Positions 1-64,000 of a DNA stretch of 64,000 nucleotides are shown here, piece after piece. Each line of letters starts with the position of its first letter. The first letter of the stretch is position 1. The notes beneath the pieces are model-generated. The model had not been told where the DNA came from and ran no database searches. It saw only the letters and a program-made list of their open reading frames with translations. The DNA comes from Macrolepiota albuminosa (lineage: Eukaryota; Basidiomycota; Agaricomycetes; Agaricales; Agaricaceae). A program made the translations under genes and the position numbers. The stretch covers positions 1,302,001 to 1,366,000 of the forward strand of contig JAMWFC010000032.1 of assembly GCA_027475525.1 (NCBI GenBank). The letters run 5' to 3'.

Positions 1-265
1 CACTTGATGCATGTTAGCTATGTCAAACAGGACATTGATGACAACGCACAGTCCATAATGTCCTAATATTGCGGGAGACAGCAGAGGCATTATATGTTCT
101 ATCCACCACCCATAGGGCGCCGAAACCAGCTACTGTGTATGCCGTCCGCCGAACAAACTTCCTTAACCGCGTTGAGGGAGCCTTTTTCACAGCTTGACTC
201 GAGAAAAAACGCTGCTGAAGATGCCGATGCAGTCCATAAAGAGGTGACCGCTGTAGCGCGAACAT
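1..265 (-). CDS. ABC1/ADCK-like mitochondrial kinase, first exon (partial)
   Basis: The start codon is at 265 and exon 1 runs down to 50. It encodes about 72 residues: a basic, Ser/Arg-rich N-terminus typical of a mitochondrial presequence, then a hydrophobic segment (VAGFGALWVVDRTYN) and the motif ASAVSRNIRTLWT. This matches the region just before the catalytic domain in fungal ABC1/ADCK1 (Mcp2-like) atypical kinases. An intron follows: donor GTGCGT at 49-44, branch CTAAC near 17, acceptor AG at 4-3 (47 nt). Exon 2 would begin at 2 with TG, which fits the usual LWTC continuation. The kinase domain lies outside the window. In this family the protein acts at the inner mitochondrial membrane in lipid or coenzyme Q homeostasis. 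It is one of only two host-like genes seen here. Family assignment rests on the motif and topology, not on catalytic residues. Confidence 0.7.
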
Positions 266-1002
266 AAGAGAGCTATGGCAGCGAATTTAGCCAGATGACT
301 GCTACTGGATACTTGAAGTGAAAAAACCAGCTGAACGCATCGAGCGTGTCACTGTCAGTGGCCGTTGCTTCAAGTTGAAAACGATAAATTAATTCGTGGC
401 CCATGACGTATTTTCGGCAGTTCAACAGCGTCAGGTCCTAATATGACCAAATACCTGATTTTCTTTCTACATCGCAACCGCATGGCGTGTCTGTCGTAGC
501 TTGCCAGGCCTTGTCGAGCCCTGTCAGCGCAGTTCAGTACTTTTGGCATCGTCAATGACCTCTCCCAGGCGATCGCAACGTGGTAAACTCAGAAGGTTGG
601 GAGAAATCTGCTTCAGCAATGAACAAAGCAACGTCTTGATCGAGAAGAAGGGTCGAGTTACCATCACCCCCCAATTAGGCAATGTTGTTTTGGAGAAGGC
701 GCCCTGCCGCCTAAATACAAAGAACATTCACAGCTACTCGTGATCTCTGGAGACTAGATCTAAGGCGTCTTCGCCGATGTGGTCGTTGTACACCCCCGTG
801 GACAAGGTTACCGAAGCAATTAGATACTTACTTCTTTTGGAGCCTCCTTTGTTCCTCGTGTGCATGAACTCGTAGTACTTAAGTTCAAGCACTTTGTGCG
901 CTCCTTTTCCGCAAAGTACTTTTCCGCCGCTCTCTTAGTTCTCTCGACCAGAGAGAGACTGCAAATAAAATCTCGTTCTCCCCACGAGAGTTATCCATCA
1001 AA
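266..1002. promoter_or_regulatory. divergent intergenic region
   Basis: This lies between the minus-strand kinase and the plus-strand secreted-peptide gene and probably holds both promoters. Short overlapping ORFs occur on both strands, but none shows coding character or splice-supported extension. A CT-rich stretch and CAAATAAAATC (962-972) lie about 35 nt before the peptide gene's ATG and could be its core promoter. No other feature was recognised. Confidence 0.35.
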
Positions 1003-1291
1003 ATGCGCCTCAGTTCACTGCTTTGTTCATCGTTTGTCATCTACAGTAAGTCGATGATCCTTGCATCTGACGATCATCTAATCAACACCATCAGTGTCTA
1101 CTTCTGCTTGGGCGTCACCTATACCTATCTCCCCGCCCCTTGACGTCGAGGCAAGGACAGAGGTATGCAGAGTCCTACTTTACGTCTCATTCACCCGTCT
1201 CAAGAAACCTTTCTCACAGGTTGAATCGGCTCCGGTGAATCCAGTCCAACCTCCTCCAGGCAAACGTATCTGCCGTTTCAATTGCCTATAA
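1003..1291 (+). CDS. small secreted peptide precursor (3 exons)
   Basis: Proposed join of 1003-1045, 1095-1162 and 1220-1291, giving 60 residues and a TAA stop. The ATG has a good context (CATCAAAATG). Intron 1 (1046-1094, 49 nt) has GTAAGT, branch CTAATC/CAAC and CAG. Intron 2 (1163-1219, 57 nt) has GTATGC and CACAG; it is a multiple of three and open, so retention would give 79 residues. The product starts MRLSSLLCSSFVIY and continues to an A-W-A cleavage site, a convincing signal peptide. A short Pro-rich spacer follows, then a dibasic KR and a C-terminal ICRFNCL. Signal peptide, Kex2-like site and a short Cys-containing tail resemble secreted peptide precursors. No homologue is recognised. 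It is not a CaaX pheromone, because the Cys is second from the end. Confidence 0.5.
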
Positions 1292-2078
1292 ACGGTCCAT
1301 CCACTCTAGCCTCAATGGCTCTCAAAAACCCAAGTTGCAAATCACCGTCTCAGCTTGATGCATGAGTCGTCGACACAAACACCTACCCTCATCATTGCTC
1401 GGCATCCTCAGCATCATGTATCATCCTTATTTTCCATCTGAACTCAACTCTCATCTCCTTCGGCTACGAACACTTTCCCTATCCTGTTCGCTCTTTTTAT
1501 CAATACGTTCATTGCCCTCGTTATCGTTCCTTTACGCTCTCTTACTCCTATGTAGCATCCAGTATCTCTGTATTGTTTTCCAAGTTCACTATACCATTGG
1601 TCTGTACTCTACGTATCCATTTCTGTAATATTAGTCACTCAATGTATCCTATGCTTGATGCTATCCTACTTAAATCACCCACCCAGCCTATCCTGATAAC
1701 CAATAACCGATTTATTATTCGCCTCGGGATTTTTCATCCACATAGAGTGTGGTGCATTACCAGAGTGAACCGCTATTCACCCAGTAGTTTTGCTTCACAA
1801 ACGCGGGACTTTCTTGCAGGACTCAACGCAAGACGAGAGTGCAAGTCACATTTTAGGTCTCACTCAACATAGAACAGTCTGTCTAGGTTACAGATACATT
1901 GTCAGTAGCTTTCAAATGAGAATTACACTCTTGTTGCTGTGTTGCGTAGCATCGAAACTGTCTGTCAGGGACATGACCAGATTTGGCGCGTATTCTAAGC
2001 CTTCAGTGAAGCTAAGTCACTAATTCCATAGTAAGGTGCCTTTGATAAGTCACAAACATAGGTCATAAAAGTAGCAAG
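1292..2078. other. host non-coding DNA with no supported gene
   Basis: T/C-rich sequence that probably contains the 3' UTR of the peptide gene. The open stretch at 1362-1628 is Leu/Ser-rich from base composition and has no recognisable domain or splice structure. Host sequence ends at GCAAG (2074-2078), just before the Copia LTR; this could be one half of a target-site duplication, but the partner was not found. Confidence 0.4.
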
Positions 2079-2380
2079 TGTTGAGGTAGATATCTTGTTA
2101 TGCTCAACAAAAAACCGGATCGGTGGTTTCTACCGATCCGGTATTAATCAAACGAGGTGTGGCACAACCGTGAGCCTCGTGTTGTTTCCTTTCCTTTATT
2201 TTTATTTTTGTTATAAAATTATAATTACAGACACAGATAAATATGCTCCTGAAATCTTCACCACCCTCAGTCGTGTTCGACATACTAGTCATGATACAAC
2301 TGAGGGTGAGCATCCTTTACAGTACCTCATCAAACACACTTACTTATTTACCTGTAGCTTACTTGTTACTATTCTCTACA
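2079..2380 (+). repeat. Ty1/Copia 5' LTR (element D)
   Basis: A 302-bp stretch beginning TGTTGAGGTAGATATC and ending CTCTACA, with the TG...CA ends expected of a Copia LTR. It is followed directly by GGTATCGGGCC (2381-2391), which resembles the internal initiator-tRNA(Met) primer site used by Copia elements. A Copia-type gag starts 112 bp downstream. No second LTR copy was found in the window, so the boundaries rest on end motifs and context. Confidence 0.6.
2114..2142. repeat. perfect hairpin inside the Copia LTR
   Basis: ACCGGATCGGT (2114-2124) and ACCGATCCGGT (2132-2142) form an 11-bp perfect stem with a 7-nt loop about 35 nt from the LTR start. Confidence 0.7.
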
Positions 2381-2491
2381 GGTATCGGGCCCTGTTAGCT
2401 CTTCCTGCTGTGGAAGAACTAAGCATATATTGTCGAGACGCACCCACACTACAACCACTACACTACCCACACCAAGACCACCTATCCAGAC

Positions 2492-5065
2492 ATGTCGGCT
2501 ACAGCACTGGCAATGCTGAACCCCTCTATTTTTCCAGAGAAGGTGCATTTTGATGGTACAAACTTTGCAGCTTTCCACGACAGGGTTCTTATCGCTGCGC
2601 ACACTTGCAGAGCATGGGGGTGCATTTTGATGGTACAAACTTTGCAGCTTTCCACGACAGGGTTCTTATCGCTGCGCACACTTGCAGAGCATGGGGGTAC
2701 TTAGATGGTGTTGGACCATAAGTCTATCTCAGCACATACATTCAGTCATGTAAAGTAGACACATCATCTATCGATTCCCCAATTCCAGCCTCAGTTGTTT
2801 ACCTCCACATAGGCATGACACTGAGGCTGTAAGTACATTATCATTCCCTCATATGTGACTTACTTATGTTTACCTCATTTACAAAGTGACTTAACATGTT
2901 ATTATAGGTTTGGGTCTACAGGTTATGGGCCTTCTATTGGACTGGACCAGTTTTTAGGACACTTTATTCCTGTCTAACACTTGTGGCTGCCTCCACAGTG
3001 TTGCTGTTTTTACATTTCTCACATGCCTCGTCACTCGACTGGAGGACACCATCCTCGATGATTTCCTCATTCAGGAGTTAATGCACAGACATTCCCTGAC
3101 ATGGGCCTGTCAATCAACATCCCGTTACCTGAATCACTGGCTGATGGACTGCATATTCCACAAAGACCACATTCCTCTGTTCATGTTCCTCATTTTTTTG
3201 ATACTCCTGGCACTCTCCAGAACAATCGTTCTTTTCAGACTTCTCATCACTGTTTTTTTCAGACTTCTCATCACTGTTTTACTTTTGTTTCTGCCAATTT
3301 GTTACTGCATACATCTACCTCTTTCCATGCTCCTACTCCTTGATGACCTCCTTTTCTTTCTCCCTCTGTTCATACATATCATTCTGATTCTCCTGTTACT
3401 TCACAATCAAATTCTGCTCAACCTCAACTTTATTCGCCTATCTTAAATGCTTTTCATGCAAATTCCGTTTGTCTGGAGGATATACAACCTCATAATATTC
3501 CTGTACCATCTTCACATTCCTCTTCCTCATTATCAGGTCATACCTTTATTAATACAAATAATGTTTCCACACATCATGCTTTTTCCAGTTCTTCCAATTC
3601 AACTTCTGTATACTCTCAGTCTTCTCTAGCTCCAGTCAACTCACAGACATGTTTTGTTTACACACCATATGCCAATCACCAATGAGTCTTCAATGATAAT
3701 TTCCCTAATTCTCATATTCCCCCCTGTTCTTATTTTTCTGCCTCATTCCCCTCAACTTTCATCTTGTTCTTCTCATTGTCATGATCTTACCTTATCTGAT
3801 ACCAAACTCCCTTCACTAGCTACTGTCCCTCTCTTGAAATCTTCCATGGAATGGGTTTTGTGGCACTTGATGGTCACTAGGATTATTACAAGCATTGGTC
3901 TCCATGGTCATATATGCAGGATCTCTAATGTTGGTGATCTTTGGGATCTGACAAGCCCAGTAGCTCTTCCTCCCCCATATGGTTTTGACTCTACTCCTGA
4001 AGAAATTGAAGCTTTTCATGTTTTTTTTTTGGATCATGACAATATTGTTGAACACATTATAGTTGGCAGACTATCCCCAAGAAATACAAGATTCACTTCC
4101 CTCTAAATGAGGTGGCCCTTATGATTTACCAATTTGGCCTGCTCATGATCTACTGTCTTTTCCTCAGGAATGTTTTGGGATTAGTAGTGCATCAAATGCA
4201 GAATTTACCAAATCAAAAGTTTTTTTTTGCTTGTAGCTTCTCTGACAACTGTTTTGACATATGTTCAACAATAGTGTTCTGCTGTCCACCAACTTGCTGG
4301 CACACCTTGGGATTTTACACCTTGGCAGAAAATTCAGAAATTTGTTGATGGGTTACCAAATGGAGATTGATGGTTTGTTCTCAAGGAAGAAGTTCAGCAA
4401 TCTTGGAAAAATGTTGGTCCTGAAGGTGCTTATGATTAGCCAATACTAGCTATTCATGTCATGAATATAGACACTGAACAGCGACACCTCTCTTTGAATC
4501 ACTGTCCTCAAGTTCAACCAACCTTACCCAATCCAACTGCAACTACATCACAGACAAACATACAATCAGCCACACTGACCATTTCTTTATCCAATCCTTC
4601 TGATTCAACTACAAACACACACCCTCATATTCAATGCTCCAACTGTAATATGTATGAACTGTAATATGTATGGACACATGATCAAAAATTGTTGGTCTAA
4701 AGGTAGTGCTATGGAGAATGGACCTGATGCTGCCAGAATGCATCCTTGAGCAAATGTAGCCATGGAGGACACTCAACACTTATTTATACCTTTATCTTTT
4801 GTCAAAGAACATGATGAATCAGATGTACTTCCTGCAGATAACAGTGCCAATGAAATTCATTTAACTGCTTATTTTCCTGAATCATTGACATTGCTGAAAC
4901 CACCTCATCTCGCATTTATTCAAACCTTACCCTCTATTGATTGCACTTGCTTTGTTCTTGAATTATTTCAATGCAATATTGGATTTGGGTTGTACTATTC
5001 ATATCCTTTGAGATAGACAATTGTTCTGGACTTATGACAAAGAGGGTGCGACCTTCATAGGAACA
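2492..5065 (+). pseudogene. decayed Copia Gag region (element D)
   Basis: Translation from 2492 gives a Copia Gag N-terminus (motifs KVHFDGTNFAAFHDR and RAWGYLDG) once the 77-bp tandem duplication at 2542-2695 is collapsed. A stop follows shortly. GTAAGT...TTATAG at about 2830-2908 has a branch-like CTTAAC and looks like an intron. Pieces of a Ser/Pro-rich Gag continue in shifting frames to about 4700. A CCHC zinc knuckle (C-SN-C-NMYG-H-MIKN-C) is encoded at 4635-4692 if a 16-bp tandem repeat is removed. Homology ends at about 5017-5065, where family A sequence begins. No integrase or RT follows here, so the element is 3'-truncated or rearranged. Confidence 0.55.
2542..2695. repeat. 77-bp tandem duplication (likely assembly artefact)
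   Basis: 2542-2618 is repeated at 2619-2695. It duplicates Gag codons in frame-breaking fashion. Confidence 0.9.
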
Positions 5066-6164
5066 GCAACGGACGTTGTTGTAGCCAGAGCAGAGGTCGA
5101 TTTTCGTGTAAACCTTGGCACTGTGGAGTCAATCGACCAGATCGCCAATGAGCAGAAGCGGGTAGTGGTTCTTTGTGGTGATTTTATTGAGTCCCCGATA
5201 GTTGACGCAGAGTCAGAGAGAACCGTCCTTCTTTTTGGCAAATAAAACCAGGGCTCCAGTGGCGGAGGCAGAGAGTCAGATGAATCCTTTCCTGAGCATT
5301 TCATTGAGGTAGTCTTTGAGGGCCCGGAGTTCGACTTCTGACATGTTGTATACCTTGCCAAAAGGGGGGCGGCTCCTTCCTCGAGGTCGATTGTATGGTC
5401 ATAGAGGCAGTGAGGGGGAATCTCCTTAGCGTCTCCTTCAGAGAATATGTCAGCGAACTTGTGGTACTCCGGAGGAACTACTTCTTGGAGGATCTGTTCC
5501 TTGGTTTTCTTTTCTGGAGGGATAGCATCCTCTTGTAGGTGCTCTTTTGGGAGGGATGGCGAGGTGTGTAGTTGAAACGTGGGGGTTCCGTCCTTCATGA
5601 GGCAGGCGAAGGGGGCGGCTCCAATGATCCTAATGTCGAGTGTGTTTGGGTCAATTGGGGTCGCAGATTCACAGGCTGGAGTGGGTTTGATGCGTGTCTG
5701 AGACCGGCCTGGGTAGTTCGGCCCTTTGTACCTGTTCTGAGGAATGTTTGGGGGTTGATTGGGGGCCTTGCAGGTTTGGATGGGCGTTGGTGGCATATGG
5801 GTGGGGGGTGCAGCTGCCGCCCCGGGGATGTCGGGCATCGGGTTGCTCCCTAGAGCCTGGAGGTGCACGGCGGTTGAGGGGTGGTCTTTGGGTCCCAGGA
5901 AGGTCATGGTGAGCATCCTCCAATCGATGTCGGGGTTTGTGTCACGTAGCCAGGGTAGTCCCAGCACCATTGGGGTCGATCCATGAAGTTGTGTGACTAG
6001 GAAGTTGGAGGTGAACTCGTAGTCATTGTCCAGGATCACATGTTCCAAGTGAGACCTCTGGATGGGGCCGGAGGAGGAGGGGGTGCCGTCAAGGCGTTGC
6101 AGGTGGAGGGGTTGGTCGAGGGAGTCATGGGAAAGGTTGAGGGTGTCGCTAATGAAAACTCTGG
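5066..6164 (-). pseudogene. family A0 protease-2/RT fragment (left part)
   Basis: Minus-strand sequence aligns to A2 at about 30550-31640. It carries the end of the second retropepsin (LGLPWLRDTNPDIDWR), the PR-RT linker (IIGAAPFACLMKDGTPTF) and the start of RT ([12 protein letters not shown]). The reading frame shifts near 5370. The fragment ends at the TCTGG (6160-6164) that was duplicated when A1 inserted, and continues at 17859. The left edge abuts Copia D without an LTR, so the 3' half of A0 is missing. The long open frame that runs on past 6164 is a chimera with A1 LTR sequence. Confidence 0.8.
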
Positions 6165-6930
6165 TGTCAGGTTCTGCTGAGTCGGGGGCTTTCCGGGAAA
6201 GCAATGCCCTTACAATGCAGACTTGATCCACAGATACTTGGGTGTCTGGAACTCCGGGGCTAGGACTCCGGGGTTCAAGATGCAGACAGGGGTAGTCCCA
6301 GAAGAGGGGACTTGGTCCAGGAGTTTTGGGTTGTGGGTAGCTGGGAGTTGGGTGGGGGTCGAGTCGTGAACCAGAGGTTCTAAGACGAGACCGAGTTAGC
6401 AAATTACAAGTCGTGAAGTACATACCAAACTTTAGAGAACGCAGTTATTCAGGCATGCCAGTCAAAGCATACCAGTCAGTGCATACCAATCAAGCAAAGG
6501 GCATGCAACAATTCGAGTTAATATCAAGACTGGCGAATACAACAGGGGACTACACTATAAGTACTACAGGGCTGGGTCTCGGGGTTCCGGGATGTCTGGG
6601 ATGGGTTCCGGGAGTCATTGAGTAGCGGGCAGGGACTGTATACCTGGATCACGCATGTGGGGACGTGCGATCAATTGGTGTGGAGGGAGCTGTGATGCGT
6701 GATGCGTGATGGCCAGAAGCGAGTTGCATGATCCGATCATTGATGGCAGTTGATCCTGGGGTCCGTGATGCGGGGTTCCCAGGGGGGCTGGCTGATGGCG
6801 GTCTTTGATGCATATGACGGCGGTGTTGGCAGCTGTGGAGGCGGAGCGCGTTGTGGGGTTGACGAAAGAGGCTCCCAGATGGGGCTCCAGAGATGTCCCA
6901 GGGAGGTTCCGGAGGGGAGGGGTCGTGACA
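6165..6930 (-). repeat. A1 3' LTR
   Basis: 766 bp, TGTCAGGTTCTGCTGAG to GGTCGTGACA as read on the plus strand. The next bases (TCACCCCCCCCTCAG, 6931-6945) read as a polypurine tract in element sense, marking this as the 3' LTR. Confidence 0.9.
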
Positions 6931-7058
6931 TCACCCCCCCCTCAGCACTGAGACCCTCCGAGGCATGCATAGCTGGAGGTTCGGACCGGGGTCCAAGCGT
7001 GGGATCCGGCACTTCTTCTGCCACGTATTGAAAAAAAATTTTACCATCAAACTCAACT

Positions 7059-8755
7059 ATGTCGCATATGCCAACACATTCCCCAACACCCCCACATACT
7101 AACGAGGTCGCGCCCCTCATGGCATGGGAAGCCTGGGACGTGTGGTACCAAGCTCACCTCAACTGGGAGCGCGTGGCGGCGCTCGCCCAACAATGTGAGT
7201 GCTCCCATGTCATCTGCTTATCGCCACTGACCTTCCTTTTCCAGAACAATGCAACATTCCTGCCCCAGAGGTGGGTCCCAGCCAGCTCCCAATGCAGGCC
7301 CCAGTGTCCCTCCAGAGTCCCATCTGAGTCATCCCACGCCCACCTTTGTGTGGATGACTGTCCACCCTCCCTGTCTGCAACCCCCTCCCTGCTTTAGGCT
7401 GCCTGCCCTCCGTTTTCGTCGTTCCTGGATGGTAATAGAGACTGTTTCAGAGGTCCTGGAAGATCAACGTGTTGTGTGGGCGGTTGTGATGCAGGAGTTG
7501 TTTGGGGAGGCCCTGGAGAGGCTCCGGGGTCTACCTGCCCATGCCTGGTGCGTGAGCAACGGACTGGTGAGTGGTCTCCTACCTCTGGTCTTCCTTGCTG
7601 ACTTTGGTGCAGTGCTTGCACTGCGCCCAACAAGTGGTCCCCTGCTTGTTCGAGGTTCCGGGCCCCTTGTCCCGCCGGGATACGTCCGTGTGTGAGGCCT
7701 GCCGCCTCAACCATGAGCAGTGTTCCGTGTTGTCGCTGTGGAGGGCGTGTTGTGTCTCTCGGGAGCAGGGGTGGCCGCTGGGGGGGGTCACCTGGAGGAT
7801 GGGGGTCAAGGAGCAGGATTGGGTGGAGCCGGTGGAGGAGGTGCCTGCAGCACCCAGTGGGGGTTCGGAGGGCTGAAGAGTCATCCAGGTGGGGGCTGGG
7901 GTTGCCCTGTGGTCCTGATCACATGTCGGGTGACCTGGGCCGGGACCCACAGCCACAAGGGTCGTGGGGGGCGCCCCGACAAAGGAAAGAGGTGGGTGTC
8001 GCCCAGTCCCTCTCCGGGGCCCTCCAAGAGGGCACGTCTGCTTCTGGAGACCCCATCCCCGGTCTCTCTCCCGTGTCTATCCCCAGCGGCGTTCTCCTCT
8101 CTGTCCAGGGGACTCCTAGCTGATGAAGTCGGGGTCCTGCAGGAGCAGGGGGGTCACAGGGAGGGGGTGAGGGAGGAGGCGGTGGCCAGGAGAGATCTGG
8201 AGGAGGGTCAGGAGGTGATGATCCAGGACCTGAAAGAGGCCAGGGTCGCCCGGAGAGAAGTGGAGGCCAAGTTGGAGGCGTTGCGGGCGAGGCTGGGGCA
8301 GGGAGTGGGGATCCCAGAGAGGGTCCCCTCGGGACAGGAGTTGATGGAGGGGCTGCGCTGCGATGTGGTGATCGCACACATGGCATCCTTGAGTGAGTCC
8401 TCTGTCACTTGCTCACCTCTTTTGCTAACGTCTCCAGGCTGGGCCCAGGAGCACCGTCTGCTCCTGGATGGGGCTGCCGTGGCACTCGCTGCGCTGCAGG
8501 AGGGGCAGCGCCTGGAGGTGACAACTCCTGGGATGGAGCGCAGCCTTGACCTCCTGGGGCAGCTGGTGGTCGCATACCGGCAGAGGAATGTGCCCGCCCC
8601 AGGATCCTAGTTTGAGCGCGTACTGGACGAGGGCGAGCCCCTCCTGTCCTGGGATCTGCTGGCTGAGGAAGTGTGGCGGGAGCATGGTCCAGAGGGGATG
8701 GGGGAGGATTTCCAGGGTTGGCCGAGGGGAGGGGTGGCGAGGGGAGTTCCGGTTC
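7059..8755 (+). pseudogene. A1 antisense Cys6/coiled-coil accessory gene (decayed copy)
   Basis: Colinear with the intact A2 gene at 25680-27439 and on the same relative strand, antisense to gag-pol. It starts MSHMPTHSPTPPHTNE. The conserved intron boundaries survive: GTGAGT after the first exon, GTGAGT before the Cys cluster, a shared acceptor (CCCACAG aligned with A2 GGGAG) and GTGAGT...TGCTAACGTCTCCAG near 8392-8437. All six cluster cysteines (CLHC, VVPC, CEAC, HEQC) are kept, while an extra non-cluster Cys is Arg. Frameshifts and a TAG in place of a Trp codon (8608-8610 region) make it a pseudogene. Confidence 0.7.
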
Positions 8756-9024
8756 GGGGCCCCAGCGTTAGGGGCGGCGTATTGTGTTTTCTTGTCATTT
8801 TTTTTTGTCTGTTTTGTTCCCTGTTACCGCTAACTTGTAGAATAATGTACTTATAGAAAAATGTATATACTTGGTTTCCCAGGGTCAAAGGGTAGTGTGA
8901 GTAAGGGGGCAAGAAAACTGGAAAGAGCACCTTGCCCAGACTCTGGGACACTACTGTGAAACAGTACTAAAAGGTAGTAAGATCTAGAAAGGGAAAACAG
9001 AAAGTATACATGGGAGTTGAATCC

Positions 9025-11230
9025 CTACTGAGCCCAGAGGCGGGGGTTACGCCCACTACTGCCATCTGTGAGTCCTGCGCCCAGGAGGGTCATTTCCCGG
9101 GTGCCGCTGCTGGAAGTCCCGGAGTTTGTCGAGGGCGCCTTCAAGGTTTTGGCGTGGTTCTCAAGTGTCATCCTCTGGGCCATATCCCTTCCACCGTACA
9201 AGGAAGTGGGGTCGTCCACAGATATTCTGGGAGTCGAGGATGTCTTCAACCTCGTAGTGTTACTTGTCCTTGACCTCGACCGGAGGAGGGGATTCAGGCC
9301 GTCGTTCAGAGAAAGGATCCAGGGGGTGTCATTCCAGGAGGCGGACGTGGAATACCGGGTGCAGGCCTTTAAGTCCTGGGGGGAGCTCAATCTTGTAGGC
9401 GTGGGATGAGACCTTCTTCAAAATTTTGAACCGGCCAAGGCGCTTGTGATCGAGTTTTGGGGAGGGCCAGCGGGTGCGGAGGTGGCGTCGATCTAACCAT
9501 ACCTTTGTCCTGGGAGTCTAGTCAGGGGTGTCTTCCCATTTCCGGTCAGCGTGTTTCACATAGGCCTGGTTCGTGGTGTCGATCTCTTCCCGGAGGAACT
9601 TGTGAAGGGATTGGAGGTCCCAGGCGACCTCATGGACAGCATGCAACAGGATGTTCCGGAGCAAGAGTGTCAGTCGAGGGTGGTATCCCTTGTTGGCAAA
9701 GAAGGGTGATACCCTAGTGGCAGAGTGCGGCGTGTTGTTGTAGGTGAACTCGGCCAGGGGGAGCTCGGCACGCCAGTTGTCCTGCAAGTAGTTGACGTAC
9801 AGCTGGAGGTACTGCTCGAGAGACTGATTGACCCTTTTGGTTTGACCGTTGGTTTCGAGATGATAGGCAGTAGAGAGGTTAGTCTTTACTTCAAGGGCCT
9901 TACACAGGGAAGTCCAGAACTTGGACATGAAGAGTGGGCCATGGTCGGAGACAATGTCGTCCGGGAGTCCGTGTTTGGCAAAGACATGCTTGAGGAACAG
10001 CCAGGCAAAGTCCGGGGCAGTGTCCGTGGTGTGACAGGGTAGGAAGATGCCCTGTTTGGTTAGCCTACACACCACGACGAGAATGGCATTGAACCCTTCA
10101 GATTCCGAGAGTTCGACAATGTGATCCAGAGATATAGAGGATCAGAGGCGTCATCCGACCAGCAAGGGTTTCAGGAGTCCGTAGGGTCGGTGCTGGGGGA
10201 CCTTGGCCTGGAGGCAGGGTTTGCATGATTGAATGTAGCAGGTCATGTTCTTCTTCAATCCTGGCTAAAAATAAGTCCGGGAGACAAGTTGGAGGGTCTT
10301 ACGTATCCCAGGGTGTCCCCAGAGCTTGTGGTCGTGGTGTTGGCAGAAAACGTTGTAGCAAAGTTGTGCATGATCTGGGACATAGATGCGGCCATCCTGG
10401 AGGAGGAGTTTCTTGTCAGGGGACAAGGAGAAGGCAGGGTCCCGGTTGGTTCTGTTGGGGGGTTTGCGGGGGTCATGGTCGGTGAAGTACTTGTCTCAGA
10501 GGGCGCGGCAGATCTGGCTCAGGGTTCCTTCATTGTTTAAGATCAGTACGGCATTCAGATGTTCAGGAGGGATCACCACGCAATGATTGCACACATTGCA
10601 TTCCGCCTCGAACGACTTCTTGGGGTAGACGTCCGGTCGATGGGTGAGGGCATTGGGTTTAGCTCCAAGTCGTCCCAGGCAGTACTGGATTGTGAAGTCG
10701 TACTCCGAGAGGATCTCGGACCATCAGGCCTGCTGTCGACTAAGTTGCTTGGTCGTGGTGAAGTACTGCAGGTTGTTGTGATCCGAGTAGACCTGGATCT
10801 GGTGCCGGGCTCCTTCGAGGTAGGCCCGCCATTGCTTGAAGGCTTCGACGATGGCAAGGAGCTTCTTGTCGTAGATGTTGTAGTTGAGCTCAGCGTCGAT
10901 CATGGACTGGGTGTAGAAGGCGACTGGCCAGGGCTCCCCACCATCAGATCCCATCTGCAAGAGAATCCCGGCGATGGCGTAGTTAGAGGCGTCACATTCT
11001 AGGATAATCAGGAGGGCCGGGTCGTAGTGCCGAAGTACAGGGGCAACTGTGAAAGCCTCCTTGAGCAGGTTAAAGACGCTCTGGCACTTACTGTCCTAGT
11101 CCCAGGTGACATCCTTGCGTGTGAGCTGGTTGAGGGGTTTTGTGATACCGAAGTAGTTGTCTATGAACCTCCGGTAGAAGTTAGCGAAACCCAAGAAGGA
11201 TTGTACTTCCTTCACGTTTTGGGGTTGCGG
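9025..11230 (-). pseudogene. A1 pol 3' part: RT end, RNase H, integrase, chromodomain
   Basis: Minus-strand matches to A2 pol. RNase H region is at about 10724-11000 ([15 protein letters not shown]). The integrase core is at 9518-10075 ([34 protein letters not shown]). The chromodomain region near 9025-9390 is frameshifted. Unlike A2, this copy keeps the SSISLDHIVEL segment before the integrase core (about 10100-10140), showing that A2 carries a small deletion there. It is interrupted at 11230 by the solo B LTR and resumes at 12305. Confidence 0.8.
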
Positions 11231-12304
11231 TGATAGGCTTCTACTCGGGCTGAGCACATCAAGGGACATTATAGGCCAACTGACACTTGACACACTGGAG
11301 ACTCTAGTGACTGGCTTGATTACAGAGCAGTCTTGGCTCTGTCGTGCTATTACAGGACTTATCCATTTACCTTGGTCACCAGTTACCAGGCCTTCAGTAC
11401 ACCCCATTCACTTATACCAAGGATAAAGGAGGCTTAGGATGTACAGCGCTAACATGACGGCGGAAAGGGACTCTAACTAAACCCTGATCACTTCCAGAAG
11501 GAGTCAGCAGTAGTCGCTGCCATTCGACGACGCACTTCAATCAGAAGTCTAAAGGGATCAATATCGAGGACGCAGGATATACTTATACCCGACGGCTAGA
11601 CTTGTCAGGAACTAGTACAATGAGTAGCGCTGACATTAGCGCTCACGGCGTCTGTTGAAGATTTTCCAACAACTACCCCGGAACCGCCTGACCAATTGGA
11701 GCTATAATAAAAGTGAGCGGACCTATATAAATTCTAAGTCAATATAGAGTCGCCATTGGTTGCCGTGGGTCATAATGCCGTTGGTCGCCGTCAACCATGT
11801 GCAAAAGGTCGCCATTGACAGGTCACCATTAGAGGGAACCACAAGGAGAGGCGCTAGGAGGTAGTGCCACAGATGGACTGTCTACCTTGGCAAACACGGT
11901 AGCACCCAGTATATAAGATAGCTACATTGCATGTAAATAACAACGAATTGTAACCTCTTGAGCACCCAAGTTACCCTTAGCATTCAAATCGCATTAGCTT
12001 GCTCAAACTTTGTCACTAAGTTGGGCGCTAGCCTTGCTTATCCCGTCTTTGTCATTTACGGTGCCACCTACGGGCACGCTACGCTGTGCTATTCGCCTTG
12101 TCTTCTATATCGTTGTGTAAACTACGACACTTACCATTTGTCAGGTAGCACATGAAGCGCTATCATCTAGCATGTCGCTTTAACACCTTTGCTCGAGCAC
12201 ACCAGAACTCTGTCGGGACTCCTCATAACTATGCACGCCAAGCGCTGGAGACGGCGTTGTACTGCGTATATGTCCAGCACATCCAACTACAGTTAGCGTC
12301 ATCA
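11231..12304 (+). repeat. solo LTR of family B inside A1 pol
   Basis: 1074 bp, TGATAGGCTTCTACTCGG to GCGTCATCA, homologous over its length to 40306-41326 and 52851-53919. It is flanked by GCGG on both sides (11227-11230, 12305-12308), a 4-bp target-site duplication. A2 at the same site reads uninterrupted (about 30036), confirming an insertion followed by LTR-LTR recombination. It contains a TATA-like TATATAAGATAG near 11910. Confidence 0.92.
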
Positions 12305-13841
12305 GCGGCCAGTTGACGATGGCCTCGACCTTGTGAGGGTCCATGCGAACGCCATTCGGAGATACAATGATGCCAAGATACTCAACCTCTTCCATGTGGA
12401 ATGAACACTTCTCAGGCTTGGCATGGAGGTTGTGCTCCCAGAGGGGCTCAAGGACTTGCCGGACATGCTTCTGGTGGTCCTCCTTTGAGTCGGAGTAGAT
12501 GAGGATGTTGTCCAAGTAGACAATTACGAAAACGTCGCTCATGTCATGGAAGATGTCGTTCATGAAGTATTGGAACGTGGCAGGGGAGTTAGTCATTCTG
12601 AAAGGCATCACAAGGTACTCAAACAGATCATACCGCATGTGGAACACGGTTTTCCACTCATGTCCTGGGGCGATATGGACGTTGTTGTAGCCAGAGCAGA
12701 GGTTGATTTTTGTGTAAACCTTGGCACTGCGGAGTCGATCGACCAGGTCGCCGATGAGCGGGAGCGGGTAGCAGTTCTTCTTGGTGATCTTATTGAATTC
12801 CCAGTAGTCGACGCAGAGTCAGAGCAAACTGTCCTTCTTCTTGGCAAATAGGATTGGGGCTTCGGCAGCAGAGGCAGAGGGTCGGATGAATTCCTTGCTG
12901 AGCATTTCATCGAGGTAGTCCTTGAGGGCCTGGAGTTTGACCTCTGACATGTTGTACACCTTGCCGAAAGGGGGGGTGGCTCCTTCCTCGAGGTCAATCG
13001 TGTGGTCATAAGGGTGGTGGGAGGGAATCTCCTTGGCGTCTCCTTCAGAGAATACGTCAGCGAACTCGTAATACTCTGGGGGAACTACTTCTCGGAGGAT
13101 CTGCTCCTCGGTCTTCTTTTCCGGGAAGATAGTGTCCCCTCGTAGGTGTTCTTCCAGGAAAGATGGCGAGGTGTGTAGCTGAAATGTGGGGGTTCCATCC
13201 TTCATGAGGCGGGCGAAGGGGGCAGCTCCAATGATCCTAATGTTGAGTGCATTCGGGTCAATCGAGGTCGCAGATGCATCGGCTGGAGCGGGTTTGACAT
13301 GTGTCTGAGACCAGCCCAGGTAGTTCAGCCCTTTGTACTTGTTCCAAGGAATGTTTGGGGGTCGATCAGGGGCCTTGCAGGCTTGAATGGGCATGGGTGG
13401 CGTATGCGTGGAGGGCGTGGTTGCCGTCCTGGGGGTGTTGGGCATTGGGTCGCTCCCTAGGGCCCGGAGGTGCACGGTGGTCGAGGGGTGGTCTTTGGGT
13501 CCCGGGAAGGTCATGGTGAGCGTCCTCCAATCAATGTCGGGGTTTGTGTTGCACAGCCAGGGTAGTCCCAGCACTATCGGGGTCAATTCATAAAGTCGCG
13601 TGACCAGGAAGTTGGAGGTGAACTCGTAGTTGTTGTCCAGGGTCACGCATCCTGAGTGAGACCTCTGGATGGGGCCTGAGGAGGAGGGGGTGCCGTCGAG
13701 GCGTTGCAGGCAGAGGGGCTGGTCGAGGGACTCGTGGGGGAGGTCGAGGGCGTCGCTGATGAAAACTCCGGTGGCTTCGCTGTCGATGAGGGCCAATATT
13801 GGTCCCGGGGTGCTGTCCAATCTGGCATTGATGACAAAGGA
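12305..13841 (-). pseudogene. A1 pol 5' part: protease 2 and RT
   Basis: Minus-strand frame from just after the UGA at 13842-13844. The second retropepsin is mutated at its active site (ALIDSEATGVF, Gly to Glu) and keeps LGLPWLCNTNPDIDWR. The linker and RT follow, with the RT active-site motif now YLDN (YLDD in A2) near 12510. There are frameshifts near 12900 and 12610. Decayed, but domain order is clear. Confidence 0.8.
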
Positions 13842-16800
13842 TCAAGACGAGTGGGACTGGAGTCTGGGGGGCGATGGGGGCCCATCTGGAGGGTCCTTCA
13901 GGGTAGGGTCCGAAGAGTGGGAGATGTCGAAGGGAAGTTCTGGTCGTCGGGCGTCGGGTCCCAGGTCAGGCAATGGGTAAGACGTCGCCAATCAATGCAG
14001 GGGTTGGTGTCTCAGAGCCACGGGAGCCCTAAGACCAGGGGTGTGGAAGAGTGGAGTTTGGTTATCAACATCCAGAGGGTGTGAGTCTGTCCATTGGCAA
14101 AAGTAATGGGCATATGCACGAAGTGAGTGATGTCTCCCACTGTAAAGGCGTTTCCATCGAAGAGGCAGAGCCACACCGGGACCAGGAGTCGCTGAGCGGG
14201 TTCCGGGGCTAAAGTAGACCATGCCTCGTCGATGAAGTTGTCTGTGGCGCCACTGTCGACGAGGGTGTCAAGGGGGGTTCCGGAGGGGGTGAGGCGGGCT
14301 TTGAGGAGAAGGGAGTGCGAGGAGTAGGAGGGTAGGTAAGCCGTGAGGGTGTCCTGTGTGAGTGTTATGGAGCAAAGATGGGAAACCGGGGCGGAGAAGA
14401 CATTGGGGTCGATTCTGCAATTTAGGGTGTCTTCCGGATCTAAATCGCTGGGTCGTTTTCCAAATACTCAAAGGTGGCGTCCTCTCCTTCAAAGGTCCAG
14501 GTGGTGCATCCCATAACCTGTTGTTGGGGACACTCGGAGATGAAATGGTCTTTCTCACCGCACAGTATGCAAACACCTTCCCTCCTTTGTCGTTCCTGCA
14601 CATCCTTTGGAACTTCGATCCAGGGTCGTCCCTTTTTTTGAAGCCGGTTGGCCCAGAGGGCCTCCTCATCCTGTTCGTCAGCAAAGTCAAAGTCTTCGGG
14701 GTCTTCCGGAGGTTCCTCGGGGCTTGGCACGTTGCCTGGGTCGTGGGCGGCCACTGCGGCAGGGAGTTGGGCCTGGGGACAGGCGCCGCTGCCAGGGTTG
14801 GTATTAGGTGGGCCACGACTCACTGGGGGTTGGCCACCAAGGAACGCAGAGGGACTGGGGTTTTGATTTTGGGGGTTGGGAGTTTCGCCAGAGGGCCATG
14901 GGGGTCCTTCCCTAGAGTTCCAGGGGGGTCGGGAGTTCAAATACTTGCTGCGGTCTTCCCAGTAACGTTGGTCAATCTGTATGACGAGGGTCTTGTATCC
15001 GTCGTAGGAGGATTGTTTTGGGGCAAGTCGGAGGACGTCCTTGATACATTGCAGCAGGGTGCGGCGGAGGGCGTACTGGAGGGCGCTGTAATTCCAACCT
15101 GTCTCGTAAGCTTCCTTCTCAAAATGTACGATGAAGGTGGTGAAGCGTTCTTCAGAGCGCATCCAGAGGTTGAAGAGGTTGTCCTCAGCCTCAGCCATGG
15201 TGTCGTAGATCCTGAACTTCCTGGAGAACTCGTTGACAAAAGCTTGCCAGTGGGAAAGTGCCGGGTTGTTGGGGTCAAACTGAATGAGGGCCGTGTAGTG
15301 GTTGAAGGTGATCCCCTGGAGGTACAAGGCGGCAAAGGCCACCCAGGAGCTGTCAACCTAGAATGTGAGTGGCTTTGCCTGAAACATGTTAAGACATTGG
15401 GTGAGGAATGTACGCTATTTTTGGGGGTCCTGGCCCATGAATGCATCGGGCTTTTGAATGTCCAGGCATTCTTTGCGGGTGAGGGCGTCGCGAGCGTCGT
15501 CCGGTCCGGCAGCGTTGCAGGGAGGGGGGCCAGCATTGTAGTAGTAGTAATAATAGTTACCCCCCCTTTCTTGTGGAGAAAAGGCACCGAGGGCAGGACC
15601 CCACCTGCCTGGAGGGCCTCCTCCAGGTGGCTCACCTGGGGGTCCATGCCTGGGAGGGGTTGTCCTCGAGGTTTGGCTGGGGATGGCGGGGGCAGCCGGG
15701 GAGGGTTCGGTGGTGTCGGGTTGGTCTGAGGGGGGCTAGGTGCTGGGTCGGGTACCAGGTTGCACAGGGGACATTCAGCCCAGGAGGGTCGTGCTTGCAT
15801 AGGAGGTCACAGGGGGTTCTGGAGGTCGAAGTGGGGCAGTGGGTCGCAATGAAAGCTGGGTTCCGGAGGGGCCGGGGCGGATGTGGGAGGCAGTGCTGGG
15901 GTGGTTGCAGGCGCGGGGCGTTGTTTGTTGTTGCCGCGTGTAAGCTCATCAATGTAGCACAACGTATCGTCCATGCTAGGGGTGTCCACCTGGGGTCCAC
16001 TGGGGTTCGCTGGGGGTGGAGGTCAGGCATTGTCCATTCGTGGGAGTGGTTCCAGAGGTCTCTGGGGCTGCCCCCAGGTCTTGAAGGTGCTAAGAACAGA
16101 GTTAGCCCTACGGCGAGTCAACAAGCCTACTGTGTGGGCAGCAGGTTGATCGAATAGGCCCCCCGTCAGGTTGAGGGACCGTAGTATGGCTGAGGCGTTT
16201 TGTCGCTCTTCCCATTATCGTTGCTCCGGAGTGGGGACCGCAGGGGCTGCCGGGGCCGGTTCCAGAGGTTTCCGTTGGATGTGAATCGAGCGGCCTGGGT
16301 CCGCGGGGTTATTGAGGGGTCGAGGAGAGGGGGACACATGAACTTCATCAAGCAGTTGCTGCAATTCTTTGCAGAGGATCGTGTTGCGCCTGTACTTTAC
16401 CATAGCCGGCTCCAGGAGTTCTCCTTGCGTGAGGTGATCCCTGAATTCGACCAAGCAATGGGCCCAGTCCTCTGGAGTGCCTTTGAAGTTGTCGTGTCTG
16501 AATTCCGTGAGCAGCGCCCTTGCCTGTTGTGCGAAGTCCTCCGGCGAGATCCTGAGTGAGCAGAGCGCTTTGTCCCGTTGCTGTTCGTACTCCTCGAGGC
16601 GTCGTCGTCCCATTGGCAAGGGAGGGGTCTGAGCAGGTGGGGTGGTGGCCGGATAGTGACAAGGGGGATAGTCAGGGTGGGGGGGTCCCCGAGGTTGAGG
16701 AACGGGGTGCTGGTAGCCATAGTAGGGGGTGGGTGCAAAGGGGCCCTCGCTGGGGAGAATCGGGTGAGGTCCACTGGGAACTGGCGGGGTCTCTGGCAAG

Positions 16801-17060
16801 CCCCTGGAGATGCTCCGGTACGAGGGGACCTTCACAGGTCATGCCATGGCTAAGTTGGGTGGAGGGGCCCAGCTGGCTGAAGGCCCCAGATCATAGAGGG
16901 ATGGGTCAGGGACCTAGTGGCGGTGGAGATACTGGGGTTTGTATGGAAGAGGTGGATAGGTGGGGCGGGAGGTCTGTGTAGAGTAATGATCGGGGACCAG
17001 ACATCTGTAAGGGTTGGTCTGGTAGCCCGTGGGGTAGTAGGTGTGAGTATACGTAGCCAT
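13842..17060 (-). pseudogene. A1 gag and protease 1
   Basis: Starts at ATG 17060, 34 nt inside the 5' LTR boundary, as in A2. It has a Tyr/Pro-rich N-terminus, a matrix-like helical segment (EDFAQQARALLTEFRHDNFKGT), a long Pro-rich linker, the capsid-like Gag domain at 14440-15342 (WQAFVNEFSRKFRIYDTMAEAEDN), a CCHC knuckle (CILCGEKDHFISEC), and protease 1 (LVDSGATDNFIDEAWS, LGLPWLRDTNPCIDWR). It ends at an in-frame TGA (13842-13844) that is also present in A0 and A2. Several frameshifts are present. Confidence 0.8.
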
Positions 17061-17093
17061 CAAGAACGGTGTAAGGAGGGAGTCTTGATATTA

Positions 17094-17858
17094 TGTCAGG
17101 TTCCGCTGAGTCGGAGGCTTTCCAGGAAAGCAACGCCCTTAAAATGCGGACTTGATTCACAGATACTCGGGTGTCTGGAACTCTGGGGCTAGGACTCTGG
17201 GGTTCAAGATGTGGACAGGAGTAGTCCCGGAAGAGGGGACTTGGTCCAGGAGTTTTGGGTTGTGGGTAGCTGGGGGTTGGATGGGGGTCGAGTCATGAAC
17301 TGGAGGTTCTAAGACGAGACCGAGTTAGCAAATTACAAGTCATGAAGTACGTACCAAACTTTAGAGAACGCGGTTATTCAGGCATGCCAGTCAAAGCGTA
17401 CCAGTCAGTGTGCACCAATCAAGCAAAGGGCACGCAACAATTCGAGTTAATATCAAGACTGGCAAATACAATGGGGGACTACACTATAAGTACTACAGGG
17501 CCGGGTCTCGGGGTTCCGGGGTGTCTGGGATGGGTTCTGGGAGTCATTGAGTAGCAGGCAGGAACTGTATACCTGGATCGCGCATGTGAGGACGCGTAAT
17601 CAATTGGCATGGAGGGAGCTGTGATGCGTGATGCATGATGGCCGGAAGCGAGTCACGTGATCCGATTGTTGATGGCAGTTGATCCCAGGGTCCGTGATGT
17701 GGGGTTTCTGGGGGGCTGGCTGATGGCGGTTTTTGATGCATATGATGGCAGCGTCGGCAGCTGTGGGGGCAGGGCACGTTGTGGGGTTGATGAAAGAGGC
17801 TCCCGGATGGGGCTCCAGGGATGTCCTGGGGAGGTTCTGGAGAGGAGGGGTCATGACA
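17094..17858 (-). repeat. A1 5' LTR
   Basis: 765 bp, TGTCAGG...TCATGACA as read on the plus strand. Its inner edge is next to AGTCTTGATATTA (17081-17093), the self-priming PBS in element sense. The same 13-mer reversed (TAATATCAAGACT) lies inside the LTR near 17450. Confidence 0.92.
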
Positions 17859-20800
17859 TCTGGTAGCTCTGCTGTCGATGAGGGCCGATATTGGTCCTGG
17901 GGCGCCGTCCAACCTGGCATTGATGATGAAGGATCAAGACAAGCGGGACTGGAGTCTGGGGGGTGGTGGGGGCCTGTCCAGGGGGTTCTTTGGAGTCAGG
18001 TCCGGAGAGTGGGGGATATCAAAGAGAAGTTGCTGGTCGTCGGGCGTCGGTTCCTGAATCAGGTGAAGGGTGAGATGTCACCAGTCAATGCGGGGGTTGG
18101 TGTCTCAGAGCCACGGAAGCCCTAGAACCAGGGGTGCAGAGGGGTGGAGTTTGGTTACCAACATCTGGAGGGTGTGAGTCTGTCTGTTGGCAAAAGTAAT
18201 GGGCATATGCACAAAGTGAGTGATGTCCCCTGCCGTAGAGGCGTCTCTGTTGAAGAGGCAGAGTGGCACCAGGACCGGGAGTTGCTAAGTGGGTTCCGGA
18301 GCAAAGGTAGACCATGCCTTGTCAATAAAGTTGTCTGTGGTGCCACTGTTGACAAGGGTGTTGAGGGGGGTTCCAGAGGGGATAAGGCAGGTTTTGAGGA
18401 GGAGGGAGTGCGAGGAGTGGGAGAGTAGGTAAGCCATGAGGGTGTCCTGTGCAAGTGTCGTGGAACAAAGATGGGAGACCAGGGTGGAGAAGACGTCGGG
18501 GTCGATTTTGCGATTTAGGGTGTCTTCTGGGTCTAAATCGGCGGGTTGTTTTCCGAATACTCGTAGGTGGCATCCTCTCCTTTGAACGCCCAGGTGGCAC
18601 GTCCCATAACCTGTCATTGGGGGCACTCGGAGATGAAGTGGTCTTTCTCACCGCAGAGTATGCAAACACCTTCCCTTCTCCGCCGTTCTTGCACATCCTT
18701 TGGAACCTCGATCCAGGGTCATCCTTTCTTCTGGAGTCGGTTGGCCCAGAGGGCCTCTTTGTCCTGTTCATCAATGAAGTCAGGATCTTCAGGATCTTCC
18801 AGGGGTTCCTCAGGGCTTGGCACGTCGCCTGGGTTGTTGGTGGCCATGATGGCGTTGAGTTGAGCCTGGGGGCAGGCACCACTGCCGGGGTTAGTATTGG
18901 GTGGGCCACGACTCACCAGGGGTTAGCCACCAGGAAATGCAGGGGGGCCGGGGTTTCGATTTTGGGGGCTGGGGGGCTTGCCAGAGGGCCATTGGGGTCC
19001 TTCCCTAGAGTTCCAGGAGGCTCAGAAGTTTGAATACTTGCTGCGGTCTTCCCAGTAGTGTTGGTTGATCTGCATGACGAGTGCCTTGTATCCATTGTAG
19101 GAGGGTTGTTTCAGGGCAAGTCGGAGGACATCCTTGATACATTGCGGCAGTGTGCGGTGGAGGGCGTACTGGAGGGTGCTGTAGTTCCAGCCTGTCTTGT
19201 AAGCTTCCTTCTCAAAACGTACAATGAAGGTGGTGAAGCATTCTTCAGAGCGCATCTGGAGGTTGAAGAGGTTGTCCTCAGCCTCAGCCATGGTGTCGTA
19301 GATCCCGAACTTCCTGGAGAACTCGTTGACAAAAGCTTGCCAGTGGGAAAGCGCCAGGTTGTTGGGGTCAAACTGAATGAGGGCCGTGTAGTGGTTGAAG
19401 GTGATCCCCTGGAGGTACCGGCAAAGGCCACCCAGAAGCTGTCAACCTGAAACATGAGTGGCTTCGCCTGAAACGTGTTAAGACATTGGGTGAACACCAT
19501 TTTTGGGGGTCTCGGCCCGTGAATGTGTTGGGCTTTTGGATGTCCAGGCATCCTTCACAGGCGAGGGCGTTGCAAGCGTTGTCCAGTCCTGTGGCGTTGC
19601 GGGGAGGAGGGCCGGCATTGTAATAGGAGTAATAGTGGTTACTCCCCCCTCCTTGTGGAGGAAAGGTGCCGAGGGCAGGACCCCACCTGCCTGGAGGGCC
19701 TCCTCCGGGTGGCTCACCTGGGAGTCCACGCCTGGGAGGTCCATTGTCTCAAAGGGGCTCATTCCTGCTGGGGGGAGGCCCAGGTCTCCACGCAGAGGGT
19801 GGTGGAGGTGGGGGGCCTGGGGGTCGTCCTCAAGGTTCGGCTAGAGATGGCGGGGGCGGCCGGGGAGGGTTCGGTGGTGTCGGGTTGGTCTGAGGGGGGC
19901 CGGGTGCCAGGTTGCGCGGAGGACATTCAGCCCAGGAGGGTTGCGCCTGCATAGGAGGTCGCAGGGGGTTCCGGAGGTCAAAGTGGGGCGGTGGGTCGCG
20001 GTGGAAGTTGGGCTCTGGAGAGGCCAGGGTGGACGTGTGGGGCAGTACCAGGGTGGTCGCAGGCACAGGGTGTTGTTTGTTGTTGCCGCGAGCGGGCTTG
20101 TCAATGTAGCACAGTGTGTCATCTGTGCTTGGGGTGTCCACCCAGGGTCTACCGGAGGTTGCCGGGGGTGGGGGTCGGGCGTTGTCCATTTGTGGGAGCG
20201 GTTCCAGGGGTCTCTGGGGCTGTCCCCAGGTCTTGAAGGTGCTAAGAACGGAGTTAGCCCTACAGCGAGTTGACAAGCCTACCATGCGGGCAGCGGGCTA
20301 ATCAAATAGCCCTTCCATCAGATTGAGGAACTGTAGTATGGCCAAGGCATTTTGTCCCGTTGTCATTGCTCTGGAGTGGGGACCACAGGGGCTGCCAGGG
20401 CCGGTTCCAGGGGTTTCCATCGGATATAAATTGAGCGACCTGGGTCTGCAGGGTCATTGAGGGGTTGAGAAGAGAGGGACACATGGACTTCGTCAAGCAG
20501 TTATTGCAACTCTTCGCAGAGGATCGTGTTGCGTCTATACTTTACCATAGTCTGCTCCAGGAGTTCTCCTCATGTGAGGCAATCCCCGAATTTGACCAAG
20601 CAATGGGCCCAGTCCTCCAGAGTGCCTGCAAAGTTGTCATGTCCAAATTCCGTGAGTAGCGCCCTTGCCCGCTGTGCAAAGTCCTCCAGTGAGATCCTGA
20701 GTGAGCGTAGTACTTCATCCTGTTGCCATTTGTACTTCTCAAGGCATTGTCGTCCCATTAGCGAGGGAGGAGTCCAAGCGGGTGGGGCAGTGGTCGGGTA

Positions 20801-21205
20801 GTGTCAAGGGGGATAGTCATAGTTGGGAGGTCCCCGGAGTTGGGGGGCAGAGTGCTGGTAACCATAATAGGGGGTGGGTGCAAAGGGGCCCTCACTGGGG
20901 GGTATCGGGCAAGGTCCACTGGGAACTGGTGGGGTCTCCAGCAGGCCCCCAGGGATGCTCTGGTATGAGGGGACCTCCACGGGTCGTGCCATGGCTAGGT
21001 TGGGCGGAGGGGCCCAGCTGGCTGAGGGCCCCAGATCATCGAGAGATGGGTCAGGGGCCCAGTGGCGGTAGAGATATTGGGGTTCGTACAGGAGAGGTGG
21101 ATAGGTGGGGCAGAGGGTCTGTGCAGAGTAGTGCTCGGGGACCGAATGCCCGTAGGGGTCAGTCTGGTAGCCCGTGGGGTAGTAGGTATGAATATACGTA
21201 GCCAT
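17859..21205 (-). pseudogene. family A0 gag and protease 1 (right part)
   Basis: Continuation of A0 after the A1 insertion. The minus-strand start ATG is at 21205. It contains the Gag N-terminus, Pro-rich linker, capsid-like domain (about 19022-19450), CCHC knuckle region (18567-18700) and protease 1, whose motif is degraded to LVNSGTTDNFIDKAWS but keeps LGLPWLRDTNPRIDW. The in-frame TGA between protease 1 and 2 is at 17934-17936, as in A1 and A2. Frame breaks are numerous, many at CpG-derived TpG or CpA. Confidence 0.8.
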
Positions 21206-21238
21206 CAAGAACGGTGTAAGGAGGGAGTCTTGATATTA

Positions 21239-22004
21239 TGTCAAGTTCCGCTGAGTCAGGGGCTTTCCAGAAAAGCAATGCCCTTACAAGGTGGACTTGA
21301 TCTATGAATACTTGGATGTCTAAAACTCCAGGGCTAGGGCTCTGGGATTCAAGACATGGATGAGGGGTGGTCCCGGGGAAGAGAACTTGATCCGGGGGCT
21401 TTGGGTGTTTTAGAGGCTGGGGGTTGGGGAGTGGTCAAGTCAGGAACCGGGGGTTCTAAGACAAGACCGGGTTAACAAATTGCAAGTCACAAAGTGCATA
21501 CCAAACTTAGAGCATGCGGTTGTTCAAGCGTGCCAGTCAAAGCGTGCCAGTCAGCGCGTACCAATCAAGCAGAGGGCATGCAACAATTCAAGTTAATATC
21601 AAGACTAGCGAGTACAACGGGGAACTACGCTATAAGTACTACAGGACTGGGTCTCGGAGTTCCAGGGTGTCTGGGATAAGTCCCGGGAGGCATTGAGTAG
21701 CGGACAGGGACTGTATACCTGGATTGTGCATGTGGGGCACACAATCAATTGGTGCGGAGAGAGTTGTGATGTGTGATGCGTGATTGCCGAAAGCAAGCAG
21801 CATGATTCAATCGTTGATGGCAGTTGATTCTGGGGTCTGTGATGCAGGGTTGCTGGGAGTGCTGGTTGATGGCAGTCTTTGATGCATGTGATGGCAGCAT
21901 TGGCAGCCGTGGGGATGGGGCACGTCGTGGAGTTGACGAGAGAGGCTTCTGGATGAGGCTCCGGGGGTGTGCCAGGGAGGTTCCAGAGGGGAGGGGTTGT
22001 GACA
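21239..22004 (-). repeat. A0 5' LTR
   Basis: 766 bp, ATGTCAAGTTCCGCTGAG...GGTTGTGACA. AGTCTTGATATTA (21226-21238) sits directly inside and the matching 13-mer lies inside the LTR near 21594. Beyond it, ACAAC at 22005 corresponds to the ACGAC of the B-family integrase region, so A0 inserted into B1 pol. The matching left duplication is lost with the A0 3' end. Confidence 0.88.
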
Positions 22005-23267
22005 ACAACTTTCTTTATGGTTGAGAATCGGCTTTGGCAACGAAATAGGGCTGGCACTCACAAATTGGTAATCAAACCAGATGGCCGAATCAGGATTCTG
22101 CGCACTATGCATGATGACTTGGGACATCAAGGACTCTATGCAACGTGGGCGAATCTATTGAAATGTTTTTGGTGGCCCCAAGTTAGCCCCAATATTGCAT
22201 GGTATATTTGCACTTGTCATCTCTGCCAAATCCAGCAGACATGCCAAGTTCTTATGCCCCCAACTATAGCGACTCCAGCACCATTGTTCGGAAAGATATA
22301 TATAGACACTATGCACATGCCCAAGTTGGGGCGCTACAAGTACATTATCCAAGGAAGGTGTTTTTTGGTACATTGGCTGGAGTTCTGTATGCTCTAGCGG
22401 GAAAATACTGACGCTATAGCTAAGTGGCTCTTCAAAAATGTTATTTGCAGATGGGGAGCCCTTCACGAGATTGTTACAGACAACGGAGCACCGATAGTGC
22501 TTACCTACCTCGCAAAGAAATACAATATACAGCATATTCGAGTCTCAGGATACAACAAACATGCTAATGGTATAGTGGAAAGGCCACATTTTGACGTACG
22601 ACAGGCGCTATTCAAGGCGGTAGACAGTGACAAAAGTTGCTGGAGTAAAGCAACTTATTCGGTCTTTTGGTCTGAACGGGTTACCATATGGAAGAGGATA
22701 GGCTGTTCTCCTTACTATGCAGCAACTGGCACCCATCCCCTGCTCCCAGCGGACGTTGTGGAGGCAACGTACTTACAACCCCCACCTAACTCAATTCTGT
22801 CTTCTACCAATCTGATCGCTAGGCGCACTATTGACTTACAATGATGCATGGAGGATCTCAAGCACCTACACAAGGTGGTATTTCAAGCTAGACAACAGGC
22901 CGCATTGCGATTTGAGAGCGAGCATAGTGCTACCATCCGAGACTACAACTTTACAGCTGGCGCCTTAGTACTAATGCGCAACTTGAAAATCAAAGTTACC
23001 CATAACAAAAAGATGTGACCTCGATACCTAGGACCCTTCATAGTAGTTTCCTACAATAGGGGAGGTGCCTACATACTCTGCAAGTTGGACGGCTCAGTTT
23101 TGCATCAACCAGTAGCAGAGTTCTGACTCATTCCCTACTTAGCACGTGAATATATTCCATTACCTTTGTCAACGCTGGACATTGACACTGCCAAACTTCG
23201 AGAGCTGGAAGAGACTGAGTTGGTGGACGATGACAAGACCACTCCGGATGAAGATGAGGAGCAATAA
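22005..23267 (+). pseudogene. B1 integrase remnant
   Basis: Colinear with B2 pol 59080-60344. It keeps the zinc-binding region (MHDDLGHQGLYATWANLL, CHLCQIQQT), the catalytic-core motif VTDNGAPI and the C-terminal GPY/F-like region. It is inactivated mainly by CGA-to-TGA changes at codons that are CGA in B2, for example in MRPQYLG, AAFRLIPY and LQRRMED, and by small deletions near 22415 and 22497. It ends at TAA 23265-23267. The upstream part of B1 is absent because A0 occupies that side. Confidence 0.85.
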
Positions 23268-23409
23268 ATTCCTACAAAACGTGTGGCGCTAACCGCTAGC
23301 GCCCCCCTTGATCAGACTCAGGCAACCCAATAACCAGAAAAGAATAAATAAACAAGTGGTACTGATACACAAGGAACTAGCAATCCAACTACGACTACAA
23401 CTAATTGAA

Positions 23410-24796
23410 CTACCCTAAAGAGGAAGACCATTGACGTGTACCTTTCACTTGATCTTTAGGTCGCCTGTGGGTAGGAGGAGCGCCTGGAGGTGGCGCGTTA
23501 GTAGATGGTATGGGAGGAATGGGAACACTAGGAGGAGGTGCAGGAGGAGCGCCTGGAGGAGCGGCAGAGGGGTTGAGGGATGAGTACCAACCGTCCCCAT
23601 CCAGGCGGGACTCAAACAATGGGAAAGGAAAGGCCATGCATTTGAGTATGGCTCTACGTGCATCAAGGTTGACGAGAGGAGGGAGAGGGAGCCAGGAAAG
23701 ACCCTTAGAGACAGCATGGAGTTAACAACCTAAGGTCAGGAAAAGATAAGAACTAACCAAGGTTCCCATTTTGCGGAGTAGGCTGGCCAGACTCAAAGTG
23801 GTACCCGTAACCGGCTCCTACACAACGCATGAGCATTAATCATGACTCGCACTAAGGGGAGGCGTACGGTGACCAAGGATGGGTCGACAGCGACCAGCCA
23901 CTCTTCAGAAGCAGCGAGAAGAATTTGGTACCTGCATACCAGGGTCATGGTGTTGCCGTTCTCGTGCAGAAAGCTGCCAGTAGGCATTAGAGCAAGAAAC
24001 TGCTCCAACCAATCTAAGATAATGGGATGGTAAAGACGTTTGGGCTCATCAAGGAGGAGGGGAAGTTCTGGCAGGATGTGATACTGACTGGGTTAACAGC
24101 GCCAGAACCCATAAAGTACCTCAAGCTACTTGCAGGGTTGCAGACACTTGGGAATTCTTACATGCGCAAAACAATCATGGGGGGGGCAACAACAACAATG
24201 CAATTCATAAAACTATGACAAAGAAATCAAGTATCTAAAATCTGTCAGCCACGGAAAAGAAGGAGCTGACTTACATAAACAACATGGGAGACGGACGAGC
24301 ATCAAGGACTGGGCAAAAGGAGAGGCCTGGGAGGCCTCCAGCCTTCAGCAGGACCGCAAAAAAGCCGGCCACCAGTAGACGAGCGGGGCGCCTAGTGAGG
24401 CAATGCGTTAGAAGAAAGAAAACGAGGTAATAAGGCAACGAACCAGATAGTGACTCTCCTCCAGCAGCAACTCAAGACACTCTTTTGTTTCCTTGGTTGC
24501 GATTTGCTTTATTTGGCAATTATCGGAAGAGAAGGAGGGCAAAAAAGGCAATAGCGCACCTGAAAAATCTGACTCCAGTTCTTCTCCATACCAAAATGGG
24601 TCAACGGCAGGTTGTTGTTCCAAATCTCACAAGCCACATGAAGTAGCTGGCAGTGATGACCTAACTCAACGACTCCGTTGGTTAGTCTGGGCATGCCAAC
24701 CGCCAGGTAGTGGTGGAAGAATGAGGTAGCACGTTCCAGGAAAGTGGGGAGATCAATCATGACATGAGCACGATCACAGCAAGAAGACCACACGAT
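23410..24796 (-). pseudogene. B1 antisense accessory gene 2 (3' part)
   Basis: Minus-strand exons homologous to B2 60486-61960: the Pro-rich C-terminal exon (23410-23717), GTTLSLASLLRKMGTL (about 23780), the helical exon RLEQFLALMPTGSFLHENG (23793-24008), QIKQIATKETKECLELLLEESHYLV (24408-24500) and DLPTFLERATSFFHHYLAVG (24700-24760). The gene is split by A2 within about the ninth codon. Its start and TATA box lie on the other side (36278-36330). Conservation of exon blocks across two diverged copies argues for a real gene. Confidence 0.65.
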
Positions 24797-25551
24797 TGTC
24801 AGGTTCCGCTGAGTCGGGGGCTTTCCAGAAAAGCGATTGCCCTTACAATGCGGACTTGACCCACGGATACTCGGGTGTCTGGAACTTCAGGGCTAGGACT
24901 CCGGAGTTTAAGACGTGGACAGGGGAATCCCGGGAGAGGGGACTTAGTCCGGGGGTTTTGGGTGATAGGTAACTAGGGAGTTCGGGTGGGGGTCGAGTCA
25001 TGAACCGGAGGTTTTAAGACGAGACCAAGTTAGTAAGTTAAAGTTGCGAAGTGCGTACCAGTCTTAGAGCACGCGATTATCCAAGGCGTGCCAGTCAAGC
25101 GTGCCAGTCAAGCGTGCCAGTCAATGCGTACCAGTCAAATAGAGGGCACACAACAATCCAAGTAATGCAATGTAATATCAAGACTGGCGAATACAACAGG
25201 GAACTATGCTATAAGTACTACGGGACCGGGTCTTGGGGTTCCGGGGTGTCTGGGGTGGGTTCCGGGAGTCATTGAGTAGCGGGTAGGGACTGTATACCTG
25301 GATCGCACGTGTGGGGCACGCGATCAATTGGCGCGGAGGGGGTTGTGATGCGTGATGCGTGATGGCCAGGAGCGAGTTGCGTGATCCGATCGTTGATTGG
25401 GGCTGGTGGCGGCTGATGGCCGTCCTTGATGCGCATGATGGCGGTGTCGGCGGTCGTGATGGCGGGGCGTGTCCTGTGGGGTCGGAGGGAGGGTCCCGGA
25501 TGGTGTTCCGGGGGTGTCCCAGGGTGGGCCTGGAGGGGAGGGGTCGTGACA
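24797..25551 (-). repeat. A2 3' LTR
   Basis: 755 bp, TGTCAGG...TCGTGACA on the plus strand. It differs from the partner LTR mostly at CpG sites and by one extra 13-bp GCGTGCCAGTCAA repeat unit. Confidence 0.95.
25086..25139. repeat. 13-14 bp tandem repeats in A LTR
   Basis: Four units of a GCGTGCCAGTCAA-like motif, the last one GCGTACCAGTCAAA. The partner LTR and A0 have three. In element sense the repeats lie just downstream of the inferred transcript start. Confidence 0.75.
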
Positions 25552-25566
25552 TCACCCCCCCCTCAG
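25552..25566 (-). promoter_or_regulatory. A2 polypurine tract
   Basis: Reads CTGAGGGGGGGGTGA in element sense, directly before the 3' LTR. It would prime plus-strand DNA synthesis. The same tract is found in A1 (6931-6945). Confidence 0.85.
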
Positions 25567-25679
25567 TGCCGAGACCCTCCGAGGTGCGCGTAGCTGGTGG
25601 TTCGGACCGGGGTTCAACCGTGGGATCCGGCACCTGACCTGCCACGTATCAAAAAAAAATTTTACCGTCAAGTTCAAAC

Positions 25680-27439
25680 ATGTCGCGTATGCCAACCCAT
25701 TCCCCAACGCCCCCGCAAACCAACGAGGTCGCGCCCCTCATGGCCTGGGAAGCCCGGGATGCGTGGTACCGAGCCCGCCAAGACTGGGAGCGCGTGGCGG
25801 CGCTCGTGCAACAACGTGAGTGGTTCCCGCGCTGCTCGCTTGTCGCTACTGACCTTCCTTTTTCAGAACAACACAACACCACTGCCCCGGAGGCGGGTCC
25901 CAGCCGGCTCCCGGAGTCTGTTCCTGGGGCGGGTTCCAGTCACCCTGCGCTGACCTTTGCGCACATGACTGTCCATCCTCCCCGTCTGCAGCCCCCTCCC
26001 CGCCCTAGGTTGCCCGGCCCTCGATTCCGCCGCTCCGGGATGACAGTAGAGACAGTTACAGTGGTCCCGGATGACCGGCGCGTCGTGTGGGTGGACGCGT
26101 CGCAGGAGGTGTTCAAGGAGGTGCTGGAGAGGCCCCGGGGGTTGTCCGCGCACAACTGGTGCGTGAGCAATGGGCCGGTGAGTGGGTTCTTACCTCGGGT
26201 TTCCTGGCTAACTCCAGCATCACAGTGTCTGCATTGTGCCCACCGGGTGGTACCATGCGAGTTCGAGGTCCCGGTTCCTTCGTCCTGCCGAGACACGTCG
26301 GTATGTGAGGCGTGCCGCCTCAACCACGAGCGGTGCTCTGTCTCGGCGTTGTGGAGGGCGCGCTGTGTTGCACGGGAGCAGGGGTGGCCGCTGGAGGGGA
26401 TCACCCGGAGGATGGGGGTCAAGGAGCGGGACTGGGTGGTGGAGCCGGTGGACGAGGGGGTGGAGCCGGAGGGGGAGGTGCCCGCGGCGCCTGTGCAGTC
26501 GTCCAGCGGGGAGTCGTCCAGGTGGGGGGCCGGGGCCGGCCCATGGTCCTCATTACTCGTCGGGTGACCCGGGCCGGGACTGGGAGTCACGAGGGTCGAG
26601 GGGGGCGCCTTGACAAAGGGAAGAGGCGGGTGTCGCCCAGTCCCTTACCGGGTCCATCCAAGAGGGCGCGCCTGCCCGTGGAGACCCCGTTCCCGGCTCC
26701 CCAGTCCCCACCCCCGGCTTCCCCAGTGCGCCTCTCCCCAGCGATATTTTCCCCATTGTCAGGACGACCACTGGACGTCGGAGTGGGGGCTCTGCAGGAG
26801 CGTCTCGAGCAGGCCGACCAGGAGCGGGAGGAGCGAGAGGAGGCGGCGAGGGAGGAGGCGGCGATCCGGAGGGGGCTGGAGGAGGACCGTGAGACCGCCC
26901 TCCGGGAGCTGGAGGAGGCGAGGGTAGCCCGGGGAGGAGCCGAGGCCCAGCTGGACGCTATGAGGGCCAGGCTGGAGCAGGGGGTGGGGATCCCGGCGCA
27001 AGGTCCCTCGAGTCCAGAGTTGGTTGAGGCCCTGCGCCGGGACATGGTCATCGGGCGCATGGCCTCCCTGAGTGAGTGCCCTTTTTCTCTCGCTGTCGGG
27101 TTGATACTGATATCTCCAGGCTGGGCTCGGGAGCATCGCTTGCTTTTAGACGGGGCTGCCGCGGCGTTCGCGTTCCTGCAAGAGAGGCTACAGTCAGAGG
27201 CGGGGAACCCCGGGGTGGAGCGGGGTCTGGACTTGTTGGGGAGGCTGGTGGTGGCGCATCATCGGAGAAACGTCCCAGCCCCAAGGTCGTGGTTTGAGCG
27301 GGTCCTGGACGAGGGTGAGCAGCTCCCATCTTGGAACCAGCTGGCCGAGGAGGTGTGGCAGGAACACGGTCCAGAGGGGGTGGGGGAGGATTTCCGGGGT
27401 TGGCCAAGGGAGAGGTCTGGCAAGGGGAGTTCCGGCTAA
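25680..27439 (+). CDS. A2 antisense accessory gene: Cys6 cluster + coiled-coil protein
   Basis: Proposed join of 25680-25815, 25867-26177, 26226-26521, 26587-27071 and 27120-27439 (515 residues). Introns are 51, 48, 65 and 48 nt, with GTGAGT donors at 1, 2 and 4, branch sites CTGAC and GCTAAC, and phases that keep one frame. The third (GTGGGG...GGGAG) is required to move between open frames, and its acceptor aligns with CCCACAG in A1. Residues 150-186 hold CX2CX6CX15CX2CX6C, the spacing class of fungal Zn(II)2Cys6 domains. Then come a basic region (KGKRRV, SKRARL, about 258-277), a charged coiled coil (about 316-380) and a helical C-terminal domain (EHRLLLDGAAAAF onward). It runs opposite to gag-pol, between pol and the 3' LTR. 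Exact function is unknown; a nuclear DNA- or chromatin-binding role is inference. Introns 1, 2 and 4 are multiples of three and open, so retained forms are possible. Confidence 0.7.
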
Positions 27440-27518
27440 GAGCGGTGTTTTTCGCGTTTTTCTTGTTATTCTTGTCCGCCCCGTTGTTTTGTCATTGTAA
27501 CCTGTAGAGTAATGTACC

Positions 27519-27672
27519 TATAAAAATGTATATACTTGGTTCGCCGGAACAATTAAAACAAGGAATCGTAATGTGGCGAGAGAGTTGGAAGGTGATATAA
27601 AAATGTATATACTTGGTTCGCCGGAACAATTAAAACAAGGAATCGTAATGTGGCGAGAGAGTTGGAAGGTGA
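27519..27672. repeat. 77-bp tandem duplication (likely assembly artefact)
   Basis: 27519-27595 repeated at 27596-27672, between the accessory gene and pol. Confidence 0.9.
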
Positions 27673-27934
27673 CCTTGCCCCGACTCCGGGGTGCTACTTT
27701 GAGGAGAAGGTACTAAAAAGGGAGTAAGATCTAGAAAGCGAAAGCAGAAAGTATACATGGGAGTTGAATCCCTACTGAGCCCAGAGGCGGGGGTTACGCC
27801 CACTACTGCCGTCTGTGAGTCCTGCGCCCGGGAAGGTCATTTCCCGAGTGCCGTTGTTGGAAGTCCTGGAGTTTGTCGAGGGCGCCTTCGAGGTTTCCGC
27901 GTGGTTCCCAGGTGTCGTCTTCCGGGCCGTATCC

Positions 27935-28088
27935 CTTCCACCGTACGAGGAAGTGGGGTCGTCCACGAATGTTCCGGGAGTCGAGGATGTCTTCAACTTC
28001 GTAGTGGTACTCTTCCACCGTACGAGGAAGTGGGGTCGTCCACGAATGTTCCGGGAGTCGAGGATGTCTTCAACTTCGTAGTGGTACT
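27935..28088. repeat. 77-bp tandem duplication (likely assembly artefact)
   Basis: 27935-28011 repeated at 28012-28088. It splits the chromodomain coding sequence into two overlapping frames. Confidence 0.9.
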
Positions 28089-30190
28089 CGTCCTCGACTT
28101 TGACCGGGGGAGGGGGCTCAGAGCGTCGTTCGGGGAAAGGATCCGGGAGGTGTCGCTCCAGGAGGTGGACGTGGAATACCGGGTGCAGACCTTTTAGTCC
28201 CAGGGGAAGCTCGATCTTGTAGGCGTGGGATGAGACCTTCTTCAGTATTTTGAACGGGCCGAGGCGCTTGTGATCGAGTTTTGAGGAGGGCCGGCGGGTG
28301 CGGAGGTGTCGTTGATCTAACCATACCTTTGTCCCGGGGGTCCAGTCGGGGGTGTCTTCCCGTTTCCGGTCAGCGTGTTTCATGTAGGCCTGGTTCACGG
28401 TGTCGATCTCTTCCCGGAGAAACTCGTGAAGGGACTGGAGATCCCAGGCGACCTCGTGGGCGGCGTGCGATGGGATGTCCTGGAGCGAGAGTGTTAGTCG
28501 AGGGTGGTATCCCTTGTTGGCAAAAAAGGGCGATACCCCGGTGGCAGAGTGCGGCGTGTTGTTGTAGGTGAACTCGGCCAGGGGGAGCTCAGCGCGCCAG
28601 TCGTCCTGCAAGTAGTTGACGTACAGTCGGAGGTACTGCTCGAGGGACTGGTTGACCCTTTTGGTTTGGCCGTCAGTTTCAGGGTGGTAGGCGGTAGAGA
28701 GGTTAGTCTTTACTTCAAGTGCCTTACACAGGGAAGTCCAAAACTTGGATACGAAGAGTGGGCCACGGTCGGAGACGATGTCGTCCGGGAGTCCGTGTTT
28801 GGCAAAGATGTGCTCGAGGAACAGCCGGGCAAAATCCGGAGCAGTGTCTGTGGTGTGGCAGGGTAGGAAGATGCCCTGTTTGGTTAGCCGGCACACAACG
28901 ATGAGAATGGCATCAAACCCTTCAGATTTCGGGAGTTCGACAATGTGGTCCAGGGGCGTCGTCCAACTGGCAGGGGTTTCAGGAGTCCGTATGGTCGGTG
29001 TCGGGGGACCTTGGCCTGGAGGCAGGGTTCACATGATCGAATGTAGCGGGTCACGTCCTTCTTCAACCCTGGCCAAAAGTAAGTCCGGGAGATCAGCTGG
29101 AGAGTCTTACGTATTCCAGGGTGTCCCCGGAGCTTGTGATCGTGGTGTTGATGGAGGACGTCGTAGCGGAGTCGGGCGTAATCTGGGACATAGATGCAGC
29201 CGTCCCGGAGGAGGAGTTTTTCATCGGAGGACAAGGAGAAGGCGGGGTCCTGGTCGGTTCCGTCGGGAGGGCTGCGGAGGTCATGGTCGATGAAGTACTT
29301 GTCTCGGGGGGCGCGGCGGATCTGGCTCAGGGTCCCTTCATCGTTTAAGATCAGTACGGCATTCAAATGTTCGGGAGGGATCACCACGCGATGATTGAAC
29401 ACATTGCGTTCCACCTCGAATGACTTCTTGGGATAGACGTCTGGGCGACGGGTGAGGGCATTGGGTTTAGCTCCGAGTCATCCTGGGTGGTACTGGATTG
29501 TGAAGTCGTATTCTGAGAGGACCTTGGACCATTGGGCCTGCCATCGACTAAGCTGCTTGGTCGTGGTGAAGTACTGCAGGTTGTTGTGATCTGAGTAGAC
29601 CTGAATCCGGTGCCAGGCTCCCTCGAGGTAGGCTCACCATTGCTTGAAGGCTTCGACGATGGCAAGGAGCTCCTTGTCGTAGATGTCGTAGTTGAGCTCG
29701 GCGTTGATCATGGACCGGGTGTAGAAGGCAACTGGCCGGGGCTCCCCTCCGTCAGGTTCCATCTGCGAGAGGATCCCGGCGATGGCGTAGTCGGAGGCGT
29801 CGCATTCCAGGATAATCGGGAGGGTCGGGTCGTAGTGCCGGAGTACAGGGGCGGTCGTGAAAGCCTCCTTGAGCAGGTTAAAGACACTCTGGCACTTACT
29901 GTCCCAGTTCCAGGCGACGTCCTTGCGCGTGAGCCGGTTGAGGGGTTTCGTGATACCAGAGTAGTTATCTATGAACCTCCGGTAGAAGTTAGCAAAACCC
30001 AAGAAAGATTGTACTTCCTTGACGTTCCGGGGCTGCGGCCAGTTGACGATGGCCTCGACCTTGTGGGGGTCCATGCGAATGCCATTCGGGAATACGATGA
30101 CACCAAGATACTCAACCTTTTCCGTATGGAATGAACACTTCTTGGGCTTGGCGTGGAGGTTGTGCTCCCGGAGGCGTTCGAGGACTTGCT

Positions 30191-30344
30191 GGACATGCTT
30201 CTGGTGATCCTCCAGTGAGTCAGAATAAATGAGGATGTCGTCCAGGTAGACGATCACGAAGACGTCGGGACATGCTTCTGGTGATCCTCCAGTGAGTCAG
30301 AATAAATGAGGATGTCGTCCAGGTAGACGATCACGAAGACGTCG
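30191..30344. repeat. 77-bp tandem duplication (likely assembly artefact)
   Basis: 30191-30267 repeated at 30268-30344 across the RT YLDD codons. Confidence 0.9.
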
Positions 30345-30497
30345 CTCATGTCGTGGAAGATGTCGTTCATGAAGTATTGGAACGTGGCAGGGGAGTTAGT
30401 CATTCCAAAAGGCATCACAAGCTCATGTCGTGGAAGATGTCGTTCATGAAGTATTGGAACGTGGCAGGGGAGTTAGTCATTCCAAAAGGCATCACAA
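30344..30497. repeat. 77-bp tandem duplication (likely assembly artefact)
   Basis: 30344-30420 repeated at 30421-30497. It shares its first base with the end of the preceding duplication, as expected for one very short contig flanked by two unmerged overlaps. Confidence 0.9.
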
Positions 30498-31707
30498 GGT
30501 ATTCAAACAGACCATACCACGTGCGGAACGCGGTTTTCCACTCGTGTCCCAGGGCGATGCGGACGTTGTTGTAACCGGAGCGGAGGTCAATCTTCGTGTA
30601 AACCTTGGCACTGCGGAGTCGATCGACCAGATTGCCGATGAGCGGGAGTAGGTAGCGGTTCTTCTTGGTGATTTTATTGAGTCCTTGATAGTCGACGCAG
30701 AGTCGGAGCGAGCCGTCCTTCTTCTTGGCGAATAGAACTGGGGCTCCGGCGGCGGAGGTGGAGGGTCGGATGAATCTCTTACTGAGCATTTTGTCGAGGT
30801 AGTCCTTGAGGGCCCGGAGTTTGACCTCCGACATGTTGTATACCTTGCCAAAAGGGGGGTTGGCTCCTTCCTCGAGGTCGATGGTGTGATCATAGGGGCG
30901 GTGAGGGGGGATCTCCTTGGCGTCTCCTTCGGAGAATATGTCAGCGAACTCGTGATACTCCGGGGGAACTACTTCTCGGTTTTCTTTTCTGGGGAAATAG
31001 CATCCCCTCATAGGTGTTCTTCCGGGAGAGAGGGCGAGGTGTGTAGCTGAAACGTGGGAGTTCCATCCCTCATGAGGCGGGTGAAGGGGGCGGCCCCGAT
31101 GATCCTAATGTCGAGTGCGCTCAGGTCGGTCGGGGTCACAGAAGGATTGGCCGGAGCGGGGTGTGATGCGTGTCTGAGACCGGCAGGGGTAGTTCGGCCC
31201 TTTGTACCTGTTCCAAGGAATGTTTGGAGGTCGATCGGGGGCCTTGCGGTCTTGGACGGGTGTGGGTGGTGCATGCATGGGAGGCGCGGCAGTCGTCCTG
31301 AGGGTGTCGGGCGTCAGGTCGTTCCCTAGGGCCCGGAGATGCACGGCGGTCAAGGGGTGGTCTTCGGGTTCCGGGAAGGTCATGGTGAGCGTCCTCCAAT
31401 TGATGTTGGGGTTCGTGTCGCACAGCCAGGGTAGTCCCAGCACCATCGGGGTTGATTCGTGAAGTCGCGTGACCAGGAAGTCGGAGGTGAACTTGTAGTC
31501 GTTGTCCAGCGTCACGCGTCCCGAGTGGGACCTCTGGATGGGGCCGGAGGAGGGGGTGCCGTCGAGGCGTTGCAGGTGGAGGGGCTGGTCGAAGGAGTCG
31601 TGGGGGAGATCGAGGGCGTCGCTGACGAAAACTCCGGTGGCTCCGCTGTCGATGAGGGCCGATATCGGTCCCAGGGTGCCGTCCAACCTGGCATTGATGA
31701 CGAAGGA

Positions 31708-31710
31708 TCA
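31708..31710 (-). promoter_or_regulatory. in-frame UGA between tandem proteases
   Basis: TGA in the sequence context TCC-TGA-TCC, in frame with both the upstream gag-PR1 and downstream PR2-pol. The same stop at the same codon occurs in A1 (13842-13844) and A0 (17934-17936). It probably marks the Gag-PR1/Pol boundary, bypassed by readthrough or reinitiation. Confidence 0.65.
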
Positions 31711-32107
31711 GGATGAGCGGGACTGGAGCCCGGGGGGTGGCGGGGGTCCGTCCTTTGGGGTAAGATCGGGAGAGTGGGGGATGTCAAAGGGGAGTTGCTG
31801 GTCGTCGGGTGTCGGGTCCCGGGTCAAGCGAAGGGTAAGATGTCGCCAATCGATGCGGGGATTGGTGTCTCGGAGCCACGGAAGCCCTAGGACCAGGGAT
31901 GTGAAAGGGTGGAGTTTGGTTATCAACATTCGGAGGGTGTGAGTCTGTCCGTTGGCGAAAGTAACGGGCATACGCACGAAATGAGTGATGTCCCCCGCCA
32001 TGGAGGCGTCTCCGTCGAAGAGGCAGAGTCGTACTGGGACTGGGAGTCGCTGAGCGGGTTCCGGGGTGAAGGTGGACCATGCTTCATCGATGAAGTTGTC
32101 GGTGGCG

Positions 32108-32261
32108 CCACTGTCAACGAGGGTGTTGAGGGGGGTTCTGGAGGGGGTGAGGCGGGTTTTGAGGAGGAGGGAGTGCGAGGAGTGCCACTGTCAACGAGGG
32201 TGTTGAGGGGGGTTCTGGAGGGGGTGAGGCGAGTTTTGAGGAGGAGAGAGTGCGAGGAGTG
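32108..32261. repeat. 77-bp tandem duplication (likely assembly artefact)
   Basis: 32108-32184 repeated at 32185-32261, inside the protease 1 DSGAT codons. Confidence 0.9.
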
Positions 32262-32431
32262 GGAGGGTAGGTAAGCCATGAGGGTGTCCTGTGCAAGTGT
32301 CATGGAACAAAGATGGGAGACCAGGGTGGAGAAGACGTCGGGGTCGATTCCGCGATTTAGGGCGTCTTCCAGGTCTAAATCGCCGGGTCGTTTTCCAAAT
32401 ACTCGTAGGTGGCGTCCTCCCCTTCGAAGGT

Positions 32432-32585
32432 CCAGGTGGCACGTCCCATGACCTGTCGTTTTGGGCACTCGGAGATGAAATGGTCTTTCTCACCACAGAG
32501 TATGCAGACCAGGTGGCACGTCCCATGACCTGTCGTTTTGGGCACTCGGAGATGAAATGGTCTTTCTCACCACAGAGTATGCAGA
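32432..32585. repeat. 77-bp tandem duplication (likely assembly artefact)
   Basis: 32432-32508 repeated at 32509-32585, across the zinc-knuckle region. Confidence 0.9.
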
Positions 32586-32760
32586 CACCCTCCCTTCTCC
32601 GCCGTTCCTGCACATCCGTCGGGACTTCGATCCAGGGTCGTCCCTTCTTTTAAAGCCGGTTGGCCTGGAGGGCCTCCTTGTCCCGTTCGTCGTCGAAGTC
32701 GAAGCCTTTGGGGTCTTCCAGAGGTTCCTCAGGGCTTGGCGCGTCGCCTGGATTGTGGGT

Positions 32761-32914
32761 GGCCACGGCGGCGTTGAGTTGGGCCTGGGGGCGGACGCCG
32801 CTGCTGGGGTTAGCATTGGGCGGGCCGCGACTCACCGGGCCACGGCGGCGTTGAGTTGGGCCTGGGGGCGGACGCCGCTGCTGGGGTTAGCATTGGGCGG
32901 GCCGCGACTCACCG
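32761..32914. repeat. 77-bp tandem duplication (likely assembly artefact)
   Basis: 32761-32837 repeated at 32838-32914 in gag. Confidence 0.9.
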
Positions 32915-33636
32915 GGGGTAGGCCGCCAGGAAACACGGGGGAATCGGGGTTCTGACTTTGGGGGTTGGGGGTTTTGCCAGAGGGCCAAGGGGGTCCTCCC
33001 CTAGGGTTCCAGGGGGGTCGGGAGTTCGAGTACTCGCTGCGGTCTTCCCAGTAGCGTTGGTCGATCTGCATGACGAGGGCCTTGTATCCGTCGTAGGAGG
33101 GTTGTTTCGGGGCGAGTCGGAGGACGTTCTTGATGCGTTGTGGCAGGGCGCGGCAGAGGGCGTACCGGAGGGCGCTGTAGTTCCAACCTGTTTTGTAAGC
33201 TTCCTTCTCAAAACGTACGATAAAGGTGGTGAAACGTTCTTCAGAGCACATCCGGAGGTTGAAGAGGTTGTCCTTGGCCTCGGCCACGGTGTCGTAGATC
33301 CCAAACTTCTTGGAAAACTCGTCGACGAAGGCTTGCCAGCGAGCGAGTGCCGGGTTGTTGGGGTCGAACTGGATGAGGGCCGTGTAGTGATCGAAGGCGA
33401 TCCCCTGGAGGTACGATGCGGCAAAGGCCACCCGGGAGCTGTCAACCTGAAACGTGAGCGGCTTTGCCTGAAATGTATTGAGACACTGAGTGAGGAAGGT
33501 ACGCCATTTTTGGGGGTCCTGGCCCGTGAAAGCGTTGGGCTTTTGAATGTCCAGTCATCCTTTGCGGGCGAGGGCATCGCAAGCGTCGTCCGGTCCGGCA
33601 GCGTTGCGGGGAGGGGAGCCAGCATTGTAATAGTAG

Positions 33637-33790
33637 TAGTAGTGATTACCCCCCCCTCCTTGAGGAGGAAAAGCACCAAGGGCGGGACCCCACCCGCCTG
33701 GAGGGCCTCCTCCTAGTAGTGATTACCCCCCCCTCCTTGAGGAGGAAAAGCACCAAGGGCGGGACCCCACCCGCCTGAAGGGCCTCCTCT
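33637..33790. repeat. 77-bp tandem duplication (likely assembly artefact)
   Basis: 33637-33713 repeated at 33714-33790 with a mismatch or two near the end, in gag. Confidence 0.85.
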
Positions 33791-34629
33791 GGGTGGCTCA
33801 CCTGGGGATCCACACCCGGGGGGTCTGTTATCCCAGGGGGGTTCGTTCCTGCCGGGGGGAGGCCCGGGTCTCCACGCAGGGGGTGGCGGAGGTGGGGGCC
33901 CTGGGGGTCGTCCTCAAGGTTCAGCTGGGGGTGGCGGAGGCGGTCGGGGAGGGTTCGGCGGTGTCGGGTCGGGTGGAGGGGGGTCGGGTGCTGAGTCGGG
34001 TGCCGGGTTGCGTGGGGGACGTTCAACCCGGGAGGGCCGTGCTTGCATCGGGGGTCGCGGGGGGTTTTGTAGGTCGAAGTGGGGTGGCGGATCATGGCGG
34101 AAGTTGCGTTCCGGAGGGACCGGGGCTGACGTAGGGGGTGGTACCGGGGCGGGCGCGGACGTGGGGCGTGGTTTATTGTTGCCACGCATGAGCTTATCGA
34201 TGTAGCACAGCGTGTCGTCCGTGTTAGGGGTGTCTGCGCGGGGTCTACCAGGGTTCGCCAGGGCCGGGGGTCGGGCATTGTCTGTTCACAGGAGGGGTTC
34301 CAGGGGTCTTTGGGGCTGTCCCCAGGTCTTGAAGGTACTAGAAACGGAGTTAGCCCTGCGGCGAGTTGACAAGCCTACCATGCGGGCAGCAGGTTGATCG
34401 AAGAGGCCTCCAGTCGGGTTGAGGGACCACAATATGGCTGAGGCGTTTTGTCGCTCTTCCCATTGTCGTTGTTCCGGAGTGGGGTCCGCAGGGGCTGCCG
34501 GGGCTGCTGGGGCCGGCTCCGGGGGTTCCCGTCAAACGTGGATCAAGCGACCTGGGTCCGCGGGGTCGTTGAGGGGTCGAGGGAAGGGGGACACGTGGAC
34601 TTCGTCGAGCAGCTGCTGCAATTCTTCTC

Positions 34630-34783
34630 AGAGGATCGTATTGCGCCTATACTTTACCATAGTTTGCTCTGGGAGTTCTCCTCGCGTGAGGCGGTCCCCG
34701 AACTCGAGAGGATCGTATTGCGCCTATACTTTACCATAGTTTGCTCTGGGAGTTCTCCTCGCGTGAGGCGGTCCCCGAACTCG
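34630..34783. repeat. 77-bp tandem duplication (likely assembly artefact)
   Basis: 34630-34706 repeated at 34707-34783 in gag. Confidence 0.9.
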
Positions 34784-35044
34784 ACCAAGCAATGAGCCCA
34801 TTCCTCCGGAGTGCCTTCAAAGTTGTCATGCCCAAATTCCGTGAGCAGCACTCTTGTCCGTTGAGCAAAGTCCTCCGGCGTAATCCTGAGTGAGCGGAGT
34901 ACTTTGTCCCGTTGCCGTTCATACTCCTCGAGGCGTCGTTGTTCCATTGGCGAGGGAGGGGTTCGAGCGGGTGGAGCGGCGGCCGGATAGTGATGAGGGG
35001 GGTAGTCAGAGTAGGGGGGTCCTCGGGGTTCTCAGGGTTGGGAA

Positions 35045-35198
35045 ACGGGGCGCTGGTAGCCGTAGTAGGGGGTGGGTGCAAAGGGGCCCTCGCTGGGGGG
35101 GATCGGGCGAGGTCCACTGGGACGGGGCGCTGGTAGCCGTAGTAGGGGGTGGGTGCAAAGGGGCCCTCGCTGGGGGGGATCGGGCGAGGTCCACTGGG
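35045..35198. repeat. 77-bp tandem duplication (likely assembly artefact)
   Basis: 35045-35121 repeated at 35122-35198 in the gag N-terminus. Confidence 0.9.
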
Positions 35199-35500
35199 TA
35201 CTGGTGGGGTCTCCGGCAGGCCCCCGGGGATGCTCCAGTACGAGGGGACCTCCACGGGTCGTGCCATGGCTAAGTTGGACGGAGGGGCCCAGCTGGCTGA
35301 GGGCCCCAGATCATAGAGGGATGGGTCGGGGGCCCAGTGGCGGTGGAGATACGGGGGTTCGTACGGGAGGGGTAGATAGACGGGGCGGGGGGTCTGTGCG
35401 GAGTAATGATCGGGTACCGGGCATCCGTAGGGGTCAGTCTGGTAGCCCATGGGGTAGTAAGTGTGAGTATACGTAGCCATCAAGAATGGTGTAAGGAGGG

Positions 35501-35513
35501 AGTCTTGATATTA
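35501..35513 (-). promoter_or_regulatory. A2 self-priming primer-binding site
   Basis: In element sense TAATATCAAGACT directly follows the 5' LTR. It is the exact reverse complement of AGTCTTGATATTA inside the LTR (35876-35888). No TGG-type tRNA primer site is present. The same pair exists in A0, A1 and A4. This is the arrangement of Tf1/sushi-type self-primed elements. Confidence 0.75.
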
Positions 35514-36254
35514 TGTCAGGTTCCGCTGAGTCGGGGGCTTTCCGGGAAAGCAATCACCCTTACAATGCGGACTTGACCCACGGATACTCGGGTGTCTGGA
35601 ACTCCGGGGCTAGGACTCCGGGGTTCAAGACGTGGACAGGGAAATCCCGGGAGAGGGGACTTAGTCTGGGGGTTTTGGGTGGTGGGTAACTGGGGAGTTC
35701 GGGTGGGGGTCGAGTCGTGAACCGGAGGTTCTAAGACGAGACCAAGTTAGTAAGTTAAAGTCGCGAAGTGCGTACCAGTCTTAGAGCACGCGAATATCCA
35801 AGCGTGCCAGTCAAGCGTGCCAGTCAATGCGTACCAGTCAAATAGAGGGCATGCAACAATCCAAGTAATGCAATGTAATATCAAGACTGGCAAATACAAC
35901 AGGGAACTACGCTATAAGTACTACGGGACCGGGTCTTGGGGTTCCAGAGTGTCTGGGGTGGGTTCCGGGAGTCATTGAGTAGTGGGTAGGGACTGTATAC
36001 CCGGATCGCGTGTGTGGGGCACGCAATCAATTAGCGTGGAGGGGGTTGTGATGCGTGATGTGTGATGGCCAGGAGCGAGTTGCGTGATCCGATCGTTGAT
36101 TGGGGCTGGTGGCGGCTGATGGCGGTCCTTGATGTGCATGATGGCGGTGTCGGCGGTCGTGATGGCGGGGCATGTCCTGTGGGGTCGGAGGGAGGGTCCC
36201 GGATAGTGTTCCAGGGGTGTCCCGGGGTGGGCCCGGAGGGGAGGGGTCGTGACA
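35514..36254 (-). repeat. A2 5' LTR
   Basis: 741 bp, TGTCAGG...TCGTGACA on the plus strand, followed by the ACGAT duplication (36255-36259). Confidence 0.95.
35876..35917 (-). promoter_or_regulatory. A2 LTR core promoter and inferred transcript start
   Basis: TTATAG (35917-35912 in element sense) lies about 25-29 nt upstream of AGTCTTGATATTA, whose first base (35888) would be the RNA 5' end if self-priming is as in Tf1. R-U5 would then be about 375 nt. Confidence 0.55.
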
Positions 36255-36330
36255 ACGATGCCAGTTGGGCTTTCCATCATGAAGACTGATGAGATGCTGT
36301 CGAGGCATGGGCAATTTATAGGACTTGGGC
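36255..36330 (-). pseudogene. B1 antisense accessory gene 2: start codon and promoter
   Basis: The 5' end of the gene interrupted by A2: ATG at 36280/36277 (MESPTGI) and a TATAAAT box about 40 nt upstream, as in B2. Confidence 0.6.
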
Positions 36331-36803
36331 AGTGTTTCAACTAGCGACAGTGTGGGAGGGCACTTCTCAAGGGGCTTGGACCCTGATGCAGACACGAACC
36401 AATAGGATGCGCTTGACTCATTTTTAAGTCGCAGAAAGAGGAAGTTAACCTTTGAGATCTAGCACTTATAGCCACCATTATTAAATAACCACAAGCAATC
36501 AGTGGCACTCTATTTCTTATACATTAAAACTTCTTGCATAAATCGACTTATTTTCTACCGACAATACCTATTTCTTCCTAGGCTGGCACGGTATTGGCTA
36601 TTGGATCATGCTGGTAATAGGGGTTTTCTATGCTATGATGATTTACTGAGCGTTTTCCCTTTTTCTTACTTTGTATTTGATTACTTACAAACTGACAATT
36701 TCGGAACAAAGGGGGGGTGCATTTAATTTTAGCATGGCTACAACAAAGTTACATATCAAAAATTTACAAAGTCCACAAAGTTCGAAGTGCTATGGGCCAG
36801 CGA
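36331..36803. other. B1 spacer between the two antisense genes
   Basis: Non-coding spacer colinear with B2 62046-62586. No extra gene seen. Confidence 0.5.
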
Positions 36804-39800
36804 CTACACATCAGACTTGGAGGGAGTGGGATCACCCAAAAGAAGCAAGTCCCCATCCTGAATGGCATTACTTGCTTGCCACTCAAGCGCATCAGTAATG
36901 TTGTCATGAAGCTCAAGCAGGAGGAGCTCACAGCGTGCTAAGGTGGAAACACAAAGTCGTAGGAGGGTGAGTTTGCTACCAATGATGTCAGTCGCGTCTT
37001 CAACATGGCAAAGTTGTTAGCAGAGATCAGCAGCAGGACAAAGGGGAGTGACGGGATAAGAGAACTCATCCCCAAGCCAAGGGTAGGCGTTGCCAGAAAC
37101 ACGCATGGCGGGGGGAGGAGTCCAGAAGGGATCAAACTTAGCGGAGGTCAGAGAAAAGACAAACCAACTAAGAAATGCTGACTTACTCAAACGGTTATGG
37201 GAGCACGAGGAGTCCATTCATGGCGCTCATCGCCTGGGGACATAGCCCTAGCAGAGGAAAGGTGGATGCCATAGGAGGGCAAGTACCTCCAGCGGCGATG
37301 GCGCTCCCTCTGAGCCACTAAGGTCTCTTTGGACTCAGGTGTGATGGAGGACTCGTGAGTAGTGAGGAAGAAAGAGAGGCTACAAGGAGGAATAAGAAAC
37401 AGGGTAATGGGAAGAGCAACGGGGGAGGCGCTAGCCATGACAGGCTCAGGAACAGAAGTAGCACCGGCAACAGACATCATGACATCTTCAGTGGGAGGGA
37501 TATTCACGACGGCAGGAAGTGAAGGAGTAGGGGACCTGGCAACAAAAAGGTTAGTGTGACTGAAAAAGAAAACACAAGGACTACGCACCAATTACCACTA
37601 GAGCCGCTCTGATAAGGGTTAGCAGCGATAGGAGGAGTAAGGCAAAGCAGAAGAGCACGTACTGCCAACAGCACATTGGTGTCAACTATAGGCCCAGCCT
37701 CATCGTCATCCTTGCCCTCAGCATCCCTCTTGGTATCCTTGCCTTCATCAGTAGACAACTCAGTAGAAGACAAGACCATGGGAGTAGCAGGCGCTAGCTC
37801 CCGGCGCTTACCGGGACTCTTGCTAGGAGAGGCAACAACGGGCTTACGCTTTGAAGGGACAGGACAATGAGGAGAGCAGGCAAAGGGGGCCGCCACGGTG
37901 GTGCCATCTTGGGTGATGGGAAGCACTAGGCTTGCAGCGCTAATCACAGTGGGCTGATGAGTAGCAGCCAGATTGTGTTGCTGCAGCACAAAGGCCTGGG
38001 CATTACGAACTAAGACTGCACGCTCGTAATTTTGTTGCATGATAGCATCTCTACTGCTGTAGTACTTGGTGTGAGTATTACTGATAGTTCTGGGGCTTGC
38101 TGGTGTAGAGTATGACTCTTCAATCCACACTGACTTGATGATAAACTTGATGTATTAATGTTTTGAGTTGCAAACCCTAATCTTCTGGAATGCAGAGGGT
38201 TCTCAACAAACTCCAGCCTAAGCAATTCACTCCCTGGGAATCACCGAGCCTTTGCCTATCAATTGCCTGTCTATTCTCTACTAAACTTGGGCTATTTATA
38301 CTGTTTTTCTGGTGCACAGACCACTATCTACACATGACCCTTTGTTGTAAACTCCCCAACCTCCGAAACATGTTTGATAGTCCAATTTCCCTTTTGAGAG
38401 GCCTGTTTTGGTGCTACCAGTTCCACCATTCAACTTCCTGATCCATCATTCTTCCGGATGTCTCTGATTGCCACTTCCTCATTTGCTTTTGATCCATCAT
38501 TCTTCCGGATGTCTCTGATTGCCACTTCCCCATTTGCTTGAGCTCCATTTAGCACGTGCTTCCCTGCATTCCATGCTTCTTTTCTTTCCCCTTCCTGTTG
38601 TGTCATTGTCAGATCTGATCTTTGATCCAGATCACTACAATTTGATCCCATTTTGTCACTCCTGCCAGCTTCCATGCTTCCTCTCCCCATTACAGTAGTC
38701 GGACTATTGTTGAGCTGATAGTTTGAGCTGGTCCCTGCCTATTGCTCTGTACATTTCTGTGTATTTATTGGGATGTTTTGGAGATATATTTTTGTTGAGA
38801 CTGCTACCAGGAGGCTTACAGTTTTCAGCCCATGATTAAATGTTTATTTTGACTTCTGGTGCATGGTGTGTCCCTGACTGCTGGTACAGCATCGTATCAC
38901 TGCATTCACAAGTACAAATCCTATTGAAGGCACAACCCCATTTCCACGCATTGCAGTGGTAGCAGGAAAGAAAGGCGGTAGGAAACCAGCAACCCTCAGG
39001 ATCGTTCTCAGACCAACATTTATCGCACTGAGAAAGAAGTTAGCAACATCATCAACCTATCAGGGACGAACAAGCACTTACTACGCCAATCTTTGCCCTA
39101 AAAGCGCGACGCTCCATGGGTGCCACCGTAACCTTCTTCTTAGCACCAAGTACTTAGACACTAGCTGGGAGGCCGGTATCAATAACGGTAGTATTGCAAC
39201 AAAGGCGTAACAAATCATGAAGCTCTGTGTCAGTAAACATAGTCTAGTTGGGCACTTAAGGAGGGCCCGATCAGGTGCTAGAGCCTAGCAATCTTAAAAG
39301 GAAACACTTATGACATACAAAGGGGCAACACGAGCAGGGAGATTGATCTGGGAAGCAAAGTTAGTAGAAGAACTAGAGGCAGGTAAACAAGGATGCACAG
39401 TACATTTAGGAGGGCTAGCGAGAGCAGGGGGCATGCAATTAATAACAACAGCAAAGTTACAGGGGGGAAGGCAAGAAATAGTATGGGTGGGTCTGGGCCG
39501 GGGCTCACTAGCAGTAATGGCAATCTGTTTGATGGCCAAATGAGGAGGCGCAGTACAAGTGGGAGAAGCGATGATGGGCGCAGTATGAGTGGGAGAAGCA
39601 TTGCCACAAAAAGGACTACCAAGAACGGGAGGAGGTGGAACAGAGACAGGAGCAGCAGGAGTGGCCAGATCGGAGGGAATGGTAGAGGCCGATGGAGCAC
39701 TAGAGAGACTGGTGATGGTGGGCGACATAGCAACCGACTATTCAGGGTTAATATTGGAAACGTGAGGAAGAAGAGGAGAAACTTACTTTGCCAACTCTCG

Positions 39801-40159
39801 GTACTAGCCAGCAGGGCGTTGATCTCATCGGACAGAGAAGGAGCCTAATATGGGCACTGAACTTTAGTGCCACAAATCCAAAATCAAATCTAAAAACTTA
39901 CAAACAAGTCTGCAAATGGTCATAACCAATCAGCACCCTCATATTTGCAGTACCGAGCCATGCACCATTTACGAACCTCAACGCCCCGTGCCCAGGAACT
40001 GTCAGAGCCATGGACCACGAGCCACTGCTGATAGAGCTGCATAATTCCAGGGACAGTTTGTGGCACATCGGCAGGCCCGACAGACTTAGCACGATCAAAT
40101 AAATAGGAGGCCTTAGCCAGGAAATTGCAGAGAGCAGAGGCATCAAAAGGAGTAGACAT
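36804..40159 (-). pseudogene. B1 antisense accessory gene 1 (Cys6 cluster), interrupted
   Basis: Start ATG 40159, stop TAG 36804-36806. The first exon (MSTPFDASALCNFLAKAS...) ends near 39902 at TTT|GTAAGT but has TGA where CGA is expected. Further exons are APSLSDEINALLASTESWQ, a Ser/Pro-rich exon (39294-39728) and an exon with KKKVTVAPMERRAFRAKIGV. Then comes an intron (GTAAGT...TTGCTAAC...CTCAG) and the Cys6 exon at about 39065-38935 (CDKC, GC, SCYHC, GC: CX2CX8CX8CX2CX6C). A solo LTR (38058-38899) disrupts the gene right after. The rest (basic SPGKRREL, acidic DEGKDTKRDAEGKDDDE, helical C-terminus) matches B2. It carries both a frame problem and an in-frame TAA, so it is non-functional here, but the structure complements the truncated B2 copy. 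Confidence 0.65.
38058..38899 (+). repeat. solo LTR (unrelated family E) in B1 gene 1
   Basis: 842-bp insertion absent from B2 at the same site (63835), flanked by CTGC on both sides (38054-38057, 38900-38903; or ACTGC as 5 bp if the end is one base shorter). It begins TGTAGTACTTGG and ends CGTATCA, contains no coding sequence, and has an internal imperfect 51-bp tandem repeat (38440-38545). A TTTATACTG motif at about 38293 could be its TATA box. Strand is arbitrary because the family is not identified. Confidence 0.65.
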
Positions 40160-40209
40160 GTTGGAAAGATGGGAAGAAAAACACAAGAAGGTGAAGTGCT
40201 GAAAACGAC

Positions 40210-40216
40210 TTTTATA
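40210..40216 (-). promoter_or_regulatory. TATA box of B1 antisense gene 1
   Basis: TATAAAA on the minus strand, about 50 nt upstream of the ATG at 40159 and about 90 nt inside the 3' LTR. Confidence 0.6.
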
Positions 40217-40291
40217 AGGTGCTGGCAGCATCATATGGGCTGTAGTGCAGTCAAATTAATGACGGCGTTTGACTGAGGACAGTCAATTTTT

Positions 40292-40305
40292 CAGTTGGGG
40301 GGAGA
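40292..40305 (+). promoter_or_regulatory. B1 polypurine tract
   Basis: CAGTTGGGGGGAGA immediately before the 3' LTR. Confidence 0.8.
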
Positions 40306-41326
40306 TGATAGGCTTCTACTCAGACTGAGCACATCAAGGGACATTATAGGCCAACCAACACTTGACGTACTAAAGACTCTAGCGACCAGTTGGGAATATA
40401 GAGCAGCCCTAGCTCTGGCAACCTACTACAGGACTTAGCCATTTACCCTAACTGCTAGCTACCAGGCCTTTAGCACACTCCATTCACCTATCCCAAGGAC
40501 AAAGGAGGCTCAGAACGTATAGCGCTAACATGACGGCAGGAGAGGACTCTAACTAAACCCCGATCACTTCCAGAAGGAGCCAGCAGCAGGCACTGCCATT
40601 TGACAAGGCACTTCAATCAGAAGTCTAAAAGGATCAATGACGACGGCACTGGATATACTTAAATCCAACATCTGGACCTGTCAGGAACTGGTACAATGAG
40701 TAGCGCTGACATTAGCGCTCATGGCGTCTGTCAAGGATTTTCTGACCATACCCCAAAACAGCCTGGCAAATCGGAGTTATAGTAAAAGTGAGCAGACTCA
40801 CACAATTTTAAGTCAATATAGAGTCGCCGCTGGTCGCCGTGGGTCATAACGCCGTTGGTTGCCATCATCCATGTGCAAAAGGTTGCCATTGACAGGTCGC
40901 TGTTAGAGGAAACCATGAGGAGAGGTGCTAGGAGGTAGCGCCGCAGATGGACTTTTATCTTGGCAAACACGGTAGCGCATAGTATATAAAATAGCTACTT
41001 TACATGTATATAACAACAAATTGTAACCTCTTGAGCACACAGTTACACTTAGTGTTCAAATCGCGCTAGCTTTCTTTGACTTCGCCACTAAGTCAGGCGC
41101 TAGCCTCATCTATCTTGTCTTCATTGTTTACGGTGCCACCTACGGGCACAATACGCTGCGATACTCGTAGCCCCTGAAGCACTATAATTTAGCGCATCAT
41201 TTTATCACCTCCGCTCAAGCACACCGGGACCCTGTCAGGACTCCTCACAACTATGCATGCCAAGCGCTGGAGACGGCGTTGTACTGCATATACGTCCAGC
41301 GCACCCAACCACAGTTGGTGTCATCA
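40306..41326 (+). repeat. B1 3' LTR
   Basis: 1021 bp, TGATAGGCTTCTACTCAG to GGTGTCATCA, homologous to 11231-12304 and 52851-53919. It is followed by GCGA (41327-41330), matching the GCGG/GCGA flank of other B insertions, then family A4 gag. Confidence 0.9.
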
Positions 41327-41686
41327 GCGAAGTTCTCTGGTGAGATCCTGAGTGAGTGGAGCACTTTGTCCTGCTGCCGTTCATACTCCTCAAGGCGTCG
41401 TCGTCCCATTGGCGAGGGGGGGGTCTGAGCGGGTGGGGCGGCAGCTGGGTAGTGTCAAGGGGGGTAGTCGTAGTTGGAGGGTGCATGGGGTTGGGGGGCA
41501 GGGCATTGGTAACTGTAATAGGGGGTGGGTGCAAAGGGACCCTTGCTGAGAGAAATTGAGCAAGGTCTACGGGAGAGGTGGGTAAACGGGGCGGGGGGTC
41601 TGTGCAGAGTAGTGGTTGGGGACCAGATGTTCATAAGGGTCGGTCTGGTAGCCTGTGGGGTAATAGGTGTGAGTATACGTAGCCAT
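41327..41686 (-). pseudogene. family A4 gag N-terminal stub
   Basis: Minus-strand match to the first part of A gag, starting at ATG 41686. It is cut on its left by the B1 3' LTR and carries a deletion relative to A2 near 41565. Confidence 0.8.
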
Positions 41687-41719
41687 CAAGAATGGTGTAA
41701 GGAGAGAGTCTTGATATTA

Positions 41720-42501
41720 TGTCAGGTTCTGCTGAGTTGGGGGCTTTCTGAGAAAGCAATGCCCTTACAAGGTGGACTTGATCTACGGATACTTGGGTGT
41801 CTGGAACTCCAGGGCTAGGACTCTGGGGTTCAATATGCGGACAAGGGGTAGTCTCAGAGAAGAGAACTTGGTCCAGGGGTTTTGAGTTTTAGAGGCTGAG
41901 GATTGGGAGGTGGTCAAGTTGGGAACTGAGGGTTCTAAGACAAGACCGGATTAACAAATTGCAAGTTGCAAAGTGCATACCAAACTTAGAGCATGTGGTT
42001 GTTCAAGCGTGCCAGTCGAAGCATGCCAGTCAGCGTGTACCAATCAAGCAGAGGGCACACAACAATTCAAGTTAATATCAAGACTAGCGAATACAACGGG
42101 GAGTTACACTATAAGTACTATGGGACCAGGTCCAGGTCTCTGGGGTTCCGGGGTGTCTGGGATAAGTTCTGGGGGGCATTGAGTAGTGGGAGGGAGACTG
42201 TACACTGGGATTGTACATGTGGGGCATGCGATCAATTGGCGCAGAGGGAGCCGTGATGCGTGATGCGTGATGGCCCAGAAGCGGTTGGCGTGATCTGGTT
42301 GTTGATTGGGGTTGATGGCAGTATATCCTGGGTGCATGATGCGGGGTTGCCAGGGGGTGCCAGGTGATGGCAGTCCTTGATGCGTGTGATGGTGGTGTCG
42401 GTAGTTGTGATGGCAGGACGCATTCTGTGGGGTTGGAGGGAGGGTCCAGATGGGGTTCCAGGGGTGTCCCGGAGTGGGTCCGGAGGGGAGGGGTCGTGAC
42501 A
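41720..42501 (-). repeat. A4 5' LTR
   Basis: 782 bp, TGTCAGGTTCTGCTGAG...GGTCGTGACA, with AGTCTTGATATTA (41707-41719) at its inner edge and the matching 13-mer inside it near 42074. It is followed by TACAA in Copia sequence, a possible half target duplication. Confidence 0.9.
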
Positions 42502-42796
42502 TACAAGTTGGATGCTAATGGCAACATTATATGTGGCAAAGAAAAGGCTTGCTTAGTTGCTCAAGGTTTTAGTCAACATCCTGAAGACTATGGTCCCACA
42601 TATGTGCCAGTTGCAAAAATGACTAGTATACAGGTTATGCTTGCATATGCAGCCCAAAATGATCTGGACCTTTTTACTTTTGATGTTAAGACAGCTTTTT
42701 TAAATGCACAATTTTCTCACAAAGTATACTGCAAGCAAATTCCAGGTTTTTCAGAAGCAAATCCTCCAGCTTCATATAGGTTGCTCTGAGCATTAT
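42502..42796 (+). pseudogene. Ty1/Copia reverse transcriptase fragment
   Basis: Encodes YKLDANGNI, ACLVAQGFSQ, YVPVAKMTSIQ, FDVKTAFLNAQF and CKQIPGF, the conserved N-terminal part of Copia RT. It ends ...RLL-TGA-AL, where other Copia RTs read RLLRALYGL, so the stop is a CGA-to-TGA change. It is cut on the left by A4 and on the right by element C, before the RT YxDD motif. Whether it belongs to the same element as D is not shown. Confidence 0.8.
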
Positions 42797-43031
42797 TGTA
42801 GCGTAGTCCGCTATGTGGCGTTGGCCACATAGCTTTACTTACCTTACAGTAGATACTATTATATTATATTTATTATAATATAATATTAATTTACATTATT
42901 ATATAAATTAGTTTACCAGCTGCTTACAAAGCAGCTTATTTTGTGTTGATACTACATAGTCAATAGACCGGACTGGTCTGATTCTGTGCAGTGTGAACCT
43001 AAGCTCTCACAATCTCTGTAACTTCGTTACA
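42797..43031 (+). repeat. element C 5' LTR (inferred)
   Basis: Starts TGTAGCG exactly where Copia RT homology stops and is inferred to end CGTTACA at 43031, giving near-inverted ends. T7 plus GAATCCGCCAGCTAGG follows, a possible degraded tRNA primer site in the same position as the B-family site. Contains GCTATGTGG/CCACATAGC (9-bp stem, about 42812-42835) and AGCTGCTT/AAGCAGCT. A second LTR is lacking, so the 3' boundary is tentative. Confidence 0.5.
42855..42912. repeat. A/T-only-like stretch in element C LTR
   Basis: Nearly pure A/T run of about 58 nt with several TATAAT/ATTATA palindromes. Probably the TATA-containing core of the LTR promoter. Confidence 0.5.
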
Positions 43032-44981
43032 TTTTTTTGAATCCGCCAGCTAGGATCTATTGCCTAGCATCCGACGTCAGTCGTTGAGTTCGTTGACAGA
43101 ACTCTATCAGCTTCTCGAGCTTCTTGCACAGCCACACCGTGCAAATTTCAAACAGGGGATCGATGAGTAATCCCATACCTGCAGCGCCCACTGACGGCGG
43201 GCAAAATGCCCACAACCTACGGGGAGACCCAGCAGACACCCAGGACGCGTCAGCGTCCAATGCGGGTCAGGTAAGACCCAAGGCTCGAGACCGAGGTCAG
43301 AGTACCGACCTGGCCAGGAATGAGAGCGAGGCCCAGAGAGCTGAAAGCTCACAGCAGGACGGTCCGCAACGCCTCCAAGACAAGATGCCCGGGGGATTAA
43401 CGCCCCCAGTTACGCAGTTGCCAGGAGGACCGCAACGGTCTAGCCGATTGGCTTCCAAAGGACCCCCGCAGGACGGCCGACAGTCAACCGGCGCCTATGG
43501 TGCCCCAGGAGACGCCGAGTCGTCAGTACGGACTGGGAGAACCCTCCCTGCAAGCCGGAGCAGTGGGACCAGGCGGTCCACAGCGGGTCCAATGCCTTCT
43601 AAAGTAGCGGAAGCCCGCTTAGAAGAGGTACCAGAGGAGGCTGCAAGGCCTGAAGGATACTGCGCGGAAAATCGATTTCCATGCACACCAGCAGTGGAGG
43701 AAGCTCCGGAGGTTGTAGAGCTTCCAGAGGAGGTGATGGAGTCGTCAAGTGACGACGACGTCGGAGCAGAGGAACAGCGGCTGAAAACCGCGTACACCGT
43801 GCGCTTGCGGGTGTTCTGGGACTTGCACCCAGAGGTGATGAAATACACCACCCAAGCGCGACTTGAGCGCTACGCGTCAGCCCATATAGTAGCACTTAGG
43901 TGACAAGGGCACAAAGTGCCCAATGTATTCAGTACAAAATATACTGATTTGATGGTGAGAGTGCTCACTATGGAGCTGCAAATGTATGTGCAGCGTAAGG
44001 CCACACGGCAATCGGGGGTCTCGACCCCCTGGAGCCACACGTCAGAGGAATGCTCAGCACGACGCAATCAAGACGTCGGAATTGAGCTAGTGGAGGCACT
44101 AGCATGGGCGCAAGAAGTGCCTGAAGTAAGACCGGTGAGTACTTTTTATACTCCAGCAGGACAAGGGTGGTGTGAGGAGCCCCCGCACATGCGTAACCAT
44201 GACCGTAGGACAGATATGTCAGGTCCGGATGGGCACGATAGCACTGTGCTCAAAGTGGAAAGCGAGGCATCCGTGATGCCGCGCGTGCCCATGGCCAAAA
44301 CGTTGAGCGACAGAGTCGCGTATCAACGTATGCGCAATGGCGACCTCAGGACGAAGGGACAGTCCCTTATCGACGATCAGGGCATCGTATTCGAGGGCAC
44401 TAAGCCCATTGACAAGATGCGTCGTCAATTTGTCATGCAGGGTCAGGAGAATCAAGCTTCTCCAGGTCCAGGGCGGCGCAACGATCATGATCGAGGAGAC
44501 TTCCTCAATCGAGATGGTGCCACGAGACGTGATGTCCCTGGTAACGGCCAGGATGACGGCCCTAGGTCGATTCCTCGAGACGAGGGCAATTATGCCCACA
44601 GTCGAGGAGGCTCGGGACGTCCCCCGCAAGGTGGACGGGGGAAGTCACTTCCCCATGCCGCTGATTTGGCGACTAGATCCCCGGGTCAGCGGGAAGCCAT
44701 TCGAATGCATCGTGAAGCCATGCACGATCGCCTGCATCGAGTAGTCGATGATGCCCTGGGCGTAACCTTACAGTTACCAGACGGAGTAAAGCTGCATAAG
44801 GCAGACAGTAGGCACATTTGCGCCTATACAGGCACATCCAAGTTCAGCGACCTGGAAGATTGGGCGATGGATGTATGCACCCATCTTGCCATGTGCTTAT
44901 ACGGAGGTGACCGTATGGAACAAGAACGAATCTTCGTTCTGCCTGAGTTCTTGGCCGGAGAGGCCATGGGTTGGTTTCGAT

Positions 44982-45135
44982 GGGCAGTACTGCACGTCAA
45001 TCGTGTCCAATATGACTGGACATTTAAAGGAGTCCTTACAGGACTGTACGATCGATTCGGGCAGTACTGCACGTCAATCGTGTCCAATATGACTGGACAT
45101 TTAAAGGAGTCCTTACAGGACTGTACGATCGATTC
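44982..45135. repeat. 77-bp tandem duplication (likely assembly artefact)
   Basis: 44982-45058 repeated exactly at 45059-45135. Removing one copy restores the gag frame. Confidence 0.92.
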
Positions 45136-48100
45136 ATACACCCCTCAACGCTCCAGGATGCAAGGCGGGACTTCCAGTCCGCCAAGTACACCGAGAAGTT
45201 GGGAGTACAAGGGTTCTATGATACCCTTAATGACCATGCCCAGAACATGGCAGTATACCCGGACGGGTATACAATGCTCGAAACGTTCTTGGATGGCATT
45301 CCAGCGGATATGCGCCGCTATTTGATACGTGAGGACGGATTGTCCCCAGAAGTCAACGATGTGGAAGAATTTGTGGCATATGCCATCCGGTATGAGCAGT
45401 CTCTGAAGACTGCTAACCACTACAAACATCGGAGTGGACACAAAGGGGGACCCAGGCGACTACCGCCTGGTGGGACACCCTCACGGGGTCAGCATGTGGG
45501 GACCTTCCTGGCCAAAAAGACCGATTTGGACCGTGACTGCAACACGCGGTTTGTTGTATGCAGAACCCCTGCTGCGAACCGAGGGCGGAGCCGCCCACGC
45601 CCAGAGCGGGCGCCGGACGGCGAACGTCCTAAACCAAGGCCGGACTTCAAGCCGGCCAACCCACCGGGGCAGTCGGGGACTTGTTTTGCGTGTGGCCAAC
45701 CAGGCCACTACGCTACCAACTGCCCTGCGAAGCCAGGACCCCCGAGGAAGGGGTATACACCCCGCACCCACCTTCGAGCTGCACATACTGCAGCCGCGAG
45801 TGGGAGTGATGGAGACGTATCTGCCGAGTCTGAGGCGGAGCACCCCACAAACGACCAGGAGCCCCCAGAGGAGGCATTGGGTGCCGAGCCCGAGAGTGTG
45901 GTCGTGGAGGGGGAGGAGTACGTCACAGTCAACGTATATGACAACGTCTACGACAATGAGTATTACAGTCATGACAGCGACTCAGAGTGCCTAGCGGCGA
46001 TGACGGATTGGCCGTCCACAAATGATCCCAAACAGAATAACGTAGTTCGGATGAAGAAGGTGACCCTTCGTCGTGCAGAGGGCACTTTGCAGCGCCCAAC
46101 ATTGAAACGAGCAGACAAGGAGTGCCTGGTCTCGTATGTGGACGTAGACGGCCACAAGGCATGGACCCTATGGGACTCTGGGAGTACCACATCAGGCATA
46201 ACACCCCAGTTCGCCCATGTGTACGGAATATCCATGCAGGAGTTGGATACGCCATTGGCGTTACAGCTGGGCACCGTAGGGAGCCGAGCCATGGTGCAGT
46301 ATGGGACAAATGTGAATGTCCAAACGCCGGGCTCATGTAGCCAGGAATACATGGATGTAGCGAACTTCGATCGCTACGATATGATACTGGGAACGCCATT
46401 CATGCGGCGTAACAAAGTCATACTAGACTTTGACCAATGTCAGGTACTAGTGAATGGGAAAGTGATCCCAGCCGAACAAGCTACAGCAGACGACACTGAT
46501 AATCGTCTGCGACGTCATCGCACTATGGAGAAACGCAAGGACTCTCCATGACTTGGCCGGCGCAGAGTGCCAGCCATGGAGGATGTGGAGGAGGAAGTGC
46601 AGGCTATGCCTGGACTGAGCGCAGACCACAACGTGGTAATGATGAGCGAGGAGGAGTATCAAGCCTCCAAGAGGAGCAATGAGCGAATAATCGCTCCTGA
46701 GATTCGAGGCGCAAGGCCTCCAGACAAACGCCATTGAAAGGCGAGACGACGGGAGGACTCAGTGGATGTATGTCCACCTACGTCCTCACGAGTCAAGTTG
46801 GAAGACTTGAAAGACAGCATCCGAGAGGCGGAAGCCTCAGTAGAGGGGGACACACGGTCCCTATGGGAGCGACCAGCTCCCCTGCCGGAGTACGACTGGG
46901 CATACGACCCCCAAATGCCGCAAGAGTGGAACGAGCTGGTGGCAGCCACGTGTGCGCGAAATGCGCACCAGAGACGGATGACCGTCAAACCAGCGTATCG
47001 CCAGCCAGCCCCGGACAAGGTATCCATAGCGTACTCGCTTGTACATGAAGGAAGAAGCCTCGTGGCTTATAAGACAGCGGCAGCGGGTGCTCCGCTGAGA
47101 CTACATATACCTGATGACAGTGTCAATCAGGTGCTTGCAATGCGCGAGCAGTATGCACCGCCGCCTCGGCCACCCTCAGAGACGGTGGAAGTACTTCCCC
47201 CGGTGCGTATGAAGGGGAAGCAGAAGGCGACAAGCCTTTGTGAGGAAGATATTCCTCGGTTGCGTCAGCAATGGCAAGAAGAATTTGCCAACATGGTCAA
47301 TGGGACCAAGGAGGAGCTCCCGCCGTGGCGGGAGGTGAACCATGAGATTAATCTCATAGACGAGAACAAGCAGTATAAGTACCACTTGCCGCGCTGTCCG
47401 CGCGCCCTCCAGGAGCAACTACGCGATAAGACTAATCGCTATTTGAATGCTCAATGGTGGTCCCCATGCACCACCGCTCAAGCTGCACCGTTATTGTGCA
47501 TCCCGAAGAAGGATGGAACCCTTTGAACAGCTCTTGATGCGCGTCAGCACAATGACAATACCATAAAGGATGTAACTCCTTTACCAGATCAAGAGGTGAT
47601 CCGGGAAGACGTGGCTCGGGCAAAGTATCGCTCGAAGATTGACCTTACTGACGCCTACGAGCAGGTGCGCATTCGCACCGAGGACGTACCAAAGACCGTA
47701 TTTGCGTCGATCATGGGTACATTCACGAGCAATATAATGCAGATCGGAGACTGCAATGCTCCAGCAACTTTCCAGAGGCTAATGACCTCTATCTTCCGAG
47801 ACGTAATAGGACGGTTCATGCATGTCTACTTAGATGACATATTCATCTACTCGGATACTATGGAGGAGCATGAGCAGCACCTCAGAGTCGTATTCGAACG
47901 ACTGCGCAAGTACAAGTTGTACTTGAAGTGGAAAAAATGTGAGCTCTACGCTCAGAGTATAGACTGCCTAGGGCATGTCATAGACAAGCGGGGTATCCAC
48001 CCTGATCAGGACAAGCTCGATCGTATTCGGGAGTGGCGCACGCCCCGAAACTACAATGACATCCAACGATTTGTTGGCCTTGTCAACTACATATCGAGCT

Positions 48101-49833
48101 TCTTGCCTGATGTCACAGCCTATACTGGGCCACTTATGGCCATGACGCAGAACGGATCACCGTTCAATTGGAGGCCGTTGCACCAGCGGTGCTTCGAGAT
48201 GGTCAAACGGATCTGTACGAAGACTCCGGTGATTCGACCAATCGACCCTAGACGGGACGAGCCAATATGGCTCATTTGCGACGCGTCCAAGACAGGCGTC
48301 GGAGCCATGTACGGCCAGGGAAGCAGCTGGCAGACGTGCCGCCCAGCAGGGTTCATGTCGAAGAAGTTCACAACGGCCCAGCAAAACTATGCAGTGCACG
48401 AGCTGGAGACTCTTGCCATACTCGAGGCCCTCCTCAAGTGGGAGAATAAGCTGATGGGATACCCCATCCACATCATAACGGACCACAAGGCCCTTGAGTT
48501 CTTTAAAACTCAGGTGAACTTGTCGCCGTGCCAGCGACGGTGGATAGACTACATGTCGAGATACCAGTTCGACATCACCTATGTTAAAGGTGAACTCAAC
48601 AAAGTGGCAGACTGCTTGTTGCGCTACTTTGAGAGCGATGTAGTCGGGGAGGCTCACGAGCCTCATGAGTATGTGCAGGCAGACTGCCGCATAGACCCTG
48701 ATGGAGAGGATTTACCTCTCCACCGATACCAGGAGCTCAGGGAGCATGTCCTGGAAGTACACGCTATGCGTGATGATGAACGGAGGCGAAGCACTCGCCT
48801 CAGAGAGCAGCGTGAAGAACGGGACGTAGCCACCCAGTTGCTCAAGGAGCATGAAGCCGTGGACCCAGTGTCCACTAGGGAGCACGAGCACCACGATGTA
48901 CCCGTTACGCTTGCGGAGATGCTCGAAGGCGAATTGCCTTCATCCCAGCCTCCTAGCCTGGTCAATGACGACTTTCGGCAGGAGGTGGTGCAGGACTATG
49001 GCAATGATCCTCTCTTCGCCGAGATAATTGCCAATCCTGACGACCATCCTCGGTTCAGGCATGAGCCTGGTGGACTCATCACGACGGAGAACCGTCAAGG
49101 GGTGGCAGTGGTATGCCTCCCCCATACGCATACCATTGTTACACGGGTCTTGGACCAGGCCCATGCCCTGGTGGGGCACTTTGGTGCTGCCTGGACGCTG
49201 GGCTACATCCGGAGATGGTATTGGTGGCCACATATGGCCCAAGAAGTGACTAAGTTTTGCGCGTCATGCACAGCGTGTCAGAGGGCAAAGTTGCCCCCTG
49301 GATCCCCTCCCGGGAAGCTACACCAGCTACCTGTGCCGGTGAAACCCTGGGACTCAATCGGAATGGACTTCGTAGGTCCCTTTCCCGAGTCCAGAGGGTT
49401 CGATTACCTCTGGGTAGTCATATGCCGCATGACGAGCATGGTGCACCTCATACCGGTGCGAACTACGCTGATGGCTAAGGAGCTGTCGTGGATCTACCTG
49501 AGGGAGATCGTTAGGCTGCATGGGCTGCCTAGCACCATTGTGAGCGATCGTGACTCGAAGTTCACGTCTCAATGGTGGAGAGAACTCCACAAACTGCTAG
49601 GAGCGTGACTCCTCATGTCGACGTCCTTCCATCCTCAAACGGATGGGCAGACAGAGCGGGCTAACCACAGTATAGGTCAGATTTTGAGGGCAGTTGTTCG
49701 CCCTGACCAACGGGACTGGGTGGACTGGTGTCCACTCACCGAGTTCGCGATTAACGCGAGTATCTCGGATACCACAGGGTATGCGCCCTTTGAACTCAAC
49801 GGAGGGTACTTGCCCTCCATGCTGCACGAAGTT

Positions 49834-49987
49834 CGTGCTGATACGGTGGCTCACCGTGGAGTTGTCGAGTTTGCCAGGCAGGCCCTGGAGAACATCGCGG
49901 CAGCGCATGACGTGCTGATACGGTGGCTCACCGTGGAGTTGTCGAGTTTGCCAGGCAGGCCCTGAAGAACATCGCGGCAGCGCATGA
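49834..49987. repeat. 77-bp tandem duplication (likely assembly artefact)
   Basis: 49834-49910 repeated at 49911-49987 with one mismatch. Removing one copy restores the integrase frame. Confidence 0.88.
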
Positions 49988-50635
49988 CGCCATCATAGAG
50001 GCGCGAGTCTTCCAGGCAAAAAACGCCAATCACCGTAGGCGAGCGGACCCGCCAATAGCAGTAGGAGCGTTGGTCTACCTATCAACGCGTAATCTGAAGC
50101 TCCCAAAGGGACGGGCGAGTAAACTCTGCCCGAAATGGGTAGGCCCATACTGCGTCCTAGACGCAGAGCCAAGTACCTCCAACTACGTGTTGGAGCTGCC
50201 TCTGGCATTACAGGAACGACGCATCGTTCCTAAGTTTCATGTGTCGCTGTTGCGACCTTACAGCGCGTCTGACGATGTGCTGTTCCCTAACAGGGCAACC
50301 CCGGGCCCCTATGATTTTGGGGCTCGAGACAATGACGAATGGTTCGTCGAGTGCATAATTGGGCACCGGTGGACTGAGCGTAACACGCTCGAGTTTGAAG
50401 TACGATGGTCCCTGGGGGACACAACATGGGAGCCACACTCCCATTGCTCCAAGCTAGCGGCACTTGACCGTTATTTGGAGTTGAAGGGCGTTAAGCGCCC
50501 ACATCAATTAAGTAAGCGTGCCGGCGCTTAATTTGATCGGCAGTGCCAATCGCGGCTTGGCTGAGTTGGTCAGCAGCTGTGGCTGAAACACGTCTTAAAA
50601 GGCGAAATTTCTTTTTCGCTTTTTTTTCCCAACTA

Positions 50636-52850
50636 TGGACAGCATGCCCGTGGACTTGAGTGACCAGCAGCAGCAGCAGTTTGAGAGTACACCGTCGGTC
50701 TTACCGTCGGCTGAAGGGGGGGGCAGATGGCTCCCCCACTGACCCAAAATGCGCCCCAGTGGGGACAATCGCAACCAGCTGTGGGCTTCCCATAGCAGCA
50801 GCAACCACCAGCGGCGGGCTACCTGCCGCAGCAGCCGGTGATCAGTGGCTATCCACCACTTCAAACCATGCAGGGCAACTTCATGCCCCAGAACGCACCT
50901 GTGGGCGGCTATCAGCCCCAACAACCAGCACTGGGCGCTTATGCGCCACATCACACCGAGGGCCAATTCCAGCAACAGGCCTACGGGGGGCTAGTCAGCC
51001 CCCAAGCAGCGTCAGCATGGAGGCAGCTTGCCCCCGTACCGGCAACAGGGCAACTGGGGACACATCCTTTTCCCCAGTTTACCGCCCCGGCGCACTACCC
51101 TGGGATGGGTGGTGTGCCCGTAATGATGCCGTACCCCCCGGCTTGGATGGGGGCTTGGGGCGCAATGCCCCAGTACAGCGACTTGCATGAGTCGCAAGCC
51201 AAGGGAGGCCGGTCGATTTCCCTGTCGACCACAGCACCAATTGACAATCTAGAGGGACGCAAAGCATCCCTCGGGCAGGCCACCGCGGCCATCGAGAGTA
51301 CAGAAACTCTCAATACAGAACGGAGCATCAGTTCATCGGCTGATGCGCCGACGGAGAGCTTGGCCAAGCTCTCCTTGCTACAGCGGCTGGAAATGCCGCA
51401 CCAATCCGAGCCCAGCTCGGAAGAAGAGTCGCGTCCTCGACACGACAAAGGAAAAGCACGGGCTGTCGAGCCCACTCACAGCCAGGACTTAGTCCTGGCT
51501 ACCCTTCTCCAACGTCTGGGAGATAACGGGTACGATGTACCCGCAGAGTCATCATTCCTCCGCGATGCGGAGGCAGTCGTCCTCATCTGCCGGATGATGG
51601 ACGACATGGATCATATGCACGCTCAGCGCAAAACTGATCTCCTTGCCATTTCGGCCGCTCGTAAGCGGCAGACTACACCCCCGAGTCGGGACACCGACTC
51701 CAGCAAAAGGGCGCATCGGCAAGGAGTGGAGGACGCGCCCTCCCGCTCGATTAAGTTGAGCGTTGCTGCCCCCGGCTGGGAGGCCGGTCTAGGACGGGAC
51801 ATCCTCCCCTATGAAGATGTTCCTGCTCCAGCCGCCCCCCAGCTTATCCAGCGCCTCGCCAGCGGCGCGTCTGAGGTCGCGTCTTCGCAACCAGTATCCG
51901 TGGTATCCACCACGTACTCTGGGAAGCAGAGTTCCAGGGGCGTGAGCACACGCCCCATTGAGGCCAAGGCCTCACAACCCCAAAAGGATCGTCGGGGTAA
52001 GCAACTGGAAGGGCGCGCCTACGTCAACGTGCACTTCCCCGAGGATGCCCCGAAAGGGGCCCCAGGGGCTAACATCCCCTTTTTACCCGCTATACTGGTA
52101 GAGGGCCTGCCAGCCCGACTCCCGCGGTGTGTGTGGGCAATGGACCCACGATCTGAGAAGTCGGAGCCGGAGAGGCTGCCTTCCCCTCCCTCCGACGACG
52201 ATTGGTATGAGGAGCCTGAAGAGGCTCGTATGAAATCCCCAGTGCCGCACGAGACGGCGGCACAACGTATGGCGCGCGAACGGCGCAACAGCAATTGACG
52301 AGCCAAGATGGAGCGTCGGGCGCAGAACAGCGCCAAACAAGGGGCCGCCCTCCTTGAGGACGAAACCAGGCGCATCCCTGATGCGCTCGGTGTGGTGATC
52401 TACCGTGATCACACTATTGAGCGCCAGAACTCATTCTTTGGCGCGGGGTTGGCTCCCCAATTCTATTGGTCGCCAATGACCAATACCATCTTCGTCGGGC
52501 AAGAAGCCCGCGCAGCCAGGTCCTTTGAGGACGATAAACAGGGCAACGCCGCCGCGACGCCCCACAATAGTAAGGTGTACCAAGTTGCACCTCGCGGGTT
52601 TCCCCGCAGTCCTTGAGAAGTCCGCAGACTTCACGCACTGGTTAACAACCAGTTTACACCGCTTCGTCAGGGTCAGTTGGGCTACCTCTTGCTCAACGAA
52701 TTCAAGCGGGTGGCGCTCAACTGCCACCCTACGGCCTGAGACAGAGCTATGTCTCATTTACTCGACGAGGTCGAGTATAGGACTATCGCGGTACCCTTCG
52801 CGAGTCCAGAGGAGCAGGAGAACGTCCCGCGAATGATTGTGCCGTCGCGG
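50636..52850 (+). pseudogene. element C extra sense ORF downstream of pol
   Basis: Begins MDSMPVDLSDQQQQQFES about 100 nt after pol. One base is lost in an eight-G run at 50716-50723, and a TAG replaces an expected Gln codon (about 50791). From there one frame runs to the B2 insertion, crossing TGA at 52296, 52614 and 52738 (each a plausible CGA). The product would exceed 730 residues: an N-terminal Gln/Pro/Gly/Tyr-rich segment (50700-51180), a Ser-rich acidic middle, a short helical block (LATLLQRLGDNGYDVPAESS, 51497-51556), a basic region (AARKRQTTP) and a C-terminal region with MERRAQNSAKQGAALLEDE. No known domain is recognised. The spacer before it holds TTAAAAGG and a T-rich run that could be a separate promoter. 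Confidence 0.55.
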
Positions 52851-53919
52851 TGATAGGCTTCTACTCGGACTGAGCGCATCAAGGGACATTATAGGCCAAC
52901 CGACACTTGACGTACGCAGGACTCTGGCGACCAGTTGGGAGTATAGAGCAGCTCTAGCTCTGGCAAACTACTACAGGATTTAGAAATTTATCCTAACCCC
53001 TAGCTACCAAGCCTTCAGCACTCTCCTTTCACCTAGCCCAAGGACGAAGGAGGCTCATAACGTATAGCGCTAACACAACGGCAGGAGAGGACTATAACTA
53101 AACCCCGATCACTTCCAGAAGGAGCCAGCAGCAGGCGCTGCCATTAGACGAGGCACTTCAATCAAAAGTCTAAAGGGATCAATGACAGCGGCACCGGATA
53201 TACTTAAATCCGACATCTGGACCTGACAGGAACTAATACAATGAGTAGCGCTGACATTAGCGCTCACGGCGTCTGTCAAGGATTTTCCGACCATACCCCG
53301 GAACAGCCTGGCCAATCGGAGTTATAGAAAAGTGAGCAGACTCGTACAACTCTAAGTCAATATAGAGTCACCGCAGGTCGCCGTGGGTCATAACGCCGTT
53401 GGTCGCCGTCAGCCATGTGCACAAGGTCGCCGTTGACAGGTCGCCGTTAGAGTAAACCACGAGGAGAGGCGCTAGGAGGTAGCGCCGCAGATGGACTTGT
53501 ATCTTGGCAAACACGGTAGCGCACTGTATATAAAATAGCTACTTTTCATGTATATAACAACGAATTGTAACCCCTCGAGCAAACAGTTACACTCAGCGTT
53601 CAACTCGCGCTAGCCTCCTTTGACTTCGTCACTAAGTCGGGTGCTAGCTTTGTCTGTCTCGTCTTCATCGTTTACGGTGCCACCTACGGGCACAATACAC
53701 GGCGCTATTTGTCTTTTCTCCAATATCTTTGCCTAAACTACGACGCTTACCGTCTGCCAGGTAGCCCCCGAAGCGCTATAATCTAGCGCATCGTTTACTA
53801 CCTCCACTCGAGCACACCGGGACCCTGTCAGGACTCCTCACACCTACGCACGCCAAGCGCTGGAGACGGCGTTGTACTGCGTATACGTCCAGCGCATCCA
53901 ACCACAGTTGGTGTCATCA
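52851..53919 (+). repeat. B2 5' LTR
   Basis: 1069 bp, TGATAGGCTTCTACTCGG to GGTGTCATCA. A strong TATATAAAAT is at 53526-53535, with CA-rich sequence 25-30 nt downstream as a probable transcript start. Confidence 0.93.
53526..53535 (+). promoter_or_regulatory. TATA box of B LTR
   Basis: TATATAAAAT. The aligned motif is conserved in B1 (about 40982) and in the solo LTR (about 11910). Confidence 0.65.
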
Positions 53920-53922
53920 TTT

Positions 53923-53941
53923 TGGAGCCCACCGCGAGGGG
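53923..53941 (+). promoter_or_regulatory. B2 primer-binding site
   Basis: TGGAGCCCACCGCGAGGGG three bases after the LTR; TGG is complementary to a tRNA CCA end. This contrasts with the self-primed family A. Confidence 0.75.
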
Positions 53942-53998
53942 TTCTTCTGAGACAGAATTCCGCCGGAAACTCAAGCCCAGCGACAGCGCCGCCTCCTG

Positions 53999-56667
53999 TT
54001 GGAGAGCGCGTTTGAACCAAGTACCACCGACTCACCACACTTACCAGGCGCGCTACCGAGACAGACTTTGGATCAGGAGCTTGAGGCCGCCCCAGACAGC
54101 TTAGCCAAAAGCTTTTTCCCTTTTTCCCGACCATTTGAGTACTTAGCAGGCAAAAACCATACGCCGCTTACTCCTCTAGAAGAGTTATCTAGGTTATTAT
54201 CGCCAGAACCTAGCGACTCGGAGCTAACTGAGCCGGTACCTACGACATCGACGCCAAGTAACACGAGCACCACCACTCTTCCTACCTCGACAAACACACC
54301 TATTGGTATGGAGCAGCCAAACAATCAGCGCATGCCATCCCGAAACCACTTCTCGTCGCCAAAATGGGACGAGACGAAGCCTCGCGAACTAACGCAGTAC
54401 TTCAAAGAGTTGGAGTATCTGCTACGCGATTGCCGGGTGACCGACGATACACAAATGAAAGAATACGCCGCCAGATACGTCTCATACGACACAGCCGAAT
54501 CATGGACAGGGCTGAAGGAGTTCCAAGGACTTACTAGTGACGCACCACCTAGGCCTTTTACCTATGATGAATGGAAAAAGGCTATCGTTCATTTATATCC
54601 TGGCGCCGAAGAAGCTACGCGTTATATGGTAATGGAAATCCAGAAGCTAGTACAGGACACCTTCGCGGCTGGTATCTATACTTTAGGAGCGCTATCGACT
54701 TATTATCGTGATTTCCAGCGGATAGCGAGATGGCTGGTCCAAAATGGGAAGTTATATGGGAACGAGGAGCGCCGTTTGTTTCAACAAGGATTCCCGACTT
54801 CGTTATGGACTAAGATTGCGCGACGCTTGGAGATCATTATGCATGACCATCACCCCGAGGAACCATACGACATAGAAAAGGTCTTTGAGGCAGGAAAGTG
54901 GGTATTAAAGGGCACGGATACGGGTATACCATTACAGCGACCTGGGGCGGACCATGGAGGAATGGCACCCAAGACAGAGTCGCCAGCACCTAGCGCCGCC
55001 AATGACCGTAATGGGTACGTCAAGAAGGAGGATTTGGAGAATGCCGTTAACAATGCAGTCGCTAACGTCATGAATAAACTGGAAACCTTGATCTCGACTA
55101 GTCTTTTGGCGCCTAGAAACAACGTACTGACGGGACTTTGCCATTTTTGCGGCGAGGCAGGACATACCATGACCAGGGGTAGGTGCGCTATCCTTGAACA
55201 ATATCTGCGACAAGGGAAGGCGCGCCGGGGAATGGACGGGAAACTAGTCTTACCGGTAGGTGCGCTATCCTTGAACAATATCTGCGACAAGGGAAGGCGC
55301 GCCGGGGAATGGACGGGAAACTAGTCTTACCCTCAGGCGCTATCATTCCCCTATATCCCGAGCATAAGACGTTCCAGGGACGCATTGACGAGTGGCACCG
55401 TCGGAACCCTGGAAACTTAGCGACAGGCAACCTGAATAGCACGACGACAACAGAAGCGGAGGCGACTCCTCAACAAGCACTAATTCACGAGGTACTCCAG
55501 CTAAACGCTATCAGTGACCGACCCACGCTGTCCCGCGAGGAAAGGATTGAGACGCTAGAAAAGGAACTGAGGTCGCTAAAGAATCAGGTCTTCGATGGAG
55601 TGGAGATCAAAAAGGGCAAGCAGCCTTTAAAGGATTACAGACCGTCGGGCGCGACGACAGGCCCCGCCCCAACACCAGCCTCAACCTCTAGCACTAACGA
55701 CGAAGTACCAGAAGCCACCAAGACGCCGGTCGTTCCGGAACCACCGCTACATCCTTACGCTGGCCTAGGGGGCAACTACGCCCCGCCCCTAAATCGTAAC
55801 TTCGGAGCGCCAGATAAACCTACGGGGGGATATCGACCCACAGCGCCTATATATGATCTGGAAAAGTCGAAGTTAGTCTTTGATCGCATCATGCAAAGTC
55901 AGGTTACGCTATCGGTAGGAGAGTTATGCAGCGTGGCGCCAGACGTCAGGAACCAGATGCGTACCGCGGTTACCCCTCGATGAAACATAGCTAACAATGT
56001 AGCAACGGTGGACGAATGCGACGACGCGCTGCCGGGTTTCGCATATATAACTGAGACGGTAGCTCCGGAAACCAAGGAAGAGGTCGCACCACCTAAAGAA
56101 GCCACGTCCGTCAACCCGGTCGAAACCTACCTCAAATCGCTAAGATCTAGCGACGATCCCACCATCTTGACTGTAGCTCAAGACTCTCACGCGATTCGCT
56201 CAATTATGCTGACAGTTGATGGGAAAAGCGAAATAGAGTCTATCGTGGATAGCAGATCACAAATTATTTCAATGGCTGCCGACGTCGCTAACGAGCTGGG
56301 TATCATTTACGATCCAACAATCATTCTTAACATGCAGAGCGCTAACGGCACGATTGATCGATCCTTGGGGATGGCTCGGAACGTGCCATGTGCTATAGGC
56401 GATCTTACATTCTATCTACAAATTCACATACTTAGATCGCCTGCCTACGATTTATTATTAGGAAGGCCCTTCGATGTGCTAGCACGATCAGTGGTCAAAA
56501 CAACATCCGAGGAGGAAACGACGCTAACTATTAGTGACCCCAATTCTGGAGTTAGGAGAACGGTACCGACATTTCCCCGAGGGAGGTTCCAGAAGCCTGG
56601 ACCAAGAAAGCGACCTTACGTTAGCGACGACCCTTGCGAGTGTTTTCCGGCGCCATTGAGGAGATGA
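53999..56667 (+). pseudogene. B2 gag-protease
   Basis: Open from a non-ATG region (ESAFEPSTTDSP) with the first in-frame ATG at 54308 (MEQPNNQRMPSRN). A Gag helical domain follows (KYFKELEYLL-like, 54390-54900), then a zinc-knuckle-like CHFCGEAGH with a displaced last Cys (C-X2-C-X4-H-X6-C, about 55138-55188), a Pro-rich linker and the protease at about 56130-56500. The 77-bp duplication at 55178-55331 shifts the frame; collapsing it joins both parts. A TGA at 55981-55983 lies in frame. The protease catalytic triad reads IVDSRSQIISM with Arg in place of Gly (56248-56256), so this copy is likely inactive. It overlaps pol by 34 nt in the -1 frame. Confidence 0.8.
55178..55331. repeat. 77-bp tandem duplication (likely assembly artefact)
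   Basis: 55178-55254 repeated exactly at 55255-55331. Removing one copy restores the gag frame. Confidence 0.92.
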
Positions 56668-59600
56668 GTGATGAGGATCATGGAGATGAAGCGCTTATTT
56701 TGGACTATAATCATCGGACTGGGCAAGTAACCTTTATATCATATACCCCTTTAGCCCCTGAAATCTTGAACACTTCTACGTCGCTTACTAGCGAAGCTTT
56801 ATCCTACTTATACCTCACTGCATCCGATATTACTGAAAATCTTTCGACAGACACTTATTTCATTTCTTCCCCTGATTCTAAAGAACCTTTGATATCCGGT
56901 TTTGCTAGAAACCAGAGTTCCATTTATAATATGTTTGCTAACAACAGTACCCCTAAGCGCAAAGGGGTTCAGGTTAAAAAGAAATACAAGCCAGTAGCGC
57001 TTAAAACGAAACCGGTAGCAAGTGGCGTACCCGAAGAATTTCGCATCGAGAGAAAAATCATTGGAGACCCGTTAGTGACCCTTCCCGAGCTTAATCCGAA
57101 CCCGCCACCCTTCGAGCCTACCGGACAATTTACGGAAGAACGACGGGCGCTATTCCTTAGCGCCCACGATACAGGCTTTCTATCGACGGCGGAACTAGAT
57201 GTATTGACCGACATTATGCGAAAACAAAACAAAGCATTTGCTTGGGAGGATTCCGAACGCGGTAAACTGAGAACTGACTTCTTTCCACCAGTGGTTATAC
57301 CAACAATACCTCATGTACCTTGGACCGAGCATAACCGACCGATACCGCCGGGTATTGAAGCGGAGGTTTGCCAAATTATTCGTTCCAAAATAGCGGCGGG
57401 AGTTTACGAGCCTTCCAATTCGGCATACCAGTCGCGATGGTTTTGTGTACTAAAGAAAAATGGCAAGCTACGTATAGTTCACAGTCTGGAGCCGCTGAAC
57501 AAAGTCACGATTCATCATTCAGGGGTACCGCCCTTCCCCGATCACGTCGCTGAATCGTTCGCGGGAAGAATATGTGGCGCTACCCTGGATCTGTACGTTG
57601 GCTATGACGAGCGCTTGATTCATCCTTCCTCTCGCGACTTAACGACATTTCAAACGCCATTCGGAGCGCTACGACTGGTTACACTTCCCATGGGGTGGAC
57701 GAATTCGGTACCCATATTCCACGACGACATTACGTTTATTCTACAACCCGAAATACCCCACCATGTGCTTAGTTTTATCGACGATGTTGGCGTTAAGGGC
57801 CCAAAAGATTGGCGCCTTGTAGATGGCAAGCCCAAAGTGCACCTGGAAAATCCTAATATCCGCATGGCGCTATGGGACTTCTTCCAATTGGTCAACCGGG
57901 TGCTTCAGCACATGAAATATTGTGGTGGAACGTTCTCAGGACACAAGTTGGTTCTTTGCGCACCACAATTTAAAATTTTGGGGCACGTTTGCACGCCAGA
58001 AGGCAGGATCCCTGAGGAGAGCCGATTAGCGCTTCTGGAGAAGTGGGGGATCTGCCATAACCTCTCGGAAGTTCGCGCGTTTCTAGGCACGGTAGGCGTG
58101 CTGCGCATGTTCATACACCATTTTTCGCATCGAGCGCACGCGCTAAATCGCTTAACTCGTTCAGGGGTCCCCTTCGAATTCGGACCTGACCAAATTAACG
58201 CCCAAAAAGACTTAGTGAAGGCGCTGCAGGAAGCGAAGCCATTGGTACCCATCGATTATACTACATCCGATCCAGTTATACTTGCCGTCGACACCTCTTA
58301 CATCGCGGTCGGCTTCTTTTTATGTCAATGTGATAGCGCGAATCGAAAAATCAGACGCTACAATCGCTTCGGATCAATTACCCTTAACGACAGAGAGTCG
58401 CGCTATAGTCAGCCCAAACTGGAATTATACGGATTGTTTCGAGCGTTTCAGGCACTACGCATGTATCTTATTGGGGTTCGAAACCTGATCGTCGAAGTTC
58501 ACGCACGCTACATCAAAGGGATGCTTCAGAACCCAGACATTCAACCCTCGGCTAGCATGAATCGCTGGGTAGTAGCGATACTAATGTTCCACTTCGAGCT
58601 CGTGCATGTTAAGAGTGCGTTTCACGGACCTGATGGACTATCTAGGCGACCTAGGCAGCCGGAGGACGAAACGCTAGATGAAAGCGATAAGGACGTATTT
58701 GACGACTGGATTGACCGATTGCACGGTTTCATACATATTATTCAATTGCCTATTTTGGCCCTTCGCAAAGACCAACCTGTCTCAACTTGGCTACACCCTA
58801 TCATCTCGTATCAACCTAAACCGTATCAAGCTCCATCGACCTTTTACACGGCCAGTATCTATAACGTCGCTAAGCCATATAACGACCTAAAGATAGTCGA
58901 GGAACCAAGACCCTTGCGGGAAGATAGTTGCAACCTTCCATATTCGGCAGTACCTCGTAGCGCCAAGGCTAAGTCAGAAGACCAACGAGTTGATCAGGTT
59001 AGGAAATGGTTACAGGATTTGCGCCGACCATCAGACCTTACGGACACGGAATACGCCACCTTCATTCGATATGCAACGACTTTCTTTGTGGTTGAAAATC
59101 GGCTTTGGCGACGAAATAGGTCTGGCGCTCACAAATTAGTAATCAAGCCAGAGGGCCGCGTCAGGATCTTGCGCGCTATGCATGATGACTTGGGACATCG
59201 AGGACTCTACGCTACGCGGGCGAATTTATTGGAACGTTTTTGGTGGCCTCAAGTTAGCGCCGATATCGCATGGTATATTCGTACTTGCCATCTCTGCCAA
59301 ATCCAACAGACGCGCCAAGTCCTTATACCCCCAACCGTAGCGACTCCAGCACCCTTGTTCGGAAAAATATATATCGACACTATGCACATGCCCAAGTCGG
59401 GACGCTACAAGTACATTATCCAGGGAAGGTGTTCTTTGGTACATTGGCCGGAGTTCCGTATGCTCCAGCGGGAAAATACCGACGCTATAGCTAAGTGGCT
59501 CTTCGAAGATGTTATTTGCAGATGGGGAGCCCTTCACGAGATTGTTACAGACAACGGAGCGCCAATAGTTAAGGCGCTTACCTACCTCGCTAAGAAATAC

Positions 59601-60344
59601 AACATACAGCATATCCGAGTCTCAGGATACAATAAACGCGCTAACGGTATAGTGGAGAGACCACATTTTGACGTACGACAGGCGCTATTTAAGGCGGTAG
59701 ACGGCGACGAAAGTCGCTGGAGCGAAGCGACTTATTCGATTTTTTGGTCCGAACGAGTTACCGTACGGAAGAGGATGGGCTGCTCTCCCTACTACGCGGT
59801 GACTGGCACCCATCCCCTGCTTCCAGCAGACATCGTGGAGGCAACATACCTACAACCCCCACCTAACTCAATCCTGTCCTCTACCGACCTTATCGCTAGG
59901 CGCGCCATTGACTTACAACGACGCATGGAGGATCTAGAGCGCCTACACGAGGTGGTATTTCAAGCTAGACGACAAGCCGCATTACGATTTGAAAGCGAGC
60001 ATAGCGCTACTATCCGAGACTACAACTTTACAGCTGGCGCCTTGGTGCTAATGCGCAACTCAAAAATCGAAGTAACCCATAACAAAAAGATGCGACCTCA
60101 ATACCTAGGGCCCCTCATAGTCGTTTCCCGCAATAGGGGAGGAGCCTACGTACTCTGCGAGCTGGACGGCTCGGTTTTGCATCGACCGGTAGCGGCGTTT
60201 CGACTCATTCCCTACTTAGCGCGTGAACACATTCCACTACCTTTGCCGGCGCTAGACATTGACACGGCCAAACTGCGAGAGCTTGAAGAGACTGAGTTGG
60301 TGGACGATGACGAGATCACTCCTGATGACGAAGAGGAACAATAA
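56634..60344 (+). CDS. B2 pol: RT, RNase H, integrase
   Basis: 1236-residue open frame. An N-terminal linker precedes RT (FTEERRALFLSAHD, PPGIEAEVCQIIRSKI, RWFCVLKKNGKLRIVHSLEPLN). The RT active site is FIDDVGVKGP (57774-57785), the Phe variant usual for this mushroom-specific lineage. RNase H follows (VILAVDTSYIAVG, YSQPKLELYGLF); its later motif reads VEVHARYIKG, where Asp is expected at the His codon (58500-58502). Integrase has the HHCC zinc domain (DLGHRGLYATRANLL, CHLCQIQQT), core motifs YIDTMHM, VTDNGAPI and GIVERPHFD, and a GPL-type C-terminal module (QYLGPLIVVSRNRGGAY). No chromodomain; the C-terminus is acidic (DDDEITPDDEEEQ). It overlaps gag-PR in the -1 frame, suggesting a frameshift or separate start (MSDEDHGDE at 56664). 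Confidence 0.9.
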   Translation: MRVFSGAIEEMSDEDHGDEALILDYNHRTGQVTFISYTPLAPEILNTSTSLTSEALSYLYLTASDITENLSTDTYFISSPDSKEPLISGFARNQSSIYNMFANNSTPKRKGVQVKKKYKPVALKTKPVASGVPEEFRIERKIIGDPLVTLPELNPNPPPFEPTGQFTEERRALFLSAHDTGFLSTAELDVLTDIMRKQNKAFAWEDSERGKLRTDFFPPVVIPTIPHVPWTEHNRPIPPGIEAEVCQIIRSKIAAGVYEPSNSAYQSRWFCVLKKNGKLRIVHSLEPLNKVTIHHSGVPPFPDHVAESFAGRICGATLDLYVGYDERLIHPSSRDLTTFQTPFGALRLVTLPMGWTNSVPIFHDDITFILQPEIPHHVLSFIDDVGVKGPKDWRLVDGKPKVHLENPNIRMALWDFFQLVNRVLQHMKYCGGTFSGHKLVLCAPQFKILGHVCTPEGRIPEESRLALLEKWGICHNLSEVRAFLGTVGVLRMFIHHFSHRAHALNRLTRSGVPFEFGPDQINAQKDLVKALQEAKPLVPIDYTTSDPVILAVDTSYIAVGFFLCQCDSANRKIRRYNRFGSITLNDRESRYSQPKLELYGLFRAFQALRMYLIGVRNLIVEVHARYIKGMLQNPDIQPSASMNRWVVAILMFHFELVHVKSAFHGPDGLSRRPRQPEDETLDESDKDVFDDWIDRLHGFIHIIQLPILALRKDQPVSTWLHPIISYQPKPYQAPSTFYTASIYNVAKPYNDLKIVEEPRPLREDSCNLPYSAVPRSAKAKSEDQRVDQVRKWLQDLRRPSDLTDTEYATFIRYATTFFVVENRLWRRNRSGAHKLVIKPEGRVRILRAMHDDLGHRGLYATRANLLERFWWPQVSADIAWYIRTCHLCQIQQTRQVLIPPTVATPAPLFGKIYIDTMHMPKSGRYKYIIQGRCSLVHWPEFRMLQRENTDAIAKWLFEDVICRWGALHEIVTDNGAPIVKALTYLAKKYNIQHIRVSGYNKRANGIVERPHFDVRQALFKAVDGDESRWSEATYSIFWSERVTVRKRMGCSPYYAVTGTHPLLPADIVEATYLQPPPNSILSSTDLIARRAIDLQRRMEDLERLHEVVFQARRQAALRFESEHSATIRDYNFTAGALVLMRNSKIEVTHNKKMRPQYLGPLIVVSRNRGGAYVLCELDGSVLHRPVAAFRLIPYLAREHIPLPLPALDIDTAKLRELEETELVDDDEITPDDEEEQ

Positions 60345-60485
60345 AAGACCACAGAAAACGAGGCGCCAGCGGCTAGCGCCCCCTGCTACGGACTTAAAGC
60401 ATGCGCTAGTAATCATGAAAAGGGTGCATAACTTGGCGATACTAATACATGCGGCATTACCAAACTATACTTGACTACAAAAAGC

Positions 60486-61983
60486 TTAGGACAACGATGA
60501 CGACCGCCGACGAGGACCCTTGACTCGCTCCTTGTGTCGCCTATAGGCGGGAGGAGCACCGGAAGGGGGACGGATGGCAGCGTTAGGCGGCGCGGGAGGA
60601 GCGACTGGAGGAGGAGGTACGGGAGCGACTGGAGAAGGAGGTACGGGAGCGCGAGGAGGCATGGAAAAGGCGATTGTAGGTGGAGCGAGGGAAGGACCCG
60701 GGGGAGCGGCGGGACGAGTAGGGGACAAGTACCACCCGGCCTCGTCCAAGCGACGCTCTAAAGCTGTGAAAGGAACGATCACGCGGTCGAGCACGGCTCT
60801 ACTAGCGGTAGGGTTGACAAGAACCGGAAGAGGGAGCCAGGAAAGGCTCTAGAAAAGGGCAGGGAGTTAGCTAACCAAAGCCAGGCGAAAAAGGGGTACA
60901 GGTACTAACCAAACCCCCAGTCTCGCGGAGAAGACTATGAAGGCTCAACGCGGTACCAGCAATGGTCTGCTCCTACGGCGCGCATAAGTATTACCTAAAA
61001 CATGCGCTAATAAAGGGTTTACGGTGACTAGGGCCGGGTCTGTGTCTATCTCCCATTCGGCGGAGGCCGCTAGAAGGATCCGGTATCGGCGCACAAGGGT
61101 CAATATGTTACTATTCTCCTGCGGAAAGCCGCCGTCAGGCATTAACGCGAGGAAGCGCTCGAGGCGATCTAGGATGAGAGGCCGGTGAATGAGTACGGGG
61201 TCATCAAGAAGGAGGGAAGGTTCTGGCATGATATGATACTAACCGGGTTAACTGCGCCAGAATCCATAAAATACCTCCAGCTGGTTGCAGGGTCGCGGAT
61301 ACTTGGGAACTCTTACATGCGCAAACAATCATGAGGGGGGGGGGAGAAGACAATGATGCATTTCATATAACTATGACAAAAGAAATCAACTAGCCAAAAT
61401 CTGTCAGCCCGGTGGCGCCACGAAAAAGAAGAAGCCGACTTACATAAACGACATGGGAGACGGACGAGTATCAAGGACCGGGCAAAAGGAGAGGCCTGGA
61501 AGGCCGCCAGCCTTCAGTTGGACCGCGAAAAAGCCGGCCACCAGTAGACGAGCGGGGCGCCTAGCGGGGCAATGCGTTAGAAGGAAGAAAACAAGGTAAT
61601 AAGGTAACGGACCAGGTAGTGACTCTCCTCCAGCAGCAACTCAAGATGCTCCTTCATTTCCTTGGTCGCGATTTGCTTTATTGGGCGACTATCAGAAGAG
61701 AAGGAGGGCGAAAAAGGCAATAGCGCACCTGAAAAATCCGACTCCAGTTTTTCTCCATACTGAAACGGGTCAACGGCAGGTCATCGTTCCAGATCTCACA
61801 GGCCACACAAAGTAGCTGGCAGCGACGACCTAACTCAACGACTCTGTCGGTCAGCCCGGGCACGCCGACCGCTGGGTAGTGGTGGAAGAACGAGGTAGCG
61901 CGTTCCAGGAAAGTGGGGGGATCCATTACGATATGAGCACGATCACAACGGGCAGTCCACACAATGCCGGTTGGGCTTTCCAT
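60486..61983 (-). CDS. B2 antisense accessory gene 2 (multi-exon)
   Basis: ATG at 61983 (MESPTGIVWTARCDRAHIVM), stop TAA at 60488-60486, running head-on into pol. Exon 1 is 61983-61729. Intron 1 (61728-61676) has GTGCGC and AATAAAG, and exon 2 begins QIATKEMKEHLELLLEES. Later blocks are RPARLLVAGFFAVQLKAGG, a helical exon (RLERFLALMPDGGFPQENS, 60945-61229), GTALSLHSLLRETGGL, then a clear intron (GTTAGT...GCTAAC...TTCTAG) and a Pro/Ala-rich basic C-terminus ending RVKGPRRRSSSLS. Internal splice sites in the middle remain uncertain; some would give introns of only about 32-36 nt. Every block is conserved in B1. No domain recognised. It has its own TATA box. Confidence 0.6.
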
Positions 61984-62020
61984 CGCGAAGACTGATGAGA
62001 TGCTGTCGGGGCATGGGCAA

Positions 62021-62026
62021 TTTATA
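62021..62026 (-). promoter_or_regulatory. TATA box of B2 antisense gene 2
   Basis: TATAAA (followed by TT) on the minus strand, about 40 nt before the ATG at 61983; conserved in B1. Confidence 0.65.
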
Positions 62027-62302
62027 GGGCTCGGACGGTGTTTCAACTAGCGACAGCGTGGGAGGGCACTTCTCAAGGGGCTTGGACCCTGACGCAGACA
62101 CGAGCCAATAGGATGCACTGGAGTCCATTTTAGGTCGCACAAAGAGGGTATTAACCTTCAAGATCTAGCGCTTATACCCACCATCACCGAATAACCACAA
62201 GCGATCAGTGGCACTCTTTTCTTATACATTAAAACTTCTTGCATGAATCGACTTATTTTTCTACAGACGATACCTATTTCTTCCTAGGCTGGCGCAATAT
62301 TG

Positions 62303-62456
62303 GCTATTGGGTCGCGCTGGTAATAGGGGTTTTTACGCCATGATGATTTACTGAGTGTTTCCCCTTTTTCTTACTTTGTGCTATTGGGTCGCGCTGGTAA
62401 TAGGGGTTTTTACGCCATGATGATTTACTGAGTGTTTCCCCTTTTTCTTACTTTGT
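62303..62456. repeat. 77-bp tandem duplication (likely assembly artefact)
   Basis: 62303-62379 repeated at 62380-62456; the single-copy form is in B1 (about 36594-36670). Confidence 0.92.
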
Positions 62457-62505
62457 ATTTTGATTACTTACAAACTGACAATTTTGAAACAAGGGGAGGG
62501 GAGCG

Positions 62506-62511
62506 TTTATT
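62506..62511 (-). terminator. polyadenylation signal of B2 antisense gene 1
   Basis: AATAAA on the minus strand about 75 nt after the TAG stop at 62589-62587. Confidence 0.5.
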
Positions 62512-62586
62512 TTTAGTATGGCTATCACAAACTACGTATCAAAATTTTCAAAGTCCACAGAAATTCGAAGCGCTACGGGCCGGCGA

Positions 62587-64000
62587 CTACGCATCAGACG
62601 CGGAGGGAGCGGGATCACCCAATGGAAGCAAGTCCCCGTCTTGAATGGCGTTACTCGCTTGCCACTCAAGCGCATCAGTGATGTCGTCATGGAGCTCAAG
62701 CAGGAGGAGCTCACAGCGCGCTAAGGTGGAGACTCGAGGACGGAGGAGGGCGAGTTTGCTACCAACGACGTCGGTTGCGTCCTCGATCTGGCGAAGTTGT
62801 TGATGGAGATCGGCGGCAAGACGTAGGGGAGTGACAGGATAAGAGAACTCATCCCCAAGCCAGGGATAGGCGTCGCCGGAAACGCGCATGGCGGGGGGAG
62901 GAGTCCAAAAAGGATCGAACTTAGAGGAGGTCAGCGGAGAGGCGAACTAACTAGGAAATGCAGACTTACTCGAACGGTTACGGGAGCACGGGGGGTCTAT
63001 TCATGGCGCTCATCGCCTGGGGACATGGCCCTAGCGGAAGAAAGGCAGATGCCATAGGAAGGCAAGTACCTCCAGCAGCGGCGGCGCTTGCCCTGAGCTA
63101 CTAGGGTCCCTTCGAACTCAGGCGCGGTAGAGGACTCGCAAGTACTGGGGAAAGAAGAGAGGCTACGAGGAGGGGTAAGAGATGGTGTAATAGGAAGGGC
63201 AACGGGGGAGGCGCTAGCCGCGACAGGCTCGGGAGCAGGGGTAGCACCGGCAACAGACATTACGACATCTTCGGCGGGAGGGATATTCACGACAACCGGA
63301 AGCGAGGGAGTAGGGGAACTAGCGACGAAGAGGTTAGCACTACCTGGCGAAGAAAACCCGAAGACTACGCACCGGTTACCACTGGGGCCACTCTGATAAG
63401 GGTTAGCGGCGAAAGGGGGAGTAATGCGAAGCAGAAGAGCGCGTACCGCCAACAGCGCATCGGTGTCGACTACAGGCCCAGCCTCATCGTCATCTTCGCC
63501 CTCGGCGTCCCTCTCGGTATCCTCGCCTTCATCAGTAGACGACTCGGTAGAAGACAAGACGACGGGAGTAGCAGGCGCTAGCTCCCGGCGCTTACCGGGA
63601 CTCTTGCTAGGAGAGGCGACAATAGGCTTATGCTTCGAAGGGACGGGACGATGGGGAGAACGGGCAAAGGGGGCAGTCACGGTAGTACCATCTTGGGTGA
63701 TGGAAAGCGCTAGACTTGCAGCGCTAATTACAGTGGGCTGACGAGTAGCGGCCAAATCGCGTTGCTGCAGCACAAAGGCCCGGGCGTTACGAACTAAGAC
63801 TGCGCGCTCGTAATTGCGCTGCATGATAGCGTCCCTACCACGTTCGCGAGTACGAATCCCATTGAAGGCACAGCCCCGTTTCAACGCATCGCAACGGTAG
63901 CAGGGAAGAGAGGCGGTAGGAAACCAGCAACCTTCAGGATCGTTTTCAGACCAGCATTTATCGCACTGGGAAAGAAGTTAGCGACGTCATCAACCTTTCA
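62587..64000 (-). pseudogene. B2 antisense accessory gene 1: Cys6-cluster protein (5' end outside window)
   Basis: An exon starts at 63965 after an intron ending TTCCCAG with branch GCTAAC. It encodes CDKC, GC, PCYRC, GC in CX2CX8CX8CX2CX6C spacing, a Zn(II)2Cys6-like cluster. It continues through GRDAIMQRNYERAVL, a basic SPSKSPGKRREL, an acidic STDEGEDTERDAEGEDDDEAG and a Pro/Ala/Ser-rich part. An intron (GTGCGT...GTGCTAAC...GCTAG, 54 nt, about 63375-63322) is open and a multiple of three. A TAG replaces the Trp codon seen in B1 near 62997. After another intron (GTAAGT...CTAAG) the last exon carries a leucine-rich helix (LAADLHQQLRQIEDATDVVG) and ends at TAG 62589-62587. The architecture suggests a transcription-factor-like nuclear protein; function is inferred only. 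Confidence 0.65.

Follow-up and report, generated by a model that had tools for sequence, protein, structure and literature searches.

Conserved spliced antisense genes with six-cysteine clusters in two Ty3/Gypsy retrotransposon families of a mushroom-forming fungus

Does the stretch at 25680-27439, which lies inside a retrotransposon and reads opposite to it, encode a protein that selection preserves, and if so, what might such a protein do for the element that carries it? A first-pass annotation of the window (the whole stretch of DNA analysed, 64 kb in length) had claimed that two Ty3/Gypsy families, here called A and B, each carry spliced genes between pol and the 3' LTR, opposite to gag-pol, and that one product in each family has a GAL4-like cluster of six cysteines (Cys6). 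Our data confirm the observation as a whole and support its interpretation in part. The Ty3/Gypsy elements of the window are nested, with A2 (minus strand) inserted within element B1, and the parts that frame the antisense genes are as follows.

24797-25551, minus strand: 3' LTR of A2, with 93.1% identity to the 5' LTR
about 35514-36254, minus strand: 5' LTR of A2
24792-24796 and 36255-36259: target duplication of A2, 5 bp, ACGAT
27772-28896, minus strand: end of A2 pol, with the integrase C-terminus, a Tf2-1-like SH3 domain and a chromodomain (domain scan)
52844-53919, plus strand: LTR of B2, 5' side
56634-60344, plus strand: pol reading frame of B2, with RNase H and integrase zinc domains

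The 93.1% identity of its two LTRs marks A2 as an old insertion. Complementarity links the 13 nt adjoining its 5' LTR with a stretch within the LTR, the arrangement of self-priming elements. The chromodomain match of the A2 window copy is truncated and falls under the cut-off of the Pfam scan; in the younger A copy L036 the integrase ends with SH3_Tf2-1 (E 1.7e-18) followed by Chromo (E 8.8e-15), which places family A among the Ty3/Gypsy chromodomain elements. A Pfam scan of B2 pol for a chromodomain gave no match, and the pol proteins of B and A are 22.8-28.6% identical over five aligned blocks. The window also holds a third Gypsy element (43124-52298, plus strand), to which A pol is nearer, at about 30-52% identity in aligned blocks, and which has a sense frame downstream (50838-52298) without a Pfam match.

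The antisense gene of family A was resolved by aligning 39 loci from the same genome, chosen by similarity to the window copy.

25680-27439, plus strand: whole antisense gene of A2, opposite to the element, between pol and the 3' LTR
25680-25815, plus strand: exon 1, from the alignment of 39 copies with conserved GT-AG
25867-26177, plus strand: exon 2, proline-rich, with RPRG and WC conserved ahead of the cluster
26226-27071, plus strand: exon 3, with the Cys6 cluster from its first codon, a basic stretch and a coiled-coil-like stretch
27120-27439, plus strand: exon 4, with conserved WAREHRLLLDG and the C-terminus
7059-8755, plus strand: antisense gene of the decayed copy A1, with the ends given by the first-pass annotation

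Four exons, separated by introns of 44-51 nt, make up the gene, with about 535 codons aligned; GT-AG boundaries are kept in 37 of 38 rows at intron 1, in all 39 at intron 2 and in 38 of 39 at intron 3. In A2 the three introns measure 51, 48 and 48 nt and the reading frame stays open through them. Other lengths occur in 27 of 38 rows for the first intron (49-50 nt), in 18 of 39 for the second (46-47 nt) and in 9 of 39 for the third (44-46 nt). Since these conserved introns differ in length between copies, the frames 25680-26567 and 26312-27439 of the open reading frame list were rejected as the true product. The focal copy itself is broken: it is without 16 nt at 26512/26513 that are present in 15 of the 20 alignment rows shown, and its frame is therefore shifted in exon 3. 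Elsewhere in the genome the joined exons are stop-free over the first 500 codons in 15 of the 39 loci, and in 13 of these the C-terminal motif is also in frame (L022 and L031 being the exceptions); ten of the 15 form a single group whose members lie 0-2 nt apart over the gene. The pol end and an LTR both flank the gene, in the same relative orientation, in 34 of the 39 loci, the remainder being four loci with no pol match and one with no LTR match. The cysteine exon of A occurs at no fewer than 150 places in the genome, the best 150 candidates having been scored. In one locus, L024, the LTR and leader group with L036 and the gene groups with L023, a split that points to recombination between A subfamilies, perhaps by template switching.

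Family B proved to carry a longer gene, of which the window contains a part, together with a second candidate gene on the same strand.

63373-63965, minus strand: exon 6 of the B2 gene, with the Cys6 cluster from its first codon, a helix and basic and acidic stretches
62970-63318, minus strand: exon 7 of the B2 gene
62587-62919, minus strand: exon 8 of the B2 gene, with the stop codon
36804-40159, minus strand: antisense Cys6 gene of the decayed copy B1, with the ends given by the first-pass annotation
about 60486-61983, minus strand: gene X, a second spliced antisense gene of B, between pol and the Cys6 gene

Fifteen aligned loci give eight exons and 709-712 codons for the Cys6 gene. For B2 (locus L063) the window holds the last three exons; exons 1-5 lie outside it and the gene starts about 1.2 kb past the window edge. 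A model with seven exons gave a stop shared by the copies in exon 3, which a further short GT-AG intron explains, and was discarded. From intron 1 to intron 7, GT-AG is kept in 11, 15, 12, 10, 12, 14 and 14 of the 15 rows; almost every exception reads AT-AG and looks like G-to-A decay. The gene is open over its full length in four of the 15 loci (L062, L068, L054 and L057), and the other rows carry stops or frameshifts. B2 has an extra 77 nt in exon 5, a tandem duplication absent from the other 14 rows, and is therefore also broken, though its cluster exon is open. As had been proposed, decayed copies keep their cysteines: all six are present both in A1 (7613-7825) and in B1 (39027-38875). An insert of about 850 bp (38055-38904) interrupts the B1 gene; two other contigs, C54 and C123, carry copies of it at 97-98% identity, and it may accordingly be a young mobile element of another kind. 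Copies of both A and B show many C-to-T or G-to-A differences, often at CpG, and the splice donors of B decay from GT to AT; the C-to-T and G-to-A pattern looks like methylation-linked decay.

Among the best 80 hits of B pol in the genome, 60 have the cysteine exon 4-7 kb downstream, on the opposite strand in all 60, compared with 2 of the same best 80 when the upstream side was searched as a control. The figure of 60 is a lower bound, because both genome searches scored the best 150 candidates. A TATAAA motif stands 55-58 nt before the B start codon in all 17 loci looked at, including the divergent L068, with the starts of L061 and L057 located from the alignment; in B1 its position is 40216, with the gene start at about 40159 on one side and the LTR at 40306 on the other. 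The leader of the A window copy holds no TATA, and in the 33 of 38 scanned A copies that have TATAA within 600 nt upstream it occurs solely at -443 to -594, which is inside the LTR.

The case for gene X as a second antisense gene of B is weaker. Its predicted protein starts MESPTGIVW and ends in a basic tail, and the three exons read hold no Cys6 cluster. Over those three exons in three copies dN/dS is 0.31-0.47, compared with 0.74-1.09 in shifted frames, which suggests that it too may be a protein-coding gene.

Selection on the two Cys6 genes was estimated as pairwise Nei-Gojobori dN/dS, with copies picked by similarity to the window copies and pairs that are non-independent. For A, six pairs among four lineages (L036, L028, L023 and L022, the last of which shifts frame near its end) give 0.14-0.21 over 526-529 codons at dS of 0.25-0.66. 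Across all 45 pairs of ten copies the range is 0.14-0.60, the highest value coming from the close pair L025-L024, with stops in both. Shifted-frame controls for three pairs give 1.56-2.43. The pol end of A yields 0.07-0.43 (five copies, ten pairs), a range near that of the antisense gene, whose protein thus appears to be about as constrained as the integrase end. For B, comparison of L068 with L062, L054 and L057 gives 0.10-0.14 at dS of 0.68-0.85; the pair L062-L068, from different subfamilies, stands at 0.10 over 706 codons, and its shifted frames at 2.72 and 2.11. All 15 pairs of six B copies span 0.10-0.50, and the shifted frames of two closer pairs 0.84-1.48. This frame-specific dN/dS rules out chance open frames or non-coding decay in either family, and the values well below 1 in frame indicate that selection maintains both genes as proteins. 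The first-pass annotation had named a dN/dS near 1 across many copies as a refutation, which these values escape. Its accessory spliced antisense genes, alike in position and orientation in two Ty3/Gypsy lineages whose pol proteins are far apart, are also supported. In their coding capacity, conserved across copies, and in lying antisense to gag-pol in the interval from pol to the 3' LTR, the genes of A and B share two traits of antisense additional genes of the aORF-3R class.

What kind of protein is being maintained? The cysteines follow the spacing first noted, CX2CX6CX15CX2CX6C for A and CX2CX8CX8CX2CX6C for B, and each A cysteine is kept in 37-39 of the 39 loci. The spacing of Zn(II)2Cys6 proteins, CX2CX6CXnCX2CX6-8C, is matched by A, and B departs from it in the first half (X8). 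The basic and acidic or coiled-coil-like segments noted earlier are also there. In A the cluster is followed by the basic KGKRR..PSKRAR, a stretch that looks coiled-coil-like by eye and the C-terminal WAREHRLLLDG; in B by a helix (in a poor AlphaFold model) and then a basic and an acidic stretch. KGKRR..PSKRAR in A and SPGKRREL in B recur among the aligned copies.

The proteins are thus like the fungal Zn(II)2Cys6 family (PF00172, GAL4 type) in having six cysteines in two CX2CX6C-like halves, basic residues and a helical region after the cluster. They are unlike it in the CX15 loop of A and the CX8 spacings of B, and in their fit to the Pfam Zn_clus profile (PF00172), which A matches, where it matches at all, at 10.3-17.4 bits, under the 21-bit cut-off, and B fails to match. 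The description as GAL4-like therefore holds nearly for the spacing and does not hold for the profile. A further difference is that the A halves, where they match the profile, match it in swapped order. The half from C1 to C3 matches Zn_clus positions 17-36 at E 0.005-0.007 in two of three halves tested, and the half from C4 to C6 matches positions 2-14 in one of three, whereas the halves of GAL4 itself match in normal order. These comparisons used natural half clusters only; in the whole relatives P0004 and P0005, described below, the C1-C3 half was aligned to positions 13-35, for P0004 at E 0.8. The scores are weak and the halves resemble each other, and we take the matches as hints of a cluster whose halves may be swapped relative to the GAL4 type. 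Structure prediction gave poor AlphaFold models (mean pLDDT 55.9 and 41.2); the low-confidence model of A found no significant structure match in the PDB and no zinc-cluster structure. A sequence search of the PDB gave no match for P0004 and two chance matches for P0003.

Protein searches covering 5.8 billion proteins, each of which scored the best 7985-7991 candidates sharing most words, found relatives in Termitomyces alone, seven for A and one for B. Two A relatives, P0004 and P0005, have all six cysteines at the same spacing as A, P0004 with 39% identity over 74% of the query. Two others, P0006 and P0007, have lost some cysteines, and P0008, P0009 and P0001 do not contain the cluster region. 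The B relative, P0003, is 45% identical over 28% and keeps the B spacing. The cysteine spacing, whose loss in further copies would have refuted the first-pass proposal, holds within the genome and beyond it, with spacing and flanks kept in the protein entries P0004, P0005 and P0003.

Antisense extra genes of LTR retrotransposons are known. Grande, RIRE2 and Retand, which are plant Ty3/Gypsy elements, carry conserved antisense genes between pol and the 3' LTR in most copies (PMC7264820, PMC11963269); the protein of Grande gene23 is nuclear and the gene has its own promoter (PMC7264820), and DNA binding is predicted for Retand TRP28 (PMC7264820, PMC11963269). The A and B genes share orientation and place with Grande gene23, RIRE2 and Retand TRP28, and differ from the plant genes, as far as these are described there, in their four and eight exons and in the Cys6 cluster; the terms "zinc finger" and "intron" have 0 occurrences in the Retand paper (PMC11963269). 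Another case is brtn, an antisense gene of the Boty-like elements of Botrytis cinerea (Zhao et al. 2011, as cited in PMC7264820 and PMC8365987). Here too a Gypsy element of a fungus has an additional antisense gene at this position; the host is an ascomycete, unlike that of A and B, and brtn can be compared with our genes by the cited description only. Term searches found no antisense, zinc or accessory in the main text of the survey LTR Retrotransposons in Fungi (PMC3248453), and no antisense or zinc in a Laccaria survey (PMC3411680). No Cys6 antisense gene of a retrotransposon was named in the literature titles and abstract openings searched, with subscription papers mostly outside that set, and within these bounds the Cys6 version was not found.

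Selection, a fixed place, conserved cysteines and basic stretches together suggest a nuclear, nucleic-acid-binding protein that acts for the element. The reading that we rank first, with about even confidence, is that A and B each encode a nuclear zinc-cluster DNA-binding protein that regulates its own element. The antisense gene would have a transcript of its own, begun on the side near the LTR (in B at a TATA box 55-58 nt ahead of the start codon) and then spliced. We infer that the protein then enters the nucleus, binds DNA as a zinc-cluster protein and has its effect in trans on the family's own copies, in transcription or integration most likely. Against this reading stand the Zn_clus scores of A below the cut-off and the absent match of B, the poor structure models, the lack of TATA in the A leader and, for a simple GAL4-like mode of action, the CGG counts in the LTRs given below. 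That a retrotransposon carries introns at all can be understood from its life cycle: being antisense to the genomic RNA, they would not be spliced out of it, so that they may survive retrotransposition with their splice signals unread.

Ranked second, and rather doubtful in our view, is a reading in which the cluster does bind zinc and the protein serves either as a cofactor of integration or nuclear import, tethering the pre-integration complex to chromatin, or as an RNA-binder. The basic stretches and the coiled-coil-like stretch would suit such a role, and Vicient and Casacuberta discuss roles of this sort for plant antisense genes (PMC7264820). It also gains from a search of the LTRs for CGG: neither triplets nor pairs are enriched in the A LTR plus leader (two copies) or in the B LTR against 500 shuffles, the highest excess, of direct pairs in the B LTR (12 vs 7.5), being reached by 51 of the 500. 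It loses from the weak resemblance of the A halves to a family of DNA-binding zinc clusters, and family A already has a chromodomain for targeting.

An anti-silencing factor, by which the element would counter its silencing by the host, seems quite improbable; both families have many copies, some of them recent and near-identical, which implies that something lets them escape, but Pfam scans of the proteins or their parts gave no silencing suppressor. Least probable by far is that the antisense RNA is the functional product, through double-stranded RNA or promoter interference, with the frame incidental: such transcripts can feed silencing, according to PMC7264820, but in divergent pairs dN/dS lies well under 1 in the reading frame and exceeds 1 in shifted frames, and splice sites and cysteines are conserved across genera. 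As the whole explanation antisense RNA is refuted by dN/dS, and it may coexist with the protein.

A separate question is whether the two genes have one origin or two. In both A and B the first codon of the cysteine exon is that of C1, after a phase-0 intron, and the genes share place, direction and a basic stretch after the cluster, all of which would be expected if they descend from one captured zinc-cluster gene. Against this, comparison of the A and B profiles with hhalign aligned half a cluster only (E 0.17, probability 0.4%), so that the proposed shared ancestry finds no support there in spite of the common exon start, and the cysteine spacings differ. The exon boundary also has another possible source. 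The host genome has 21 Zn_clus matches above cut-off, and inspection by eye of seven of these loci placed an intron 1-3 codons before C1 in three; the boundary common to A and B thus agrees with one or two captures of host zinc-cluster genes, and two captures may explain it. We consider a single capture unlikely. Five pairs of the host matches score equally, four of them on different contigs, and the 100-Mb assembly may for this reason hold two haplotypes or duplicated segments. As a broader and still tentative proposal, which we think less likely than the regulatory role by itself, Ty3/Gypsy elements of mushroom-forming fungi may have captured an intron-bearing zinc-cluster gene in antisense at least twice and kept it as a trans-acting transcription factor, the A protein representing a permuted and so far unnamed zinc cluster.

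What LTR retrotransposons gain from antisense extra genes is a question that concerns plants and fungi alike. The strong constraint, the zinc motif, the conserved introns, the very recent A copies and the Termitomyces relatives make it testable here, and the conserved antisense introns provide a clean marker, as spliced reads can arise from the antisense gene only. HBZ of HTLV is a leucine-zipper protein. Like other retroviral antisense proteins it is described as a nuclear regulator with a promoter inside the 3' LTR (PMC11963269, PMC7264820), and the antisense-encoded nuclear regulator proposed for A and B may be likened to it by description only. If the A and B proteins bind LTRs, these retrotransposons would run their own transcription factors, much like retroviruses.
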